DNA from: Cymbomonas tetramitiformis
Taxonomy: Eukaryota > Chlorophyta > Pyramimonadophyceae > Pyramimonadales > Pyramimonadaceae
DNA: 64,000 bases
Assembly (NCBI GenBank): GCA_001247695.2
Contig: LGRX02035483.1
Location: 372,001 to 436,000 of the forward strand
Direction of reading: 5' to 3'
This document shows positions 1-64,000 of the stretch, one piece after another (positions within the stretch are counted from its first letter, which is position 1; each line of letters starts with the position of its first letter). A model generated the notes under the pieces. That model saw nothing but the letters and a program-made list of their open reading frames with translations, was not told where the DNA came from and ran no database searches. The translations under genes were made by a program, and so were the position numbers.

Positions 1-800
1 GCGTGGTGGACAACCGGTGCGCGAAGAACGACCTGAACACAACTTTACTTACCGCCAGCGCACGTTTGGCGCATAGCGACAGCAAACACGAGTTCGATCA
101 AATGTCCACGTCTATATAGTGCGCGATCTCCCACTGGTCACCCTTGAAAAACTCGCCGTGCACGTGTATCACGTTTTCACACAAGAGCTGTCGAGTGGCC
201 ATCAGCCGACCCTTCTACCGGATAAGTGGATATCACCTGTGAGTCGTGATCATTTCTGAGATGGCGCGCGACGACACGCAAATCGACATGCCACTCGTTT
301 CCGACGTTGCAAGCTCGGTGGCACTTACAGAGTCCGTTTTTACAAAGGACGGAAATCCTTAGATCCGTCTTGGCAGCGAGACATTTTGAATATAATTTTG
401 TTTGTACGAACCCAGAACGTCTTCGAGGTACGATTGTTGACGAGGGTGGAGCTCCGTAGGTGACGGTGTGCACATGCTCCACACAATTTGTACGCCGTTT
501 AAGGCGTATTGATAATGAATTCTTGGAGTGTCTGTTGCCATGTCGAGCCTACAATTTCTGTACCTATTATCACAGCGTCCTGCAAAAGCGTGTCGGCACA
601 TACGTGAAAAAGGCGTCTTTGTCTCGACAGACTGCGGATGACTTTGCTTCGCGCGCAACTCTCGGGAGGGAGTTGTCATCAACAGCATACCCTTCATGTA
701 CGGTCATTTCGCTAAGAATATAGACTGGAGCGTGAAGTGGATCCGATTAATGACAATTCTGTCGATCGAACATCCGCGCTAGAGGCGTCTGGCCGCACCT
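1..800. other. Left edge, no confident gene
   Basis: Short open frames exist on both strands (plus 460-723 without an ATG; minus 359-697 with ATG), but none shows a recognisable domain and they overlap each other. A TATA-like stretch lies near 112-118. The frame at 460-723 could be an exon of a spliced gene, since splicing is common in this genome, but no convincing splice site pair was found. Confidence 0.4.
761..771 (-). promoter_or_regulatory. GTTCGATCGAC palindromic motif
   Basis: One reverse-complement copy of an 11-nt motif that recurs just upstream of start codons elsewhere in the window. It lies 30 nt before the ATG at 801 and 87 nt before the in-frame ATG at 858. Function is inferred only from repeated position. 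Confidence 0.45.
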
Positions 801-2033
801 ATGGTAAAGTTAAGAACACGCACGAAATTGCAATCTTCGCATTACATCGACGCGATGGCGGCAAGACGGTATCACAAAATTCAAGCGTGCGTGCAGAGCG
901 ACTGGCGACACTGCAAGCACGCGGATCTTGTGGACGAAGACCGCGCTCTTTCGCATGAACTGGGAGATGTCATCGGTCAGATCTGCATGTACTGGACCGT
1001 TTCCTCCGCTTCTGTTTGTATAGAAAGGTTCGATGCCAGCGTGCGCAACTTTTTGAGCACCTTCATCCACGGCGGTATGGTGAAGCAGACCACTTTTGAG
1101 AGCACGTGCAAAAAGTGTGTGTCGAAAGAGATCGACCAGAGCGAGGTGCTGACGCACTTGGACGCGAATCGCTTTACTTTGAGGAAGGTGTTGTTTTCCG
1201 AGAAGCAGCTGTCCGCTAAAATTTTCCAGGTCATATGCAAGACCTACAAGACGCAACGCAGTCTCAAAAAGACCGCACACAAGATCTCGAGCGTCATCAC
1301 GCAAGACGCGCAAAGGTATATCGATTGCACATCGCGCGAAATCATGCAAACCACGCTCGACATATTGACTCCAAAATGGTGGGAGATTTTTAACGAATTC
1401 GTCGACGAGCTGGAGCAAGGACGCTCTTGTGCTTGGGACCTTCAGTTTCGCCGAGACGTGCTCGAGCGGAAGTTGCGCCAGATCGATACGGTTCTTTTCT
1501 GGAGCTGCAAAGAGGCGATCGACTTAGTTGTCGGGACTATTCTGAGCTGCGGAGACCCGGACTGCAAAGACCCTGCTGAATATTGGAACGCATGCGTCGA
1601 GGGAATAATTTCGAGCGCATTCGCCTTCATCAGGGACAAAGTGTGTCGATCCGCTTCGTGGGTCGTCTGCAATGAAATGAGCGGCGTTAATTGCAGGGTT
1701 CGTTGCGTCGACGAGCGCAAGCGAGCGATCGCGGATTATATCGAGAGCAGACCCTTGGACAACATTCCAACCGAGTCTGCGATTCTGCGCCGGGCTGTGG
1801 CGGTTGTGACCGCACAAGTGTTTCGAGGCGACCTTGACATCAGCTCGGCGAAGAGATTGTACATACGCAGATGCAATCACTGCGATGGCAAGGAGCAAAC
1901 GTACGGCGTTTTTTTGTCTTGCATCAGGTGCAACACGCCTTATTGCTCAGCAGAATGTCAGTACAAGGACTGGAACGATCATAAGCACCGATGCGCCCCT
2001 TATTTCGTCATGAACTGGTCGAGTGACATCTAG
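801..2033 (+). CDS. MYND-type zinc-finger protein
   Basis: 410-aa protein. The last 53 residues form a MYND zinc finger: Cys358-x2-Cys361, Cys374-x2-Cys377, Cys382-x3-Cys386 and His394-x3-Cys398, the usual seven-Cys/one-His order. MYND fingers bind proline-rich peptides and mediate protein contacts, often in transcription or chromatin regulation. The other 350 residues are Cys-rich and helical with no domain I recognise. An in-frame stop lies at 780, so the coding part begins at 801 or at the second ATG (858, Met-Ala-Ala-Arg). A GTTCGATCGAC palindrome sits just upstream and no good TATA box was seen. A MITE-like repeat begins 47 nt after the stop. A regulatory role is inferred from the finger alone. 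Confidence 0.75.
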   Translation: MVKLRTRTKLQSSHYIDAMAARRYHKIQACVQSDWRHCKHADLVDEDRALSHELGDVIGQICMYWTVSSASVCIERFDASVRNFLSTFIHGGMVKQTTFESTCKKCVSKEIDQSEVLTHLDANRFTLRKVLFSEKQLSAKIFQVICKTYKTQRSLKKTAHKISSVITQDAQRYIDCTSREIMQTTLDILTPKWWEIFNEFVDELEQGRSCAWDLQFRRDVLERKLRQIDTVLFWSCKEAIDLVVGTILSCGDPDCKDPAEYWNACVEGIISSAFAFIRDKVCRSASWVVCNEMSGVNCRVRCVDERKRAIADYIESRPLDNIPTESAILRRAVAVVTAQVFRGDLDISSAKRLYIRRCNHCDGKEQTYGVFLSCIRCNTPYCSAECQYKDWNDHKHRCAPYFVMNWSSDI

Positions 2034-2079
2034 CTTTCTTTCGTATCGGCGACGCGTTTTGTGACCTGTTAAAGATGTC

Positions 2080-2243
2080 AAGAGTCGATTTTCCTTTGGT
2101 GTGGGAATTTTGTGGTGGCGATATTCTCACTCGTTACATCGTTTATAACATTATCGCTGCTATGTGTTAATAATGTTATCTTCAAAAACTCGCCGCCAAA
2201 AAGCGTCTAGAAATCCGCATCCTTTACAAAAATTGACTTTTGA
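2080..2243 (+). repeat. MITE-like repeat, copy R1
   Basis: Copy of the roughly 165-bp dispersed family. The left end starts GAGTCGATTTTC and the right end carries CTTTACAAAAATTGAC, an imperfect inverted match of the left. Between them are the conserved blocks TTCTCACTC, TTATAACATTAT, TGTGTTAATAATGT and CTTCAAAAACTCGCCGCCAA. It lies just past the stop of the MYND gene. From 2244 to 2763 I see no gene. Confidence 0.75.
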
Positions 2244-2763
2244 GTGTAGTGACGAAGTGCGCACACTCTGTCGCACTACTTTTAAAGGTACACATACGCA
2301 ATATAGCAAAAGTTACAGGCACTTATACAAAATGGTGCATAGAGCTATTGCACCTGCGAGTCGAGTGATTTTTTTGTGAATGTGAATTTATGTAAAGGTT
2401 TTGACGAGCACTTTCTGCATGCGCGTTTATACGCCCATCGGTGAACTGCGATTCAGATTTTCAGCACGCAACTTGGACAAATTTTCAACCACGACAACAA
2501 GTTTCATAAAGTATACATAAAAAGGTAAATAGATTTTTGAATGTCACCAGATCTTTTCTTGAATCGAGAGAATTGCGTCGACGTACTTTGAATATCGTGT
2601 ACAACTAGAAAGTGCACGAAAGTCGACACGAGCTTTGGGCGAATTGTTTGGCGTTCGATATGTATCAACACGTATATATATTTCCCCCAAAATACGCAGT
2701 ATACCAAAAGTCACAAGCACTTATATGGTGGAATACGGTCTTCTGATGGAGCATATATCGACG

Positions 2764-4329
2764 TTATTTAGTGAGCTCGGTGAACTTTTTCCGAATTTCG
2801 GATTTAAATTTTGAGTCGAGATTTCGATCATTGTGCGTGGCTGTCTCGCCTAACACTTTTGCCTTTTTGCCCACATCTCTGGCTCTTGATGCAAATCTGC
2901 ACCTGTCGTTGCTCATCACGCAGTACTCGTTTTGGTCACACCAATCGATCATTTTGTCAGTCAGTGGACCCGCGTAGGCCGCACCACCATCATCGTTCGA
3001 AAACGTGCATTCCATGGGGTTCCCTGCGGTTTTAGGGTTGCCGGGGCTGCCTTCCACGGCGATGTATTTTTTAGCGGCGTTTGTGACAAATTTCTTCTGC
3101 TCTTCCGTCAATTCGTCGTGCAGGTCTGTGTCAACCGGCTTTTGTATTCCGTCCACGACCGGCTCTTGCTCGGCGTCCTCCGCGCTGGCGGGAAGTTCGT
3201 TCGTGTCCATCGTACGTGACCCAATTTCGTTTAGGACCATTTTTTCTCGTGCTTTAAGCTTTTCCAATTTCTCCTTTTGATATCGTTCGTTTCGTTCTAG
3301 TTTAGCCAACATCTTTCGATTCGCTTCTTCAATTTCCATCTCCTCAAGCTCCATCTGCTTTTGGAGCAGCTGCTGTTCGTGATGCTTAAGTTGCACACTC
3401 TCTTTCGCATCATTCTTTTTACGCGTCAGCTGCTTTCCGTAAACTCTCTTTATGTTTGCAAGTTGCTTTCTATAGTCTTCTGCCTCTTTCAACGCTTGCT
3501 GATGCTTCTTCTTCTGCTCGTCCAATAAGGTTGTTAAGTGATTCAATAGCTTTATGAGACCGCTTTTGGTGAAACCAGCAAGGTATTGGACTAACGTCTT
3601 GGCGTTTCCCCATACGTATTGGTCAAAATATCTTGCCGCAACCTGGGAAAATAGGCTCAAAATCTCTAGGGCGCTCTCGGATTCGTCCTCCTCCTTGGGT
3701 GATGGGTCCATCGTGTCCGAATTGTCATCGTCTTCTTTTTCCTCTGACGGATCGTCGATGTCTTCTTCGAGCTTGTCTTTCGCACGTTCACGAAGTAGCT
3801 TTTCCATCAACTCTTGCTCTTTTTTCACTTGGGCAGCTTGCTGCAATTCGATCTCCTTGTTCAGCATCGCTGTATACTGCCGCGCATCCTCCTTTGCCTT
3901 CTCCAATTTGTTTTTCTCGCGAGCGGTGAGGGCGAGCGCTTTTTCTGTCTCCGTCGTTGCGCATTTGATGACGAGCCGTTTTGTGTCCTCGTCAAGTTTG
4001 AACGACTGATTGTTTTCATTGCTCATGTCCTCCAAAATCGTCAACAGATCTTGGTACTCGTTCCTCTTGTCCGAGCTTTTGAGAATATTACTCAATTGCA
4101 TGAAATGGTGCTTATTCAAGTTCTTGTTCGCACATTTTTTCAAGTATTTGAAAGCGGCGGTCAACGTTTCATCCTTCGACGCTTCGTGAATCGAGGCTTG
4201 CTTGGCTAGAGCGCTTACAAACTTTGTTTGGTTGTTGTTTGATACTGAGATCGGTGACTCGTCCGTCAAAATAACCCGCTTTTCGTGCTCGTCTTCGTCT
4301 ATGACGGAAGGCATCATGCAAACACTCAT
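2764..4329 (-). CDS. Coiled-coil protein with C-terminal Cys cluster
   Basis: 521-aa protein counted from the first real ATG (4329); the frame is open to 4371 but has no ATG there. Roughly residues 125-390 are Glu/Lys/Gln-rich heptad-like sequence typical of a long coiled coil, broken near 195-225 by an acidic Asp/Glu/Ser stretch. Near the C-terminus a short segment has Cys residues in the pattern Met-Glu-Cys, Trp-Cys-Asp, Tyr-Cys-Val and Arg-Cys-Arg, possibly disulfide- or metal-bonded. A TATA box on the minus strand (4405-4413) lies about 75 nt upstream and supports the start. Structural or scaffold role is a guess; I do not recognise a family. Confidence 0.65.
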   Translation of the reverse strand: MSVCMMPSVIDEDEHEKRVILTDESPISVSNNNQTKFVSALAKQASIHEASKDETLTAAFKYLKKCANKNLNKHHFMQLSNILKSSDKRNEYQDLLTILEDMSNENNQSFKLDEDTKRLVIKCATTETEKALALTAREKNKLEKAKEDARQYTAMLNKEIELQQAAQVKKEQELMEKLLRERAKDKLEEDIDDPSEEKEDDDNSDTMDPSPKEEDESESALEILSLFSQVAARYFDQYVWGNAKTLVQYLAGFTKSGLIKLLNHLTTLLDEQKKKHQQALKEAEDYRKQLANIKRVYGKQLTRKKNDAKESVQLKHHEQQLLQKQMELEEMEIEEANRKMLAKLERNERYQKEKLEKLKAREKMVLNEIGSRTMDTNELPASAEDAEQEPVVDGIQKPVDTDLHDELTEEQKKFVTNAAKKYIAVEGSPGNPKTAGNPMECTFSNDDGGAAYAGPLTDKMIDWCDQNEYCVMSNDRCRFASRARDVGKKAKVLGETATHNDRNLDSKFKSEIRKKFTELTK

Positions 4330-4404
4330 GACCGCGTAGTGCGTTTGCGAGAGCGTCGATGAGACGAACACTACGATTGTGGTTTGACAGGACCCGGACC
4401 TACG

Positions 4405-4413
4405 TATTTATAT
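4405..4413 (-). promoter_or_regulatory. TATA box for the coiled-coil gene
   Basis: Minus-strand ATATAAATA, about 75 nt upstream of the ATG at 4329. Confidence 0.55.
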
Positions 4414-4477
4414 GCATTCATCGACTGTTTTCGTGATAACAAAAAAGGTCCGACTTCTGTAAAATCGAAAAACAAAA

Positions 4478-4618
4478 TACGATTTTTTGGACGGGGCATC
4501 CCCACTTGTTACATCAGTTATAATATTGTTGTTACGTGTTACCAATGTAATCTTCAAAAGATCGCTGCCAAAACAAGTCTACAAAAACCCACCCCTTACA
4601 AAAACCGATTCTTAAGAA
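4478..4618 (+). repeat. MITE-like repeat, copy R2
   Basis: Well-conserved right two thirds of the family: CACTTGTTACATC, TTATAATATTGTTG, ACGTGTTACCAATGTAATC, TCGCTGCCAAAACA, and the right terminal CCTTACAAAAACCGA. The left end is diverged. It fills the gap between two minus-strand genes, downstream of the 4612-5295 gene. Confidence 0.75.
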
Positions 4619-5295
4619 GCGCCATCTTGCTCGCCTAGATTCTTTCGATTGACGGTCACGACGTGTGCAGCCCGTATGACGCGTCGAAGTGTGTACAGTA
4701 CGTCTTTGTGGTGCGCCAACGTGCAGGCGATGAAGGTCGAAGAGATTATCGGAGAACACAATCGTCGCCTAGTCTCGAATAGTAAGTCGGTCACGCTCTG
4801 AATGCAACCGTGTATACTCTCCGCGTGCACCGTGATTTCCTCGTGCTCGCATCGCGTGTTTTCTCTTGCCCAATCCATCAACTGAATCATGGCGTGGCCT
4901 CGTTCCATCAAGCCCTTGCATACCGCGTCGATACATAACCAAGCGGCGCACAGATTGCCCTCGTGATCAAGATCTTCGCGATCTATGAGGCAGGCCGTGC
5001 CCGTATAGTCGTCGTGGTACAGTACGCGTGCGTAAGAGGTTGCTACCTCCATGTGGCGACGCGCGGTGTACACGTCATTTTTGGCGCGAGTGACGTATAA
5101 CCTTGGCCTCATTTTTTTGAACTCGTAGACTCGTCTACGTATAGTAAGCTTGTGTATGCGATAAATAACAGCCTCTGCGAGATCGCGCAGCATCTGTAAA
5201 ACGCGCGTAACGTCGTGCTTGCACATTAACTTGTGTATGCTAAACTCAAACTGAGCCTGATTTCGATGAAAAGTGTCCAAAGCGATAGCTTGCAT
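4612..5295 (-). CDS. Unrecognised helical protein, 227 aa
   Basis: 227-aa basic, mostly helical protein with scattered Cys and His (for example His-x-Asp and Cys-Lys-His pairs) but no clear zinc motif and no membrane segment. I do not recognise it. It begins at an ATG at 5295. Its upstream region holds two GTTCGATCGAC palindromes (5372 and 5410) and no obvious minus-strand TATA box, like the SF2 helicase gene, so the two may be co-regulated. The last codons overlap the right end of repeat R2, so the repeat may supply the 3' end. It is divergent from the Cys-rich gene at 5514, sharing a 218-nt spacer. Confidence 0.6.
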   Translation of the reverse strand: MQAIALDTFHRNQAQFEFSIHKLMCKHDVTRVLQMLRDLAEAVIYRIHKLTIRRRVYEFKKMRPRLYVTRAKNDVYTARRHMEVATSYARVLYHDDYTGTACLIDREDLDHEGNLCAAWLCIDAVCKGLMERGHAMIQLMDWARENTRCEHEEITVHAESIHGCIQSVTDLLFETRRRLCSPIISSTFIACTLAHHKDVLYTLRRVIRAAHVVTVNRKNLGEQDGAS

Positions 5296-5371
5296 CGTGA
5301 ACTGGGCGTTGTTTTTATTCGGGTGTTGGTGTTGCCTCGTCTAGAAGAGACTCCTCGAGTCGTGATCGGTT

Positions 5372-5420
5372 GTTCGATCGACAGGGTCTGCCCCTTTTTG
5401 ACTGTGGCTGTTCGATCGAC
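5372..5420 (+). promoter_or_regulatory. Two GTTCGATCGAC motifs
   Basis: Two exact copies at 5372-5382 and 5410-5420, spaced 38 nt. They lie 77-125 nt upstream of the minus gene ending at 5295 and 94-142 nt upstream of the plus gene at 5514, so they could act on either gene of the divergent pair. Confidence 0.55.
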
Positions 5421-5436
5421 ACTTTCTTACAGTTCC

Positions 5437-5444
5437 TATATAAA
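5437..5444 (+). promoter_or_regulatory. TATA box for 5514 gene
   Basis: TATATAAA 70 nt upstream of the ATG at 5514. Confidence 0.6.
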
Positions 5445-5513
5445 TGAACTCTCCAAGCGTCTCACACACCGCACAATCCTTGCATAACGCGCGGGTTTCG
5501 CAGCTCGTGCAAA

Positions 5514-5867
5514 ATGAGTTCCGAAAAAGTGACACCGATTTACTGTGTGTGTCTCACCGCGGATGAGTGCGTCAGTCATATTGTGTGGTTGCCTTGCTTG
5601 ACTTGCATGTCTGTGACTTTCCCTTGGTCGTGCCTGCTCGCTTCTGTGTGTAAAGCTTTCGACGACCGCGTGGAGAGAGCTTTCGCATGCCTAGCGTTTA
5701 CGTGGTGCGATCGACAAGCAAGTTGCGTGATTTGCGGACAAAACATGCGTCGGAGCTATCCGGGCGCATCCGTCCGCATACACGAATTTTTGCGTAGGAC
5801 CTCCGGCGTCGAAGTTGATTTGGCTTGCACGGCGGCGCCGTCGACGCCTAAGATGGTTTCTACTTGA
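5514..5867 (+). CDS. Cys-rich small protein, paralogue A
   Basis: 117 aa. The first 90 residues hold about 12 Cys: a Cys-x-Cys pair near residue 11, a hydrophobic Trp/Leu/Cys-rich stretch (about 25-48) that could sit in or on a membrane, then a Phe-x-Trp-Cys-Asp motif followed by Cys-x2-Cys. The next gene (5988) has the same order of blocks, Cys-x-Cys, a Ser-His pair, a hydrophobic Cys-rich stretch with Thr/Ala-Phe-Pro, then Phe-x-Trp-Cys-Asp, so the two are tandem paralogues. No known family recognised. A TATA box lies 70 nt upstream. Role unknown; secreted or membrane-linked Cys-rich proteins are common viral host-interaction factors, which is only an inference here. Confidence 0.65.
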   Translation: MSSEKVTPIYCVCLTADECVSHIVWLPCLTCMSVTFPWSCLLASVCKAFDDRVERAFACLAFTWCDRQASCVICGQNMRRSYPGASVRIHEFLRRTSGVEVDLACTAAPSTPKMVST

Positions 5868-5987
5868 ACTCGCGTCGAACGTGACGGATTTGCTTTGGGC
5901 GATTTCGTACTTTCCACGTATAGATATCGATAGTCAGAAGATTAACGTGCTTTCACACTTTCAATTTCAAGTATAGAACCCTGCACG

Positions 5988-6311
5988 ATGCGACCGGAGG
6001 ACGATAAATGGGTGTGCTGGTGCACGTGCACAAGAGAGGAGATATTCAGTCACGCGACTTGGTCTTGTTGTGCCGTAGCCATACTGGCTACTTTTCCGTG
6101 CTCTCTTTACGTCTTGTATAGATCCGAACAGTCTGGATCCTGTAACGAGACATGCAATATGATATTTAGATGCTGGAGATTTGAATGGTGCGATCTGAGC
6201 CAAAGAAGATGCCGATGCTGCTGCAAATGTCCACCGGCTCACAAGCAAGCGCGATATGCTAACTCGTTTACGCATCCGATGCAAGCTCCGAGTCGCGTTC
6301 TAGCAGTGTGA
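5988..6311 (+). CDS. Cys-rich small protein, paralogue B
   Basis: 107 aa, tandem paralogue of the 5514 gene, 120 nt downstream. Blocks shared in order: Trp-Cys-Thr-Cys (about residue 11), Phe-Ser-His (about 20), a hydrophobic Cys/Ala/Leu stretch with Ala-Thr-Phe-Pro (about 26-45), then Phe-Glu-Trp-Cys-Asp (about 65-70) followed by a dense Cys cluster. Overall identity is low, so the duplication is old or the pair diverges fast. A weak TATA-like TATAGATA lies near 5920. No family recognised. Confidence 0.65.
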   Translation: MRPEDDKWVCWCTCTREEIFSHATWSCCAVAILATFPCSLYVLYRSEQSGSCNETCNMIFRCWRFEWCDLSQRRCRCCCKCPPAHKQARYANSFTHPMQAPSRVLAV

Positions 6312-6444
6312 CAAACGCGCAGTACTCACAAAGAGTTACGACCTGACGCTCGCACCGGTCATGCCTGATAGCTTACTTGCTCGGTTTTAGCCTACTCCGC
6401 GTGTCAAGAAATTCTTGCAGCAAACATCGAGTAATCAAAAGTAA

Positions 6445-6530
6445 TTCACGTTTGGCGAGTGTGAGGCTTTTGTGCAATGAACATTCTCACTCTTTTCATA
6501 AATTATGATATTAATGTCGTGTGTTGACGA
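6445..6530 (+). repeat. MITE-like repeat fragment R3
   Basis: Partial copy: ATTCTCACTCTTTTCATA, ATTATGATATTAATG and CGTGTGTTGAC match the centre of the family, both ends lost. It is followed at 6566-6612 by a C-run and CGCGCC stretch that may be a decayed member of the CG hairpin family. It lies just past the lipoxygenase stop codon. Confidence 0.5.
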
Positions 6531-6611
6531 CGCGATTTTGATTGATACGAATCGGGCTGTGGTTAGCACGCACGCGGCACCCCCCTCGCGCCCTCGCGCA
6601 AGGGCGCATGC

Positions 6612-8303
6612 TCACCAGGTGATCGAACAAGCCACGCACTTTGGATGTAAATATCGTATGTAAGTCTCTTCGTCTTTCTCTATTTTTTCTGCAATACTCT
6701 GCAGATCGCTTTTTAAGAGATCCACGGCAATGCTGAGTTTTTCACTCAATCGCGTTCTTGCGTGCAAAGTACCGTAACACACCGACTCTCCACTGGTTCC
6801 GACGAGAAGATCGACCAGACAGTCTTGCACGTGTACGCTTGGAAGAATGTGCTCCTTATGGCAAACCCACACGTGCTTTGATTTGATTGCGTCGTCGGTG
6901 TGCTGCGAGTTGGAATACGTTTCGTGAATGACGTTGTTGAAATGCATCATGGTTATCACGTCCGCGAGTGTTCCGACACTCACTCGATCCGTGCACACGT
7001 GGCTTAGAAACGCGACCATCCCGGGATCCTCTTGCAGCGCCGTATCCGTCGGATATGCGTCGCACACGCACGTGTTGACGAACCTCTCCAACGCGCCCCA
7101 CCACAGCTCCAGAGTGCGCATCATGGGCGTGTCGACATTTCCAGTCAAACGTTTGACGGTTGGAAAGTGTAAGATGGATCTAACGTTCCCGTGATGCTCT
7201 ACCATGAGCCGCTCGACAGATCTTGGGGTGATGTTGCTGACGATCGCCGGTATCGAGCTCGGAACGTTGTTCGCTAAAAGCATAGATCCCAGATTCATCG
7301 ATTGCGACGTGCCCAGCATCAACGAGTTGACCAAAGGCATCAGCACGTGATTCGAGCCGGCGGTTTTGCAAAAGTGGTAATTCCACTCGTCGGCCACCAG
7401 CGCGTGCACGAGTCCGAGATGCACGGACCACGTGGCCCACGTCATGAAGGACGAAAGCACTCTCTGAAACTCGGCGTGGTCGCTACGCAAGTTCGATCCG
7501 ACGTAATTTAGGTTCTTGTCGAAGTACGCGTCAACCCCGTGCCTATAATACGTACCATTTGTGCGCTGCATCGCTTCTTCAGGTATGGATACCAAGTAAA
7601 CGCGCTCATCAGAGCCGCTTTGGACGTCGCTGGCGACGGGCCTGAGAAAAGTGCACATGGACGTTCGTTTCATCCACGTAGCAAAGCGATCCGCCGTCGC
7701 GTAATCGGGAAGCTTCGTAAGCACGGGGTCCAACTTGGACGAGCTGGGCTTCCACGAGTACTGTTTCGCAAGAATCGTTTCGTCCGGGAAGGCGTACGGC
7801 ATGTCGTATATGTACTTGTTCGCGACGAGGTTTAGAGCGTGCATGTTTAACTCGCGGAATTCGATATTCTGTACAAATTGATCGGCGCCGAATCTCGCGT
7901 TGATATCAAAAGGCGAAAACGCATTTTTTATTATATGCCACAGTGCCCGCTGGGCTTCGGTAGGTGGTGCCGTATAGGCCTCCGGGCAGAGCTCAAAGCC
8001 TCGAGTGGTCGTGCGCTCTAGAGAGGTTCGGGCTACCTTAGCGCGCGTAAGCTTTCGCAGTATCGAACGAACTATCGTGAGAAGCTCCTGCGTCGATTTG
8101 GTATCGATTTCGCTATATGCTTCGCACGAGAGTTGCGACGTGCTACGCAAAAATTTTATGAAGATCAACTTGTCCCGCTCGCTGTCAGTCACCCAGCACA
8201 TATGTTGTATGCGACGAATTAATTCTAGGTGTCCAGGTTTCAGGTTTAGGGCTGCGCGTTGCGCCTCTGGCAACGCGAGGGTCTCCGAGAATTGGCAAGA
8301 CAT
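6612..8303 (-). CDS. Lipoxygenase (catalytic domain only)
   Basis: 563 aa from the ATG at 8303. Seen in sequence: His295-x4-His300 in the helix that in lipoxygenases carries the first two iron ligands; downstream Asn-His, then Met-Asn-Leu where the family has its Ile-Asn block; a Trp-Trp...Phe-Val...Tyr-Pro-x-Asp...Asp-Pro stretch (about 400-428) matching the family's Trp-Tyr-Asp helix; His460 with Ser464 four residues on, the third and fourth ligand positions (Asn, His or Ser in known enzymes); and a C-terminal Tyr-Leu-x-Pro block ending Ser-Ile-Thr-Trp where the family ends in Ile, whose carboxylate binds iron. The usual N-terminal PLAT domain is missing. Family role: dioxygenation of polyunsaturated fatty acids with non-haem iron. 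The terminal Trp is odd. Minus-strand TATA at 8341-8350 supports this start; an ATG also exists at 8393. Confidence 0.8.
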   Translation of the reverse strand: MSCQFSETLALPEAQRAALNLKPGHLELIRRIQHMCWVTDSERDKLIFIKFLRSTSQLSCEAYSEIDTKSTQELLTIVRSILRKLTRAKVARTSLERTTTRGFELCPEAYTAPPTEAQRALWHIIKNAFSPFDINARFGADQFVQNIEFRELNMHALNLVANKYIYDMPYAFPDETILAKQYSWKPSSSKLDPVLTKLPDYATADRFATWMKRTSMCTFLRPVASDVQSGSDERVYLVSIPEEAMQRTNGTYYRHGVDAYFDKNLNYVGSNLRSDHAEFQRVLSSFMTWATWSVHLGLVHALVADEWNYHFCKTAGSNHVLMPLVNSLMLGTSQSMNLGSMLLANNVPSSIPAIVSNITPRSVERLMVEHHGNVRSILHFPTVKRLTGNVDTPMMRTLELWWGALERFVNTCVCDAYPTDTALQEDPGMVAFLSHVCTDRVSVGTLADVITMMHFNNVIHETYSNSQHTDDAIKSKHVWVCHKEHILPSVHVQDCLVDLLVGTSGESVCYGTLHARTRLSEKLSIAVDLLKSDLQSIAEKIEKDEETYIRYLHPKCVACSITW

Positions 8304-8340
8304 TGCAAAGAGACTCGTCTCCGTACAAGAATCGCGCGCA

Positions 8341-8350
8341 TATTTATATA
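8341..8350 (-). promoter_or_regulatory. TATA box for the lipoxygenase gene
   Basis: Minus-strand TATATAAATA about 40 nt upstream of the ATG at 8303, which favours that start over the upstream in-frame ATGs. Confidence 0.55.
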
Positions 8351-8592
8351 CAAGAGTACACAGAACAAAGGAACCTGCCATCGCGGATTCCATTATAGCA
8401 TGACACGCATGAAAAATAAGCGTTAAGGTATAAATACGCAGTGCTGATACCATTTTTTTGCGCTGACAACAAATCGTACATTTTCTCCCCCTTACGGGGG
8501 GGGAACTTTGTTACGTATGATTTATCCATTTCGCTTGTCCACATGTACACTCTCGTTAAAAAAAGGCTTTGAAGTATGCATGCGTGATCGGA

Positions 8593-9234
8593 CTAACCTG
8601 TCCGCTGACTGGTGCAGACTAAAACTTCTTCTTGCGAGCCTGCGCCGTCCGACTCTGTTGCCGAACACCGCACGTCGTCAAGCAACCATTTCACGACGGT
8701 CCGGTACGTCTTTCGGATTCGCCGCGAATCGAGGATTCCGTGAGATCGGCGATGCTTTAACTCGCGGACCATACCGATATGGTTTTTTTTTGTGGCGATA
8801 TCGATCAGACATAAGTCGAACGCTTTTTGACGGTTCAGAAATTGGTCGATGAATCGAAGGTGGTTGTGATTGCACGCTATAGTGATGGCTCGGGCGACCA
8901 AACGGGGGCATGCGATGTCTTCCGAATGCTTGAGGAAACAGTCAAGTAATTCTACGCTGTTCAGCCTTGCTGCGATCCACAGCAAGGAAACGGTGCGTGC
9001 CGAGATCTGAGGAAGTTGCAATTCCTCAACCAGCTTTTTAATGCACCATACGACCCGATTCTTCTGCCGATCGGACAGATCGGTCTTGGACAGTGTGGCA
9101 TAGCCATCGCATATCGCGCGTTGGGATATTGTCAAGACAGTCTCTTCGTGATCGTCCATGCAATCTGCTTGGCCAGTCTCGTCCGTTTCCGCATACCGGG
9201 ATATGAAGGCATACGTATTTCCTGCGGTTTCCAT
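8593..9234 (-). CDS. Ankyrin-repeat-like protein
   Basis: 213 aa from an ATG at 9234. Residues about 80-170 show three to four repeats of roughly 30-33 residues with the ankyrin helix-turn-helix spacing: Leu-Leu-x-Ile-Ala-Ala-Arg followed by Val-Glu-Leu-Leu-x-x-Phe-Leu, then Ala-Ile-x-Ile-Ala-Cys-x-His-Asn-His, then Asp-Ile-Ala-x-Lys-x-Asn-His-Ile-Gly-Met-Val. The Thr-Pro-Leu-His tetrapeptide is degenerate, as is common in viral ankyrins. The N-terminal 60 residues are acidic. Ankyrin proteins bind other proteins; in large DNA viruses they often recruit ubiquitin ligases or block host signalling, an inference here. No TATA box was seen. Confidence 0.6.
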   Translation of the reverse strand: METAGNTYAFISRYAETDETGQADCMDDHEETVLTISQRAICDGYATLSKTDLSDRQKNRVVWCIKKLVEELQLPQISARTVSLLWIAARLNSVELLDCFLKHSEDIACPRLVARAITIACNHNHLRFIDQFLNRQKAFDLCLIDIATKKNHIGMVRELKHRRSHGILDSRRIRKTYRTVVKWLLDDVRCSATESDGAGSQEEVLVCTSQRTG

Positions 9235-9589
9235 TCTACAAATTATTTTTTACAAGAGAAAGCAAGCGTTGGGAACACAATCTTTAAGAGACGTTGACTT
9301 CTGCGGAATGTGTAAGGGGCGCTTGGGACAGCTGGTGCGGCCCGCGAGCCGCGACGTACATATTCGCGAATTTCAAGGTGTTGTGCGAAACCTGTCGAAT
9401 TTCGCTAGTTTTGACACACACACACCTAACGCAAGCATGTGGACGATGTTGTATGTCTATCTGCGACGCGAAGAGTTGCTTAGATTTTCAATTTGTTTAT
9501 TAGAATTTGTTCATTATAAATATACGAATTGTCCGTAAAACATTAAGGGAAATACGTCATCGTCGAGCTTGATCGTAACCCCGACGAAC
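9235..9589. other. Spacer between divergent genes
   Basis: 355 nt with a TATA box (9515-9522) for the plus-strand gene at 9590. Plus-strand frames here (for example 9158-9538) overlap the start of the ankyrin-like gene and show no domain; not called as genes. Confidence 0.5.
9515..9522 (+). promoter_or_regulatory. TATA box for 9590 gene
   Basis: TATAAATA 68 nt upstream of the ATG at 9590. Confidence 0.6.
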
Positions 9590-10180
9590 ATGGCGGAAAT
9601 CGTGCCAAAGGAAGCGCCAGAACTAACCGAGGACACTACCGAACCCGTCGAAGACATTTCCGAACTCGTCGAGGACACTACCGAACCCGTCAAAGACATT
9701 TCCGAACTCGTCGAGGATGCCAGACCACCATCAAAACGGCCGAGTTACGGAGGCATACTTCGTCACGCCAAAAATACGACTGTTGGTGCAAACACAATAT
9801 TCGACGCAGCCATGCTTATTTACGAGAAGACTCCAGAGAAAAGTTTTAAGTCTTGGATGATGGCACGCGACAAGAATGTCGTGGGCTATACGAACACCAC
9901 GGAATTTAAACTGCAGGCTTGGAGCGATCGTTATCAATTGACCAATTGCGTATATGATCGGCAGATGTGTATCTACATTGTTGAAAAACGCATTTGGAAA
10001 GATTTCTTTTTTGACTATTGTAAAGAAAAAAAGTTGCACTGGGACCACTTTCGCGCGGAGTTCAAGTGTGGAAACGGCTTTTTTGCATCCCTTTTGTGCA
10101 AAACGTTGAAGCAGTGCTTCGTGGTGCACGGACTTGTGGCTCCTGACGACGCATGTGCACGCCATTCGGATCTTGAATAA
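9590..10180 (+). CDS. Protein with acidic N-terminal repeats
   Basis: 196 aa from the first ATG (9590). Residues about 13-41 are two copies of a 14-residue acidic unit (Glu-Asp-Thr-Thr-Glu-Pro-Val...Ser-Glu-Leu-Val), encoded by an almost exact 42-nt tandem repeat at 9628-9711. The remaining 140 residues are a compact Trp/Phe/Tyr/Cys-rich domain of unknown family. The near identity of the DNA repeat suggests recent expansion by slippage or recombination. A TATA box lies 68 nt upstream. A mosaic of repeat fragments (R4) follows. Confidence 0.6.
   Translation: MAEIVPKEAPELTEDTTEPVEDISELVEDTTEPVKDISELVEDARPPSKRPSYGGILRHAKNTTVGANTIFDAAMLIYEKTPEKSFKSWMMARDKNVVGYTNTTEFKLQAWSDRYQLTNCVYDRQMCIYIVEKRIWKDFFFDYCKEKKLHWDHFRAEFKCGNGFFASLLCKTLKQCFVVHGLVAPDDACARHSDLE
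9628..9711 (+). repeat. 42-nt tandem repeat, two copies
   Basis: Two in-frame copies, identical apart from a single base (a Glu/Lys codon change), inside the 9590 gene. Confidence 0.8.
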
Positions 10181-10257
10181 GGAATCGCATGGGAGCGACG
10201 CTCGTAAGACAACCGCTTCGATAACAAGGGATCGTACTTAGTTTTCGAAGTTGGCCC

Positions 10258-10440
10258 ACCTTCACACCGATTGTAATATTATTGCTGGATCAGTTTAAGA
10301 CTCGATTTTCGATAGGTGTGAGAAGTTGCACCCCTGTTTCTGGCAGCGGTATTCTAAAGGTCGTATGGTTAACACATGCCAATAATATTATAATTGACGT
10401 AAAGAGTGAGAACAACACTTACATCAATCAACCCTTAAGT
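10258..10440. repeat. MITE-like repeat mosaic R4
   Basis: Pieces of the dispersed family in both orientations: a forward centre (CACACCGATTGTAATATTAT), a forward left end (AAGACTCGATTTTCGATAGG) and then an inverted centre (GTTAACACATGCCAATAATA, and TAAAGAGTGAGAACA). It looks like one copy inserted into, or recombined with, another. The rest of 10441-10636 has an AATAAA-like A-run but no other feature. Confidence 0.6.
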
Positions 10441-10636
10441 ATCATAAAATGACAATAAAAAATCAACCGTCGGTGAGTAAATTAAATGTGTCGCACGTGT
10501 CGCATGATATGAAATAACCGTGTCGTGAACTACGCGACCTCCGTATCGATCAAAAATGCATTAGGTGCGACACGGACCGCAGTGTAAAACGCGATAGACA
10601 AAACTCGTTTGCTTGTATGAATTTACGTCGTATCTT

Positions 10637-13600
10637 ATGGACGCCCGAGAATTTGAAACGTGTGTCGCTCCGCTCACGCTGCAAGAATTCGACGCACAAA
10701 CGAAAGTGATTTTACTGTCGGCGTCGATCGCGCCAAAAGCGGCTTCGCGTCAATACATTCAGTTCTGTTTAGAGGTGTACGACGTGTGGTGTGCAGTTGT
10801 AAATCGGCGCTCGACGCTCGCGGATGGCATTCTTTCACAGTGCGTAAGAAATCTGATTGAGTGGTACTGGTTCGCGAGGAACGCAAAACAGATCGCTGAG
10901 TATTTAGACTGGATTCTTTCGAAATTCCCCGATGCGGGAGACGTCATCAAGCCCACGCGCGAGGAGCAGTTGCTCGCGTACTTGAAGGGCGAAGCATCAT
11001 TTGCGCGCGGCAGTCAACCGTTTAGCACGCATGTCAAAGCGGCAAATTTCTCCGAGCGGTTCGGTCAATTGGTCAGCGTGGTCGTGCTCGCGAATTCCTT
11101 GATGTCCGTTCATCTGAAAGAGCCGGTCGCGGTCGTCGATCCCTTCTTAGTCCGGCATCTGCAGCTTACGATGGGCGTCGACGACGCCGCGCTGACAAAC
11201 TTGCGGGAGTCGGAGAGAAGTAAAAGTACGATGATCGAGAATTGGTGGTGGTACGAGCAGTGCGTGAACGTGGACCGGCGACCGGAGAGACAGAAGTGTA
11301 AGTGGATGTATCACATCAACAAGTTCTTGACGGAGGAGTACGTCGCGCTGCTGGACGGTGTATGCTACGGCTTCGGCGTGGCGACCACGATCGAGCTATC
11401 GGGTGACCGAGCGGCCTGGTGGAAAGTCAAACGAGAGGATGCCTTAGCGACCGCTAACTTTGTGCGGAGCATGAAGGCCGAGGATAAACGAGCCCTCTCT
11501 CGTACGGGGGGTGCCGAGCATGGAAATGGACTGGCGTACCGTATTCCTGTCAGGATTGGCAGGGAAGGATTTTACGCGTGCGCCGCCGAACGCGAATTGG
11601 ACCTTTGTCGTCTCTTTCACAAGATCACGAACCACATCAGAAAGGGGCGGCGCATAGTCGCGTGGCTGACAGACAAACTCGAACGGGTCACGGCAGCACT
11701 GCGATCTCGCGTTTTCATCGGGGGTGAAGCGATCAAGATGACGAAGTTGGACTTGCGCGAACTTCACGAGTGCGTGATCGGAAGCACGACCGGTGTGTAC
11801 GCGGCCAGATGCTGCACCGTCCGCGCGCCGGAAGCGAAGTGCGTTCTCAGTCACACGCAGAGCGAGAGCTTTGCGGGCATGGTGCAATGTCTGTGCGCGC
11901 TTTTGGACAAGTGGGACTCGAAAGACGTCGATCTAAATCGAGCCTACGAACGTGTACGGGAGTACTGCGACACGCTGTGCAAACTCGGGGTATCGGACGA
12001 TGAGGATCCGCTGTGTGCGACCGGATGCCAATCCCAACGTTCGGACTGTCGTCGGGTGGGTGATTTGGATTCTTTTTTGGACACTCTGGTCCAATCGGAT
12101 CAACTGCAGTGGGTGTGCCCCAACCACGAGCAGCCAATAGCCACTGTTGCGACGGAACTGTCGATCTCACAAGCCGCGAGAACGGAGTTTGATGAGAGGT
12201 ACGTGAAGCTGGTCACCTCCATGTACCCCATGACTTCCGCGAGCCGATCCGACCACGTGGTTCACGGTGTGTATCACGAGCGGAACCTTGAGCAGCCCGC
12301 TCGGGCGTTACCGCCGGCTTCGCATCGTATCCGGGACCGTCTACACATAAACGCGTGTGAATGGACTCTGCCCTTAAAGACTATCACACCCGTGCACCTG
12401 CCTCGTGGTTTGGATCGTCTGTGCCGACGCCGGTACCGACCACTCCCGATCACACTTTCGTCAAACACCGCGGCGGAGGCGCTGATCCAGCGTTACGTGC
12501 ACGAGCACTCGTGCGAACGAGATCGACAGGGGGGCTTGGAAGCCCTCTGCGAACGCGTTACGGAGCGTGCGAGAGCGCCTCACGAGTACTTCGCGAACGC
12601 CTACTGGGAGACGGAAATGAGGTGCATGCGGGAGGAACGTTCACTGTCCTTGCGCACCAACACCCTGGGCGATCATACGGGGCTCATGGAGTTTACTTTC
12701 TGGTTGCGAGAGTTCCTCACCGCGAATCGCAGATGGGTGCGACAGTCCAACATACGACCGTCGGAGAGTCCGCAGTCGCACGACTCGGTCGTCGACGCGC
12801 ACCGAGCCGAGGTGTTCGTGGTTTTCCCCGACGAATTCCGCATCGCTTTCAAGTGCAGCGACGCCGGCGTGAGCAATTGCGTGCTGCTGCCGCCTAAGAA
12901 GTGCGCGTCGGAGAGGTATTTCCTTCACTACTGCTTGGAGGCGGACTGTCGTGTGGACGCGCACGAGCTGATGCGCAGCATGCGAAGCGAGCATCCCGCG
13001 TGGGAATGGTTCTATCACGTCGACGCCCTCGGTGGGAAGCATTTTAGGATTAGAAAGGCGCGTGATGTTGATCTGATCGCGTTGGTCGGAGCCGACAACG
13101 TGTCCGCATGTTTCCTCGAGAGCGAAGCTCTCGACGTTCGACAGCCCGAGTTTGTCCCAGGAGCCGTGCTGTTCACCGACTCCCTCGGACGATTTGCACG
13201 ATTCGTCTTTTGGGGACTGGTGCAATCGATGGCTGCGGATGAAGACAAAGCGTGGAGCGCGCTGGTACCCAGAGATGCCCTTCACAATCTACCGGTCAGT
13301 TGGGATGTTACCTCAGGGAGCACGATGGATGACGGAGATGACACCCGTCCAGTCAGCGCGGCGGATCCGTGTTGGCGCGAGTATTTATTCTGGGTCACGA
13401 TAGAGTTGCAGCGCATCATCCTGCTCATGAAACCTTGCAACATGGGACCGAGGATATCCGGTTCAGGCCTGCAGATCATGAGCACCGACCGAGTCTACAA
13501 CGGACACTCCGTGGCTTCGATACTCTTCGGTGTGCATCACTCCAAGAAAGAGCGCACCAAGAAAGTTGTGCGACCCAACAGTTACCTCAACAGCCGATGC

Positions 13601-16306
13601 GTGTCCATCCTCGCCAACGCCGGATGCGTGTACTTTCCGTTTCACTCGCGGACCGTGCTTTCTCTCTGCCAAGATCGTTTGGGGTTTGTGCGGAGTCCCG
13701 GGTACGACTCCAAACGATATCCTTACGTCTGGAAAGTCGTGGTGGACAGCAAAGGCGACCTTCGAGACGACGTGCCGATATGCTTCGGGTCCCCTCTGAT
13801 CGGTCGGGAACGGTTCTCGGACTTCGTGCAGCGCTTGAGCTCGTGTGCTGGATACTCCAGAGTAGAACCTTCCGAAGGCTCCGTTGACGCGGAACTCAAG
13901 TTGGCTCGCATCGTGAACACTTACGGTTACAGTCGTATGGGTATTTCTTTCAGCACCAACGGATCCCGAAAGCGTGCCAACTCCTCTGCGGATCCGCCGC
14001 GGGAGATTGCGAAATTTACCAGCGCCGAGGATCGCATGGAGTTCACGGCGACCAGCGTGTCGAAGGTCGCGTTCTCCAACGACATAATGCTGAGTAGACG
14101 TACCGACGACCGACACAGCACGCAGAGCGTGGGCGTCGCGCACGCGCACTGCGCCAGGCGTCAAGTGGCGCAACTTGGTGACAGGTACATGTTCTGCGAC
14201 GTGCAGGAGGATGGTGCCATGATGTACCGAGTGTGCATCGGAGACACGCTTCGGCGAGTGTGTATGGGTTTCCCGGAGCAATCCGTGACCTTCTGGCAGG
14301 ACCTGTGTGACGACCAGCTCGCGGGTCGAACACACCCTCCCGTGTACCCGGATCTGTCCTACAGCTCCGAGGTCTGGTTGAAGACGCTGCGCACGCTAGC
14401 TTCGTCGTGTTTAAACAATCTCCGGCACCTGATCGTTCCGGATGACGATACAGAATCCACGGCTAACTTGAAATCTGAGCTCAGGGGTATGGGATGGACC
14501 GCGTCTAACGTGGATTACGAACGCGGGTCCTGCACCATCTGGGCGAAGGCGGACGAGCATGTGCAGTCGCCGAATGATCTGTTTGTGGTCGCACTGCGAT
14601 CGATACACCGGTGGCGCACCGAAGATGTGGCGCACGACCACGAATTAACTACGAGCGTGTTCTCTCTTCTGGTCAGGTTTCAAACCAGCAGCGTGCGCGA
14701 CTACTTGAAATCGATTCGTGAGTGTCGTATGGACATTCTGTCCAGTTTCGAGGCGTCTCGGAGCGTAACCATGAGCGCGATAAGCGAGTTCGCGGTTCGC
14801 AGCAGGCTGGCTCTGGAGAAGGCCATCAAGAGCTTGCAGCGAATGAGTTGCGGACGGAGTGCGCGGCTGCTTGAGCTCTTCGGTCTACTGATTTCGGCCA
14901 TGGACACGGGACGGACGAACGCCAGCGCTATAATCCGGTCGCCGAGAGCAGTCTCTCGATGGATCAAGCTCACGGGCAACGTGTGCCTTTTGACCAGGAG
15001 CTGTCTGCGGGTTCAATCGATCTCGCCTTCTGTCCCCGACAAAGACGATCTGCGTTCCGCCTTCGAGTTGATCAACCGGGTCATGGACATGTGCGACAAT
15101 ATCGTTACGAATTTGTCCTGTTCGATATCCGACGCGTGCGAGGTGGTCTGCGTTCGAGAGTTGTCGAGTTTGTTCGACGCCAGCGAAGAACTCGTGATCG
15201 AAGACGAGCATATTAAATGTTGGTCACTCTGCTCGAGTCGATGCCTTTCGCACCTATCTATGTTTTACCTTCACGAGGATTTGTTGTACGGCGGTCAGCT
15301 GCCCGTCGAGGACGCACCATTCGAACATGCTGAAGACGCCTTTGGCTTCGAAGGAGGGGTTACCCGTCGACAAGATGCATCCGATTCGGCTAGCATCGTG
15401 GACGAAGAAAATATGAAGAAGATACGGTGCAGCCGACAGCAAATTCGGGAGATCATGAACGATTGCGATGGTTCGAAAAGTACCGACGCCATCTCAAAGG
15501 ACCTTAAGCTTTTACACGCTTCTGATAGTGCGTCGAGGCACGTGTGGACGGACGTCGTCAACGAATGCATACTGTTGGCAGATCTTTCGCGACGGAGCGC
15601 CGAGGATAAGGTGTCCGTGCACGACGATTCTGAGCATGCGTGCGACAGCGAGGAGGCGGACAGCGAGACCTCGCGGGAAGCTTCGATGCGTGATCTGTCT
15701 GGCGATGAAGGTGTCACCGTGAACGACATATGCTTCGGCAGTGTGTGCAGGTCGCTGCATGCAAAAGACTTCGAGTCTCGCGTCCGACGAAGCGACCAGT
15801 TGTATCGGATCGATTTCGCAATCAGGACGCTCGGGCAAGCGGCGGAGACTTGGAGCGTTTGTCGCGACGCCGTGGAAATGCGCACTCCCGAGACGCAGTC
15901 CGGATTCTTTCACATGTACGAAGTGCGCATACCGGACACACTCCACGAGGACCTTGAGAAGCAATGGGTACGATGCGACTCCGCGGAGCAACGAAAGGTG
16001 ATCGTGGAGGTGGCCGTACAAAAGGAGCAGCAGGTCGTGCACAGCACGAGAATCAAACCTTTTCGATTCCTGTTGGACGAGGTGCTGACGCAGCATGTCG
16101 ATATGCGGTCCATGGCCGATAACTTCGGATGTGTTCATTTCCCCAGCATGACTCGGTGCGACCTTATCACAAACGAGAAAAGAACCATACGGCACAAAGA
16201 CGGAGCGGCAGGAGTTTTGCTTAGCTTTCAAGGTCGAGTGTGCGCCTTTCGTTTCATGGCGAGTGCGTTGATTTTGAACCGGGATGTGGACATGCTAGAC
16301 GTATGA
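10637..16306 (+). CDS. Unrecognised giant protein, 1889 aa
   Basis: The longest gene of the window, 1889 aa from the ATG at 10637 (the frame opens at 10613 without ATG). I recognise no domain. It is mixed alpha/beta in composition with many Cys and paired Arg/His, no membrane segment and no long coiled coil. Low-complexity acidic/Ser-rich stretches appear late (about residues 1560-1600 and 1670-1710), followed by a well-structured C-terminus. GC content looks higher than in the 51-58 kb region. Candidates by size alone are a minor capsid/tegument-type protein or a very divergent polymerase-like enzyme, but I could not find polymerase motifs. No TATA box found upstream. Confidence 0.7.
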   Translation: MDAREFETCVAPLTLQEFDAQTKVILLSASIAPKAASRQYIQFCLEVYDVWCAVVNRRSTLADGILSQCVRNLIEWYWFARNAKQIAEYLDWILSKFPDAGDVIKPTREEQLLAYLKGEASFARGSQPFSTHVKAANFSERFGQLVSVVVLANSLMSVHLKEPVAVVDPFLVRHLQLTMGVDDAALTNLRESERSKSTMIENWWWYEQCVNVDRRPERQKCKWMYHINKFLTEEYVALLDGVCYGFGVATTIELSGDRAAWWKVKREDALATANFVRSMKAEDKRALSRTGGAEHGNGLAYRIPVRIGREGFYACAAERELDLCRLFHKITNHIRKGRRIVAWLTDKLERVTAALRSRVFIGGEAIKMTKLDLRELHECVIGSTTGVYAARCCTVRAPEAKCVLSHTQSESFAGMVQCLCALLDKWDSKDVDLNRAYERVREYCDTLCKLGVSDDEDPLCATGCQSQRSDCRRVGDLDSFLDTLVQSDQLQWVCPNHEQPIATVATELSISQAARTEFDERYVKLVTSMYPMTSASRSDHVVHGVYHERNLEQPARALPPASHRIRDRLHINACEWTLPLKTITPVHLPRGLDRLCRRRYRPLPITLSSNTAAEALIQRYVHEHSCERDRQGGLEALCERVTERARAPHEYFANAYWETEMRCMREERSLSLRTNTLGDHTGLMEFTFWLREFLTANRRWVRQSNIRPSESPQSHDSVVDAHRAEVFVVFPDEFRIAFKCSDAGVSNCVLLPPKKCASERYFLHYCLEADCRVDAHELMRSMRSEHPAWEWFYHVDALGGKHFRIRKARDVDLIALVGADNVSACFLESEALDVRQPEFVPGAVLFTDSLGRFARFVFWGLVQSMAADEDKAWSALVPRDALHNLPVSWDVTSGSTMDDGDDTRPVSAADPCWREYLFWVTIELQRIILLMKPCNMGPRISGSGLQIMSTDRVYNGHSVASILFGVHHSKKERTKKVVRPNSYLNSRCVSILANAGCVYFPFHSRTVLSLCQDRLGFVRSPGYDSKRYPYVWKVVVDSKGDLRDDVPICFGSPLIGRERFSDFVQRLSSCAGYSRVEPSEGSVDAELKLARIVNTYGYSRMGISFSTNGSRKRANSSADPPREIAKFTSAEDRMEFTATSVSKVAFSNDIMLSRRTDDRHSTQSVGVAHAHCARRQVAQLGDRYMFCDVQEDGAMMYRVCIGDTLRRVCMGFPEQSVTFWQDLCDDQLAGRTHPPVYPDLSYSSEVWLKTLRTLASSCLNNLRHLIVPDDDTESTANLKSELRGMGWTASNVDYERGSCTIWAKADEHVQSPNDLFVVALRSIHRWRTEDVAHDHELTTSVFSLLVRFQTSSVRDYLKSIRECRMDILSSFEASRSVTMSAISEFAVRSRLALEKAIKSLQRMSCGRSARLLELFGLLISAMDTGRTNASAIIRSPRAVSRWIKLTGNVCLLTRSCLRVQSISPSVPDKDDLRSAFELINRVMDMCDNIVTNLSCSISDACEVVCVRELSSLFDASEELVIEDEHIKCWSLCSSRCLSHLSMFYLHEDLLYGGQLPVEDAPFEHAEDAFGFEGGVTRRQDASDSASIVDEENMKKIRCSRQQIREIMNDCDGSKSTDAISKDLKLLHASDSASRHVWTDVVNECILLADLSRRSAEDKVSVHDDSEHACDSEEADSETSREASMRDLSGDEGVTVNDICFGSVCRSLHAKDFESRVRRSDQLYRIDFAIRTLGQAAETWSVCRDAVEMRTPETQSGFFHMYEVRIPDTLHEDLEKQWVRCDSAEQRKVIVEVAVQKEQQVVHSTRIKPFRFLLDEVLTQHVDMRSMADNFGCVHFPSMTRCDLITNEKRTIRHKDGAAGVLLSFQGRVCAFRFMASALILNRDVDMLDV

Positions 16307-16404
16307 ATATCGCTTTGGGGGACACGGTCGTGCGAGGGCGCGCTTTCCGAGTGTAACTAGAGATTTATGTAATCTACATCCGCCTGTTCGTATTTAAAAT
16401 GATT

Positions 16405-16510
16405 TGACACTCGATCTTTGGTTCTTCGATGTGAGATTTTCGTGGTGGTGACATAATCGAACTCGTATTTTTTGCTCACATCTGTCGTAACAGCGTTACG
16501 CGAGACGACA
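16405..16510 (+). repeat. MITE-like repeat fragment R5
   Basis: Decayed copy: ACACTCGATCTTTGGTTC at the left, GATTTTCGTGGTGGTGACAT, and CTCACATCTGTCGTAAC. It lies past the 3' end of the giant gene. The rest of 16307-16770 holds no gene I can support. Confidence 0.45.
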
Positions 16511-16770
16511 CAAGGTTTTTAGGAGAAGTAGGTCGCATTTCGACGTGTCGGTACTGCAAGTTATTCTTCCAAGTTCGGTAGACCCGGTATATCCACCAAA
16601 TGCTCTTGGTTGTTACCCTCCAGTTGTTCCGCTCACACCAACACCAAGGCGAAATACGTGAACGGCAAGAACTTGCGCGCGAGGTCATTCGCATCGCATG
16701 TACTGCACGTGTACAACAGACTTGTGTTGCGCACTAATCGCACGCCTCGTCGTTTGTCGAGCTCGCGAAG

Positions 16771-17895
16771 CTATGTGTTGCAAATGCCACTCGCGTCAAG
16801 TCTCGTGTCATGCAAACGCTGTGCGGTATCGTCAACTTGAAGGTTGTACTTCTGATCTATTGCCGCGTTGTGCGCGCCGTTCGTTTCCCCAAAAATGATG
16901 TCCATGCGTTGAGGTATAAAGCTCGCAAAATTAGAAAACGTATTCGGTCGACCCGGAGCAGCGTGGACGCTCGCGGTCGCGTGCTGCGTAATTTCCTCGA
17001 TGTCTTCCTCGGCGCACTCTTCCGCTTCCTCGGAATCGCTCGGAGTGTCTTCGTAGTTCGGATGATAGGTCGCCTCGTCGTTGCCTCTCGGCTCGACATC
17101 GCTCGGCGGGTGGTCGCCGACTTCTACTGAGCGCGTGCTGACTTGCAGCTGTTCGTAGGACGTCACCGGGCGAGCAGCTGTAATTTGCACGTAAGGGTTT
17201 CTGAGGGCGTAGGGTAGCACGTTGACGGTCGTCACCTTTGTGAAATTCTCCGATTCGGCGAGTTGTTTTAGAAAGTGCACATACGGCTCCATGCCTTCCG
17301 CGTCTTTCGTAAGGCACATAATGTGAGTGCGACGGGACCGTTCCACATCGATTTTCCCTAAGAGGTGCGCTATTTCGCCGGCAACCCTAAAGGTGATGTC
17401 GATGTCTGCGTTCCGGAGCAAGGTGCGGTACGATGTCAACAGTTTCTGCTCTCGCGCCATGGCGATGAGGTGCGTAGTCTCGAAGCGAAACTTGGCGTCG
17501 TCGGAGATAATCCGTAAGTGAATCTCACGCCAGTCGTGCGGCTCGTGATACTGTCCTTTGGTGCGATGAGTGTACTCCGATAAGACGTTGTTGCACACCT
17601 CCAACAATTTCCCCGCGATCATGGTGTACGCCTCCGCGCTTGCGAGAACGATCAAGTCGTTCGGATCTTTGGTCTCCGTCGACGACATCGTCGTGTACGA
17701 CGAAGACGTTTCGGTAAAGGTCGCGTCGTGGGTGACGTAGACATCGTTACTGCTCAAGTGCAGGGAGGGCGTGCCACCGGCCGCGACGAGCTCCGGTATG
17801 ACGTGTCCCGCACCGACGATAATTCGATTGCGCGTGTCTCTCACCGGAGCGCCGCGTGCGATGTTGTACGAAAACGTGTTTATCATCGACTGCAT
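16771..17895 (-). CDS. Unrecognised protein, 374 aa
   Basis: 374 aa from the ATG at 17895 (the frame opens at 17931 without ATG). The N-terminal two thirds look globular. About residues 255-295 are strongly acidic (Asp/Glu/Ser with Pro), followed by a Pro/Ala-rich linker and a short C-terminal segment. No family recognised. A palindromic TATA element (17977-17986) lies about 85 nt upstream; the 272-nt spacer to the plus gene at 18168 is a divergent promoter region. Position beside two other unknown mid-size genes hints at a late or structural group, which is inference. Confidence 0.6.
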   Translation of the reverse strand: MQSMINTFSYNIARGAPVRDTRNRIIVGAGHVIPELVAAGGTPSLHLSSNDVYVTHDATFTETSSSYTTMSSTETKDPNDLIVLASAEAYTMIAGKLLEVCNNVLSEYTHRTKGQYHEPHDWREIHLRIISDDAKFRFETTHLIAMAREQKLLTSYRTLLRNADIDITFRVAGEIAHLLGKIDVERSRRTHIMCLTKDAEGMEPYVHFLKQLAESENFTKVTTVNVLPYALRNPYVQITAARPVTSYEQLQVSTRSVEVGDHPPSDVEPRGNDEATYHPNYEDTPSDSEEAEECAEEDIEEITQHATASVHAAPGRPNTFSNFASFIPQRMDIIFGETNGAHNAAIDQKYNLQVDDTAQRLHDTRLDASGICNT

Positions 17896-17976
17896 TTCCC
17901 CGTCGCGCCTAATTGATTCGTAGGTCGACAAAACACTGAGGTTCCTGTTTGATTTTTAGGGCGTTTTGTTATCCAC

Positions 17977-17986
17977 GTATATATAC
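17977..17986 (-). promoter_or_regulatory. Palindromic TATA element
   Basis: GTATATATAC, 82-91 nt upstream of the minus gene (17895) and about 180 nt from the plus gene at 18168. It could serve either strand; distance favours the minus gene. Confidence 0.5.
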
Positions 17987-18167
17987 ACTTTCGACGATTG
18001 AGACGAACTGGTCATTCAATGAAAATTAAGGGGAAAGCGTTTGTTTTTTTGCGTTTGGCGGAAACAGACAAACGGCGAGAACGATCCTTATCGCATTGAT
18101 ATTTCGTCTTGTCGCAGTTCGGTTTTTACCGAGGTAGGACACGATATACATCATCTCATCGTTCGTG

Positions 18168-19280
18168 ATGTACTCTCAGGAAATGAGAGATAAGCAGGGG
18201 TTTTGGCCAAACACCTCCTCGCAGGCGATCAATGTGCGCGGAGCGTTTGTGAACAAGCGATCCGTTTTGAACGCGTTCGAAGCAGATATGAAAAATAGCG
18301 TCGAAACAGAACTGTTTCCAAGAGCAACGGGTCAGTGCCAGTGGAACATCTTAGCAATTCCAAAAAACGTGACGACCGAAGACCGCACCGTGTACGGTTA
18401 CGACGAAGCAGTTTACCAATCGGGCACCTACGAGTGGACGACTAAGTTCGAGTACAAGGATACGAACAAGATAACGTTCTATCGACCGTATACGTTACTT
18501 CCGGATCAGGGCGTGCAAAAGGAGCTGTGTAAGCACACTGCGATTCTGGTGTGCTTCATTTTCGTGAAGGAGATTGCAACCGAGAATCCGTACAGAGATA
18601 CCGCAGCGAGGAAAAGCGCTCAAGATGTGGTTTGTCATGTGCAACTCACCAGTTCACCTGCGGGTAATCTGGTAGCGCCTCGATTACCCATTCGAAATTC
18701 GCTTGTCGTTTGCCCGACAGAATTCGATCCTTTCTTGTTTTACAATCACTGCACGTTCGATTCCCCTCTAGCGAGCTACCCTTACTTTTTTGCTCGCGCG
18801 ACGCCGATGTACGTCGGCTGTCTGAGTGACCTCCTCATCCACAAGGATTGGCCGCACAGGCACGAGATTGTTCTAAAAGTCAGCATGCTGGCGACACGTC
18901 TGTTCATGAAAAATCTTTTTGTCGATAGTGGCTTTTGTCTCAACACAATCGTGTATTGGTTCGACGTGAATAGGGAAATCCAACTCACGCACTTCACATC
19001 GCGCGAGGCGCCGTCGTGCAATATCGGCGATGCGACTAAAGCGTTTTGGGAGACACTAGCGTGTGCGCTTCAAGAAGCGTGCGATGAGCAAGTCAGCGAG
19101 CACTGTGTGAACGCGATCCCGAATCTGAGAAGCAAACTGGATCTACAGAACGACACGCTAAAGCGCTTATTGAACTTTATAGAGGCTGCACAAGACCCAG
19201 TTTTCCACAGCGGAGAGTACGTGAAGTTGTTCGAGGAGTTCCTGAAAGACGCCCTCAGCAAACAGTTCATGAAGCCGTGA
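18168..19280 (+). CDS. Unrecognised protein, 370 aa
   Basis: 370 aa from the ATG at 18168. Composition is that of a beta-rich globular protein in the first 230 residues (many Phe/Tyr/Pro/Thr, short hydrophobic strands), then helical to the end. No signal peptide or membrane segment. I tested it by eye against jelly-roll capsid and enzyme motifs and found none convincing. A capsid-associated role is possible from size and neighbourhood only. An inverted MITE-like copy (R6) follows. Confidence 0.65.
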   Translation: MYSQEMRDKQGFWPNTSSQAINVRGAFVNKRSVLNAFEADMKNSVETELFPRATGQCQWNILAIPKNVTTEDRTVYGYDEAVYQSGTYEWTTKFEYKDTNKITFYRPYTLLPDQGVQKELCKHTAILVCFIFVKEIATENPYRDTAARKSAQDVVCHVQLTSSPAGNLVAPRLPIRNSLVVCPTEFDPFLFYNHCTFDSPLASYPYFFARATPMYVGCLSDLLIHKDWPHRHEIVLKVSMLATRLFMKNLFVDSGFCLNTIVYWFDVNREIQLTHFTSREAPSCNIGDATKAFWETLACALQEACDEQVSEHCVNAIPNLRSKLDLQNDTLKRLLNFIEAAQDPVFHSGEYVKLFEEFLKDALSKQFMKP

Positions 19281-19423
19281 ATTTGACGAGAATTGTTGCC
19301 CTAGGATGGCAGAAACAAATAACGCGACTGTGTCGCTTAAAGCATTCTGCTTTTTGTGAACTAGAAAAGACCGCGACTTTGGGAATGTAGCCTTTTTCAC
19401 GCTTCGGAAAGTCGGATTGAAGC

Positions 19424-19562
19424 AGAGTCGGGTTTTGTAAAGAGTAGGAGTTTGTAGGCATGTTTTGACAGTGAGAGAACTTCCGGTGTATATCACTGAC
19501 ACGTAACAATTATATCATAAAAGTGGGGGTATCGCTTCCACAATTTTTTTTTTGACTATAGG
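19424..19562 (-). repeat. MITE-like repeat, copy R6
   Basis: Minus-strand copy: inverted right end GAGTCGGGTTTTGTAAAGAG, TAGGCATGTTTTGACAGTGA, and GACACGTAACAATTATATCA at the centre, then GTATCGCTTCCACAA. It occupies most of the gap between the 18168 and 19655 genes. Confidence 0.7.
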
Positions 19563-19573
19563 CGAGGTCGTAG

Positions 19574-19581
19574 TATAAATA
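19574..19581 (+). promoter_or_regulatory. TATA box for 19655 gene
   Basis: TATAAATA 74 nt upstream of the ATG at 19655, immediately right of repeat R6. Confidence 0.6.
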
Positions 19582-19654
19582 AGAAGAGTCCACGCACGAT
19601 AAACGCGGCGTGTGTGCTTGCATCTTTGTCGGTACGAGTTTGTGAACTTCTTCG

Positions 19655-20632
19655 ATGGATACCGCGCATTTTTTGCTGAGCCTCAAAGGCAACGACGACC
19701 TCATCTCTCGGCGCGAGGTCGCGAAGGGCTACTTGTCGGAAACGTGTGAGACGTCGCTGTTAGAGAAACCGCATGCGATGCTGATCCCTGGTCTGGCGCT
19801 CGAGCACGAGATCGACTCCTACGAGCAGAGCGTGGCGGAGGTGACCGGCAAAATCCAGAAAATGTCGGCCATGTGCCCGGACGCTTGCAGTGCCAATCTT
19901 GCAAAACTCGACGACCTGAATCGTTCGTTGACTAAAGTGAACCGCTTTATCAATCTGTGCAACGTGCAGTTCGACCAGTGCTACAAAAAAGGACCTCCCG
20001 GCGTCTCGCGCGACATGTTATCTGCGGTGACGGAAGCGGAGTCTAGAGCCATGGCTAAACTACATCGAATGCACGATCTATTAAAGACGGTGTGCCGTAA
20101 GCAGATTCAGTTGGCCGAGATGATGGATAATCAACCCGCGGAAGTCGTGCAGAACTTCAAGCGTATGTGTCGCATGATGCTCGGACAGGTGATCACCGGC
20201 GAAGGCGGCTCCGCCGAAAGCATGACCAAGTGCGCCAAGACTGTAGCGCTGAACCTGTCCATGCAGCTTATGGTGAACATACCGCATCCTACCGGAATGT
20301 GCGCCATTGTGCAGGATATCGTTCGCACGTATCCCGCTCTATTGTGCGAGTGCTACAACTTCGACAACAACGTCTATCACTTGAAACTGGCTTGTCAGTT
20401 GCGAATGAATTGCATTCAGCTGGGCAACGAGAGTATGAAGGAGATGTACTTCGGAAAGCTGCAGCTGGAAGACACCACCGCACTCGAATGTGTCAAGGCG
20501 TACACCAAGCGATCGTTTCAAGCGGCCAACGAGTTGTACGACATGATAGCAAAAGTCGCGTCTCACAAGGAGAATCCGACGTCGCTAAGCAAGGTTGTTG
20601 TGGATCTAGCCGCCACCGTCTCGCCTCAATAA
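19655..20632 (+). CDS. Helical Cys/Met-rich protein, 325 aa
   Basis: 325 aa, almost all helical, with about 17 Cys and many Met, no membrane segment. A possible short coiled coil spans about residues 50-100. No family recognised. Start supported by a TATA box 74 nt upstream and a short leader. Cys-rich helical proteins of this size are frequent among virion core proteins, an inference only. An inverted MITE-like copy (R7) lies downstream. Confidence 0.65.
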   Translation: MDTAHFLLSLKGNDDLISRREVAKGYLSETCETSLLEKPHAMLIPGLALEHEIDSYEQSVAEVTGKIQKMSAMCPDACSANLAKLDDLNRSLTKVNRFINLCNVQFDQCYKKGPPGVSRDMLSAVTEAESRAMAKLHRMHDLLKTVCRKQIQLAEMMDNQPAEVVQNFKRMCRMMLGQVITGEGGSAESMTKCAKTVALNLSMQLMVNIPHPTGMCAIVQDIVRTYPALLCECYNFDNNVYHLKLACQLRMNCIQLGNESMKEMYFGKLQLEDTTALECVKAYTKRSFQAANELYDMIAKVASHKENPTSLSKVVVDLAATVSPQ

Positions 20633-20789
20633 GGCGTCACGTGCGATCGCCTGAGACGGTCAAGATCCTAGAGTGGAGGCTAGAAATAATAGATCAGATT
20701 ACGCGCACTGGATCCAAAACAAAATACAACACAACAACGCTTGCGCAAAGATTTAGTTTTCGAGGCACCGTAAATACACTTTATTAAAA

Positions 20790-20908
20790 AGTCAGCTTTT
20801 GTATGCCTGTCTCGGTAATAATGTTTCGAAGGTTACTGCGATAGATGTGAATATTGGGGATGTCACTTTCACAAATTCCCCAAACCTACAAAAAATCGAG
20901 TCTTAACT
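20790..20908 (-). repeat. MITE-like repeat, copy R7
   Basis: Minus-strand copy, internally shortened: AAGTCAGCTTTTGTATGCC at one end, GGTAATAATG and TGGGGATGTCACTTTCACAA inside, and CTACAAAAAATCGAGTCTTA at the other end. It lies between two convergent genes (19655 plus, 21063 minus). No gene in the remaining bases up to 21062. Confidence 0.65.
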
Positions 20909-21062
20909 CTCAACACTGATCGATGTGGTGATCTGTTGCTTGCTCTTAGATGCCTTCTGCTGAGCTCTGTCAAAGTGCCGTCACCTTCGCGCGACTTTCA
21001 GCCTTTCATAAATCACAGCTCCAAAGAGCGCGTCGCTTTAAGGTCTACAACGCGCACGGTTC

Positions 21063-24062
21063 TCAAGACATGTGAAGCACGTTCAAAACCTTCTGCTTGT
21101 TGCGGCGCTTGACGCTCATTCGTAGTCCCCTGCTGATCGATTGCACAAGGTTTGCACCGGGTCCGTAGAATATGATAAGATCGGTGTTGTTCAGATTCAA
21201 TCCGTGAGTCTCCTCCGATCCACCGTCCTTGGCGAGCAGGTACATCACGCGCACGTCGGAGGTTCCTTCCAGAAACCACGAACTGTTGACGTCCTTGACA
21301 GCTCGATAAGACTTTCCTTTCTTCATGCCCTCGGTCAAGGATCTTGCGGACACACTGGAAACACCCGTGTACGTAGATGTGGATGGTCTTCTTTTGTCGT
21401 GAGGAATGTAAGTGTTCAAGACTCGCAGCACGTCTGAAAATTGCTCCAAACAATTTTCTCCTCTGTAGAAAATGAGAATGCGGGTGCAGTCGAACCGGAA
21501 AATGGCGTTATACAGGTAGCAGTCCAGCGCGAAGAAAGCACCGCACCCATCCAAGGACGTCTTCGTGTGATGGTCGTAGCAACTTTGTAAGCCGTCCATA
21601 AAAAGCTTCTCCATCTTGAACTCTGCGCGACTCGAGAGACTCTGAGAAGATTGCACGTGAGCTCGTAGCATGTCGCTTCTCAACTTCGACGCGACAGCTT
21701 CGCCTTCCTCTTCGCTCCACTCATCCCGCGCTTCTCGACTAAGCAGGTTCGCTTTGTGAAGATGCGTCGTGGCGGTCATCTCGACGAGCGGTTTGATGGA
21801 CTCGTCCACGCTCAGCTTCCACGAGCAGCAAGGACATCGCACCGCCTGAATGCTGACGACCAGACACTCCTGGTCTCCGCCCATGTCGTCGGAGATCAAG
21901 GTCCAGTCGCAGTAGTCTGAAAACCAGGTGAATCGTAACATGTCGCCCAACAAGAATTGTCCTCCGCAAACCAAACAGATCAGCAGCATATCCGAGGAGC
22001 CACTCCCGTCCTTCGAGCTGCTGACAACCTCGCTGTGCATCCAGATCGGAACGGTGTTTTGCACGCGCGTTCGCAGTGATTCCAAATGACTCAGATACTC
22101 TCCCAAGGCGTTGAGCAGTTTTGAGTCACGGTGACCGGGAATGTTCCGTAGGTCGTTCACGTAGACGATCGAGTTGTCGATGGCGATGTCAAGGTTTGAC
22201 AAGAAACTGGAAACGCCCATGAGGGTACACGGATTATCCACCGCGATCCAATTGAAAATGTAGAAGTCCCAAGCGATCCTGGTTCGCTGTCCCAGGATGC
22301 CAGGGATACGCTGGGTAGGTTCAACAACGTTGTACGACACCCTGTCGACGTGCTCCTTCGTGATCGTCCCGGCCATGTATTTTGTCCTGTCGGTGCAACT
22401 GATACCGTAAGAACGATTGATCGCCTCGCCACCTTCAAGCTCACGGTTGCTTCGAGTCACGCCGAATTTCAGAAGGTCAATTTCGTAGCGGTTGGCGAAC
22501 CCCTCGGGGTAGTGGTTAAAGATTCCCGTGTACCAGGTGGAGGAGTCGGTGATCCCGTTTGAGAACACTTTGTGCGTCAGTGAAGAGGACGCCGACTCGG
22601 GGCTGATGTACTTGATCGAGCTGATACCCAGCGGCATGTACATGGCATGATCCTCCAGTAGCCACGTTTCCATATACGGTGTCACGACGGAAAGGCACAT
22701 CCAGTACGTGTTGCCGTACGCCGTTTTCTTAAAATCTTCAAGGAAACGCTGCTTAGGATCGTAGGACTGAGTTTGACCGCGCCTCTTTCGTTTGTAATAT
22801 TGAAGGACCAACGAATTTGGTGAGCGCTCCATGCTCATCGCCGGACGCATAAAACGATACATGTAGCCAGTGTTCCTGCCCAAGAACGTATCCGTCGGTG
22901 TCGCGGTGATGCCCCACAGCTGCAGACAGTTCGGAATGACTTTCCGGCACATATCGTCCACGTGCGACGAGATCTCGTCCATGACGGTCAGAGGCCACGC
23001 GTACTCGTTGTTTTGATTCCGTATCCACTCGCACTTTTCTAAGAGGGCAAACTGTTTCGGGTTGAGCAGAATCACCGCCGTCTGAAGAGACACGCCAGAC
23101 ACGTTTGCGACTCCCTTCGGTCGGGAGCACGTCTCGAAGATCTTGCGCACTTCGTTGTTGGTGAAACGACTGGTCACCTTGTTTGGATAGCAAAGAGTGC
23201 CTTTCCTGGCGCACTCGTTCTGCAGACGGCGATGCCAATGACCGTACACGTTGTTGGGCACGACGACAACCACCACGTGCGAGAAGATGGTGTCCACGCT
23301 CACGTCGATCAGAGAGATGGAGTGCTTGTCGCACGCTCGACTCGTCTGCGTGTGTCGAGCGAAAAGACGATCCAGCGTGGGAGGTTGTAAGACCGCGAGC
23401 AAAGCGTTGATCGCAATGTTCGTCTTTCCCTGACCAGGGGGAAGAGAAAGCATCTTGATTTGCATTCCTTTGTCCGCTCTGTTGGAAATTTTGATAGAGG
23501 GCAAGCGATCCATGGACGTTGCATCAAGCTCGGGAAACGCGTCCTTCCAGATGTGCACGTTAGTCATCTCGGTCACGTACTGATACTCGAATCCGGATTT
23601 CCACAAGATGTACGCCAGCGCCAACTGCACGGGCGTAAAACAGCATGTGGTGTCGCTTTCGTCAAGAAAGTCCCACGACAAGCCAGAGTCCACACGATCC
23701 ACCGTCAGTCGCTGGAGTAGACGCAGATCTTTCATGTTGGAACTGTACCTTATGTACGGATTGTACCGAATAGGGTTCGTCTTGGTGGAAGCGTCCCGTA
23801 TCACGCGATCGATTTCAAAATAACATTGCGCACGTTTTATGTTTTCGGACATCGTCTTGTATACGTTGGTGGTGTCTAACGCTTCGGCGCGACCCCAAGG
23901 AAGATCGCTACTGATATCGCCAATCTCCTGGGAAACCACGAAGATGGGGTAGAGATTCTGAGTCCTCTCCGTTGATGTGCGATGAGGCTCGTGCGCTTGC
24001 AAAATCTCGGCGGCGCGAGACGTGATGCGATCCACGACGGCTTGCTTCTGATGTATCTTCAT
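21063..24062 (-). CDS. SF2 helicase with embedded zinc module
   Basis: 999 aa. Seen: Walker A Pro-Pro-Gly-Gln-Gly-Lys-Thr at about 208-214; a hydrophobic Val-rich strand with Pro-Asn-Asn-Val-Tyr (about 263-274, motif Ia region); Walker B Met-Asp-Glu-Ile-Ser at about 361-365; Gly-Ile-Thr-Ala-Thr-Pro-Thr at about 384-390 (motif III); and near the C-terminus Gln-x-Ile-Ser-Arg-Gly-Leu-Arg-Met (motif VI). Between the two RecA-like halves sits a Cys-x2-Cys ... Cys-x-Cys-Cys module of about 60 residues, a possible zinc-binding insert. Such SNF2/D6-type helicases occur in large DNA viruses, acting in transcription or DNA remodelling. Three GTTCGATCGAC motifs lie 55-123 nt upstream and no TATA box was seen. 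It is divergent from the D5-like gene. Confidence 0.85.
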   Translation of the reverse strand: MKIHQKQAVVDRITSRAAEILQAHEPHRTSTERTQNLYPIFVVSQEIGDISSDLPWGRAEALDTTNVYKTMSENIKRAQCYFEIDRVIRDASTKTNPIRYNPYIRYSSNMKDLRLLQRLTVDRVDSGLSWDFLDESDTTCCFTPVQLALAYILWKSGFEYQYVTEMTNVHIWKDAFPELDATSMDRLPSIKISNRADKGMQIKMLSLPPGQGKTNIAINALLAVLQPPTLDRLFARHTQTSRACDKHSISLIDVSVDTIFSHVVVVVVPNNVYGHWHRRLQNECARKGTLCYPNKVTSRFTNNEVRKIFETCSRPKGVANVSGVSLQTAVILLNPKQFALLEKCEWIRNQNNEYAWPLTVMDEISSHVDDMCRKVIPNCLQLWGITATPTDTFLGRNTGYMYRFMRPAMSMERSPNSLVLQYYKRKRRGQTQSYDPKQRFLEDFKKTAYGNTYWMCLSVVTPYMETWLLEDHAMYMPLGISSIKYISPESASSSLTHKVFSNGITDSSTWYTGIFNHYPEGFANRYEIDLLKFGVTRSNRELEGGEAINRSYGISCTDRTKYMAGTITKEHVDRVSYNVVEPTQRIPGILGQRTRIAWDFYIFNWIAVDNPCTLMGVSSFLSNLDIAIDNSIVYVNDLRNIPGHRDSKLLNALGEYLSHLESLRTRVQNTVPIWMHSEVVSSSKDGSGSSDMLLICLVCGGQFLLGDMLRFTWFSDYCDWTLISDDMGGDQECLVVSIQAVRCPCCSWKLSVDESIKPLVEMTATTHLHKANLLSREARDEWSEEEGEAVASKLRSDMLRAHVQSSQSLSSRAEFKMEKLFMDGLQSCYDHHTKTSLDGCGAFFALDCYLYNAIFRFDCTRILIFYRGENCLEQFSDVLRVLNTYIPHDKRRPSTSTYTGVSSVSARSLTEGMKKGKSYRAVKDVNSSWFLEGTSDVRVMYLLAKDGGSEETHGLNLNNTDLIIFYGPGANLVQSISRGLRMSVKRRNKQKVLNVLHMS

Positions 24063-24116
24063 CTCGTGCTTGGTTTACGATGCCCACTTTCTCACACAAT
24101 CACCGCGACAGTCGAA

Positions 24117-24185
24117 GTTCGATCGACCATTTTTCTACTTTCCGAGTTCGATCGACCGGAGTTTGAATGTGCGAGTTCGATCGAT
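24117..24185 (-). promoter_or_regulatory. Three GTTCGATCGA motifs
   Basis: Copies at 24117-24127, 24146-24156 and 24175-24185 (last base changed in the third), evenly spaced by 29 nt, about 55-123 nt upstream of the SF2 helicase start. The even spacing of nearly three helical turns suggests a protein-bound array. Confidence 0.65.
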
Positions 24186-24382
24186 GGATCCGTACATACG
24201 GAGCGCACGGCTGGTGTACTGTCAGCGACCCGCGTGCGAGATCGTGGTACGCTGCCTTTTATTACTCCTTGATCGGTCACAATTGACATCGCGAGGGAGC
24301 TCGTGACAGTGCTTGATGGCGTCGAATGCGACGAGCTTCGAGTTACTTCTCCGCGGGCAACGTTTTTTGGCATCTCGCATTT

Positions 24383-24423
24383 ACGCGCGCGCGAGATGCA
24401 TCCCATGCGTCTTCTCGCGCGCA
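24383..24423. repeat. CG hairpin family, diverged copy
   Basis: Arms CGCGCGCGAGA and TCTTCTCGCGCGC around a short loop with ATGCATCCCATGCG. The C-run loop typical of the other copies is reduced to CCC. Confidence 0.55.
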
Positions 24424-24592
24424 AAGCATTCTCTTTTTTGGATGAAGAATCTCACGAGACCTGCTTACAAGCAAGTTTTCTACGGTTATCAATAGAAAAT
24501 GGTAAGGTAATCTTTAAGACGGCGAAGCGCGGTGGCACTACACACTGCGCAATAATTATGGTCAGTCAACTCAAAGCCTGCAACGTGTGCCA

Positions 24593-24600
24593 TATATAAG
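24593..24600 (+). promoter_or_regulatory. TATA box upstream of D5-like gene
   Basis: TATATAAG about 163 nt upstream of the ATG at 24763; the longer leader is unusual for this window. Confidence 0.4.
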
Positions 24601-24762
24601 CGTATATTCTTAAGAGTTAGTTTTCCCAACAACCTTTCAAAAGTTTCCTTATCAACATTTACCTGGAAAGTCCCGTCCCCAGTAGAGATCACCTCTCAAA
24701 GGCGAAATCAATTCTATCATTTTTTACGCGCTCGCAAACTTGCTTGCCGATCGGTGTCCAAC

Positions 24763-26740
24763 ATGCGGCCTCCAACCTACGTGTGCAAGCCGAGGACGAC
24801 GAAGATAAGCGAGTACATGCTCGGTGTGATGGTCACGGATTTAAAATTCTTGATAAAAAAGATGCACGTCGACAAGAACTACGGACACGAGGACAAAATA
24901 GAGGAGATAACGACTTTACTGCTTCGGGCTGTCATCGAGCCATGCCAACACCTGGATGTGGGAAGCTATTTGTTTCTTATCACAAACCGAACCTACAGGT
25001 ACGGTTACGACGAGAGTCAAGGAACGTACATCATGTACCGCTTCGACGGAGCCAGATGGACTTGCTACGGAGCCAAGGAAAACTTTGAATGTGAAGCGCA
25101 AGAATTTCTCACGGAGGTGATTCAGGATCTCTATTTGAAGTGGAAGGAGTACGTGCGTAGCGCTAAAGGCTGGCAACGCTGGATCACGCTGTACTGCGCG
25201 CGCATGAAAGTGGATGTCGCGAACGCCACGAAAAAAGAACGGGACTCTATACGAGGAGACGTGCGAAGAATCTTGTCCAAGTTTGATACCATCAAATCCC
25301 TGTATCACTTGATGGCCAAAGAAGCCGGTGAGTTCACGCGTTCGTCCGTCCACCGCTCGCTTTTTTTTCATCTCGGCGCGTTTCCTTAACGGGTAGGGTG
25401 ATTTTCTACGCGTCTTCGCAGGCATATCTCAAGTGATCAAATCCTGCGAGAAAAAAATGAAATCTAGCACCGTTTGCCTAAACAATGACATGCTCACTCC
25501 GGAGCGGTTTTCTCGCAGCCTGGATGAGGACGACTTTTTGATAGGTTTCGACAACGGCGTGTACAACCTGTCGGAAAATCGATTTTACGGTAGGTATAAG
25601 GTGCCAATACATTACTTTGTGTCTATGTCGGTGGGATACGATTACGAGGTTATGTCGAACGAGATGCAACAGGTTATAAAGGAGGTGGACGACATGGTGT
25701 ACAATCGAATATTTCCGTACGTAGTCGATAGAGCGCAAGTGCAAGCGGTCGTGGGGAGCTTGTTATCCATCGGAAATCCCATGAAGAAGCTGGTACTACT
25801 TTTGGGCGAGGTGCGCGGTTCACCACCGCATCGTGCGCTCTCCCGCACCGATCACACCACGCGCGTGACTGAGCAGTGCAGATGGCCGTGCGTGATGCAG
25901 GGGGACAACGGCAAAAGCGCCTTCGTCAGCAAGCTGTTGAAATACACGTTGGGGGATTACTTTGGGAGCATGCCGGTGCAAGTCATCACGGAGCGCCGGG
26001 AAGCTGCCGACGGATGCAACCCCAGTCTATGCGCGAATCGCAAAAAACGCTGTCTCGCTCTGAACGAAGGCGACAGACGTATGCGCCTGAACAGTGGCAT
26101 GACAAAAACGTTGACCGGAAACGACGAGATCCAGTTTAGAAATCTGTACAGACAACCGGTCAGTGCTCGCTTCCACGCGACTCTACTGTACCTTTCCAAC
26201 GTAGCGCCGGAACTGGAATCCGGTCAGGCTCTTCAAAACAGATCGTATCCGATTGACTGTGTGTCCACGTTCGAGGCAGGGCAAAGCGCGGATGATCCGG
26301 AAAACAAAACGTATCGACGCATTTCTGACACGGATTTCGCCAGGCGGTGTCAGAAATGGAAGATGGCCCACATGCACATGGCGATTCAATGGTGGCAAAC
26401 CTTATATGCGAACGATTTTGTTTTGCCGCCTGTGCCCGTCGTATCGCGAGCCAAAGATCTGCTGAACGAGCGAAGCGAGGATGGTTTATTCAAGGTGTGG
26501 ATGGAGGAAACTTTTGAGCGCATAAAGAACCCTCCCTCAAGATCGGAGGAAGTCATTCAAGTGTCGCACATTCGCGCTGCCTACAACTCGCAGTTGGTCG
26601 ATTCGGAACATAAGTTTAGGAGTGAAGCGGAATGTAAACGCGCGATACGGCGGTGCACCGAGGTGATCGTGAAGGATCAACAGCGCATAGGAAATCGCAA
26701 CCTGCGGAACTTTGTGTACGTAAGAAAGTGTCAAATGTAG
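24763..26740 (+). CDS. D5-like SF3 primase-helicase, three exons
   Basis: Exons 24763-25327, 25422-25810 and 25901-26740 give 597 aa. The N-terminal 318 residues match the D5_N region (a Phe-Asp-Gly-x-Arg-Trp motif, then an Asn-Gly-Val-Tyr-Asn-Leu turn). Exon 3 holds the SF3 helicase: P-loop with Lys323-Ser324, motif B Cys-Leu-Ala-Leu-Asn-Glu (369-374), a Leu-Thr-Gly-Asn-Asp-x-Ile-x-x-Arg segment, and motif C ending Ser-Asn (417-418). Family role: replicative hexameric helicase at the fork. The polymerase-type primase domain found at the N-terminus of longer relatives is absent. The second intron falls inside the P-loop and keeps the frame open, so an unspliced reading would look intact but have a broken ATP site. 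Divergent from the SF2 helicase. Confidence 0.88.
25328..25421 (+). other. Intron 1 of D5-like gene
   Basis: 94 nt, donor GTGAGT, acceptor CTTCGCAG, phase 1, with CCTTAAC as a branch-point candidate and a T-run. Exon 1 runs into an in-frame stop at 25387-25389 if the intron is kept, and the next exon is in another frame. Confidence 0.85.
25811..25900 (+). other. In-frame intron 2 of D5-like gene
   Basis: 90 nt, donor GTGCGC, acceptor GATGCAG, phase 0. It contains no stop. It separates the two halves of the P-loop, which in this family are always contiguous; the 30 residues it would encode are Arg/Ser/Thr-rich and unlike the family. Confidence 0.85.
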
Positions 26741-26757
26741 AAATGCGGATGGGCTTG

Positions 26758-26928
26758 AATCGTTGACTCGAGAGTTGATTTTCAGTGGATGTGGGGATTT
26801 TGTGGAAGGCATCTTCATACTTATCGCAATAAGTATTATTATTATGTGTCAACAATATAATATGCAAAGTCTTCTTGCCAAACCTGGCTCACGAACTCCA
26901 ACCCCTTACGAAAGCTGCCCTCTGAGCA
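26758..26928 (+). repeat. MITE-like repeat, copy R8
   Basis: Nearly full length: GAGAGTTGATTTTCAGTGG at the left, TGTGGGGATTTTGTGGAAGG, ATTATTATTATGTGTCAACA at the centre, TCTTGCCAAACCTGG, and CCAACCCCTTACGAAAGC at the right. It lies between two convergent genes. Confidence 0.75.
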
Positions 26929-27018
26929 TTTAGGGTTTAATGATGTCGACATCAATCGAGACACATCTTTGCGCACGCTTCCTAAATTTCATCCACGTTT
27001 ATTTATTACGTATTGGTC

Positions 27019-27489
27019 CTACTCGGCCAACCGTTTCCACTTGCTTTTATTGTATCCACTAAGAATCGCATCGTACGCGGGGTGTCCCTCCCTTACGTGC
27101 TTCAAAAATTGACTTGCCACCTCGAAGTCGTCTTGATAAACGCCTAGGATGGATAAGAAGGTCTTGTCGGCGCACGGTGGATCGTTCCATTTTTTCAGGA
27201 TCGCTTTTATGCATTTGCTGCGCGCGTCTACCTCGTACCAAAAGGACTTTAGAACGCGGGCGTTGATTGCTTCGCTCCGACGTACACCGAAGAGAGCGTG
27301 CAGATCCGTGGGCACTTTGAATTCGACGTCGTAGGATTCTCTCAGACGGTTTGTGACTGTTTCGTCCGTGTGATCAAAATCCCTCCAGGGAGACAATGAA
27401 GATTCGGACGGGGAAGTGTCGGATTTAAGTTTCTTTGCTTGACGCTTTTCGACGCAGAAGTTCGTGCGGTTTCCACACTTGCGCGTCAT
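27019..27489 (-). CDS. Unrecognised basic protein, 156 aa
   Basis: 156 aa from the ATG at 27489 (the frame opens at 27522 without ATG). The first 35 residues are Lys/Arg/Cys-rich and could act as a nuclear localisation or nucleic-acid-binding tail; the rest is a helical domain with conserved-looking Trp/Phe. No family recognised. No good minus-strand TATA box nearby; an AT-run at about 27684-27692 lies 200 nt upstream, so a longer leader or an unseen 5' exon is possible. Confidence 0.5.
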   Translation of the reverse strand: MTRKCGNRTNFCVEKRQAKKLKSDTSPSESSLSPWRDFDHTDETVTNRLRESYDVEFKVPTDLHALFGVRRSEAINARVLKSFWYEVDARSKCIKAILKKWNDPPCADKTFLSILGVYQDDFEVASQFLKHVREGHPAYDAILSGYNKSKWKRLAE

Positions 27490-27961
27490 CGTGTCTCTGC
27501 TCGCTTTCTTTTTCGGACGCAAGCGTGTGCCTGTTGTGGGAGAGGGAATCTGTTTGGAACCAAACGCTGCGGTCCGCGTCGTTTGTCGTCGTTTGCGGCA
27601 TAGTGAGAGTTAACGCGTTGCCAATATAGGCCCGTGGTTTTTTTATCTCTTGAAAACATCTGTGCATTTAGCGCGTGCACATTATATATATACATGCATA
27701 AGCGATGCGGTGTGTGTACACGCATTGCCGTATTGTCTGTCAAAAATGTCCGTGCTGTTGATGCCCAAAAGGTCATCGCACGAAACGTATCCAATACATT
27801 CTCGACGGGTTTGATAACGCAGACAGGCATACAGACTTATATTTTATATTCGAACAATATCCAGAAGAAAGCGAAACCCCCAAAAAAGTGAAGGCGATGA
27901 ACTGGTTAACTCACTTTGAAACGATTAGGCAGTTGTGGTTACGGTTTTTATCTTTCACTAG
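27490..27961. other. Non-coding stretch
   Basis: About 470 nt of AT-rich sequence with a TATATATA run near 27686. Small frames on both strands show no domain or start context. Confidence 0.4.
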
Positions 27962-28138
27962 CATGGACTCGAGAGTCTATTTTCGGTAGGTATGGGAATG
28001 TCATGGAAGTGATGTTCACACTCTTCACGTCGAGTATAACATAACTGATACGTGTTAACAATGCAGTCTTCAAACCTCTACTGCCAAAACCAGCCCACGA
28101 ATGCACTTCCCTTACAAAAACCGACTCCTACAACGCCT
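27962..28138 (+). repeat. MITE-like repeat, copy R9
   Basis: One of the best full copies: left end GAGTCTATTTTCGGTAGG, right end CCTTACAAAAACCGACTC, which are imperfect inverted repeats of each other. Internal blocks ACACTCTTCACGTCGAG, ATACGTGTTAACAATG and TACTGCCAAAACCAGCC match other copies. It abuts the stop of the zinc-binding gene, whose 5' side is bounded by an inverted copy (R10). Confidence 0.8.
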
Positions 28139-28149
28139 CGGCAGGTAAG

Positions 28150-29448
28150 TTACGCCCGTGGTCGAAAATTGCACTTGCAATGCATTTTAGAGTATAAGTA
28201 CTTCTTCGCGTCGAAGTCTTTGTCGTCTTCCGCCAAACAGTCGACAGTTCCACCGCGGATGTACAACAGACGTCCGGTGTGCATATCGAGGTGCTTTTGT
28301 ACGCTCGGCGTGCCGTGTTCGTCTTTCGGGATCTTCATACACACCCGACAGAACCGGTGATCGCTATCGGAGCGCGAGTAGTCGTACATTCTTCCCAGTA
28401 CGGATACGCAGTCGTAGGCCAAAACGCACGACGCGGCGCAGGTATAGCCAGCAATGACTTTGACGGAAGGCATGTTGTCCTCCGACACCTTGCAAAAACT
28501 CAGTTTGTACAAATAACGCCCGCACGTGATGCCACACAGTGCGCATTGTCGGTGAGGACTATTGTCCCATTCCACTGCGTAGCACATACCCAAACGCCGG
28601 AAGGGAGAAATTAAGCACGGCTCCAGGGCGCACTTCAGCGTCTCGTTCGCGTTGATTTCCAACCCCATGCACAAAGCGACGTTGATCACACAGTCGAATA
28701 GCTGTCTCGTTTGCGCTGGCATGTTCGGATATCCGGTGGTCTTGGCCAAAGCGCGCGTCCAACCCCAGCACATATAAGCCGCCACCTCGGTGTGACCCAT
28801 GCGGTCCAACCAGGAGCGGGGATCGTAGATGGTGCGATGGACGTTCTGTGACCAGACGTGGTTGTCGTATAACGAGTAGTTCGTATGCTCTCTCTGAAGA
28901 CAGTCCAAAGATACGACATCGTCCGCCTCGAAAACGCCCGATTCGTCGTACCACGTTATCCGAGCAACTCCTGAATCGTGAGACGAGAGACCAAGATCGA
29001 GCGCCCGTATCAAAGCGCTCGCCTCACTGCCGTCGTGCATACGCACAACCACCGCCTGTCCAGGGACCACGCACATAATCTGCGATGGATCGCTTTCCTC
29101 TGGCTTCAGTATCCACGCCATCTGCGCATCTACGCAATCGTTCTTAACGTAAACGTCTGTGCGAGCCAAAGGGGTATCCGGTTTCTCGACGTGCGCCTCT
29201 TGAGAATCGTCTCCGAGCGACGCCTCACTACTCGAGGTGCTCGCTTTTGTTCGACGCGCCTTTTTCCTGCGCGTGCGGTTTTCGGTGTTTGTTCGGGTTT
29301 CTTTACACGAAATCGATTGATCGACCTTCTTCCAAAGTTTGTTCACCAGGCGCATCTCGACCGACATCTCGCGCACGATCCGCTGCACGCGACGCTGCAA
29401 TTGTCGTGCGCGTTTCACGTGCAGTTTCAAACTCGCTCGGTCGGACAT
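28150..29448 (-). CDS. Putative zinc-binding protein, 432 aa
   Basis: 432 aa from the ATG at 29448; the frame is open to 29622 but those codons lie in the repeat R10. Residues about 1-90 are basic with possible helix; about 85-110 Ser-rich. The C-terminal half holds Cys-x2-Cys-x3-Cys (Cys-Ala-Leu-Cys-Gly-Ile-Thr-Cys), a later Cys-Ala-Ala-Ser-Cys, then Cys-Arg-Val-Cys with a distant His-x3-His, so two zinc sites are plausible. No known family recognised. A GTTCGATCGAC motif lies 86 nt upstream. The gene is bounded by MITE-like copies in opposite orientation (R9, R10), a layout seen when a gene is carried by repeats, but no transposase signature was found in it. Confidence 0.55.
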   Translation of the reverse strand: MSDRASLKLHVKRARQLQRRVQRIVREMSVEMRLVNKLWKKVDQSISCKETRTNTENRTRRKKARRTKASTSSSEASLGDDSQEAHVEKPDTPLARTDVYVKNDCVDAQMAWILKPEESDPSQIMCVVPGQAVVVRMHDGSEASALIRALDLGLSSHDSGVARITWYDESGVFEADDVVSLDCLQREHTNYSLYDNHVWSQNVHRTIYDPRSWLDRMGHTEVAAYMCWGWTRALAKTTGYPNMPAQTRQLFDCVINVALCMGLEINANETLKCALEPCLISPFRRLGMCYAVEWDNSPHRQCALCGITCGRYLYKLSFCKVSEDNMPSVKVIAGYTCAASCVLAYDCVSVLGRMYDYSRSDSDHRFCRVCMKIPKDEHGTPSVQKHLDMHTGRLLYIRGGTVDCLAEDDKDFDAKKYLYSKMHCKCNFRPRA

Positions 29449-29533
29449 GACCAAAGACAAAAACCTCGATGTTGAGAGTAAGCAGCACGTGTTGCACAGC
29501 ATTGAATGCCTCTGTCGTCGCATAGAGTGTAAT

Positions 29534-29544
29534 GTTCGATCGAC
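29534..29544 (-). promoter_or_regulatory. GTTCGATCGAC motif
   Basis: Exact copy, 86 nt upstream of the start at 29448. Confidence 0.5.
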
Positions 29545-29589
29545 GATATTTTTTAAATCGGTTTGTATCAAAGTTGGTATCTTGTTTGT

Positions 29590-29720
29590 ATGTGTTGAGT
29601 GTAAGTCTTCAAGAATTTGCATTGTGAACGCATAATGATAATATTATGAACGATGTGAAGAGTGACAACATCCCTTTCGTGGTGTGCCCATCTTTGTCTA
29701 ACATAAACTCTCAAATACAC
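29590..29720 (-). repeat. MITE-like repeat, copy R10
   Basis: Minus-strand copy: AAGTCTTCAAGAATTTGCAT, ATAATGATAATATTATGAA, TGTGAAGAGTGACAACATCC. The terminal inverted repeats are weak. The two convergent-side genes end or begin at its borders. Confidence 0.6.
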
Positions 29721-30313
29721 GGTATTTCAATCTGGTTGACCTTTTGAATGAAGCGCAACAATACTCGAAAAAAATCGGACTCGAGGACTGTGTTGCTTGA
29801 ATACAGAATTAAATTGTTCCGCGTCTCACCGGTACGCGCTTGACCAAACTTTATGTCGTGCATGTACCCTAAGCTGGACCACATGGGAATTTCGTGTCCG
29901 TCGAACCAGTGACGTAGAATCTCTTGTCTCTTGTGCACATCGTTGTGATTGGCTCGTGATACGGAGGCGGGTAGAAATAAAGTGGGATTTTGAATCTTAA
30001 ATACATTCCAGTGATAAGCGTTCAGTTCGCGCGTGGTGTTGTGGGTGTTGATGTCAATCAAAATCTTCGCCAGTACACGCACAACATCAGCATTGTCGAA
30101 ACAGTTAACCACTCGTCTCACGTCAATAGCTCCGTCGGTGGTTACGTTGTTTGCATTTATGTGTGCGAGCGTTCCCTCTCGGTGCATAGTTTCAACGGCA
30201 TACGATAACAAACTTGCGATGTGTTTCAGTTTTTGGTGCGTGGTGTCGTACACCTTTAGACATTCCGCGGCTAGCGTCACATGTGTCACGGTCAAGGATC
30301 CTTCGACCAACAT
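29711..30313 (-). CDS. Unrecognised protein, 200 aa
   Basis: 200 aa from the ATG at 30313. The frame stays open to 30517 but that part is Arg/His/Pro-rich and runs through the TATA box and a CG hairpin, so it is not likely to be coding. The protein is helical with a Phe/Tyr/Trp-rich C-terminus and no motif I recognise. A minus-strand TATA run (30395-30407) 85-95 nt upstream supports the start. The last few codons overlap repeat R10. Confidence 0.6.
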   Translation of the reverse strand: MLVEGSLTVTHVTLAAECLKVYDTTHQKLKHIASLLSYAVETMHREGTLAHINANNVTTDGAIDVRRVVNCFDNADVVRVLAKILIDINTHNTTRELNAYHWNVFKIQNPTLFLPASVSRANHNDVHKRQEILRHWFDGHEIPMWSSLGYMHDIKFGQARTGETRNNLILYSSNTVLESDFFRVLLRFIQKVNQIEIPCI

Positions 30314-30394
30314 CCGAAACCTTGTCTTGTCGCACAGTCCAACTTGTTTGCCTGCAAGCAAGATTTTTGAAGACGCATCACGTGCGCGTGCGTG

Positions 30395-30407
30395 TTTATA
30401 TATATAT
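30395..30407 (-). promoter_or_regulatory. TATA run for 29711-30313 gene
   Basis: Minus-strand ATATATATATAAA about 90 nt upstream of the ATG at 30313. Confidence 0.55.
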
Positions 30408-30497
30408 GCGTGTGGATGTGTTCGTGCGTGCGAAGATTCGCGACGAACATACGCACCAAGTCGCGGATCGTTGGGCGGTCGCGTTTTGGGTCGGCGT

Positions 30498-30545
30498 AAA
30501 ACGCGCGCGCGAGGCACCCCCCATGCCTCGCGCGCGCGAAAAATG
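30498..30545. repeat. CG hairpin family, perfect copy
   Basis: Arms CGCGCGCGCGAGGCA and TGCCTCGCGCGCGCG flank a loop of CCCCCCA. Near-perfect palindrome able to form a stem of about 15 bp plus AT flanks. Confidence 0.8.
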
Positions 30546-30555
30546 ATAAATAGTT

Positions 30556-30696
30556 CTAGCGTATCAATACATTTTTAACGAGCGGTTCGAGGAATCGCTG
30601 ATTCGGTTCCCACATTTGACGGATATTTGCAAACGAGTCCTCAGCTGAGCGATCACACATCCTCTTGTTTTTTTTACTTCTGTGCTGCAAATACAT
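30556..30696 (-). CDS. Possible small protein or exon, 46 aa
   Basis: A minus-strand frame open from 30753 to 30556 reads like protein in its last 45 residues (Asp/Glu/Arg and Trp/Phe mixed, no low complexity). The only ATG is at 30696. It could be a small gene, or a last exon of the nucleoside-hydrolase-like gene just upstream, but no splice pair was convincing. Confidence 0.25.
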   Translation of the reverse strand: MYLQHRSKKNKRMCDRSAEDSFANIRQMWEPNQRFLEPLVKNVLIR

Positions 30697-30791
30697 TTCG
30701 TGCGCTGCGTCGCAATGGGGATCCTCTTTTCCCCCAAAATCGCAGAATTGCAAGATGGGCGATCTCCGTTGTTTGTTTGCCTATGAAAACG

Positions 30792-32426
30792 TTAGGATGC
30801 TTCGGTTGTGAGCAGAGCGTCGACTATCGCATTCAGCACCGCCAGTTCGATATCGCTGATCTCTTTGTAAGCTTCGGGTATTAACAGGCACGTCTCAAAG
30901 CGATGCACTGGGCTCGATTCATCGACCGTGTCCCACACTGGCTGCCAGTTTTCGGCGTATCCAGACTCGATAACCTCGATCGGGCATTCAAACAAAACAT
31001 GATTCATAAAGAGCACGTCCGCGTACCCCTCAAGCGCTTCTCGGAAATTGGCAAAAGAAAAGCCAATAGGTTCAACTCCGGCGACCGCGAAGCGCATCGT
31101 CACTTCGTTGTCCGTCTCGTGCAAATATATCGGCGATTGTTTCAACGCGCGTCTCTTCACCGAATCGTTCATCATTTCACGATAGTACCAGAGCGCCTTC
31201 TGTAAACACTTCTGGTAAACCGGAAGCTCCATTTGTTTATGGTGACGCAACACGTATTTAACTTCCTCCTCGTCGAACCGCGACATCTCTGCAAACGAGT
31301 CCTTGTAAAAATTCAGGACGGTGTTATAGTTGGCGCCTTTGCCGTTGGGAAGAAGCAACCCTATGACAAAGTTGTCGGCCCGCGGCGAAGCGCGTCCCAC
31401 GGTGTTGCGAAAGGCGATTTTTAGGACGTGCGCGACGATGGCCGAGTTGAAGACGGGTTTGGAGTCCCTGTTTGTACGAACGGAACTGAGGTTTTGTAAA
31501 TGGAAAGACGAACATGCCTGTCCACCCGCGTAATCGATCGCGTAGCACTCTCCTTTCCATTTGCACGCATCGTCAAAAAACTGTGCGCTTATCTCGGGCT
31601 TGTAGTTCAACGCGGACCCTCTAGTGTCGCCTCCCAAAAAGTAACGAGGCGGCTCGCGAAGCATCGCGTGGGCTTTCTTCACAAGATCCTGAACATATTC
31701 GCAGTACCGGTCGTACAGCGGACCGATGATGAACACGTCGAGGGGACCCTTCGCCAAGTTGACGCACGGAACCGCAACTTGTTGCACATCGAACACGATT
31801 ATGTTCTTGGTTGTAAAGTCAGACAGATCGCCAACCTCGAGTGGATCTGGAAGATCCAGAAAAGCTCGTAGTTTGCGAAGCTGTCCGAGAAAATCGGGAT
31901 GGGTGAAACAGATATGCAGCGTTATTCCCATGTTGTGTCGCAACCACAGCCCACACAATATGACGAGGAAAACCTCGTCGTCGGCATCTTCGCCGAAATC
32001 GGTAATTGCCAGCAGCGACTTTTTCATCAACTCGTTTTCGAAGACGTACTCCATTTTGTTGTATGTTGTCGACACGTCGGGGGGGGCGCGGGATCTCACC
32101 GTGACGTTTTTTATACTATAATACGGTTTATTTCCTTGAATGCCTGTAACACCGAGGACTGTGCCCAACCGCAACATTTCGGCTTGCCATGCGATTCTTA
32201 CTGGAATGGACGATTCCGTCAGGATATCAGGAATCGATACACCCATTAGAAGGTCGGCATAGAAGGCCAGCACCGTAGGGTCATACGCGGGGGTCAGCGT
32301 GGCGTCGGTGCGTCTGACGAAGTCCTGAAAGTGCGTGTACGCCGTGCGCATCCTTTCATCGAATGACCGCTCTTGCTGCGGACCATCTCGGGCGTGATCG
32401 TCTTCTTCGAGTATCGACGCGGACAT
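30792..32426 (-). CDS. Nucleoside-hydrolase-superfamily-like protein
   Basis: 544 aa from the ATG at 32426; codons further upstream run through a TATA repeat. Residues about 139-157 read Leu-Ala-Ile-Thr-Asp-Phe-Gly-Glu-Asp-Ala-Asp-Asp-Glu-Val, close to the calcium-binding Thr-Asp-x-Gly-x-Asp-x-Asp-Asp-Glu of nucleoside hydrolases and related DUF1593 proteins. A second family-like block is Leu-Asp-Val-Phe-Ile-Ile-Gly-Pro-Leu (about 229-237) and a Gly-Gly-Asp-Thr-Arg-Gly near 265. The family cleaves the N-glycosidic bond of ribonucleosides. The C-terminal 200 residues are extra and unrecognised. A nucleotide-salvage or signalling role is inferred. Minus-strand TATA run at 32494-32511. Confidence 0.55.
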   Translation of the reverse strand: MSASILEEDDHARDGPQQERSFDERMRTAYTHFQDFVRRTDATLTPAYDPTVLAFYADLLMGVSIPDILTESSIPVRIAWQAEMLRLGTVLGVTGIQGNKPYYSIKNVTVRSRAPPDVSTTYNKMEYVFENELMKKSLLAITDFGEDADDEVFLVILCGLWLRHNMGITLHICFTHPDFLGQLRKLRAFLDLPDPLEVGDLSDFTTKNIIVFDVQQVAVPCVNLAKGPLDVFIIGPLYDRYCEYVQDLVKKAHAMLREPPRYFLGGDTRGSALNYKPEISAQFFDDACKWKGECYAIDYAGGQACSSFHLQNLSSVRTNRDSKPVFNSAIVAHVLKIAFRNTVGRASPRADNFVIGLLLPNGKGANYNTVLNFYKDSFAEMSRFDEEEVKYVLRHHKQMELPVYQKCLQKALWYYREMMNDSVKRRALKQSPIYLHETDNEVTMRFAVAGVEPIGFSFANFREALEGYADVLFMNHVLFECPIEVIESGYAENWQPVWDTVDESSPVHRFETCLLIPEAYKEISDIELAVLNAIVDALLTTEAS

Positions 32427-32493
32427 GTCGATCGAACTCACATAACCGAAGCAGCGCACGAGCGTGTACAAAGATCTTACGACCGACGCTTGC

Positions 32494-32511
32494 ATATATA
32501 TATATATATAC
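32494..32511 (-). promoter_or_regulatory. TATA run between divergent genes
   Basis: (TA)9, 68-85 nt upstream of the minus gene (ATG 32426) and 52-69 nt upstream of the plus gene (ATG 32563). It may be a shared bidirectional promoter. Confidence 0.6.
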
Positions 32512-32562
32512 ACCAGCGACGCGAATATTTACTTCTAACGTTTTCAAAATACTCTCACGCTC

Positions 32563-33122
32563 ATGACGCACGTTCATCCGTGTGCGACTTACACTGGTTG
32601 GACATACTCGTCGAAAGTGACAGAATTTGTGGATCGAGAATGGAATTACATCTCCGAGCACCACCTCGATCCTCTCGCTTGGAAATGCATCGGCGACACC
32701 AGCAGAGCGCGGAGTATGAATTACTATTGCGCTCTCTACGGGTCTAAAAATTGCGGCGTGGAAACGAAAGACGCTAAGGTACGATCCAGCGCCTGCTCCA
32801 CGCAAGGAAACCAGGTGCATCCGATACGATCGACAAACATAAGGGGCACGGGTTGGCTTTGCAGGACGCTCCGAGTTTGACCGAAGTGACCGCCGCTGCT
32901 TGCAGAACGCGATGGCCCGAGAAGGAGGTAGCCATGGACGTGTTGAACGAACGACTGGGAAGCCTGGTGGCTGGGCTGGACGCAGACGATCCACTGACGT
33001 GGGAGTGGGCGCAGTTCCACGACTCTCTGAGCGGCTGCCTCGCCTTTCTGCGCAGTCGGCGCCAACTACAGCAGCATTCGGTTGTTGATGCACGGTATTT
33101 TAAGGCGGTCACTCATGGGTGA
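32563..33122 (+). CDS. Two-exon unknown protein, 157 aa
   Basis: Exons 32563-32778 and 32865-33122. Exon 1 (72 aa) is rich in Trp, Tyr, His and Cys; exon 2 (85 aa) is helical with a Trp-Glu-Trp motif. Neither half is recognised. Without splicing exon 1 would end at a stop at 32878-32880 and exon 2 would have no start. The TATA run at 32494-32511 lies 52 nt upstream. A further frame (33082-33399) could be joined by a 46-nt intron, shorter than all others here, so I end the gene at 33122. Confidence 0.55.
32779..32864 (+). other. Intron of 32563 gene
   Basis: 86 nt, donor GTACGA, acceptor GGCTTTGCAG, phase 0. Confidence 0.6.
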
Positions 33123-33394
33123 CACGTTTTTGGATCGCAGTCCCCTCGGACCTCTGCCGTATATCACTGGCGCAACGCCTGTTGTCATCTCGTCACCAAG
33201 GCACACGCGCGGAGTCTACAGATCTTGCATAAAGGCTCGTTTGGTCGACCGGTGTACGCGCGCTTCGACGAGCACTCGCGAGCTGAAGACATACAACGGT
33301 CGTAACAGGTCATTCCGAGTACGTGTTGCACATATCTTTATATCGTTAGTTTCAAAACAAAAGAGTTTCTATCAAAAGAACATAATATTTACAC

Positions 33395-33530
33395 ATTGAT
33401 TGTCACTTGTTGACATGTGTGATAAATCATTCCGATTTACTCGTAGTTATCATTCCCTTGTAAATTACAATCGATGTAAAGAGCGGGGAGATACCGTTCA
33501 CAAACTTCTCACAACCCTTAATGGGCGCTG
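33395..33530 (-). repeat. MITE-like repeat, copy R11
   Basis: Minus-strand copy: TGACATGTGTGATAAATCAT, TTACAATCGATGTAAAGAGC and TTCACAAACTTCTCACAACC. Ends are diverged. Confidence 0.55.
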
Positions 33531-33580
33531 TTAACCACCGCGGTGCGTCCGGTCAGAGCGTGTCTGATGGTGGCAGATGA

Positions 33581-33632
33581 TATTTTTCGCGCGCGCGGGA
33601 CATAGGGGGTCGTCTCGCGCGCGAAAAAATAT
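33581..33632. repeat. CG hairpin family, inverted copy
   Basis: Arms ATATTTTTCGCGCGCGCG and TCTCGCGCGCGAAAAAATAT around a loop with a G-run (AGGGGG), so this copy is in the opposite orientation to the C-run copies. AT ends extend the stem. Confidence 0.75.
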
Positions 33633-33761
33633 TGCGACTCGGTCGACCGGACTTCGTGAAGCACGAACACACAAGCGACCGCTGGTCCAAACTTCACCGG
33701 GCGGTGGGAATCACGAATGACGACGAGTTTGGGAATACCGAAGGACACAGTGTACTTTGCG

Positions 33762-35270
33762 TTACGCATAAGCTTCTTTTTCTAAGCCTATGTAATAAGC
33801 CTTAAACATCTTTATATGTTGGTTCGTGTTGTGACCATCTTCGCTCTCACCTTCATGCACATCCTCGCCCTCAATTTCATGTACATCTTCGCCCTCGCTT
33901 TCATGTACATCTTCGCCCTCGCTTTCATCTCCATTCTCGCCCTCGCTTTCATCTCCATCCTCGCCCTCGCTTTCATCTCCATCCTCGCCCTCACTTACAG
34001 CTTCGTTCTCGCCCTCACTTACAGCTTCGTTCTCGCCCTCGCTTTCATCTTCACTGTTGTCGGGCGAGTACAAAAAAGAGAACATCGTCTCAGATTCAGT
34101 GGGATGTCGCCAATTGTCTTTAAGAAAACAGTCGGCATCAAAGACTGACCGATAGGCAAATAGCGTTTGCGCTACTTGTCGCGCTTTCGTTCTCTGCTCC
34201 ACGTCGTCCGAAGAAAACATGCGCGCGACTGGAGCGACGCGTAAAAAGTTAAGTATCAGCGGGCTATAAGTAGGTCCGCAAACGTAGGGAAAACACGGTG
34301 TCCGGAAAATGACATTTCCGTGAAAATCGTGAAGCGCCAGATCAAGAAGAAGCGGCGCGCCGTATTCGTTGTGGCATACGTGTACAAAGCTAGCAGAAAA
34401 TACGGCCTCTTCAAATTCCGGCGTCGTGTCATACGCTTGCAGTTGAAATTCATCATGGTAGTTGATATCTTCATCCGCCTTGTCAGAATCCCTCATGTTT
34501 TCGTGGAAATGCATAAGACCGAGAGAAACTCTTCCTGATCCCAGAGTGATTTTGAGCCGCGGTACAAGACTGATAGTATCCATGACAGTCTCCTCGATGC
34601 GAAGATCTGAAACGCCTTGACCGGATAGGGAATCTTTTTGATATACCAAGTACGCCAAGAAAGCGACAAAGGCGTCGAAGGGTGTTGTTTTGTTTTCTTG
34701 TGCGTAAAAATCTATCGGCGAGTTGTCGTGCAGTGCCAATATCTCATCAAGAGGCCACGCCAGCGGAATATCCGAAACCCGACCTTCGTTTTCATTCGTG
34801 TGGTTACAAAGCGTGAAATGCGTGTAATCGGTGTTGAGAGATTCCGGTAAGTCGACTTGCACATTCGGATTTGCCAATTTCAGAGTTTCGATGTATATTC
34901 GGTCGTTCGCAAAAATCCGGTATAAAGAATCAAATTTGCTCGATATTTGCATTACGATAACATCAACGGTGTTGATGTGCGACCCGGCCATCAGCGTTCG
35001 GCAAAACGACTCCCTGGACACTTCGCGATCGTTATAAGTACAACGGGTTTCTAGGTGCGGTTTTTCGGAGTCTCCCTCGTATTTGTTGTAATTACGAAAG
35101 CCATACCCCCTACAATTCTTGGACCATTCGCACGGAAAAATCACGGTACCTGCACCCTCTCTTGACGATCTTCGAAGTCTTGCGTAAACATTTCGGCGCG
35201 TATTTTCCATGTCCTCATCCCACTCGTCGTGTTCTGCGAGGTGATCCACGATGATGTCCTGAAGCGACAT
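33762..35270 (-). CDS. Protein with acidic tandem-repeat C-terminus
   Basis: 502 aa. Residues 1-400 are a globular domain of unknown family with many Asp/His/Tyr. From about 405 to 480 the chain is a run of eight-residue units based on Ser-Glu-Gly-Glu-Asp/Asn-x-x-Glu, about ten copies, with unit variants (Gly-Asp-Glu, Glu-Ala-Val, Val-His-Glu) grouped in blocks as expected from stepwise duplication. The last 20 residues are ordinary. Polyacidic tails often bind basic proteins such as histones, an inference. A minus-strand TATA box (GTATAAATAAT, 35346-35355) lies about 80 nt upstream of the ATG. Confidence 0.65.
   Translation of the reverse strand: MSLQDIIVDHLAEHDEWDEDMENTRRNVYARLRRSSREGAGTVIFPCEWSKNCRGYGFRNYNKYEGDSEKPHLETRCTYNDREVSRESFCRTLMAGSHINTVDVIVMQISSKFDSLYRIFANDRIYIETLKLANPNVQVDLPESLNTDYTHFTLCNHTNENEGRVSDIPLAWPLDEILALHDNSPIDFYAQENKTTPFDAFVAFLAYLVYQKDSLSGQGVSDLRIEETVMDTISLVPRLKITLGSGRVSLGLMHFHENMRDSDKADEDINYHDEFQLQAYDTTPEFEEAVFSASFVHVCHNEYGAPLLLDLALHDFHGNVIFRTPCFPYVCGPTYSPLILNFLRVAPVARMFSSDDVEQRTKARQVAQTLFAYRSVFDADCFLKDNWRHPTESETMFSFLYSPDNSEDESEGENEAVSEGENEAVSEGEDGDESEGEDGDESEGENGDESEGEDVHESEGEDVHEIEGEDVHEGESEDGHNTNQHIKMFKAYYIGLEKEAYA
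33835..34055 (-). repeat. 24-nt tandem repeats in acidic tail
   Basis: About nine units of 24 nt in frame, with two neighbouring unit types repeated in blocks; nearly identical at DNA level. Confidence 0.8.
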
Positions 35271-35387
35271 GCTTTAAAAAGAGCCGTTGCGTCAAGCGTT
35301 GAAAGAGGTCACTTCCTCTTGTTCAGCGCGTCGAGTACATGTGGTATTATTTATACGCGCGTGCCATTTAATGTCGCCATAATGCTT

Positions 35388-35552
35388 TCGAGGATGTGCA
35401 GGGTTTATTTTTTAGGTGTGGAGGTTTTGTGAATGTGACGTTCCCACTCTTTACACCGACTATAAGCTTATCTCTACGTGTTAACATTTCTTTAAATATC
35501 ACTGCCAAAACAGGAGTGCAGATCCTTGTCCCTTACAAAAAGCGACTCCTGA
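35388..35552 (+). repeat. MITE-like repeat, copy R12
   Basis: Full-length copy: GTGTGGAGGTTTTGTGAATG, TTCCCACTCTTTACACCGAC, CTACGTGTTAACATTTC, ATCACTGCCAAAACAGGAG, and the right end CCCTTACAAAAAGCGACTCC. The left end shows only TTTTTTAGG of the inverted repeat. Confidence 0.75.
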
Positions 35553-35683
35553 ATTGGGATACGCGATCAGCCTGTTTTTGTGAACCACGTTTCGAACGGT
35601 CACAGCGCTCCGTGTAAATCGAAGAAAAAGTGCGTCGGTGCTCATCGATGAGAGGTCGCGACGCGGCGAAGAAGGACCCCTTC

Positions 35684-35750
35684 ATTTTTTTCGCGCGCGA
35701 GACACCCCCCCCTCCCCATGCCTCGCGCGCGCGAAATATTTCAAAGCATC
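35684..35750. repeat. CG hairpin family, copy with long C-run
   Basis: Arms TTTTTTTCGCGCGCGAGA and CCTCGCGCGCGCGAAATATT around CACCCCCCCCTCCCCATG. Same orientation as the 30498 copy. Confidence 0.8.
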
Positions 35751-36024
35751 TCACACCGCTGCGAAGCGACAAATCTTCGAGCGTTCACACCAGCTTCCGA
35801 AAGATATCAAAAGCAAGAACGTGCAGTTTCGACTTATCCACGCACGCATACTATAAAGCTATGTTTGTTTTTTTAATGTTTGCGGTGTTCTTATTCTAGT
35901 CTTCAACGCGAGTTCGTTTTATAGCAATATCCGTATTCGCGCACAGAAAGCATACACAACAGAACTAATCAGAAGTACCTTGACCATCGCGACGATAAAA
36001 ATTCTGCATTTGCACGATCTCATC

Positions 36025-36032
36025 TATAAATA
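36025..36032 (+). promoter_or_regulatory. TATA box for LRR gene
   Basis: TATAAATA 72 nt upstream of the ATG at 36104. Confidence 0.6.
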
Positions 36033-36103
36033 CACGATCAACTAGCTTTGCTGTACCACGAAGTCTCATCGAAGGTTGAGCAAATACGAGTAGCGCCTCG
36101 AAT

Positions 36104-38338
36104 ATGTCTTTTGTGATGGTGGAGTCTGAAGACAACGTACCGTCATTGCCCGAAGGCAGGACTCGGCGCTTGAACACTTTGTCTTTGCAAGATCAATTAG
36201 ACGCAGACATGCGCGGGTCTCTTGCGGGTTACTTAGGAAGTGACATTCTCGAGGACTGCAAAGAGCTTGCACGGTTGCGGAAAGCATCCAAGGACGCCTT
36301 CCCTTACATCGAATGCGCTATCGCCGAATGCTTGTTGAAGAACCAATGCGACTCGCTAGGTTTGGCGGTGCCTCCGGAAGTGCATCGGGCACTGTTTGAT
36401 GAGCTGGTTCTTTGCGCACGACAGAGAGGTATTTCCAAGGAGACGGTTTTCGACTACACGCTCGAGTTGCGCGGAAGTGACTTTTCTAGCGAGCGAATGA
36501 CCGTTACGGAGAGAGCTATCGATATGGTGAACGGTGTAAAATGCGGTGGGTATCCGTACGAAGCGCCTATGCATTACGACCATATTGTCAGGCTTACTGC
36601 CATACCGACGATTGCGGCACGTATGGTGCGATTCGATCTGGGGTTTTCGCGTATCCGGATTCCAGCTACAGGGTTATCGGTGATTTCCAACTTCAAAGCG
36701 TTGGAATGCTTAAAGCTGCAATACCACCAGAAGGTTCGGTTCGATTTTCTTGACAACGCCAGCTTCACGACCACTTTGAAGCATCTCGATGTCACCCTGA
36801 CGAGCTTCTCCGAAGCCGACCTTCTTCGACTTGCCCCGTACAATAACTTGGAAACCTTGAAAATGGATTCATGCAGAAACGTATTTGGCGAGAATCTGAA
36901 GTATTTGAGTTGCAAGGATAAACTCAGTACGCTTAACCTCGGCTTTATAGACAACTTCGGTGACGCAGGTTTCGCTTGCTTGAGCAGTTTCGATGCGCTG
37001 GTATCATTACGTCTTCGCGGCCTCGAAGTGTCGGAGGAAGCCTTCAACAACCTCTCTTCGTTTGCTTCCAAAGATACCTTGGAACATATGGATATGAGCA
37101 TGTGTCCAAGTTTTACAGATGCGAATCTACGGGTTCTTTCTGAGTTTACTTGCCTTTCGTATCTTGCGTTAGAGGAGTGTGCCAAAGTGACCGGAGAGGG
37201 CTTTCATCGCCTTGAACAGGAAAAGGCCTTTTCTTCTTTAAAGGAACTCGATCTTTCAAACTGTCCGAATCTTTCGAGGGACAATCTCAGGCGCTTGCTG
37301 AACGACTTTCAACACTTACGAAAAGTCGACATCGTCTGCTGTAAAAGCGTCGACGAGGAGAATTTAAAACAATTGAGTCGTTTCGGAGACCTGGAAAGCC
37401 TGAAACTTGGGTATAAAGCAACGAAGAATGGCATCCCAAACAAAATTTCCGGTCGCGCTTTTCCTACGTTTGCCGCGATGGGAAAACTTCGCGAACTTGT
37501 GTTGAGCTATTGTGATTGTTTGGAACCGACGCTATCCGTCTTGCAAGGATTCTCCGCGCTTGAAGTTTTAAGGTTGCCACACTGTGAGAACGTCACCGCA
37601 AAGGGCTTGCAAGGATGCGCATTCCAAAACACGCTACGGATATTTTACTTAAACAATAACGTTGGCTTCGACGAAGAGTCCATGAGCGTGCTAGCTGAAT
37701 TTACGGAGCTGACTAGTGTTTCGTTGAACGACTGCACAGGCATAAAAGAAGATGGATTTTTGTGCCTTAAAGATTTCAAGTCTCGGAAAACAATCAAAAA
37801 CTTTTCCGTATGCCGCAACACGCAGTTCACAGACAAAGCGCTGTCTCACCTAAAAGACTTTCCGATGTTGACGGACCTTTACCTCAGATCTTGTACCGGA
37901 CTCACCGGTGACGGGTTTGAAGAGTTCGAGTCCTCGAGCGCCTTGTTCACCTTGGACCTAGACGGGAGCTCGAACTTTGCCGAGAAATCCCTGCAACATC
38001 TGGCGAAATTTACCGGATTGGTGGATCTCAATCTTACCCAATGCAAAGCGGTGACCGGCGGGGGATTCCGGCATTTCCATGCTCCGTATACAACAATGAA
38101 GCGCCTTTTCCTGTCCGAAACCGCTTTCCCTGAGGAGAACTTAAAGTTCTTAGCTCGATTTACGTTGCTGCATGCTCTGGGCTTGAGAAACTGTGTTGGG
38201 GTGACCGGCATGGGGTTTCTGGAGTTTGATGAGTCCCATGTGATGACATACCTGGATGTAACACACACGGGCGTTGTCGATCTTGCAGAGGAAATCATTC
38301 GTATCAAGTTTCCGTGTCTCCCCTATATCGGCTTTTAG
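36104..38338 (+). CDS. F-box-like / leucine-rich-repeat protein
   Basis: 744 aa. From about residue 165 to the end it is built of some 20 leucine-rich repeats of 24-28 residues of the Cys-containing type (Leu-x-x-Leu-x-Leu-x-x-Cys-x-x-Val/Leu-Thr-x-x-Gly-Phe), the form found in F-box/LRR and AMN1-like proteins. The N-terminal part has a Met-Arg-x-x-Leu-Ala-x-Tyr-Leu...Leu-x-x-Leu-Arg-x-Ala-Ser-Lys stretch (about 35-70) that resembles an F-box, though I cannot be sure. F-box/LRR proteins select targets for SCF ubiquitin ligases; a virus would use this to redirect host degradation (inference). No signal peptide or membrane span, so probably cytoplasmic or nuclear. TATA box 72 nt upstream. Confidence 0.75.
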   Translation: MSFVMVESEDNVPSLPEGRTRRLNTLSLQDQLDADMRGSLAGYLGSDILEDCKELARLRKASKDAFPYIECAIAECLLKNQCDSLGLAVPPEVHRALFDELVLCARQRGISKETVFDYTLELRGSDFSSERMTVTERAIDMVNGVKCGGYPYEAPMHYDHIVRLTAIPTIAARMVRFDLGFSRIRIPATGLSVISNFKALECLKLQYHQKVRFDFLDNASFTTTLKHLDVTLTSFSEADLLRLAPYNNLETLKMDSCRNVFGENLKYLSCKDKLSTLNLGFIDNFGDAGFACLSSFDALVSLRLRGLEVSEEAFNNLSSFASKDTLEHMDMSMCPSFTDANLRVLSEFTCLSYLALEECAKVTGEGFHRLEQEKAFSSLKELDLSNCPNLSRDNLRRLLNDFQHLRKVDIVCCKSVDEENLKQLSRFGDLESLKLGYKATKNGIPNKISGRAFPTFAAMGKLRELVLSYCDCLEPTLSVLQGFSALEVLRLPHCENVTAKGLQGCAFQNTLRIFYLNNNVGFDEESMSVLAEFTELTSVSLNDCTGIKEDGFLCLKDFKSRKTIKNFSVCRNTQFTDKALSHLKDFPMLTDLYLRSCTGLTGDGFEEFESSSALFTLDLDGSSNFAEKSLQHLAKFTGLVDLNLTQCKAVTGGGFRHFHAPYTTMKRLFLSETAFPEENLKFLARFTLLHALGLRNCVGVTGMGFLEFDESHVMTYLDVTHTGVVDLAEEIIRIKFPCLPYIGF

Positions 38339-39010
38339 TCTTGTGTATACTGAAACGGCTTCTTCGAAAGCAAGATGCCACTTGTTCGCCCACGCGTAGA
38401 GAGCACGACCGAGTCCCAAATGAGTACACACGATAATACTCCTTAATCAAACAAATCTTGATGAGATGAGCGATTGGGAGTTTGTAGGCCATCTTTTAAA
38501 TTCTTTTGCCTCACCGTCTGCTAGGACACAGCTTGCGTAAATGCGCACTCGGAATGAATTGAACACGCAGCTCGATCTATATGTGCGATGTGCACGCACG
38601 AATTTACCGATTGGTCAAAACGAAGCGGTTACCTATGACTGATTCAGCAAAGCACACACATTGTTTTCACCGTCGCCGAATTTGTCCCATGGTAGGTTTT
38701 GTTCTAGCAGGGTACGCTCCTCGTTGGACCAGATATACATCCTCACGAATTTCAAACGCATCTTGCGTGTATGTGTCTCGGAAAGGTATCACAGGTGGTA
38801 CATGAAATGGCAAACAAGCGGTCAAAATGAATACCTAAAGCACGGAGCGCACGGTTGTGGATGATGTACGCGCTAAAGCTCAAACATTCGCAATGGTCGA
38901 TATGTGACCCGAACACAAAACTCATCGCTAAGTGTGCGTCGGAAGCACACTCTGACAGCATAAACTTATAACAACGTTCCTAATATTAAAATACACACAT
39001 TCCAAAAGCG
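38339..39010. other. Gene-free stretch
   Basis: About 670 nt with only short frames (for example plus 38581-38805) lacking any domain. A GGGAGTTTGTAGGCCATC block near 38476 resembles the inverted right part of the MITE-like family and may be a relic. Confidence 0.4.
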
Positions 39011-40237
39011 TCACGCGAAAGAGATGAAGAAATACATTAGCGCGTTGAAGCAGCATATCGAGAAAGCTATGCGTTCGTCATGTTCACCGATTTGCTGCAA
39101 AACAGGAGACAGTGCGGCGGCCACGCTTTGACCAGAAAACACCGCCGCGAGTAAGAAGAGTCGTTTCCCCGTGTTTTCCATTACGGACACGATATACACC
39201 AGCGTGTTTGCAGATAGCCCCAATAACGCGTAGCACGTACTCAATACGCCAAAGCGAATCCAATCCACGTACGCTGCGTCTAACAAGTCGAAGTCCCATA
39301 TCGGAAGCGCTAAACCGAGAAAGCCGAGCATGACGAAGACGCTGATAACAACGTTCGTTTTGAGCTCTCCGGGAAGAAGGAACAGCAGCGGCTTGGTCAG
39401 CGTCAAAGCGATGCTCGCGAGGATGAATGAGAGATGAATACCTCCCTCCATGAGACCGGTGGCTTGCAAGGAGATGTACGTGATCGAAAAATTGTTAAAG
39501 AAAGCCAAAAAAAAGAATTTTGCCCGGTGGCTTATGGGAGGTGCGACGTCGACCTGCTCGGCGAGTTTGGGACTTTTCTTATGAACGGTCACGTTGGTTG
39601 ATTCCATCGACAAAATAACCGTTTGAAGGACTCCGTACATGAAAAAGAGGCAGATCAAGATGGACGCGTACAACACTCTCCACATCGCTTGATCGATATA
39701 TGGCTGTATGACGTATCGGACCATAAGAGTGAGCGGACTGTACAACATGTAAGTGAACATCGACAGAATCACCAGATTCGTGTTCCACACTTTTTTTTCG
39801 CTCGCCTCTATGTCCTGAAGAAACCAAGTGATGATGACCGCCATCGTGCAGCTGGACGATCCCATGGTGACCGCCCTCGCGATCGCGAAGGTGTACCAGT
39901 TACGCGCCGTCACTTTCCACACCGAAGTGAAGCCGAAGATGCACAGACACAACATAGAGACGCGTATTGCTTTGACCGTTCCCCACTCGCGATACAGATT
40001 GGGCAAGATGCACTGACAGATCCCCGTAACCGTGAAAGCTATGGTGTTGATCAGAAAGTTGATCGACTTCAAGCCGTCGCAGTGTGTGCCGAACTCCCCT
40101 CGCCAACTCAACGACTCGGCGTCGTCCGCGTCGCAGGAGACGTATCTTCCTGCGAACACGCTGCTATAAAAGGTCATATAAAGCAAGCCGTTGACAAAAG
40201 CGGTGCAGATGAGCTTTTCAAAATTACGCTTTGTCAT
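39011..40237 (-). CDS. MFS-type membrane transporter
   Basis: 408 aa with about ten to twelve hydrophobic segments in two sets joined by a polar loop (about residues 210-240), the layout of the major facilitator superfamily. Helices are visible near 8-28, 62-85, 92-108, 115-145, 155-175, 185-210, 240-262, 268-290, 297-318, 330-355, 365-385 and 393-408. An extracellular-type loop after helix 1 has two Cys (Arg-Tyr-Val-Ser-Cys and His-Cys-Asp) that may pair. Substrate cannot be told; closest in feel are eukaryotic nutrient/amino-acid transporters of the SLC43 kind, low certainty. Likely inserted in host membranes to change uptake. Minus-strand TATA run (40308-40316) about 70 nt upstream. Confidence 0.75.
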   Translation of the reverse strand: MTKRNFEKLICTAFVNGLLYMTFYSSVFAGRYVSCDADDAESLSWRGEFGTHCDGLKSINFLINTIAFTVTGICQCILPNLYREWGTVKAIRVSMLCLCIFGFTSVWKVTARNWYTFAIARAVTMGSSSCTMAVIITWFLQDIEASEKKVWNTNLVILSMFTYMLYSPLTLMVRYVIQPYIDQAMWRVLYASILICLFFMYGVLQTVILSMESTNVTVHKKSPKLAEQVDVAPPISHRAKFFFLAFFNNFSITYISLQATGLMEGGIHLSFILASIALTLTKPLLFLLPGELKTNVVISVFVMLGFLGLALPIWDFDLLDAAYVDWIRFGVLSTCYALLGLSANTLVYIVSVMENTGKRLFLLAAVFSGQSVAAALSPVLQQIGEHDERIAFSICCFNALMYFFISFA

Positions 40238-40307
40238 TCTTGTTCGCGACTGTGGTGGTTCGGGAGTTCTTCGTGCACGACTTTTGGTAATCTTTCAAAT
40301 TGTCATG

Positions 40308-40316
40308 TATATATAT
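40308..40316 (-). promoter_or_regulatory. TATA run for MFS gene
   Basis: ATATATATA on the minus strand about 70-79 nt upstream of the ATG at 40237. Confidence 0.55.
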
Positions 40317-40475
40317 CTTCCCGACGTTTATCGGTTACCACGTAGTTTTACGTCGTTTACAAAATTCAGGTTCGAGTGTGGGCGAATTGGTGGACCGTTG
40401 CTAGAAGAATGCTCGTTTCGTATCATCTGGATGTAAACAGCATGGCCTTTTCGTAGTTTTGACATCACACCGCGA

Positions 40476-41423
40476 ATGGATTTTCTTCAGGAGCTGAACA
40501 GTCACGCGAGGGATTCTCGCATCGGGTTCGACGAAGCTACCCACAAATATTTCATCGATGGCAAGGGCCGGAACGTCACTTCGGTGACGACCTTTCTAAA
40601 GACCTTTTTTGACGAGTTTAATGCGAAAAAGACGTTGAATAAGTACGGTCGTAGATGGAGATCCGATCGGCACCACAAATACTACGCAAAATCAGACGAC
40701 GAGATTCTATGTCTGTGGGAGAAGAACCGCAGGGAGCAATCGGAGTTGGGAACACGCATGCACGAGCGCTTTGAGTTGTTCTACAACGACGCGTGTTTGA
40801 ATCGGTGTTCCTTCATATCGACCCCGATCAGCTCCTGCGATGCGTTGCACTCGTTCCCCGCGGAGTACGAGCAATTTAACCGGTTCCACAAAAAGTATGA
40901 TATTCGCCCGTTTCGCACCGAAATGAGAGTGTTCGACGAAAGCCTGCGTATAGCGGGAAGCATCGACTTGATCGCGGTGGAAAGTACCGAGGACGATAGT
41001 CGCGAAAACAAGGGACAAGTTTACGTGATGTACGATTGGAAGCGTTCGTCCAAAGAACTAAGTCCCGATGCACCACACTATGGCAGAATGTGCAAGCACT
41101 CGCTCGGTCATATACCGGACACCGCCTACACGCATTACGTTCTTCAGCAGAACATGTACGCGCATTTGCTGAAACGGTTTTACGACATTAAAATTGCAAG
41201 GATGTATTTGGTGAGATTCCATCCAAGCATCGATGAATTTCAGCTAATACCGGTGCCGTTGTACGAGAAGGAGGTGCAGATCGTCATGACAGGCCGTCGA
41301 GTGCATTTGCAAAGAGTACGAAGATTGAAAGGGATCCTTGCCGCGAGTCTGTTTTTGCTACGGGCGTACAATGCTGTGAAAAAAGCTAAGCGACTCAAGC
41401 GACCGATCGATCGCATCCTTTGA
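40476..41423 (+). CDS. PD-(D/E)XK exonuclease, lambda-exo/RecB type
   Basis: 315 aa. Motifs in order: Gly-Thr-Arg-Met-His-Glu-Arg-Phe-Glu (92-100), the conserved His helix; Glu149 in Arg-Thr-Glu-Met-Arg-Val; Gly-Ser-Ile-Asp164-Leu; Asp187-Trp-Lys189, the D...(D/E)xK catalytic pair; and a Tyr-x2-Gln-x-Asn-x-Tyr helix (219-228) typical of RecB-like and YqaJ/lambda-exonuclease-like nucleases. Such enzymes resect or process DNA ends and work with recombination or genome maturation. No helicase domain is fused. No clear TATA box; the start is the first ATG after a 238-nt spacer from the divergent MFS gene. Confidence 0.8.
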   Translation: MDFLQELNSHARDSRIGFDEATHKYFIDGKGRNVTSVTTFLKTFFDEFNAKKTLNKYGRRWRSDRHHKYYAKSDDEILCLWEKNRREQSELGTRMHERFELFYNDACLNRCSFISTPISSCDALHSFPAEYEQFNRFHKKYDIRPFRTEMRVFDESLRIAGSIDLIAVESTEDDSRENKGQVYVMYDWKRSSKELSPDAPHYGRMCKHSLGHIPDTAYTHYVLQQNMYAHLLKRFYDIKIARMYLVRFHPSIDEFQLIPVPLYEKEVQIVMTGRRVHLQRVRRLKGILAASLFLLRAYNAVKKAKRLKRPIDRIL

Positions 41424-41470
41424 AAGTTGGCGGCGTCCGTTGCGCTCTGGGGCGAGCTCGAGAGACAACC

Positions 41471-41722
41471 TCAAAATTTTTTACCGAAAAAACGCTTCAC
41501 GCTCCGAGATTCCTTTGTCAATTCGCGAAGACGGTTCTTTGACTCATTGTAGGTTCTGTGCAGGGACGCGTGATCTGTACGATCCGCGCGCTCCGCGCTC
41601 GTGCGTTTGCAAAGACAATTAAAAAGGGTCGTCAATACGTAGATCGCGTCGTACTCGGGCATTCGGAACACATTTAAAAACGAAAGAATTTGAAGTTTTC
41701 GACAGTGGTTGTTGGTTGGCAT
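41471..41722 (-). CDS. Possible small basic protein, 83 aa
   Basis: 83 aa from an ATG at 41722. N-terminal half hydrophobic with Cys, C-terminal half Arg/Lys/Glu-rich. No family and no TATA box seen. It converges with the nuclease gene 47 nt away. May be a chance frame. Confidence 0.35.
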   Translation of the reverse strand: MPTNNHCRKLQILSFLNVFRMPEYDAIYVLTTLFNCLCKRTSAERADRTDHASLHRTYNESKNRLRELTKESRSVKRFFGKKF

Positions 41723-42128
41723 CCTCTCGTTATGTTGTCACGTTCACTTTCTGCGTACGCGACTTGATTGTGTTATCAAACTCTTCGCTTAAGCTAGGTT
41801 GATGTTTTTTTTTATTCACTAAAAGTGACGCATGAATTTACATCTCTCGCGGAATCTATCCTTGAAGTGACTAGGCGCGTCGATCCGCCAAACATTATCC
41901 GTCACTCGCACTTGAATTTGTACCCATTCACGACTGGAAACATTCAAGTGGTGTAGATATATATATATACACACGCACACTCATATACACCGAAGCGTAT
42001 TGACACATCAAGCGAGCGTCCGCTTTGGTACGGACTCGAGAATCTTAGGTTTGTTTTGGCGGTTAAAGTATACAGGGTAAGTCGTTAAGACATTACAACC
42101 AGATAACCGCGAAGTGCGCTCCTCGACG
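41723..42128. other. Promoter region of the 42129 gene
   Basis: A (TA)n run at about 41957-41970 and a weak TATACAG near 42069. No gene seen. Confidence 0.45.
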
Positions 42129-45100
42129 ATGAAGCGTGAAGAATCCACGTCGAGGTCACGACGTAGACCGAACAAAGTGGCACTGGATTACGCGAATTTC
42201 TTTTCGGATGAGGACGTCTTTGTCGAGTTTGTGAAGAAAAACATCGACACTTTCAAAAAGTGGACGGAGCTCAAGCATTCATATTGGTGGTGTTACGCCA
42301 CTTTCTCGCATGCGAAAAGCAAGTGTGATGAATTAAGGAAAACATACACTCAAGAAGACCACTTGTCGATAAGTCCGACCGAGACCAAATTTTGGAGGGA
42401 TATCAAGGATGAAAGAAGAGTGGAAAGCGTAGATGAATCTGATACCGAGCAAACAAGGATGATCAAAGCGTGGATGAAAGAGCAGTGGAAAGAGTACAAG
42501 AAGAGTCAGACGGAAACAGTAAGCGACGAATATTTATGTTCGCAGTACCTGTCACACGTCCTAGAGCAACTGGATACTGAGGAGCTTGATCCTAAATGCG
42601 TGGAGCTCTACGAGACGAAGCTTCGCGGCATCTTGAACTTTGTGCAAGACCAAGCGCATACACCGGACGTGTCGACGTACATATCGTGGACGCTCGATGT
42701 CATGGAACATATTCAACGCACGTTTTTTCACGATTCTGACCTAAAGGAACATCTACAAAAACTGAACAAACTGGAAACAGGTTTATTCCACGCGTCGAAC
42801 CCAGATCGATGGGGCGATACCGAGAAGCACGAGAGGCGCGTGATCGTGGAGCAAACCGGTCGATACGGCGCTTTTAACACGTTTCAGATCAACCCGAAAA
42901 ACGAGGCGGGCGACGAAGAGGCAAACGCTTCAGATGCCGACGAAGAGGCAAACGCTTCAGATGCCGACGAAGAGGCAAACGCTTCAGATGCCGACGAAGA
43001 GGCAAACGCTTCAGATGCCGACGAGGATCTTCCACTGTTAAGTCATGAATACGTCATATACAATATTTTCCAAAACGAGGAAATCCCAGATGGAAACATA
43101 GAAACAAGCGATATATACAAAAATCTCTCCGGGAAAGTCGACCTTACAGTAAACAAGTTTGCCAAGGAAATTAAGCCATATAACTTTTCTTCGCATTTGA
43201 AGGTATTGGAAGCTTACGACGTCGGCTTTCACAGAGACAAAGATAGTTTACTAAATACGAAAACTCTCGACTACTGCAAAAAGGTACAGAAAATGTACGC
43301 CCAAAAAGTCGTCGAGGCCGAAAAAGAAGTGACCGTAAACTGTCCTCTGTGGGTGTGTGTTCACAATTACGTCCTGAGCATGGTTGTGACGCACGCGATC
43401 AATTCCGTTGCGACACTGTGCGACGTGATCCACTTCGAAGGCACGGATTATTTCACCTGCGCGGAAAAGTTGGTCGACCTGCAGAAAATGTTGCTGTCGG
43501 CGCTTACCATATTGTGCGCCCTATCTCGATATCACAATTTGGTCGATATGTTCCTTCAGCCAGCGGATATATCAGTCAACGGCGCGATCATGCCCCACAG
43601 CAAAGAAGATGTCTTAAGTATGTGTAGGAGGAAGGCGAGTGTGACCACACAACTTCAGACAATCCAACTTAAGAAGTTCGTAGTTCAATCTCTTAGCGAG
43701 GTTATCACTGAGTATATGACAAAACCTTCAAAATCATCAGCTTGGCTCGGTAATTCGAGCGAAAAGAGCAGCTTCGAATCTTCTCGCGCATATAAGATTC
43801 TGAGCGAAAACAACTGGAATAGCATGGGTTATAATGCCCAGCAAATGATACCCACAACCAAAAGAACCGACGGCTTAAACCTTAACGAAGCGGTTGTTTA
43901 TTTTAAGGACCTTCTGGACCATGAACGTTGGAGGTTGCAACTCTTTCGTATGACGGCAATGTTAGTCGAATTGCAAAACTTCGACCAAACGACCGGGATA
44001 CACGACACCAAGAGGTTGTGCATGGAAGCGTACTACACCAGTCGAATGCTCGTGATAGACACCTTGTGCCCACCTGTCGACACACCGTGCCTGCGAACGT
44101 CATTTCCGAACGGGAAGAACTCCAAGACGTTCTACATGGATTCCCAAAGTATACGTTCCCGTACGCGACCTCGAACAGTCGGTTAAAAAATACTTGCCGT
44201 ACCTAGAAAACCCGGGCGGTGCTCCGTTTCAGTTGAGTGTAAAAGTCGAGAAGGGTCCTCCGACGACGGTCCGCGTAGAAGAAACTATTATGGGCAGGAA
44301 GGGGAATTTCTCCTTCGAGAATTACAACAGTGATGATCAATTGATCGACGGGTACGAAGCGATCACACTTCACCACTCGGAGTTGAGATTTTTCAGATAC
44401 TACTTTCACATTATTTATAAGAGCCTCAGACCTGAGGTTAAGGAATTATCTGAAATACTTAATCTCAGTCTGGTGATGTGCATCGTACTCAAGCAGTGCG
44501 TCTACGGCTTGTACTGTGCGAACTTACGCAAGGACGTCTTATGCTACGATGCAGCTTGTAAAAACCAGTTCGACCTAGGTAAGCTGACCTGCATGACCAG
44601 AGAAGACATCGGATTCCTGGGCTACTCCTTAACGAAGTGCGCCGTATGCCTTGGCCCTTCTTATCATACGTGCACTACGGAGCTGCCCGATAGTAGTGAG
44701 GATTGCGCCAGGAGGTGCGGCGCAACAATCGTCCACACCTGCAAGGCGCAAAGCGGCAGCGAGTATCCCAATGCCTTGGACATTGCAAAAAAGCCGTCGC
44801 AGTGGATGATATGTAAACCCTGCAAAGAGAAGAGTACGACGATCTCCGTATGCCTTGTCGGTAACTGCGGTGTCCTTAAGGACGACGATTGTTATATTGG
44901 TCTCGAGCTGAAAGCGATGACTCACTATTATAAAGCGTTCAGAAGCAAAGATGCGAATCAGACAAGCAAAGACAGCGTCGAATTGAAGATTGGAGTATGC
45001 AACATACATCTCGAGGAATGTAACATTACAGAAGCAGATCACGCAGGAATAAGTGATTTGTGGGCATCACGCTTTCGCGCCTTTAACGAGTGTTCAGCAG

Positions 45101-47099
45101 AATCTTCAATCGATCATTTCAACATTCAACGAATAGACTTTGACATGGAAGAATCGGACGATGATAATTACGGACCGGATCACGAATTTGACAAATCTTT
45201 AACCCCTGCTCAAAGAATTCGAAAGAGTATCGAGCTCGTCGAAACAAAATTGTCCTGGCTACTGAAGAAGAGAAAAACCAACTTCAGTGAATACAGCGAG
45301 TACGTGAACTACACCACACAACAATTGGAGGTAAGCATTCCGTTTCGTTTTTTCATTCATCAGAATGTATGCGACCCGAATTCGAATGTACCGATTCTCA
45401 ACTTCAATATGGTATCGGAGCGAATACCTTGCAACAACTTTTTAAAGCTTGTTATTGGATTTTTTGACAGAAAGAAGAAGACGATGACGAAGACACCACG
45501 AAAACGGAGCCCGAAGATGAGATTGGCGACAAAGACGCTCTGTATGACCTGCTCACCAAGTACGACAACCCGGGTTTCTATCAGGCCGCGGACAATCGTT
45601 CCGACGTCTCGCCCTTCTTACTGGTGCACCTTATGAATCACATACTCGATTATGAGGACCCAGACAACATCGACGATACGGTGCCTATTGATGGTCGAGC
45701 GCTCGTCAAAATGCCGACGGACGTTCTCGTGGACGTCATGGGGGAGTTAAAGCAACGAGTGGGCGAGTTGACGAAAACGTGCGACAAAGCACCTTTGACG
45801 ATTTCAAAAACGACTATAGTGAATACATATGATGAAGTGATTACGTATTTAAAAGAAGACAATACCGGAAAAAAGTTGGACTCGAAAACAATTTGGGCTA
45901 AGAACCATAATTTTCAAGGAAAGATAGGCAAAATGGCGGCCTTGAACGATCTGATGAATACAATCGTGGAATACACAGACGGTGTACCGAAGCCATCGAC
46001 AGTCTACAAAAACAAGGACGGTGGCGAAACGAAGCAAGAAGGACACGATGTGAACGTCTTGCAAGTTGAGGTCGACAGAGAAAAAGGAAACGCAAAAGGC
46101 GACTCTTTGAACAGGCCTGAACTCACAAAATCAAAAAAGGTGTGTCGACACGACGAGTTTCTCGTGACCGTTCGCTCGTTTACCCCTGTGAGGAGTTTGA
46201 CAGTACACGTAATGTGAACATTCTGCGTCGTTCGACGGCGATACGTTCATGCGAGTTACAGGTACCTCGAGGTGCGAACGCTCCCAACGACGAAGAAGTC
46301 GCCACGCTCGAGGAGTGGGATGATTATCAATCAGAAGTGCAATACAATAAAGAGTACAAACAACTAATCGAACTGCGGAGTGCTCTTAAAAAGGTGAGAC
46401 ATTTCAAAATTCGATAGATGCATACACCGGTCGCCTCAATATCGAAGTCTTCCTGACGCGTCCTCGGTTCTGGGCGCGCAGGTATACGAGATCATAAAAA
46501 ACAAACCCTGCGATAAGACAGGCGTGGTCAAATTTAAATTCTCATACATCAACGAAGAACTGCTAAAGTGCGAGGTGACCCTGTTCGAGAAGAGCTCGTC
46601 ACACGGCGAGGAGGGGCCGTCTGTAGTATTTTTCGACGACGCCGCGCACGGATTTCAAAGCCATAGCGAGACGAATGTGAAAGACGCGGATACGTCAGCC
46701 CACGGCGATCTCACCTGTTCATGCGACGAGTTTTGCTTGAGGCTCTACTTGCACGTGATAGAAACTACTGCGATGAGTCCAGAAGAGATTGTCGACGATA
46801 GGAAGTACGAAAGTGACGAAACTTGCGAATTTGATGGAGAGGAGGAGGAAGAGGCGGATGAATTCAGCTCGGACGAGGAAGTCGACGAATTCAGCTCGGA
46901 TGAGGAAGTTGACGAGGACGACAAGCCCCTGCAAAAGAAATCCAAACAACCTCCGGAAGAATTCAAGGTTATGATAAAGAAGATGCGCGCCGTGTTGGGC
47001 AATCATGTAGCACACATCAAGGAAGATCCCTTAAGGCGTATCTTGACCTTCGCGCAAGCATACAATGCTCCCGATCGAGAAGCGAAGACCGAACAGTAG
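42129..47099 (+). CDS. Large multi-exon protein, about 1540 aa
   Basis: Exons 42129-45330 (with one frame break near 44150), 45471-46139, 46262-46393 and 46482-47099. Seen: basic N-terminus; helical first part; four exact copies of a nine-residue acidic unit (about residues 262-300, Glu-Glu-Ala-Asn-Ala-Ser-Asp-Ala-Asp); a Cys-rich middle with several Cys-x2-Cys pairs (Cys-Ala-Val-Cys, Cys-Lys-Pro-Cys) likely binding zinc; an Asp/Glu-rich exon 3 start; and a C-terminal acidic block with two nine-residue repeats (46858-46911). No family recognised. Every exon junction is phase 0 with a GT...AG border, and reading frames match only after splicing. First ATG is 42129. Function unknown; size and acidic/zinc modules suggest a scaffold or regulator, which is inference. 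Confidence 0.65.
42912..43021 (+). repeat. 27-nt tandem repeat, four copies
   Basis: Four identical in-frame units starting GACGAAGAGGCAAACG, encoding the acidic nine-residue unit. Exact identity points to recent expansion. Confidence 0.85.
44140..44193 (+). other. Frame break inside the 42129 gene
   Basis: The upstream frame stops at 44184-44186, while the next frame (+1) is open leftward to about 44053 and has no ATG of its own near its start. Both sides read as good protein. A one-base change in the A-run at 44147-44149 would account for it; a second possibility is two small indels between 44085 and 44150. No GT...AG pair explains it. Confidence 0.6.
45331..45470 (+). other. Intron A of 42129 gene
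   Basis: 140 nt, donor GTAAGC, acceptor TTTTTTGACAG with a good pyrimidine tract, phase 0. The downstream exon has no own ATG before 45642. Confidence 0.85.
46140..46261 (+). other. Intron B of 42129 gene
   Basis: 122 nt, donor GTGTGT, acceptor GAGTTACAG, phase 0. Confidence 0.8.
46394..46481 (+). other. Intron C of 42129 gene
   Basis: 88 nt, donor GTGAGA, acceptor GGCGCGCAG, phase 0; in-frame stop at 46417 if kept. Confidence 0.8.
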
Positions 47100-47213
47100 G
47101 CAGGTTTAGTTAAACATATGACCATGTCATCCGGAGGTCCCATACTACCTTTTTCAGCCCCACTCTGGCCCGGGAATGTCCGACAGAAGCGGTCGTGGTC
47201 TTTGGCGTTAAGC

Positions 47214-47560
47214 TTAGCTTTGGAGATTGTCTTCCGAATTGAGGATTGGATACTCTGAGCTGGATATTTTTGGAAATGTGAAATATGTATTCCCTTTTTC
47301 AAGAATTTCTTGTGTCGCAGAAAGACGGTGGATCGTGTCTTTGAACCATTGTATCGAAGTATTAATCAACGCGAAATCATGAAAGCGTCCACTCTTGAAT
47401 GTCCCAGGCGCCGCGCTGTGCGCATCTCGTATGTCACAAACAGGCACAGGAACGAATGCAGTGTACGAGTACCCGTTATGTATAAATACTTGCGACCGTA
47501 CGACCGTGATCGATTCCCCCCAAAAAGATGATTGCGCAACTCCTGTTTGAATGCATATCT
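47214..47560 (-). CDS. Possible minus-strand coding exon
   Basis: A minus-strand frame ending at 47214 reads like protein for about 110 residues (well mixed Phe/Tyr/Ile with Asp/Lys, no low complexity) but has no internal ATG, and its upward extension overlaps the plus gene at 47528/47693. It would be a last exon converging on the 42129 gene. A candidate acceptor with a pyrimidine tract (TTTTCCGCAG on the minus strand near 47606-47615) exists upstream, but the first exon is not identified. Confidence 0.3.
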
Positions 47561-50377
47561 TCGCGCAGTCAATTGGAGCTGCACACGAACACGTACAGGC
47601 TGCGGAAAAGTATAAAAACCACGAACGATATTCTATATTGTATTCAGTATGTAAAGAACAGGACCTTGCAAAAGGATCGTAAGCATGCGTCCATGCCGAC
47701 TCCCACACGCTCGTCGCGTTCACTTTGCAAGGACCAGTGTTTTTCGCATGTGCTCGATGCAATGCATGCGCACTTGCGAGAACACAAGGAAAGACGTGTT
47801 CACAACCCCCCCGAAGGGACAGTAAGTCCGAACGAGTCCGCACGCATGATGCATCTTTCGAACGCGCGGGTCTCTTCACCCCGTCGACCAGTCTCGCCCT
47901 ACTGGTTGGATGATCGAGGTGACACAAAGTCCCGTTCGGATCTTTACCGATCCTATACTGACGCGGGCACGCTGCAAAAGCAAATCGCAGCATCGGTGGC
48001 TCTGAAATACGAGTGTGGTTTGGCCATGCCCTTACAATGCGCTTCTACAAGCGATTCGTGCGAGTGGTCCACGACTACGCACAGTGCGCACGTACCGATT
48101 GTGAAGTCCGCCACGGAAGACGCGTGCATTGTCGACCGGACGGTTGCGTATTTGGAAGACACCGTACAGAATCCGCCGTGTACAACTTGGAGAGTCGACA
48201 TCGTGCAAACCAAAGCAGAGATCGTCGGTTCCGACGATCCGTCCTTTATGACCGAATACGATTTGCCGCTCGCGATGTCGGGCAGGTTTTTGAAAAGTCC
48301 AACTCGTGCAGACTTGCACAACGATTCCGTACGACGACAACCGACGGACGTCGCCGAATCGACAGAATCAGAAGATTCGACCGAAAAAGACGCCCGGGAA
48401 ATGCTTTTGGAGATGTCGAGTATAGCGGACGAGTGTAGCATGCCAGACTCGCCCAGACAGAAGGTCGATCTCGATCTGGCAATGGCCCCCGTTTTACAAC
48501 AATCGTTGAACGGTGATGCGGATGAGCTTACATGGGACGCATCGTACGAGACCGAAGCGCATATTCTTGTTGACTTCGCCACCTTAAAAAACGATCGTGA
48601 TGGTATCGAATTCGGTGTGTCATCTTGGCGATCCGAATCGTCGGATACTGGCGCAGACTCTTCGAGCGCAGCAGGTGTGGGGATTGCTTGCCCTCTGCCG
48701 GAGGCGGAAGTCGCGTCCGAGCTCGCTCAACCGAAGCTACGTCATCAAAGCAATCCTCCGGACATGGCCACTTCGTGTTCCCAAGCACAGTTTTCCGTGT
48801 CGGAGCGAAATTCGGTGTCCATCTCAATTGCGTTACCCTTCGACTCCCGTGATCCGACACCTTTGAAAGACGTGATCGACGAGCGCCGAGACGCTTTGGC
48901 TTTTCCCATTCCCTTGCGCGTGGGAGGCCTGTCGAACGCATCTTCGCATACGCACGATTTGCTCGACCCGTGCGAAGAGGGTAAGGACGCCCCAGAGTCT
49001 GATGAAACTATGTCGCCTATGAATGGACGCACTCCTCATTCTCCGATAGAGAAGTTCGATGAGGAAGACTCGTCCAATAAAACCGTCGCGACAATATCAC
49101 CAGTATCACCAGAATCTCCCGCGTCGATACCCTTCGACTCCCGTGATCCGACACCTTTGAAAGACGTGATCGACGAGCGCCGAGACGCTTTGGCTTTTCC
49201 CATTCCCTTGCGCGTGGGAGGCCTGTCGAACGCATCTTCGCATACGCACGATTTACTCGACCCGTGCGAAGAGGGTAAGGACGCCCCAGAGTCTGATGAA
49301 ACTATGTCGCCTATGAATGGACGCACTCCTCATTCTCCGATAGAGAAGTTCGATGAGGAAGACTCGTCCAATAAAACCGTCGCGACAATATCACCAGTAT
49401 CACCAGGATCTCCCGCGTCGATACCCTTCGACTCCCGTGATCCGACACTTTTGAAAGACGTGATCGACGAGCACCGAGACGCTTTGCCTTTTTCCATTCC
49501 CTTGCGCGTGGGAGGCCTGTCGAACGCTTATTCGCATACGCACGATTTGCTCGACCCGTGCGAAGAGGGTAAGGACGCCCCAGAGTCTGATGAAACTATG
49601 TCGCCTATGAATGGACGCACTCCTCATTCTCCGATAGAGAAGTTCGATGAGGAAGACTCGTCCAATAAAACCGTCGCGACAATATCACCAGCATCACCAG
49701 GATCTCCCGCGTCGATCGCGGTTCGGACCACGAACGTATCCGAATCCGAGATCGGGCGCTCTTTCCCGTCCGCGGTCGACAAACCGACGGAGGAGCCCAT
49801 TAAGCCGAGCGCCGTTGCGGATTCGACGCTTGCTGTGGACCAATCGCAAAACTTGACGGCAAACCAAACAGACGTGAGTTTGGAACAAAGCGTCGATACC
49901 GAGAGCGAGGATGCGTGGACCATCGCGTCAGACCTCGCCGACTCTTTCATCGGCGAGGACGATGGATCGGTGACTTCGCAGCGCAGCACAAAAATATTAC
50001 TCGACGCGGCTGCCATCGGCAACACGCTTGCGAATGACACCGTGGACGCAAAAGACGTCGATGCGGTTGATCCTCTGCGCGAGACGGAAACGGACTCGGT
50101 CGTGCGTGCTGAGAATCCGAACGACTTGAGCGTGAACGACGCAGCGGTTTACCCCGGTCGCACCGAGTCCTCCACAACTCGAGCGAGCTCCGACGAAGCT
50201 CTCGTGCCGAGCACGCCGGCGACCCACGACGCTCACTTTGGGACTGTAGAAAAGAAGGAACAGGACGATATGGACGAGGCGTGGGACGAGTTTTTACAGT
50301 CCGCGTCATCGATGGTGAAGCAAAAAGCAAAAGTTTTTGGAATGACAGACCCAAACAAAGTTCTTGCAAGCTTTTGA
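47528..50377 (+). CDS. Repeat-rich protein, 949 aa
   Basis: 949 aa from the ATG at 47528, or 894 aa from the ATG at 47693. TATA boxes lie at 47481-47488 and 47611-47617, one fitting each start. The chain is Ser/Asp/Glu/Pro-rich and mostly disordered in look, with three tandem 98-residue repeats (DNA 48836-49717). The frame ends at a TGA (50375-50377), but the same frame continues at once into an SGNH-hydrolase-like domain (50411-51205). A candidate intron (50315-50410) would join the two into one protein; stop readthrough is an alternative. No known family for the repeat part; by style it could be a surface or tegument-like protein. Confidence 0.6.
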   Translation: MIAQLLFECISSRSQLELHTNTYRLRKSIKTTNDILYCIQYVKNRTLQKDRKHASMPTPTRSSRSLCKDQCFSHVLDAMHAHLREHKERRVHNPPEGTVSPNESARMMHLSNARVSSPRRPVSPYWLDDRGDTKSRSDLYRSYTDAGTLQKQIAASVALKYECGLAMPLQCASTSDSCEWSTTTHSAHVPIVKSATEDACIVDRTVAYLEDTVQNPPCTTWRVDIVQTKAEIVGSDDPSFMTEYDLPLAMSGRFLKSPTRADLHNDSVRRQPTDVAESTESEDSTEKDAREMLLEMSSIADECSMPDSPRQKVDLDLAMAPVLQQSLNGDADELTWDASYETEAHILVDFATLKNDRDGIEFGVSSWRSESSDTGADSSSAAGVGIACPLPEAEVASELAQPKLRHQSNPPDMATSCSQAQFSVSERNSVSISIALPFDSRDPTPLKDVIDERRDALAFPIPLRVGGLSNASSHTHDLLDPCEEGKDAPESDETMSPMNGRTPHSPIEKFDEEDSSNKTVATISPVSPESPASIPFDSRDPTPLKDVIDERRDALAFPIPLRVGGLSNASSHTHDLLDPCEEGKDAPESDETMSPMNGRTPHSPIEKFDEEDSSNKTVATISPVSPGSPASIPFDSRDPTLLKDVIDEHRDALPFSIPLRVGGLSNAYSHTHDLLDPCEEGKDAPESDETMSPMNGRTPHSPIEKFDEEDSSNKTVATISPASPGSPASIAVRTTNVSESEIGRSFPSAVDKPTEEPIKPSAVADSTLAVDQSQNLTANQTDVSLEQSVDTESEDAWTIASDLADSFIGEDDGSVTSQRSTKILLDAAAIGNTLANDTVDAKDVDAVDPLRETETDSVVRAENPNDLSVNDAAVYPGRTESSTTRASSDEALVPSTPATHDAHFGTVEKKEQDDMDEAWDEFLQSASSMVKQKAKVFGMTDPNKVLASF
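48836..49717 (+). repeat. 294-nt tandem repeats, three copies
   Basis: Units start near 48836, 49130 and 49424, period exactly 294 nt (98 codons). Units 1 and 2 differ at only a few bases; unit 3 has several more changes. In frame throughout. Confidence 0.9.
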
Positions 50378-50410
50378 TTAGTGAAAAATGAGGCGCCCGA
50401 AGGCGTGCAG
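50315..50410 (+). other. Candidate in-frame intron with stop
   Basis: 96 nt, donor GTGAAG, acceptor GGCGTGCAG, phase 0 on both sides. Removing it deletes the TGA at 50375 and links the repeat protein to the SGNH-like domain. The donor is weaker than the others. Confidence 0.4.
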
Positions 50411-51205
50411 CCGTCGTGTAAGGCAATCGTCGTCTCGAAGCTCTTAGGAGTGCACGTTCCAAAGACGACGATTGCGAGTTGGCGGCATTTGATCGACGCA
50501 AAAAAGAAAGGACATCTCGTACGCGTAGTAGCTTTTGGCACTTCCGTGCTTGGCGTGCACGGCGGGTGCACGGCGCCCGTCGGCGGGATAAGACCCGCTT
50601 GTGAGGTGTGTTGCGGCTTCGGTGTTTTTTCGCGCTCCGCAAATGTCGTAGGAGGCGGGTGGCTGAGACGCACCCTGGATGATTTTTTTCACGACAGTGA
50701 GTACGAGCTTTTAAACGCCGGAATGCCCGGAAGTTCGCCGGAGATGATAACCTCATGCGCGGAGAATGTGTGCGACGTAACGAAACCAATAGATCTGCTC
50801 GTGCTGAAATACGGTCCGGTCACACGCGAAGGAAGCTTCGCGCTCCATTTATCGGAAGTCATCCGGTCCGTGAGATTGTTCAACCCTTCGTGCGGCGTGC
50901 TGTTCGTCACTTTTGAACAGTTCTGCAGCATGGACGACGCACCTCCCTGTCTGTACACTTGCAGATGCTCGGAGATGAAACAACTTGTTGGGAATCTCAA
51001 GACGATGAACCGTCGATGCCTCGCGCAAACGAACGCATCTGAAGATCACACGTATCGGCAAGCGGTGGTCGACGAGTGCGACCTAGCTGTGCGTGTTGTC
51101 GCTATCGACGACAGCGAGGACGCTAATCACTCCGAGACGAATGATCACCTTAAACTTCGAGGCATTGCCGTTTGCTACTCCACGCACGTAAACGCGGTTG
51201 CGTAA
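50411..51205 (+). CDS. SGNH-hydrolase-like domain, probable exon
   Basis: 264 residues to the stop, with no usable ATG at its 5' end, so probably the 3' exon of the 47528 gene. Motifs: a hydrophobic strand then Phe-Gly-Thr-Ser-Val (about 50531-50545) at the place of SGNH block I (Gly-Asp-Ser); Asn-Ala-Gly-Met-Pro-Gly-Ser (about 50714) as block II; Leu-Val-Leu-Lys-Tyr-Gly-Pro (about 50798) as block III, where Gly-x-Asn is usual. A block V Asp-x-x-His was not found with confidence, so it may be inactive or divergent. The family removes acyl groups from lipids or sugars. A capsule, membrane or glycan role is inference. Confidence 0.45.
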   Translation, partial: PSCKAIVVSKLLGVHVPKTTIASWRHLIDAKKKGHLVRVVAFGTSVLGVHGGCTAPVGGIRPACEVCCGFGVFSRSANVVGGGWLRRTLDDFFHDSEYELLNAGMPGSSPEMITSCAENVCDVTKPIDLLVLKYGPVTREGSFALHLSEVIRSVRLFNPSCGVLFVTFEQFCSMDDAPPCLYTCRCSEMKQLVGNLKTMNRRCLAQTNASEDHTYRQAVVDECDLAVRVVAIDDSEDANHSETNDHLKLRGIAVCYSTHVNAVA

Positions 51206-51501
51206 GACGGATCGTTTTTGTTTTTTTTTGCACTCTACTTCCTCGGTACACGTTGACTGCAATCGTCAAAAGAAGCACGCAAAAATTGAAGGCGAGTAAC
51301 GACTTGCGATTCATTTTGTATTTATATAAAGGCTTCGAATCCATATGCCGGTACCTCACGGATACCTCACGACGGTCCGAATGAATATATACCCGAACCG
51401 CGCTATTAATACATTCCCCGTTTCCGTTCGAACCGACGGTCCAAACTTCCTATACAATTCGTATATTCAACGGAGCGCCCGTATATTACCAAAAATTGTT
51501 T
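51206..51501. other. Convergent spacer with duplicated block
   Basis: Contains ACCCGAACCGCGCTATTAA at 51391-51409, repeated at 55391-55409. No gene seen. Confidence 0.5.
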
Positions 51502-52722
51502 TTATTCAATAGGCAAGCCGTTCGAGCGGTTATCCCGAAAGTTCTTGTTCAGTTGCATCTTCTCTTGATTCATCTTTTGCAGGGTTTGTTTGGTGTATAA
51601 CTCCCTTGTGTTTTCCATACCCGTTACCAAATATTTTGACATTTTTGCCGTTAAAGTCAACGAAGATACGATCCAACCCGGACCCCACCAGCTTAGAAAT
51701 ATGTAACTCGCAAAATTAAGACACGAACCGAGTAGGTTATATCCGCACATCTGCTTGGATACCGTTAGCCGATAAGCCTCGAAAGCTTCTATTCGAATGG
51801 CTTTGGCCGTATACTCAACGATAGCACACGTGGCCAAAGTGAAACCTTTCGCTCGAATTTCGCTAGTGTCGCTGGCGATGTACCTGCCGATTATCTCAGT
51901 ACAACATCCCGTCACTACCGAAAAAGCCACGTATGTAAGATCGAAATTCGCAAGGTTGAACCCATTATACAGCTTCTCCAACACCGTGTGGGGATTCATA
52001 AAAAACACATACGCTTGAATGGCGATAATCACTAAAGTTAGAATCAACCAGATTTTTTCCGTGACCTTTTTCCATGTCCCATATACACTTTGAATGGTGT
52101 CATGTCTTTTCGTGTACGCTTTTTCTCCTTCGATTTTTACTATTTCGAGCTCGGATTTAGTGAGTGCCTGCTGATACATGGTTACTTCCCGTTTCGTTGT
52201 GCATTCTGTCAGATACTGCTCGCACAAGTTTCGTTCCGATTCACAGTCGAGAAGCTCTTGTTTGCACGTCTTTAATGCTCCCGACAAAGAATTTGTCGCG
52301 CGTTTTAGTTTTCTCTCCGCTTTTTCGTAATCAAATACGTCTGTCTTGGATGTGGGATTGCCGAACCAGTTGTCGATCTCTCTTAAAGTTTCATCCATTT
52401 CCTCGATGCGCTCTTCGAGCGTGGCTCTGGTTTGCTCGTTGTCCCACAAAAGGCCGATATGATCGTTCACATTCATAATTTCTTCCGGTAATGTCTGCAT
52501 GAAGAATTTGTTAAAGCTTTGCCTTTGCTTAACTTGCGAGGGCGATTCTCCAAACTCTCCGATTAACATAACTGTAATTTTTTCTATGTTAGCGGGCACT
52601 CCAGACTGTTTTACGTCAACCAGAAACTTTCTGTAATCCTCGAAATTCTGTGTGATGGTATAATTTCGATTAATCGTAGAGGACGTCAACGTAGCACTCG
52701 ACGGAGGTGCGTTAAAACTCAT
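51502..52722 (-). CDS. Membrane protein with coiled-coil head
   Basis: 406 aa. Residues about 60-210 are helical/coiled-coil with a Cys ladder (Cys-Lys-Gln-Glu-Leu-Leu-Asp-Cys, then Cys-Glu-Gln, Cys-Thr-Thr). Hydrophobic segments lie near 222-242, 258-275 and 328-350, so two to four membrane spans. The tail is Lys/Asn/Gln-rich. No family recognised. The divergent neighbour at 52941 has a similar N-terminal layout (helical, Cys at heptad-like spacing), which hints at a shared origin. A TATA run (52798-52808) lies 76-86 nt upstream. Confidence 0.65.
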   Translation of the reverse strand: MSFNAPPSSATLTSSTINRNYTITQNFEDYRKFLVDVKQSGVPANIEKITVMLIGEFGESPSQVKQRQSFNKFFMQTLPEEIMNVNDHIGLLWDNEQTRATLEERIEEMDETLREIDNWFGNPTSKTDVFDYEKAERKLKRATNSLSGALKTCKQELLDCESERNLCEQYLTECTTKREVTMYQQALTKSELEIVKIEGEKAYTKRHDTIQSVYGTWKKVTEKIWLILTLVIIAIQAYVFFMNPHTVLEKLYNGFNLANFDLTYVAFSVVTGCCTEIIGRYIASDTSEIRAKGFTLATCAIVEYTAKAIRIEAFEAYRLTVSKQMCGYNLLGSCLNFASYIFLSWWGPGWIVSSLTLTAKMSKYLVTGMENTRELYTKQTLQKMNQEKMQLNKNFRDNRSNGLPIE

Positions 52723-52797
52723 CGTCGACGTTGCGATTCACTTGGCGTACAGTAAATAAATAGTAAACCGGATCATCTAAAATGTACGACATTGTGT

Positions 52798-52808
52798 GTA
52801 TATATATA
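52798..52808 (-). promoter_or_regulatory. Palindromic TATA for 51502-52722 gene
   Basis: GTATATATATAC-type run 76-86 nt upstream of the minus-strand ATG at 52722. The plus gene has its own box at 52874-52881. Confidence 0.55.
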
Positions 52809-52873
52809 CCCAAGAATTCTCTACTTTCGGGAAACGTGACATACGCCAATTATGAAACCAAATACAAATCTCG

Positions 52874-52881
52874 TATAAATA
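52874..52881 (+). promoter_or_regulatory. TATA box for 52941 gene
   Basis: TATAAATA 60 nt upstream of the ATG at 52941. Confidence 0.6.
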
Positions 52882-52940
52882 TCATCTTACAAATCGTCTT
52901 TGTTGTGACAACGACGACGTGCATATTTCAAACATAAAAA

Positions 52941-54954
52941 ATGACCTCGACGTATACAGTTCCGCTCGATGGCGACGACGCGAACATGACATTGCTAAAG
53001 CAACAGCTGATCAAAAGCGACAGTCTGTTTCACGAGGATTACAAAATTATGTGCAATCTCATCTTGCATCTTTTTAGCGAACTCGAATACAATCCCTATC
53101 ACTACAATCAATTGGCGACAACGGCGTGTCTCAAGGAAATACACGACGCTTTTCGTTTTTTTTTTTATGTTCTGAACAATCCGAACACAGATACCGGCGA
53201 GAGCGTCGATGCCTTAAAAAAGGTGACCGAAGCTTGTCGGAATTTGTACAAAGAAATGAAAATACAAATAAAGTCTTGCGAGCTCAAACTTCAGACATGT
53301 AAAGCGGATACCCTTAAATGCGACGCAGAGCTACGACGGTGTATAGAGAATAACAACTTGTCAGTTGACATCGACGAAACAAGTGCGCCATATTCCCGAC
53401 GTCGTATTAATATTTGCGTGTCCTGTCAAACGAGTGCCTTGCAGCATATTGTTCGGCACTGTAAGAAATACGTAGCTCGAAGTTTTTACGAAGCTTGTTA
53501 TCGATTAACTCAATCGTTATGTTTCTTTAGGAGAGCGGTACAAACTTTGTTTATTATTACAAATCTGCCGATGAATGAGTCGAGGGGGAAGACGAGGTCA
53601 AGTATATCTCGCGAGGGCAAGAAACGCCACGAATGCAGGTTGGAATGAGGGCAGACTGTCCAGAGCTAGTGGACAACATTACAATTGGACGATCCTTAGA
53701 ATGCTGTGGGATACTTTTCTAATAGGCATGCAAGTCTGTACAATCGGTACTCAATTGCACCAATTACAACAGACGCACGAAGCCAAGGCCTACGGCGCAG
53801 ATGGGGATATCACATCAAACTTAACACCCGACGAAGAGCAGGCGCGACAGGCGGTTGTTTCGTATAATAAACAAGCGGCGGAATCTTGGCCAAAAATCGA
53901 AGCACATAACAAGTATATTGCAACGAAAAAAGACGCGCTCGAAAAAGCGCGAATATCCGATTCTCAGAAGAGTGCATATTGGACATTTACGGAATCGAAC
54001 GAGAATCGAGTACAAAATGACTATAAACAGCTCGACAAAGAAAATGCACACTTATTTAAAGATTTCGATGAGGTAAAGAAGCTTCTCGAAGACCGTCGAG
54101 AGAATTTGAAAAAGAAAAATCTGAAAATTGACGAAATAGACCCCCTAAACTTTTGGATCAGGAAATATGACAGCACAAATTATGGGCAAGATTCCACCGG
54201 CATATTTGGTGGATTCCTAAAAAAGTTCAGCTATCGCAAGAGCGAAGAATACGTGACGTGGCATATGAAAATAACTCGAGACTTTTTACCTCTTATTTTG
54301 GGAGCTCGAATGTGTGAAGGGGTGTTTTCTCAGGCAGTTTTGGAGCTTAGCGATCCCATCACGGACACGGAATATAAGACTCCGAATGAGAAGCTGGCAA
54401 GCGTCCTCAGTAAGGGAATCGTCGAAGGCACGAAAGAATTCTGCAAGTATGAAGGTTCAGTCATACTCGCCAATGATTCAAGGTTGAAAACAAACAATGC
54501 GAATTTTATCTATCAGATCTTACCGAACGAAATAAATGCCATGTCGGAAAATGACCAGCAAGTTGCCGCGGAATCTGTGGGTGGTCTATTTCACAATATC
54601 GCGTTAGTGCCGGCTGTACTCTACGATAAAGTCTTTTCAAATATGCCGACCATCAACTGGTCGTATTTCAAGACAAAACCAAGCTCGCCTCGATTGAAGA
54701 ACTTGCGAAAAGGTATCGTGAAGACGCTTAAGCCGGAGATCGAGAGGACGCAACCGAAGCCTCGTAGATCCGAGCGTCTGGCAAATCAGCGACAGGCGAG
54801 CGAAAACTCCCACGAGGAGAACGCACCGGAGCTTCGTAGATCCGAACGTGTAGAAAAACAGCAAGAGGCGAGCAAACATAACTCCCACGAGAAGAATGCT
54901 ACGGAGCCAACAAAGCAAAAAAAATCCTCGCGCAATAAGAATCGGAAAAAATAA
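52941..54954 (+). CDS. Two-exon protein with basic repeat tail, 611 aa
   Basis: Exons 52941-53460 and 53639-54954 join in frame (phase 1) to 611 aa. The first 150 residues are helical with Cys at regular spacing (Cys-x6-Cys-x6-Cys-x6-Cys-like), resembling the divergent neighbour at 51502. The second exon has a long Lys/Glu/Asp helical stretch and ends in a basic tail with two copies of an Arg-Arg-Ser-Glu-Arg ... Asn-Ser-His-Glu unit and a final Lys/Arg/Asn run, possibly nuclear-localising or DNA-binding. No family recognised. Without splicing, exon 2 would start at an ATG directly after a stop (53572) and exon 1 would continue to 53648. Confidence 0.6.
53461..53638 (+). other. Intron of 52941 gene
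   Basis: 178 nt, donor GTAAGA, acceptor GAATGCAG, phase 1. A competing acceptor with a better pyrimidine tract (TTTCTTTAG, 53530) would create a stop codon at the junction. Confidence 0.6.
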
Positions 54955-55844
54955 AATTTCGTGTTTCTGTGACCGTGTGCCAGGGGGGGCATAACGCCGT
55001 TGAAATTCAAAAAGTTGATATGATTGTATGACTGTAGTCAAATGCCGTTGCACTGGAATTGGATCGATGTCGAGTGACCAATCTGTGAGAAAATAATCGA
55101 GAGCAAGGCTATTACAGGTATAACGGTCACGGGATGACAGGTTTCTGCCTTCTTGAATACAAACTCTCAATGCAACTAACCTTGCCAGTAACTCTCTAGA
55201 CTCAATATAGTATATAGTAATTAGAAATGAATTATTCCGTCACGATAATATCGAGTGTACGATGTAGCATAAGTGCCACCGGGCATAGACCGGACCGGAG
55301 CCGGTCATCAGCTCTTGCCACAATTGCAAATACGTTACTATCATCCCAGGCAAACAGGAAGAAGCGAGCCTAGAGGCTAGAATGACATGTACCCGAACCG
55401 CGCTATTAAATCCATTTTCCGTTTTCCATTCAATCGGAGCCTTCAACCGCAGGAGTCGTCGCTTTCGCGCATTCGGAGGTTACTCATTACGGCGTGCGAT
55501 ACGGACGCCGGAATGAGTTTATACGGGTATTTATATCCCAGTTGAAAACTTTATAACAACCTTGTGACACTCAGGGTGCTCGATTCGTATTTGGAGCTCG
55601 AAAACGTAGAGCTTAAACAACTCGCCTCAGATGGCGGATATCGTTTGTTCCCAAAAGACCTGCCGGTTTCTAGTGTTTCGATCTGTCGACGTGATCGTGA
55701 TACTTTTCCCCCCCCGGTGAATGCCGCGGTCACACTTATAAATACAAATACGCAGCCGATGTTGGGAGCGGAAATATCGTTTCCGCCAAATTCTTAATTC
55801 TATCGCAAATCGACCCTTAAAATTGCTTTAAGAGCGACGACGGC
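54955..55844. other. Gene-poor stretch with duplicated block
   Basis: About 890 nt. Holds the second copy of ACCCGAACCGCGCTATTAA (55391-55409), a short GACCGG...CCGGTC palindrome near 55290 and a TATA box (55737-55744) for the next gene. A plus frame at 55564-55797 has no ATG at its start and is not called. Confidence 0.5.
55737..55744 (+). promoter_or_regulatory. TATA box for 55845 gene
   Basis: TATAAATA 101 nt upstream of the ATG at 55845. Confidence 0.5.
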
Positions 55845-56159
55845 ATGCCCTCACAGGAAAGCAATTACCCTTGGGAAGAGCCTACCGAGCTGTACAACGC
55901 GTTCAATGCCACGCACAAAAATTACGCTAACCAACTACTTCGGCAGGGTGTTCCTTTCGACCCGTCTATTCTTCAGACATCCTTAACCAAAACTAAAGCT
56001 GCTTGCGAGACAGTAAAGAAGAAGGATTCGTCATCAAGGAGACGAGAGACGCTGTGTAAAACGTTGCAGCAGGAATGTGATCGTGAAGAGCTTTTTCACA
56101 TAAGCAGTTTTGTCACCCATGAACTCGTAGAAGAAGTGAGAAAACTCTTGTGCGATTGA
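55845..56159 (+). CDS. Small helical protein, 104 aa
   Basis: 104 aa, acidic/basic mixed helices with four Cys near the middle and a Glu/Leu-rich end. No family recognised. It resembles the N-terminal helical Cys segments of the 51502 and 52941 proteins in style only. TATA box 101 nt upstream, MITE-like copy R13 downstream. Confidence 0.5.
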   Translation: MPSQESNYPWEEPTELYNAFNATHKNYANQLLRQGVPFDPSILQTSLTKTKAACETVKKKDSSSRRRETLCKTLQQECDREELFHISSFVTHELVEEVRKLLCD

Positions 56160-56223
56160 AACGCTTATGTTTGTCACCTCGCTCGTCGTAATCGACGCGT
56201 ACATGCGAGCACGATTGTTTGCA

Positions 56224-56384
56224 TGTTTGAGAGTCGATTTCGATAGATGCGGGAAATTGTGAAGGTCACATCTTACTCTGCACACTGATTATGATATCGT
56301 TGGTACGTGTTATGAATGAGATCTTTAAATACTCGCTACCAAAATAGACCTACCATGTTCGATCGTTCACAAAAAACGACTTTT
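56224..56384 (+). repeat. MITE-like repeat, copy R13
   Basis: Full-length copy: GAGAGTCGATTTCGATAG at the left, TGAAGGTCACATCTTACTCT, ATTATGATATCGTTGGTACG, GATCTTTAAATACTCGC, and the right end TTCACAAAAAACGACT. Confidence 0.7.
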
Positions 56385-56435
56385 TAATTTATCGAGGTGT
56401 CGAAACGTTTCTTTTGGATGCGCAAATGGAGCGTG

Positions 56436-57215
56436 TCACGCGATCGAAGTTATCACGTTTCTCTTACCATCGAGTGCAACACTCGTCAGCTTCAAGGGTA
56501 CGGAAATAAGTATTTTTTCGACCAACAACGACTCCTCTGCAACCTCCACGCGCAAGTCGTAATGAACAAGGGATGTCCAATTTCTGCACAGTCGGTTGAA
56601 CAATACTTTCCAACTCGCGGCGTCGCGCACGTCGAGAGTGTCCGACGTCTGGAACAGCTGCACGTGCGTGAGTTTCGTCAAAGAGGCTAACCTGGCTATG
56701 TCCTGATATCGCATAGTGTGAGTGATTCCGAAACGCAGCACTCTCAGATGCGCGTACGCTAAAGCTACCGACATGTACAGATCTTCTCGCGCGTTTGCGT
56801 CGAGCACCATCAAATGCACCTTGTTGCGGTTGTGCATCGCGGGAATACAGTAATCTTCCGCGTCCGTGCTGGTGTCCACAAAGCAGAGACTGACGACTTC
56901 GCTTACTAACCACAAGCGTATTTCGCAGAGTTCCATCGGCGTAAAGTTAATACGCAGCCACTGACGAAGGAGGTGATTCTCACTTTCTTTTGTAAAATTA
57001 TCATCGCCCAAAAAGCTGTCGTAGCGCAGCAAGGCGTGCAAGCATACGAAAGAATCCAACTCGGTCGTATCCTTGTTCTGCAATTTGTCAAACAGGCAGA
57101 CGTGATCCTGCTTAAAAAGTGTTATGCGATTGGTATGGTCCAGCGCATATTTCTTTACGAACTTTACCAAAGTGCCCGAGTGCCAGAAGGTGACGTATTG
57201 ATAGTTGGCATCCAT
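56436..57215 (-). CDS. Unrecognised protein, 259 aa
   Basis: 259 aa from an ATG at 57215. The C-terminal half (about 150-240) has Leu/Val-rich strand-helix units (for example Leu-x-x-Leu-x-x-Val-x-Leu-Phe and Leu-x-Val-Leu-x-Phe-Gly-Ile) that look like two or three degenerate leucine-rich repeats; the first half is helical. A GTTCGATCGAC motif lies 57 nt upstream and no TATA box was found. Confidence 0.6.
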   Translation of the reverse strand: MDANYQYVTFWHSGTLVKFVKKYALDHTNRITLFKQDHVCLFDKLQNKDTTELDSFVCLHALLRYDSFLGDDNFTKESENHLLRQWLRINFTPMELCEIRLWLVSEVVSLCFVDTSTDAEDYCIPAMHNRNKVHLMVLDANAREDLYMSVALAYAHLRVLRFGITHTMRYQDIARLASLTKLTHVQLFQTSDTLDVRDAASWKVLFNRLCRNWTSLVHYDLRVEVAEESLLVEKILISVPLKLTSVALDGKRNVITSIA

Positions 57216-57271
57216 CTCCTAGAAACACTCTACTTAAAGATCTGGTAAAAGCTCAAAGCGGAATGTGCGAC

Positions 57272-57282
57272 GTTCGATCGAC
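57272..57282 (-). promoter_or_regulatory. GTTCGATCGAC motif
   Basis: Exact copy 57 nt upstream of the start at 57215. Confidence 0.5.
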
Positions 57283-57363
57283 GAAGACGCTCGAATTCAA
57301 CGCACCAGAAAAAACAGGTATCGCTTGCCCCGATCCCGCCTATGGCGAGGAACTATCCGATAG

Positions 57364-57480
57364 CCAACATCTTAAGCGTGGATCTTCGATAGATGCTGGG
57401 ATTTTGTGGAAGTCGTCTTTGTATCTTTCACACCGACTATAACACCGTTGGTATGTTTTAAGAACAGCGCTGTTTCAAAC
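57364..57480 (+). repeat. MITE-like repeat, copy R14
   Basis: Left two thirds of the family: CTTCGATAGATGCTGGGATT, TTGTGGAAGTCGTCTTTG, CACACCGACTATAACACCGT, TGGTATGTTTTAAGAACAG. The right end runs into the 3' end of the minus gene at 57458. Confidence 0.65.
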
Positions 57481-58432
57481 GCTTTGAAAGAGCTTGCCTC
57501 TGCGATTCGCACTTGATATCGATCACAGCTTCGTCGATTGCCGCAGACAATACAGCTTTTGCAAGATTTGAGCTGAATACCGATAATTCGCCGAACGATG
57601 TTTTTTCTGCTTCAAACTGTTGCAAAGGAGGTACGATCAGAGTATCCACAATATATACCGCTTTGGCGATTTTAAAGAGAAGGGAATCGTTCGAAACATC
57701 ACTATTTTTCTGCTCATCTGTGAAGGAGAGTATAAATGATTGCCACTCGCTATCCGTTAGTTTATTGTAAAAAATGGAAAACGCGGCGTCTAAAATATGC
57801 TTTAAATCCGTTTCGTCCACATTTGCGGATGAGGAGTTAAGAATAAGCACGACCTCACTTTTTAGATACTGGTGTAAGATACTGTAAGAAGGAATCCGTT
57901 CCCAATTACGTCTTGTGACATTGATGTTCTGTATGGCAATGTTCAAAATGTATTTGTAATAGTCTGACAAATTGAAGGAGTCAGAATGTACTTGAACGGG
58001 ATCTTCTTCACGACTCCGGTGACGTGGATTAACGGTTGCTTTATGATTCAAGTCGTACATTTGTCGATTGTACAAAATATCCGCAGCCACCAAAGTGGTC
58101 AATGTTACGACATTGATTTTTTCGCTCTCGTTTTCGATGTTGTATGTAGCAAACACTTGTTCGTAAAGTGTGCACAACTTTTCTTTTATTGTTTCAGTTA
58201 GTTTGCCCACAGGTGCAACCTCCTTTTGTAAATGTTCATCGTCAGCGATCTTGCACAACGTGTGCGCAGCTTGCAAACTGCGTAATCCCGCCGAGTTATT
58301 TTTCACTCTGCAGACTTCGGCTATTGTATGCACCTCTTCGCAGTCATTCAATTGCTTTAACTCGTTTTTGCAAAAATACGAAATTTCATTTTCTGACATG
58401 ATGCGTACGCCGTCGCTAGACGTGACAAACAT
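57458..58432 (-). CDS. Helical protein, 324 aa
   Basis: 324 aa from the ATG at 58432, or 313 aa from the ATG at 58399. All-helical in look, with Cys mainly in the first 90 residues, no membrane segment and no family recognised. A minus-strand TATA-like ACTTATAATA (58452-58461) lies 20-60 nt upstream and fits the second ATG better. The C-terminal codons overlap repeat R14, so part of the tail derives from the repeat or the repeat has decayed into coding sequence. Confidence 0.6.
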   Translation of the reverse strand: MFVTSSDGVRIMSENEISYFCKNELKQLNDCEEVHTIAEVCRVKNNSAGLRSLQAAHTLCKIADDEHLQKEVAPVGKLTETIKEKLCTLYEQVFATYNIENESEKINVVTLTTLVAADILYNRQMYDLNHKATVNPRHRSREEDPVQVHSDSFNLSDYYKYILNIAIQNINVTRRNWERIPSYSILHQYLKSEVVLILNSSSANVDETDLKHILDAAFSIFYNKLTDSEWQSFILSFTDEQKNSDVSNDSLLFKIAKAVYIVDTLIVPPLQQFEAEKTSFGELSVFSSNLAKAVLSAAIDEAVIDIKCESQRQALSKRLKQRCS

Positions 58433-58603
58433 ACGATCAAATTTGTATGTACTTATAATAGTAATCTTAGAGGTGTCCTTTTTGTTTATCTCACCATGCT
58501 ACAAGGAAAACTTGAAATTTAGAATCCTATTAATTTTCCGTGCGGTGTCGTTTATGCATGTCACGCTCGAGGTTCCGAGGTCAGCATGCAACATTCATGA
58601 AAC

Positions 58604-58776
58604 TTTTTTCGCGCGCGCNNNNNNNNNNNNNNNNNNNNNNNNNNNNNNNNNNNNNNNNNNNNNNNNNNNNNNNNNNNNNNNNNNNNNNNNNNNNNNNNNN
58701 NNNNNNNNNNNNNNNNNNNNNNNNNNNNNNNNNNNNNNNNNNCCCCCCATGCTTCGCGCGCGCGAAATATTTTGGA
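58604..58776. repeat. CG hairpin copy holding the assembly gap
   Basis: Left arm TTTTTTCGCGCGCGC, then 124 N (58619-58742), then CCCCCCATGCTTCGCGCGCGCG and an AT end. The borders match other hairpin copies of about 50 nt, so the gap probably is the failed read of a hairpin; its true length may differ from 124. Confidence 0.75.
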
Positions 58777-59003
58777 TTCCTCTTCTTGAGGCACTTTCAT
58801 TGCGGGGGTTTCGTGCGTTTTATCTTGCGTAGCAGTTTTACCACTGGAAGTGTTTTATGCGCTCGAGGAGTCCGCGCAAACTTTTGAGTAAGAACTCCGC
58901 AAATGCGTCGGTCGTCGATCGAATACCACAAGCTCCAACGCAAAAATATCGTAGTTTGATCACGCTGGAATTGTCGCTGAAGTTTTGCTTTCGCCAGAGG
59001 ATC

Positions 59004-61044
59004 ATGACCACGGAGGACAACGAAGAAAGTGTGCCCACGACAGTCGTTTTTTGCGTGGAAAAACTGATACAGGATGCTCAGAAGCAAAGCGCCATCGATC
59101 TGACCCTGACTTTGCTGAAACGAGTCGCGCGTTGGGAGGCATGGAGCACGTTCGAGAAGTCGCCGCGCACGTGCGACCTAGAAAGCCGTCGCAAGGGACG
59201 CATCGGACTCATCAGTTGTGACACGAATTACGAATGGAGTCTCTCGGGCACAGGCAGAATTTACATCCGACAGATGAAGCAGGAACTGTCCGTGTCAAAA
59301 ATCAAGCGTGAGACGAGACGACAATGGGTTCACATGCTGTGGATCGTATGCAATCATCAAGTCGACGAGACCTACGGGACGGCCGCTACGAATCCAGCCG
59401 CGGTCCTTCGACAACAGACGCGAAGACTTGTGAATCGTGTGGTTCGATACGTGGCGGACCGCTACAACCCGGAGCCTTTTTCGCCTGGAGTCGTCTTGCA
59501 CGTGCACAGCGACGCGTGCAAATGTCCCACGATATGCCGTGTCGAGCTGGTCGAAAACAATGAATTGGTTTTCTTGCCGATCGAAACGGACGAACGCAAG
59601 AAGACTCTGTTGACGGCTTTGAACTTCAAGAATGAAGTGAAGCCTTTTTTTAGTCGAAACGTGCAGATGTGCATCATCAACGATCGTCTGCACGAGCGCG
59701 AGTTGCCGCGCGTGGAGGTGCGCGATTTGACACATTTTCGCCTGTTGCTTGTTTGACCGGATGCGGTTGGGTAGCGTGAGACGGATCGCTTATTTCGTGC
59801 AGGGAATCGTGACGTGTCCTCAGATTACGGCTAAATGTCAGTACATCGTAGGCAGTAAGCTCCTCTGCGACGGAGCAATTCTTGCACAAAAACTATACGT
59901 GCACACTCAAGTCGATGCGGTGAAAGAGGAGATGCTCGAGGAGCTTCGCGATCGGAGCACGTTCGAAATGTACAAGGAGTTCAAGGAGATTCTTAAGAGG
60001 ACTTTCGACGCGAGCACCGATCACGGCGACGCTTATTTACACATCTTCGAATTCACTCTGATGGTCATGACTCGGGGCTTAGTCACCGATGACAGCGCGA
60101 GCTATCCTCTGTACGTCGTGACAGACAACAATCTCTTGGAGAATCTGCGGAGCCTGTGTGGATCCGACGCCTTCACGCTTCGCAGCAACATGCACGTCGC
60201 CTACGAGAGCTTGAAGAACCGACAGTGCGAGGGTCGCCTTGTCACGCTCGCCGCATCGTTGGAGCAGTTGACGGGTTCGGTCAAGAGGGAATTCGCACGT
60301 CTGCACAAACACGGATTCGTGTCGTGGAGCAATCGCGCTGGTCGCATCGGCAACAGGCGGATGATCACTTACATCAAAGTCGATTGTCAGCGTCTGCTCG
60401 AAGTCGGTAAGATGGGAATCGACGACGTGCGGATCATACGAACGCGACTGAGCTCCCCCTGCTCCCTACTGTCCGCGCAGGATGTCGGTAGATTGTGGAC
60501 GCTGGGCGCGTGTTTTTTGGAAAAGGAAGTGAAACGCCTACCTTTTTTTGAAAGCCTGCAAGAAGACTCGGCGTCCTGGAATGATCTCAAACGGCATCTG
60601 ATGGATTCGATCAAGGGAAGTGAGGGCGCGAAGTCGAGCAACGGCGGGTCCATCCACGTTCGCAGCTTTTTGAACAGCGCGGTGCAGCACACATACAACC
60701 TTTTCAAACTGCAAAACTTTGACTGCGCGCGGCTCGAGAGAATGGTCCTTGCGTACGCCAAACGACTGAGGAACAAGCAAACCGCGCACAACGACAGTCG
60801 CAGCGTGGCCTTCAGATTCTTTCTGCGAGACCGTCGATGCTCGAGCGCGAATTTCCTCTCTATACTGAGAGACTGCGCGAAGAAGCAGTTTTGTATCAAA
60901 CACGACTTGGGACTGAGCACCGCTGATACGACCAGCGAACCGATTCAGGTCGAGGTGCACGAATCCGTCTGCGACAAGAGCATGCTCCCGCTTTTTCAAG
61001 TGCGGCGTGTACTACCGCGGAGCGAGTTTATTCTGAAGAAGTGA
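59004..61044 (+). CDS. Two-exon unknown protein, about 650 aa
   Basis: Exons 59004-59717 and 59803-61044 give 651 aa; an in-frame ATG at 58857 would add 49 residues. Without splicing the first frame stops at 59754-59756 and the next begins with a poor start at 59761. The protein is Arg-rich, helical/mixed, with Cys in both exons and a His-x-Asp-Ala-Cys-Lys-Cys segment late in exon 1. Exon 2 has a long helical stretch with repeated Leu/Phe-Cys. No family recognised. Its base composition is like the 10-24 kb genes rather than its AT-richer left neighbours. No TATA box was seen; the region upstream is the N-gap hairpin. Confidence 0.6.
59718..59802 (+). other. Intron of 59004 gene
   Basis: 85 nt, donor GTGCGC (same as the D5-like intron 2), acceptor TTTCGTGCAG, phase 0. 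Confidence 0.65.
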
Positions 61045-61310
61045 CCGAGATTGACTTTCTTCAATCGCCGACCTCGGACGACGCGTAGGCGCCGAAGCGA
61101 GACGTTCCCGAATTGCGGACGAGATCTCGTCGCCTGTTCGCTGCGCTGTCGAGGCGCAATGCTTGGCGGGGTTATGATAAACATATAAGTGATAACTCAA
61201 CTCTTTTAGCTGATCACAACACGCATATTTTGCTGTTAAAAAAGAGGGGTGGAAACGAGATGGCGTGCAGAACGAGCACGCTAAATTTCGCTCATTACAA
61301 AGACCGTTTC

Positions 61311-62291
61311 TTAATAATCATTTAGGAAGGTTTTGAAGATCAACTCGATCTCTTTTTGCGTCAGAAGAGAGCGTCCGAATTGTTTTGGATGTTGGAAGTT
61401 GCGAAGCGAGGACTGCAGGTTAAAATGCAGCTTGCCAACCGAAGGGCGCAACCGTTTCATACGCAAATAAATGATCGCGAACGGATTCGGTTGATCGCAG
61501 TATCGTAGATAGTCGTGAGAGACGCTTGTTCTCAGGTGTGCCTCGCAATCGGAGAACAAGTCCGATTGCAGGAGCTTATACAAAATCAGCACGAAAATGA
61601 TTAGGAGTCTGCACCCTCGGCAGTCGTCGTCGAAGAGTACCGCATCCTCGAAATCGTTGCAAAGCGTACCGTCGACACAACCTGGTAGTAGTCTCAGGCG
61701 TATGTAGGAGTCGGCTTGTCGAATATAAAACCTTCTACTCCAGACGCGACGACCGGCGTCGACGTCTGCATTCGGAACGTTGGGTACATCGTCGGCGAGG
61801 ACTACGGGGCGGTGTTGCGCGTCGTCCGCGTCGAGTTGTGCTCGCAACATCTTCGCCATCCTATGTAGCGGGGTGTCGCCGTCGTCGAAAGGGTGTTTCA
61901 GGAATATACAGTTCGCGAATCTATATCTCGCGACCAACGCATCCACCGTGTTTTGCAACGCGGTTTCCTCTTTCCAAACAAAAGTGGTTGACAATTTCTC
62001 GACCGTAGGCGATTTCGACATGCACGCATGCTCTGCGACGTCGAATGAGGTCGAACGTGCTTTATCAGACGCGACAAGAGTGGCGTTTATTCCGTTATCG
62101 CACCAAACCTCTCTGTGGGCTTCGTCAGTTTGATTGAGCTCGTTTCGTTTGAGATTTGCGGCATTCTTGATGCTGACAAATTTCGAACAAAACAACGTCA
62201 AGATAACAGCCGGGAAGAACATACAGACGGCCATTTCTAAGGCGCCCAAATTACCGTCGGAGCTCGTGAACATTTGCCTGGTGCGTATCAT
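61311..62291 (-). CDS. Membrane-anchored protein, 326 aa
   Basis: 326 aa from the ATG at 62291. A hydrophobic stretch near residues 18-38 could be a signal anchor, followed by a polar, Asp/His/Cys-containing domain, a second hydrophobic segment (about 228-242) and a basic C-terminus. Several Cys lie near 205-225. Type II membrane protein is the likely topology. No family recognised. It converges on the 59004 gene. Confidence 0.55.
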   Translation of the reverse strand: MIRTRQMFTSSDGNLGALEMAVCMFFPAVILTLFCSKFVSIKNAANLKRNELNQTDEAHREVWCDNGINATLVASDKARSTSFDVAEHACMSKSPTVEKLSTTFVWKEETALQNTVDALVARYRFANCIFLKHPFDDGDTPLHRMAKMLRAQLDADDAQHRPVVLADDVPNVPNADVDAGRRVWSRRFYIRQADSYIRLRLLPGCVDGTLCNDFEDAVLFDDDCRGCRLLIIFVLILYKLLQSDLFSDCEAHLRTSVSHDYLRYCDQPNPFAIIYLRMKRLRPSVGKLHFNLQSSLRNFQHPKQFGRSLLTQKEIELIFKTFLNDY

Positions 62292-62507
62292 GCGGTCCTC
62301 GGATCGAGCAGACGTGCACGGGCTGCTTTCGGTTCTCCTTACGGTGGATCCTGTGAGGATCGAGGAGTCGTGTCGACGGCCGTGCGCGGTGTGCGGGCGA
62401 CTGCGACGAAAGGCTGGAGCGCATTTGCAAGCACGTACAAAAATTATGGATGCTCCTTACGTGGGTGGTTTTCTAATAACTTTGATATTTTGTTTTCATT
62501 ACAACTT

Positions 62508-62517
62508 GTATATATAC
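62508..62517 (+). promoter_or_regulatory. TATA run before 62648 gene
   Basis: GTATATATAC about 130-140 nt upstream of the ATG at 62648. Confidence 0.4.
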
Positions 62518-62647
62518 GCGCGGAATTCTTATGACGAGAGCATTTTGTACGAGTCGCTTTATCGTACTCCGGACTGAATCTATATCGGCGTCTGGATTGC
62601 GTGCCTAGGCAACTGTGCGTCACCAACACTGCTCGTACGCACAACTC

Positions 62648-62986
62648 ATGGATTTCCAAGAAATAAGAGTGCCCGTTCGACTGAAAAACACGTTTCTCTT
62701 ATCGTGGTTGATACGAACTCGTGCTGTGACGGAAATGACCATATCCTTCGCGGCGGCTCAGGCCGCCATACCGGTCATACATTCGTTTTTCAAAAATTAC
62801 GACTGGGAAGACGCCGATTCAGTCGTCACGTTTATTATTGTGGCGATACTCACTTACGCCGCCTACTGCGTGTTGATATACAGCATAGAGGTGATCGAAA
62901 ACAAACTTAACTACACCGCAGATTTCAGAGTCGTCGAAACGATGAAACAGAAATCTAAAAGAGTGTCTTCGATAAACGTGGATTGA
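62648..62986 (+). CDS. Small two-span membrane protein, 112 aa
   Basis: 112 aa from the ATG at 62648. Hydrophobic segments near residues 33-50 and 62-85 suggest two membrane spans; tail basic. No family recognised. The frame starts earlier (62615) without an ATG. Confidence 0.55.
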   Translation: MDFQEIRVPVRLKNTFLLSWLIRTRAVTEMTISFAAAQAAIPVIHSFFKNYDWEDADSVVTFIIVAILTYAAYCVLIYSIEVIENKLNYTADFRVVETMKQKSKRVSSINVD

Positions 62987-63328
62987 TGATCACCGTAGTC
63001 ATGGGACAGGCTGTCGGGTGGGTGTCAAAGTAAGGCTGTACCTTCAAGTTGCTAGCGCCATGAATCAAAACCGCGTAGAAATCCAAAAGAAAATAAGTGA
63101 AATTGTGGCGCGTACGAGTCTTTCTGTGCGTATATATACACGCATGTGTGTGCGCGCGTGTTCACGCGCACGCGCGGGGTTGTGCTCGATGTGACGGTCC
63201 AACATACGGGATAGCGTCAAACCACTTCCTTCCCGTCCGAGTATATTAACGTATGCTTATATATATACATAGACAATTGTCGCAGTTATATTCCAGAACG
63301 AGTTGATCTTCGTGCCGTTGCAAACAAA
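62987..63328. other. Spacer with alternating purine-pyrimidine tracts
   Basis: Alternating sequence from about 63128 to 63178 (TA then CA/CG dinucleotides) could adopt Z-form. A TATA run (63259-63268) serves the next gene. No gene seen. Confidence 0.5.
63259..63268 (+). promoter_or_regulatory. TATA run for 63329 gene
   Basis: TATATATATA about 60-70 nt upstream of the ATG at 63329. Confidence 0.55.
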
Positions 63329-63670
63329 ATGCGGAGTATGTTGGCAGAGAGAACCGTGAACAGGTATGTATGTTACGACGACGACGGTGTAGAGATCATC
63401 AGCGCGGACGACTGCTATCGGTACGAGAATTCGACGTACAGCGACGACTACGTGACGGGGGTGGTCATATTTTCGATCCTCTCGTTTTTCCTCGTTCTTA
63501 CGTGTTTTTTGTGCATGTCAACTTCGAATTACATGGGATATTACACCTCAAATCGTTTAGCGTTGCGAACCATCCGGCCTACGAACAACAACAAGAAAGA
63601 CAAACTGTCTACAGTATCAGAACGCAATACTCCCGTCTTCGAATTGGAAGCGGGAGAGATGGACGAATAA
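63329..63670 (+). CDS. Single-span membrane protein, 113 aa
   Basis: 113 aa. An acidic Tyr/Asp-rich N-terminal region of about 40 residues with two Cys, one strong membrane segment (about 43-66, Val/Ile/Phe/Leu/Cys), then a basic and polar tail with Asn/Lys and an acidic end. No signal peptide; could be type III. No family recognised. TATA run 60-70 nt upstream. Confidence 0.6.
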   Translation: MRSMLAERTVNRYVCYDDDGVEIISADDCYRYENSTYSDDYVTGVVIFSILSFFLVLTCFLCMSTSNYMGYYTSNRLALRTIRPTNNNKKDKLSTVSERNTPVFELEAGEMDE

Positions 63671-64000
63671 ACCGGAATATCGGAGTACGCGAGCTTTGTC
63701 GAGGCTCGTTGCATTGCCTAAGCGGTGTCTTCTTGCGAGACACGCGGTACTCAGATCGAATCGAGCGTCCGCAGAAATGTCGACACGCTTTTCGACATGG
63801 TTTGGTTCCGAAGGGATTAGAAGTCGATGAACGATTCCAACTTGCAGCGCGTGGATTCGTGATTGTCCCTCGCGTCGAAATTCATCCACGAGACCTCGAC
63901 GTTGTCGGCCGCGACGTGCACAACTCGCAGGATGCATAGAACACCTATACTCGATTGTCTATCGTCACACTTTAACTGGTGTAATTGTTTCACATGCTCG
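63671..64000. other. Right edge
   Basis: 330 nt with frames on both strands (for example minus 63617-63937) that have no domain; the minus one may be the edge of a gene but cannot be supported. Confidence 0.35.

What the first reader, a model, noticed from the sequence alone, without database searches (positions are those of the whole stretch)
6612..8303. Virus-encoded lipoxygenase with a Trp C-terminus
The 563-aa protein has the lipoxygenase ligand set in order: His295-x4-His300, His460 with Ser464, and a C-terminal Tyr-Leu-x-Pro...Ser-Ile-Thr-Trp block aligned to the family's C-terminal Ile. The Trp-Trp/Phe-Val/Tyr-Pro-x-Asp helix also fits. It lacks the PLAT domain. Established: lipoxygenases make oxylipins. 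Inference: the virus alters host lipid signalling or membranes. I know of no well-described viral lipoxygenase, and a terminal Trp as carboxylate ligand is unusual.
Basis: partly seen in the sequence, partly recalled or inferred. Interest (0 to 1): 0.92.

Follow-up and report, generated by a model that had tools for sequence, protein, structure and literature searches.

The report
Divergent lipoxygenase homologue in algal virus element
A virus-like stretch of DNA in the genome of a green alga carries a very distant relative of lipoxygenases, the enzymes that oxidise fatty acids, with the metal-binding residues kept but an unusual last residue, so it gives a concrete candidate for testing whether viruses can encode this enzyme.

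Summary
The ORF is real, on the minus strand (8303-6612, 563 aa). H295-x4-H300, H460-x3-S464-N-x-Q467 and a terminal Trp before the stop occur in 11 of 11 loci of the own genome. The family was found nowhere else: all five database hits are copies in this genome. Pfam finds nothing. Local profile-profile comparison with 15 or 45 lipoxygenases gives 85-90% probability, far above 200 column shuffles, and pairs the His, Ser and Gln with the lipoxygenase positions. A family-only AlphaFold model is poor (pLDDT 39), yet Foldseek ranks 36 lipoxygenase chains first. The window lies on contig C25294, very probably of Cymbomonas tetramitiformis, amid dense, mostly orphan frames with a divergent family-B DNA polymerase and a D5-like helicase: probably a large endogenous virus-like element, its kind undetermined, no capsid gene seen. 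Best explanation: a highly divergent lipoxygenase homologue under purifying selection (dN/dS about 0.2), probably an iron dioxygenase using the Trp carboxylate. [quoted passage not shown]

The parts
6612..8303 (-). lipoxygenase-like protein, 563 aa (longer 613-aa reading from 8453)
7404..7421 (-). H295-x4-H300, aligned to the first two iron-ligand histidines of lipoxygenases
   Evidence: hhalign blocks; 11 of 11 loci; coordinates checked
6903..6926 (-). H460, S464 and Q467, aligned to the lipoxygenase block H-x3-N-x2-Q (third His, fourth ligand position, Gln)
   Evidence: hhalign block; MAFFT
6612..6650 (-). C-terminal LHPKCVACSITW and stop; Trp563 takes the place of the terminal Ile
   Evidence: 116 of 120 listed plant enzymes and 3 of 5 bacterial ones end in Ile
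8593..9234 (-). neighbouring frame conserved beside two other copies (C20845, C1675); not scanned against Pfam
5988..6311 (+). small Cys-rich neighbour conserved beside two other copies (C20845, C1675)
25433..26740 (+). D5-type primase-helicase-like protein, a type common in viruses
   Evidence: D5_N 23.1 bits against a cut-off of 22.4, DUF5906 25.2 against 27.6; PDB: ASFV C962R, E 0.015
801..2033 (+). MYND-finger protein of the same stretch
   Evidence: conserved near the copies on C20845 and C1675

Best explanation
The gene encodes a very divergent member of the lipoxygenase fold, carried by a large endogenous DNA-virus-like element of the green alga Cymbomonas. Most likely it works as a lipoxygenase does: H295, H300 and H460 and the main-chain carboxylate of the last residue hold one iron, Ser464 sits at the weak fourth position, and the enzyme adds O2 to a polyunsaturated fatty acid or lipid of the alga. 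Because the ligand is the carboxylate and not the side chain, a Trp can serve if its pocket is adapted. Shown: homology, register of the residues, conservation in all copies, purifying selection, and virus-like surroundings. Inferred: iron binding, catalysis, substrate and the role in infection (membrane or oxylipin changes).
For: Local hhalign probability 85.0 (score 56.7) against 15 lipoxygenases and 90.0 (60.9) against 45; 200 column shuffles against the 15-row profile reach at most 27.3, and the reversed alignment 14.8 and 14.3. H295, H300, H460, S464 and Q467 fall on the lipoxygenase H, H, H, N and Q (read from the printed blocks). MAFFT with 4 bacterial and 12 plant enzymes gives the same and pairs W563 with the terminal Ile. 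Foldseek of the family-only model: ranks 1-36 are lipoxygenase chains, first other chain at rank 37 with E 1.3. Sub-threshold hits in the PDB: 3 of 3 are ALOX15B for the single protein; 9 of 14 are lipoxygenases for the family profile. Motifs in 11 of 11 loci; dN/dS 0.20. Element: 86% of the window lies in non-overlapping frames of 100 codons or more, against 20-41% in ten shuffles of its first 20 kb; DNA polymerase B (E 8.2e-16) 28 kb away on the same contig; C20845 keeps the gene order over window 783-19277, most proteins at 52-81% identity, one at 38%.
Against: No lipoxygenase match in Pfam, NCBIfam or PHROGs. In the family-profile search of the PDB five ribosomal L18a/L20 rows appear, two of them (E 0.011, 0.023) above the best lipoxygenase at 0.04. 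Global-mode hhalign is weak: 47.6% with 45 lipoxygenases and 0.1% with 15. Models have pLDDT 39 and 47, so the iron site was not seen; the Foldseek superpositions behind one search are poor (TM 0.18-0.25) and only rank 1 is below E 0.001. The terminal residue is not Ile or Val, which one paper takes as defining (PMC10653942, passage). MAFFT with plant enzymes alone puts H295/H300 right in only 3 of 120 single pairings and 0 of 150 combinations. PMC13246792 (passages) states that no functional lipoxygenase gene has been detected in viruses. The family is known from one genome only.
Confidence: 0.6

Rival explanations
1. A lipoxygenase-derived protein that keeps the metal-site residues but has lost or changed its activity, for example a pseudo-enzyme or a metal protein with another substrate.
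For: Very low similarity (14-17% identity in the aligned columns), Trp instead of Ile, Ser at the fourth ligand position, and the negative result that the title of Gehring 2018 reports for another viral lipoxygenase-like protein (citation).
Against: All ligand positions and the exact C-terminus are fixed in 11 of 11 loci although the uninterrupted copies differ down to 42% identity, which fits a working metal site.
Confidence: 0.3
2. Not viral: a gene of the alga or of a cellular mobile element that spread in the genome.
For: 11 loci in one assembly; in 6 loci the similarity is split into blocks, and in a near-identical group of four the split fits an 82-base GTAAGT...TCGCAG intron; no capsid gene was recognised; window G+C (42-58% in 2-kb steps) is near the 51.4% of the assembly, whereas PMC10675990 reports virus fragments about 10 points below their flanks.
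Against: The window copy and four others are uninterrupted; dense, mostly orphan frames with a DNA polymerase B and a D5-like helicase; a second stretch with the same gene order; the PF00305 matches elsewhere in the genome are a different set and score low with the family profile.
Confidence: 0.15
3. An unrelated helical protein whose motifs match lipoxygenases by chance.
For: No library match, weak global-mode comparison, low-confidence models.
Against: Shuffle and reversal controls; the first 36 Foldseek hits with no lipoxygenase row in the alignment; colinear order of all motifs including the end.
Confidence: 0.04

Closest known systems
Lipoxygenase family PF00305 (e.g. the Acaryochloris and Pantoea plasmid enzymes)
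   Same: Order and register of H-x4-H, H-x3-N/S-x2-Q and the end block; the W-x-A-helix with Y-x-x-D
   Different: 14-17% identity, below Pfam detection, terminal Trp, Ser at the fourth position, no PLAT domain detected
Human ALOX15B (15-lipoxygenase-2)
   Same: The three PDB hits at E up to 10 for the single protein are all this enzyme, E 0.73-0.78, over a 36-residue stretch. That it also has Ser at the fourth ligand position is recalled, not checked here
   Different: Ends in Ile and has a PLAT domain (both recalled); the sequence match alone is not significant
Viral lipoxygenase-like protein of Gehring 2018 and 'putative lipoxygenase' of Mimiviridae
   Same: Lipoxygenase-like proteins from viruses (title in a reference list; table passage of PMC10598087)
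   Different: Sequence relation to this family was not tested; Gehring 2018 is not held
Endogenous virus elements of Cymbomonas: CtGEV and the mirusvirus-like CHeCMEs (PMC10675990, text parts 1-3 of 5 read)
   Same: Virus elements of the same alga
   Different: Whether contig C25294 belongs to either is not known; a heliorhodopsin search did not complete

Membership tests
Lipoxygenase (PF00305) | Match to the Pfam model above its cut-off | tested here: not met
   0 families for the window protein; 0 of 5 members match it
Lipoxygenase (PF00305) | Significant profile homology over the catalytic domain | tested here: met
   local hhalign 85-90% probability, all 200 shuffles lower; global mode is weak (47.6% and 0.1%)
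Lipoxygenase (PF00305) | Two ligand histidines as H-x4-H in the first long helix | tested here: met
   register; 11 of 11 loci; plant-only MAFFT mostly misses it
Lipoxygenase (PF00305) | Third ligand His with Asn, His or Ser four residues on, then Gln | tested here: met
   H460, S464, Q467 on H448, N452, Q455 of Acaryochloris; right in 84 of 120 single plant pairings; Ser as an accepted residue is recalled
Lipoxygenase (PF00305) | C-terminal Ile or Val (named as defining in PMC10653942) | tested here: not met
   Trp in 11 of 11 loci. Two of five annotated bacterial members also lack Ile (end in Gly and Thr)
Lipoxygenase (PF00305) | C-terminus in register to offer its carboxylate to the metal | tested here: inconclusive
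   W563 pairs with the terminal Ile and in 116 of 120 single plant pairings; hhalign stops one residue earlier; no geometry
Lipoxygenase (PF00305) | Predicted lipoxygenase fold | tested here: inconclusive
Lipoxygenase (PF00305) | Dioxygenase activity on polyunsaturated fatty acids | not testable with these tools
   needs an enzyme assay
Large dsDNA virus element | Dense long frames with viral-type replication genes | tested here: met
   introns elsewhere in the element were not tested
Large dsDNA virus element | Capsid and packaging genes | tested here: inconclusive
   none recognised among 28 window ORFs and 30 flanking ORFs given to Pfam; 144 of 501 kb of the contig read

The most novel reading that the evidence does not exclude
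This is a first clade of working viral lipoxygenases: an endogenous large DNA virus lineage of prasinophyte algae carries an iron dioxygenase whose metal is held by the carboxylate of a terminal Trp, a ligand residue I found no report of, and uses it to oxidise host lipids during infection.
Probability: 0.35. Interest if true: 0.88.

Novelty: new variant of a known kind. Interest (0 to 1): 0.72.

Why it matters
Whether viruses encode working lipoxygenases is open: a 2026 paper states that none has been detected and cites a study whose title reports a negative test (passages). This family offers a candidate with every assumed metal-site residue fixed in 11 loci. If active, it would put oxylipin or lipid-peroxide chemistry under viral control in marine algae, and it would show that the terminal Ile/Val rule used to pick lipoxygenases misses real ones.

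Tried and rejected
Pfam (window protein and 5 family members), NCBIfam (4 proteins) and PHROGs (window protein) gave no lipoxygenase. Viral-contig scans with this family, with lipoxygenase alignments and with the polymerase found no confirmed relative; the patterns are strict, so this is weak absence. Phage records: none for this protein or for the Acaryochloris enzyme. Two genome-contig scans for bacterial lipoxygenases found none confirmed.

AlphaFold with five family rows and with one plant lipoxygenase added gave poor models; the second is biased, since the plant row was chosen because it aligned in the expected register. A column-mapping script printed wrong residue pairs; I read the register from the hhalign blocks instead. 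A 7-row alignment was misaligned and not used. In some searches apparent successes paired H295/H300 with the wrong helical turn of the plant enzymes; one search corrected the criterion. No tree was built: at this divergence it would not place the family. The family profile scores a Pantoea plasmid lipoxygenase (22.8 bits) above the alga's own exons (11.4 and less), but exons are short, so this neither supports nor excludes capture from the host. Five of nine plasmid records with lipoxygenases were fetched.

Full report
What is there. The finding's interval holds a 563-aa frame on the minus strand (8303-6612); a longer start at 8453 gives 613 aa. Five proteins match in the 5.8-billion database (7,996 candidates scored): the window's own, one from EukProt at 73% and three 'hypothetical proteins' of Cymbomonas tetramitiformis at 41-52% (the same five with the family profile). 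The window is G000:C25294:372001-436000 of an 851.7-Mb assembly in 25,745 contigs. Four of the five proteins are found letter for letter in loci of this genome, and the first 443 of 519 residues of the fifth. The contig lengths given for the Cymbomonas proteins P0003, P0004 and P0005 (63,940, 50,102 and 293,250) equal those of C8756, C16261 and C15415. So G000 is very probably the Cymbomonas assembly, and the family is known from this one genome only.

Conservation. The own genome has 11 loci of the family, a lower bound by the tool's note: five uninterrupted and six split into blocks, one of these with a stop inside a block. All 11 keep V-H-x-G-x-x-H, H-x-x-Y-S-N-x-Q and an end L-x-P-x-x-V-[AT]-C-[SA]-I-[TS]-W directly before a stop. 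Four of the loci are 99.6-100% identical, so these are about eight distinct versions. Window versus C20845 copy: 563 codons, 74% identical residues, dN 0.165, dS 0.823. The other nine pairs of uninterrupted copies have 42-57% identity and dS that is above 1 or not calculable.

Is it a lipoxygenase? Pfam, NCBIfam and PHROGs do not say so. Single-sequence search of the PDB gives three hits up to E 10, all ALOX15B, E 0.73-0.78. The family profile gives 14: nine lipoxygenases (E 0.04-0.77) and five ribosomal L18a/L20 rows, two of which lead the list with E 0.011 and 0.023 at the N-terminus. The decisive test is profile against profile in local mode: 85.0% probability and E 6.3e-6 with 15 lipoxygenases, 90.0% and E 1.6e-6 with 45 (E-values are for one comparison); 200 column-shuffled versions of the family reach at most score 27.3 and 1.35% against the 15-row profile, where the real score is 56.7; the reversed alignment scores 14.8 and 14.3. 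Global mode is weak: 47.6% with 45 rows and 0.1% with 15. The family side had nine rows, some of them pieces or parts of one another. The printed local alignment pairs H295, H300, H460, S464 and Q467 with H249, H254, H448, N452 and Q455 of the Acaryochloris enzyme, and MAFFT with four bacterial and twelve plant enzymes does the same and pairs W563 with I583. Plant enzymes alone align less well at H295/H300: right in 3 of 120 single pairings and 0 of 150 combinations (first plant row checked), while H460/S464 is right in 84 of 120 and the C-terminus pairs with the terminal Ile in 116 of 120.

The terminal Trp. Of the 120 listed plant enzymes (of 3,145 found) 116 end in Ile, the rest in R, R, N and E; of five plasmid-borne bacterial ones three end in Ile, one in Gly and one in Thr. 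None ends in Trp; animal and fungal enzymes were not counted. PMC10653942 (passages) treats terminal Ile or Val as defining. Since the ligand is the main-chain carboxylate, a Trp is chemically possible (established knowledge of the family plus inference).

Surroundings. In the window 86% of bases lie in non-overlapping frames of 100 codons or more, and 77-95% in the eight flanking pieces, against 20-41% in ten shuffles of the first 20 kb. Of 28 window ORFs given to Pfam a MYND finger, leucine-rich repeats and D5_N passed their cut-offs. Of 30 flanking ORFs one is a family-B DNA polymerase at contig 347,455-350,460 (E 8.2e-16), one an FHA-RING protein; Rpb1-type repeats, a Kdo-kinase-like match and two marginal matches in one further protein also passed cut-offs. 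The polymerase is far from solved ones (best E 7.5e-9, DNA polymerase II). Contig C20845 carries the same gene order over window 783-19277; C1675 shares part of it; no other window proteins were found in 20 kb around the copies on C15415, C8756 and C4. This looks like a large DNA-virus element. Capsid genes were not recognised in the 144 of 501 kb read, and its relation to the elements described in PMC10675990 (text parts 1-3 of 5 read) is open. The genome has PF00305 matches on C2649, C5865 and C14553, which score low with the family profile.

Prior reports. PMC13246792 (passages) says no functional lipoxygenase gene has been detected in viruses and cites Gehring 2018, whose title reports a negative test; that paper is not held. 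PMC10598087 (passages) lists a 'putative lipoxygenase' in the cloud of Mimiviridae. The listings of searches showed no title on this family (one search listed 20 of 91); subscription journals are mostly not held.

Judgement. Lipoxygenase ancestry: about 0.93. Carried by a virus-like element: about 0.85. Working dioxygenase: about 0.6. Because the Pfam cut-off and the Ile/Val criterion are not met, I call it a lipoxygenase homologue that probably works like one, not an established lipoxygenase.

Noticed in passing
L007:2560-2641 (C4); L006, L008 and L011 are near-identical there: Four near-identical copies of the family (99.6-100% DNA identity over 2,044 bases) share a frame break that fits an 82-base intron GTAAGT...TCGCAG; the window copy has none there. 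Recent amplification, and possibly nuclear expression.
   Followed up: partly
L038:5455-8460 (C25294:347455-350460): A very divergent family-B DNA polymerase frame of 1002 aa; no relative confirmed in viral contigs with strict patterns. May mark an undescribed virus lineage.
   Followed up: partly
L035:578-3320 (Pantoea ananatis plasmid NZ_CP054911.1): An annotated bacterial lipoxygenase lies directly before genes annotated lysozyme and lysis protein, a phage-like arrangement.
   Followed up: no
window 36104-38338: 744-aa leucine-rich-repeat protein with weak matches to plant disease-resistance LRR models.
   Followed up: no
window 5514-5867 and 5988-6311: Two small Cys-rich frames beside the gene; both have counterparts at the C20845 copy and the second also at C1675.
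   Followed up: no
L039:1875-3521: FHA plus RING-finger protein in the same stretch of the contig.
   Followed up: no
L033 and L034: Two annotated bacterial lipoxygenases end in Gly and Thr, not Ile; the terminal-Ile rule has other natural exceptions.
   Followed up: no
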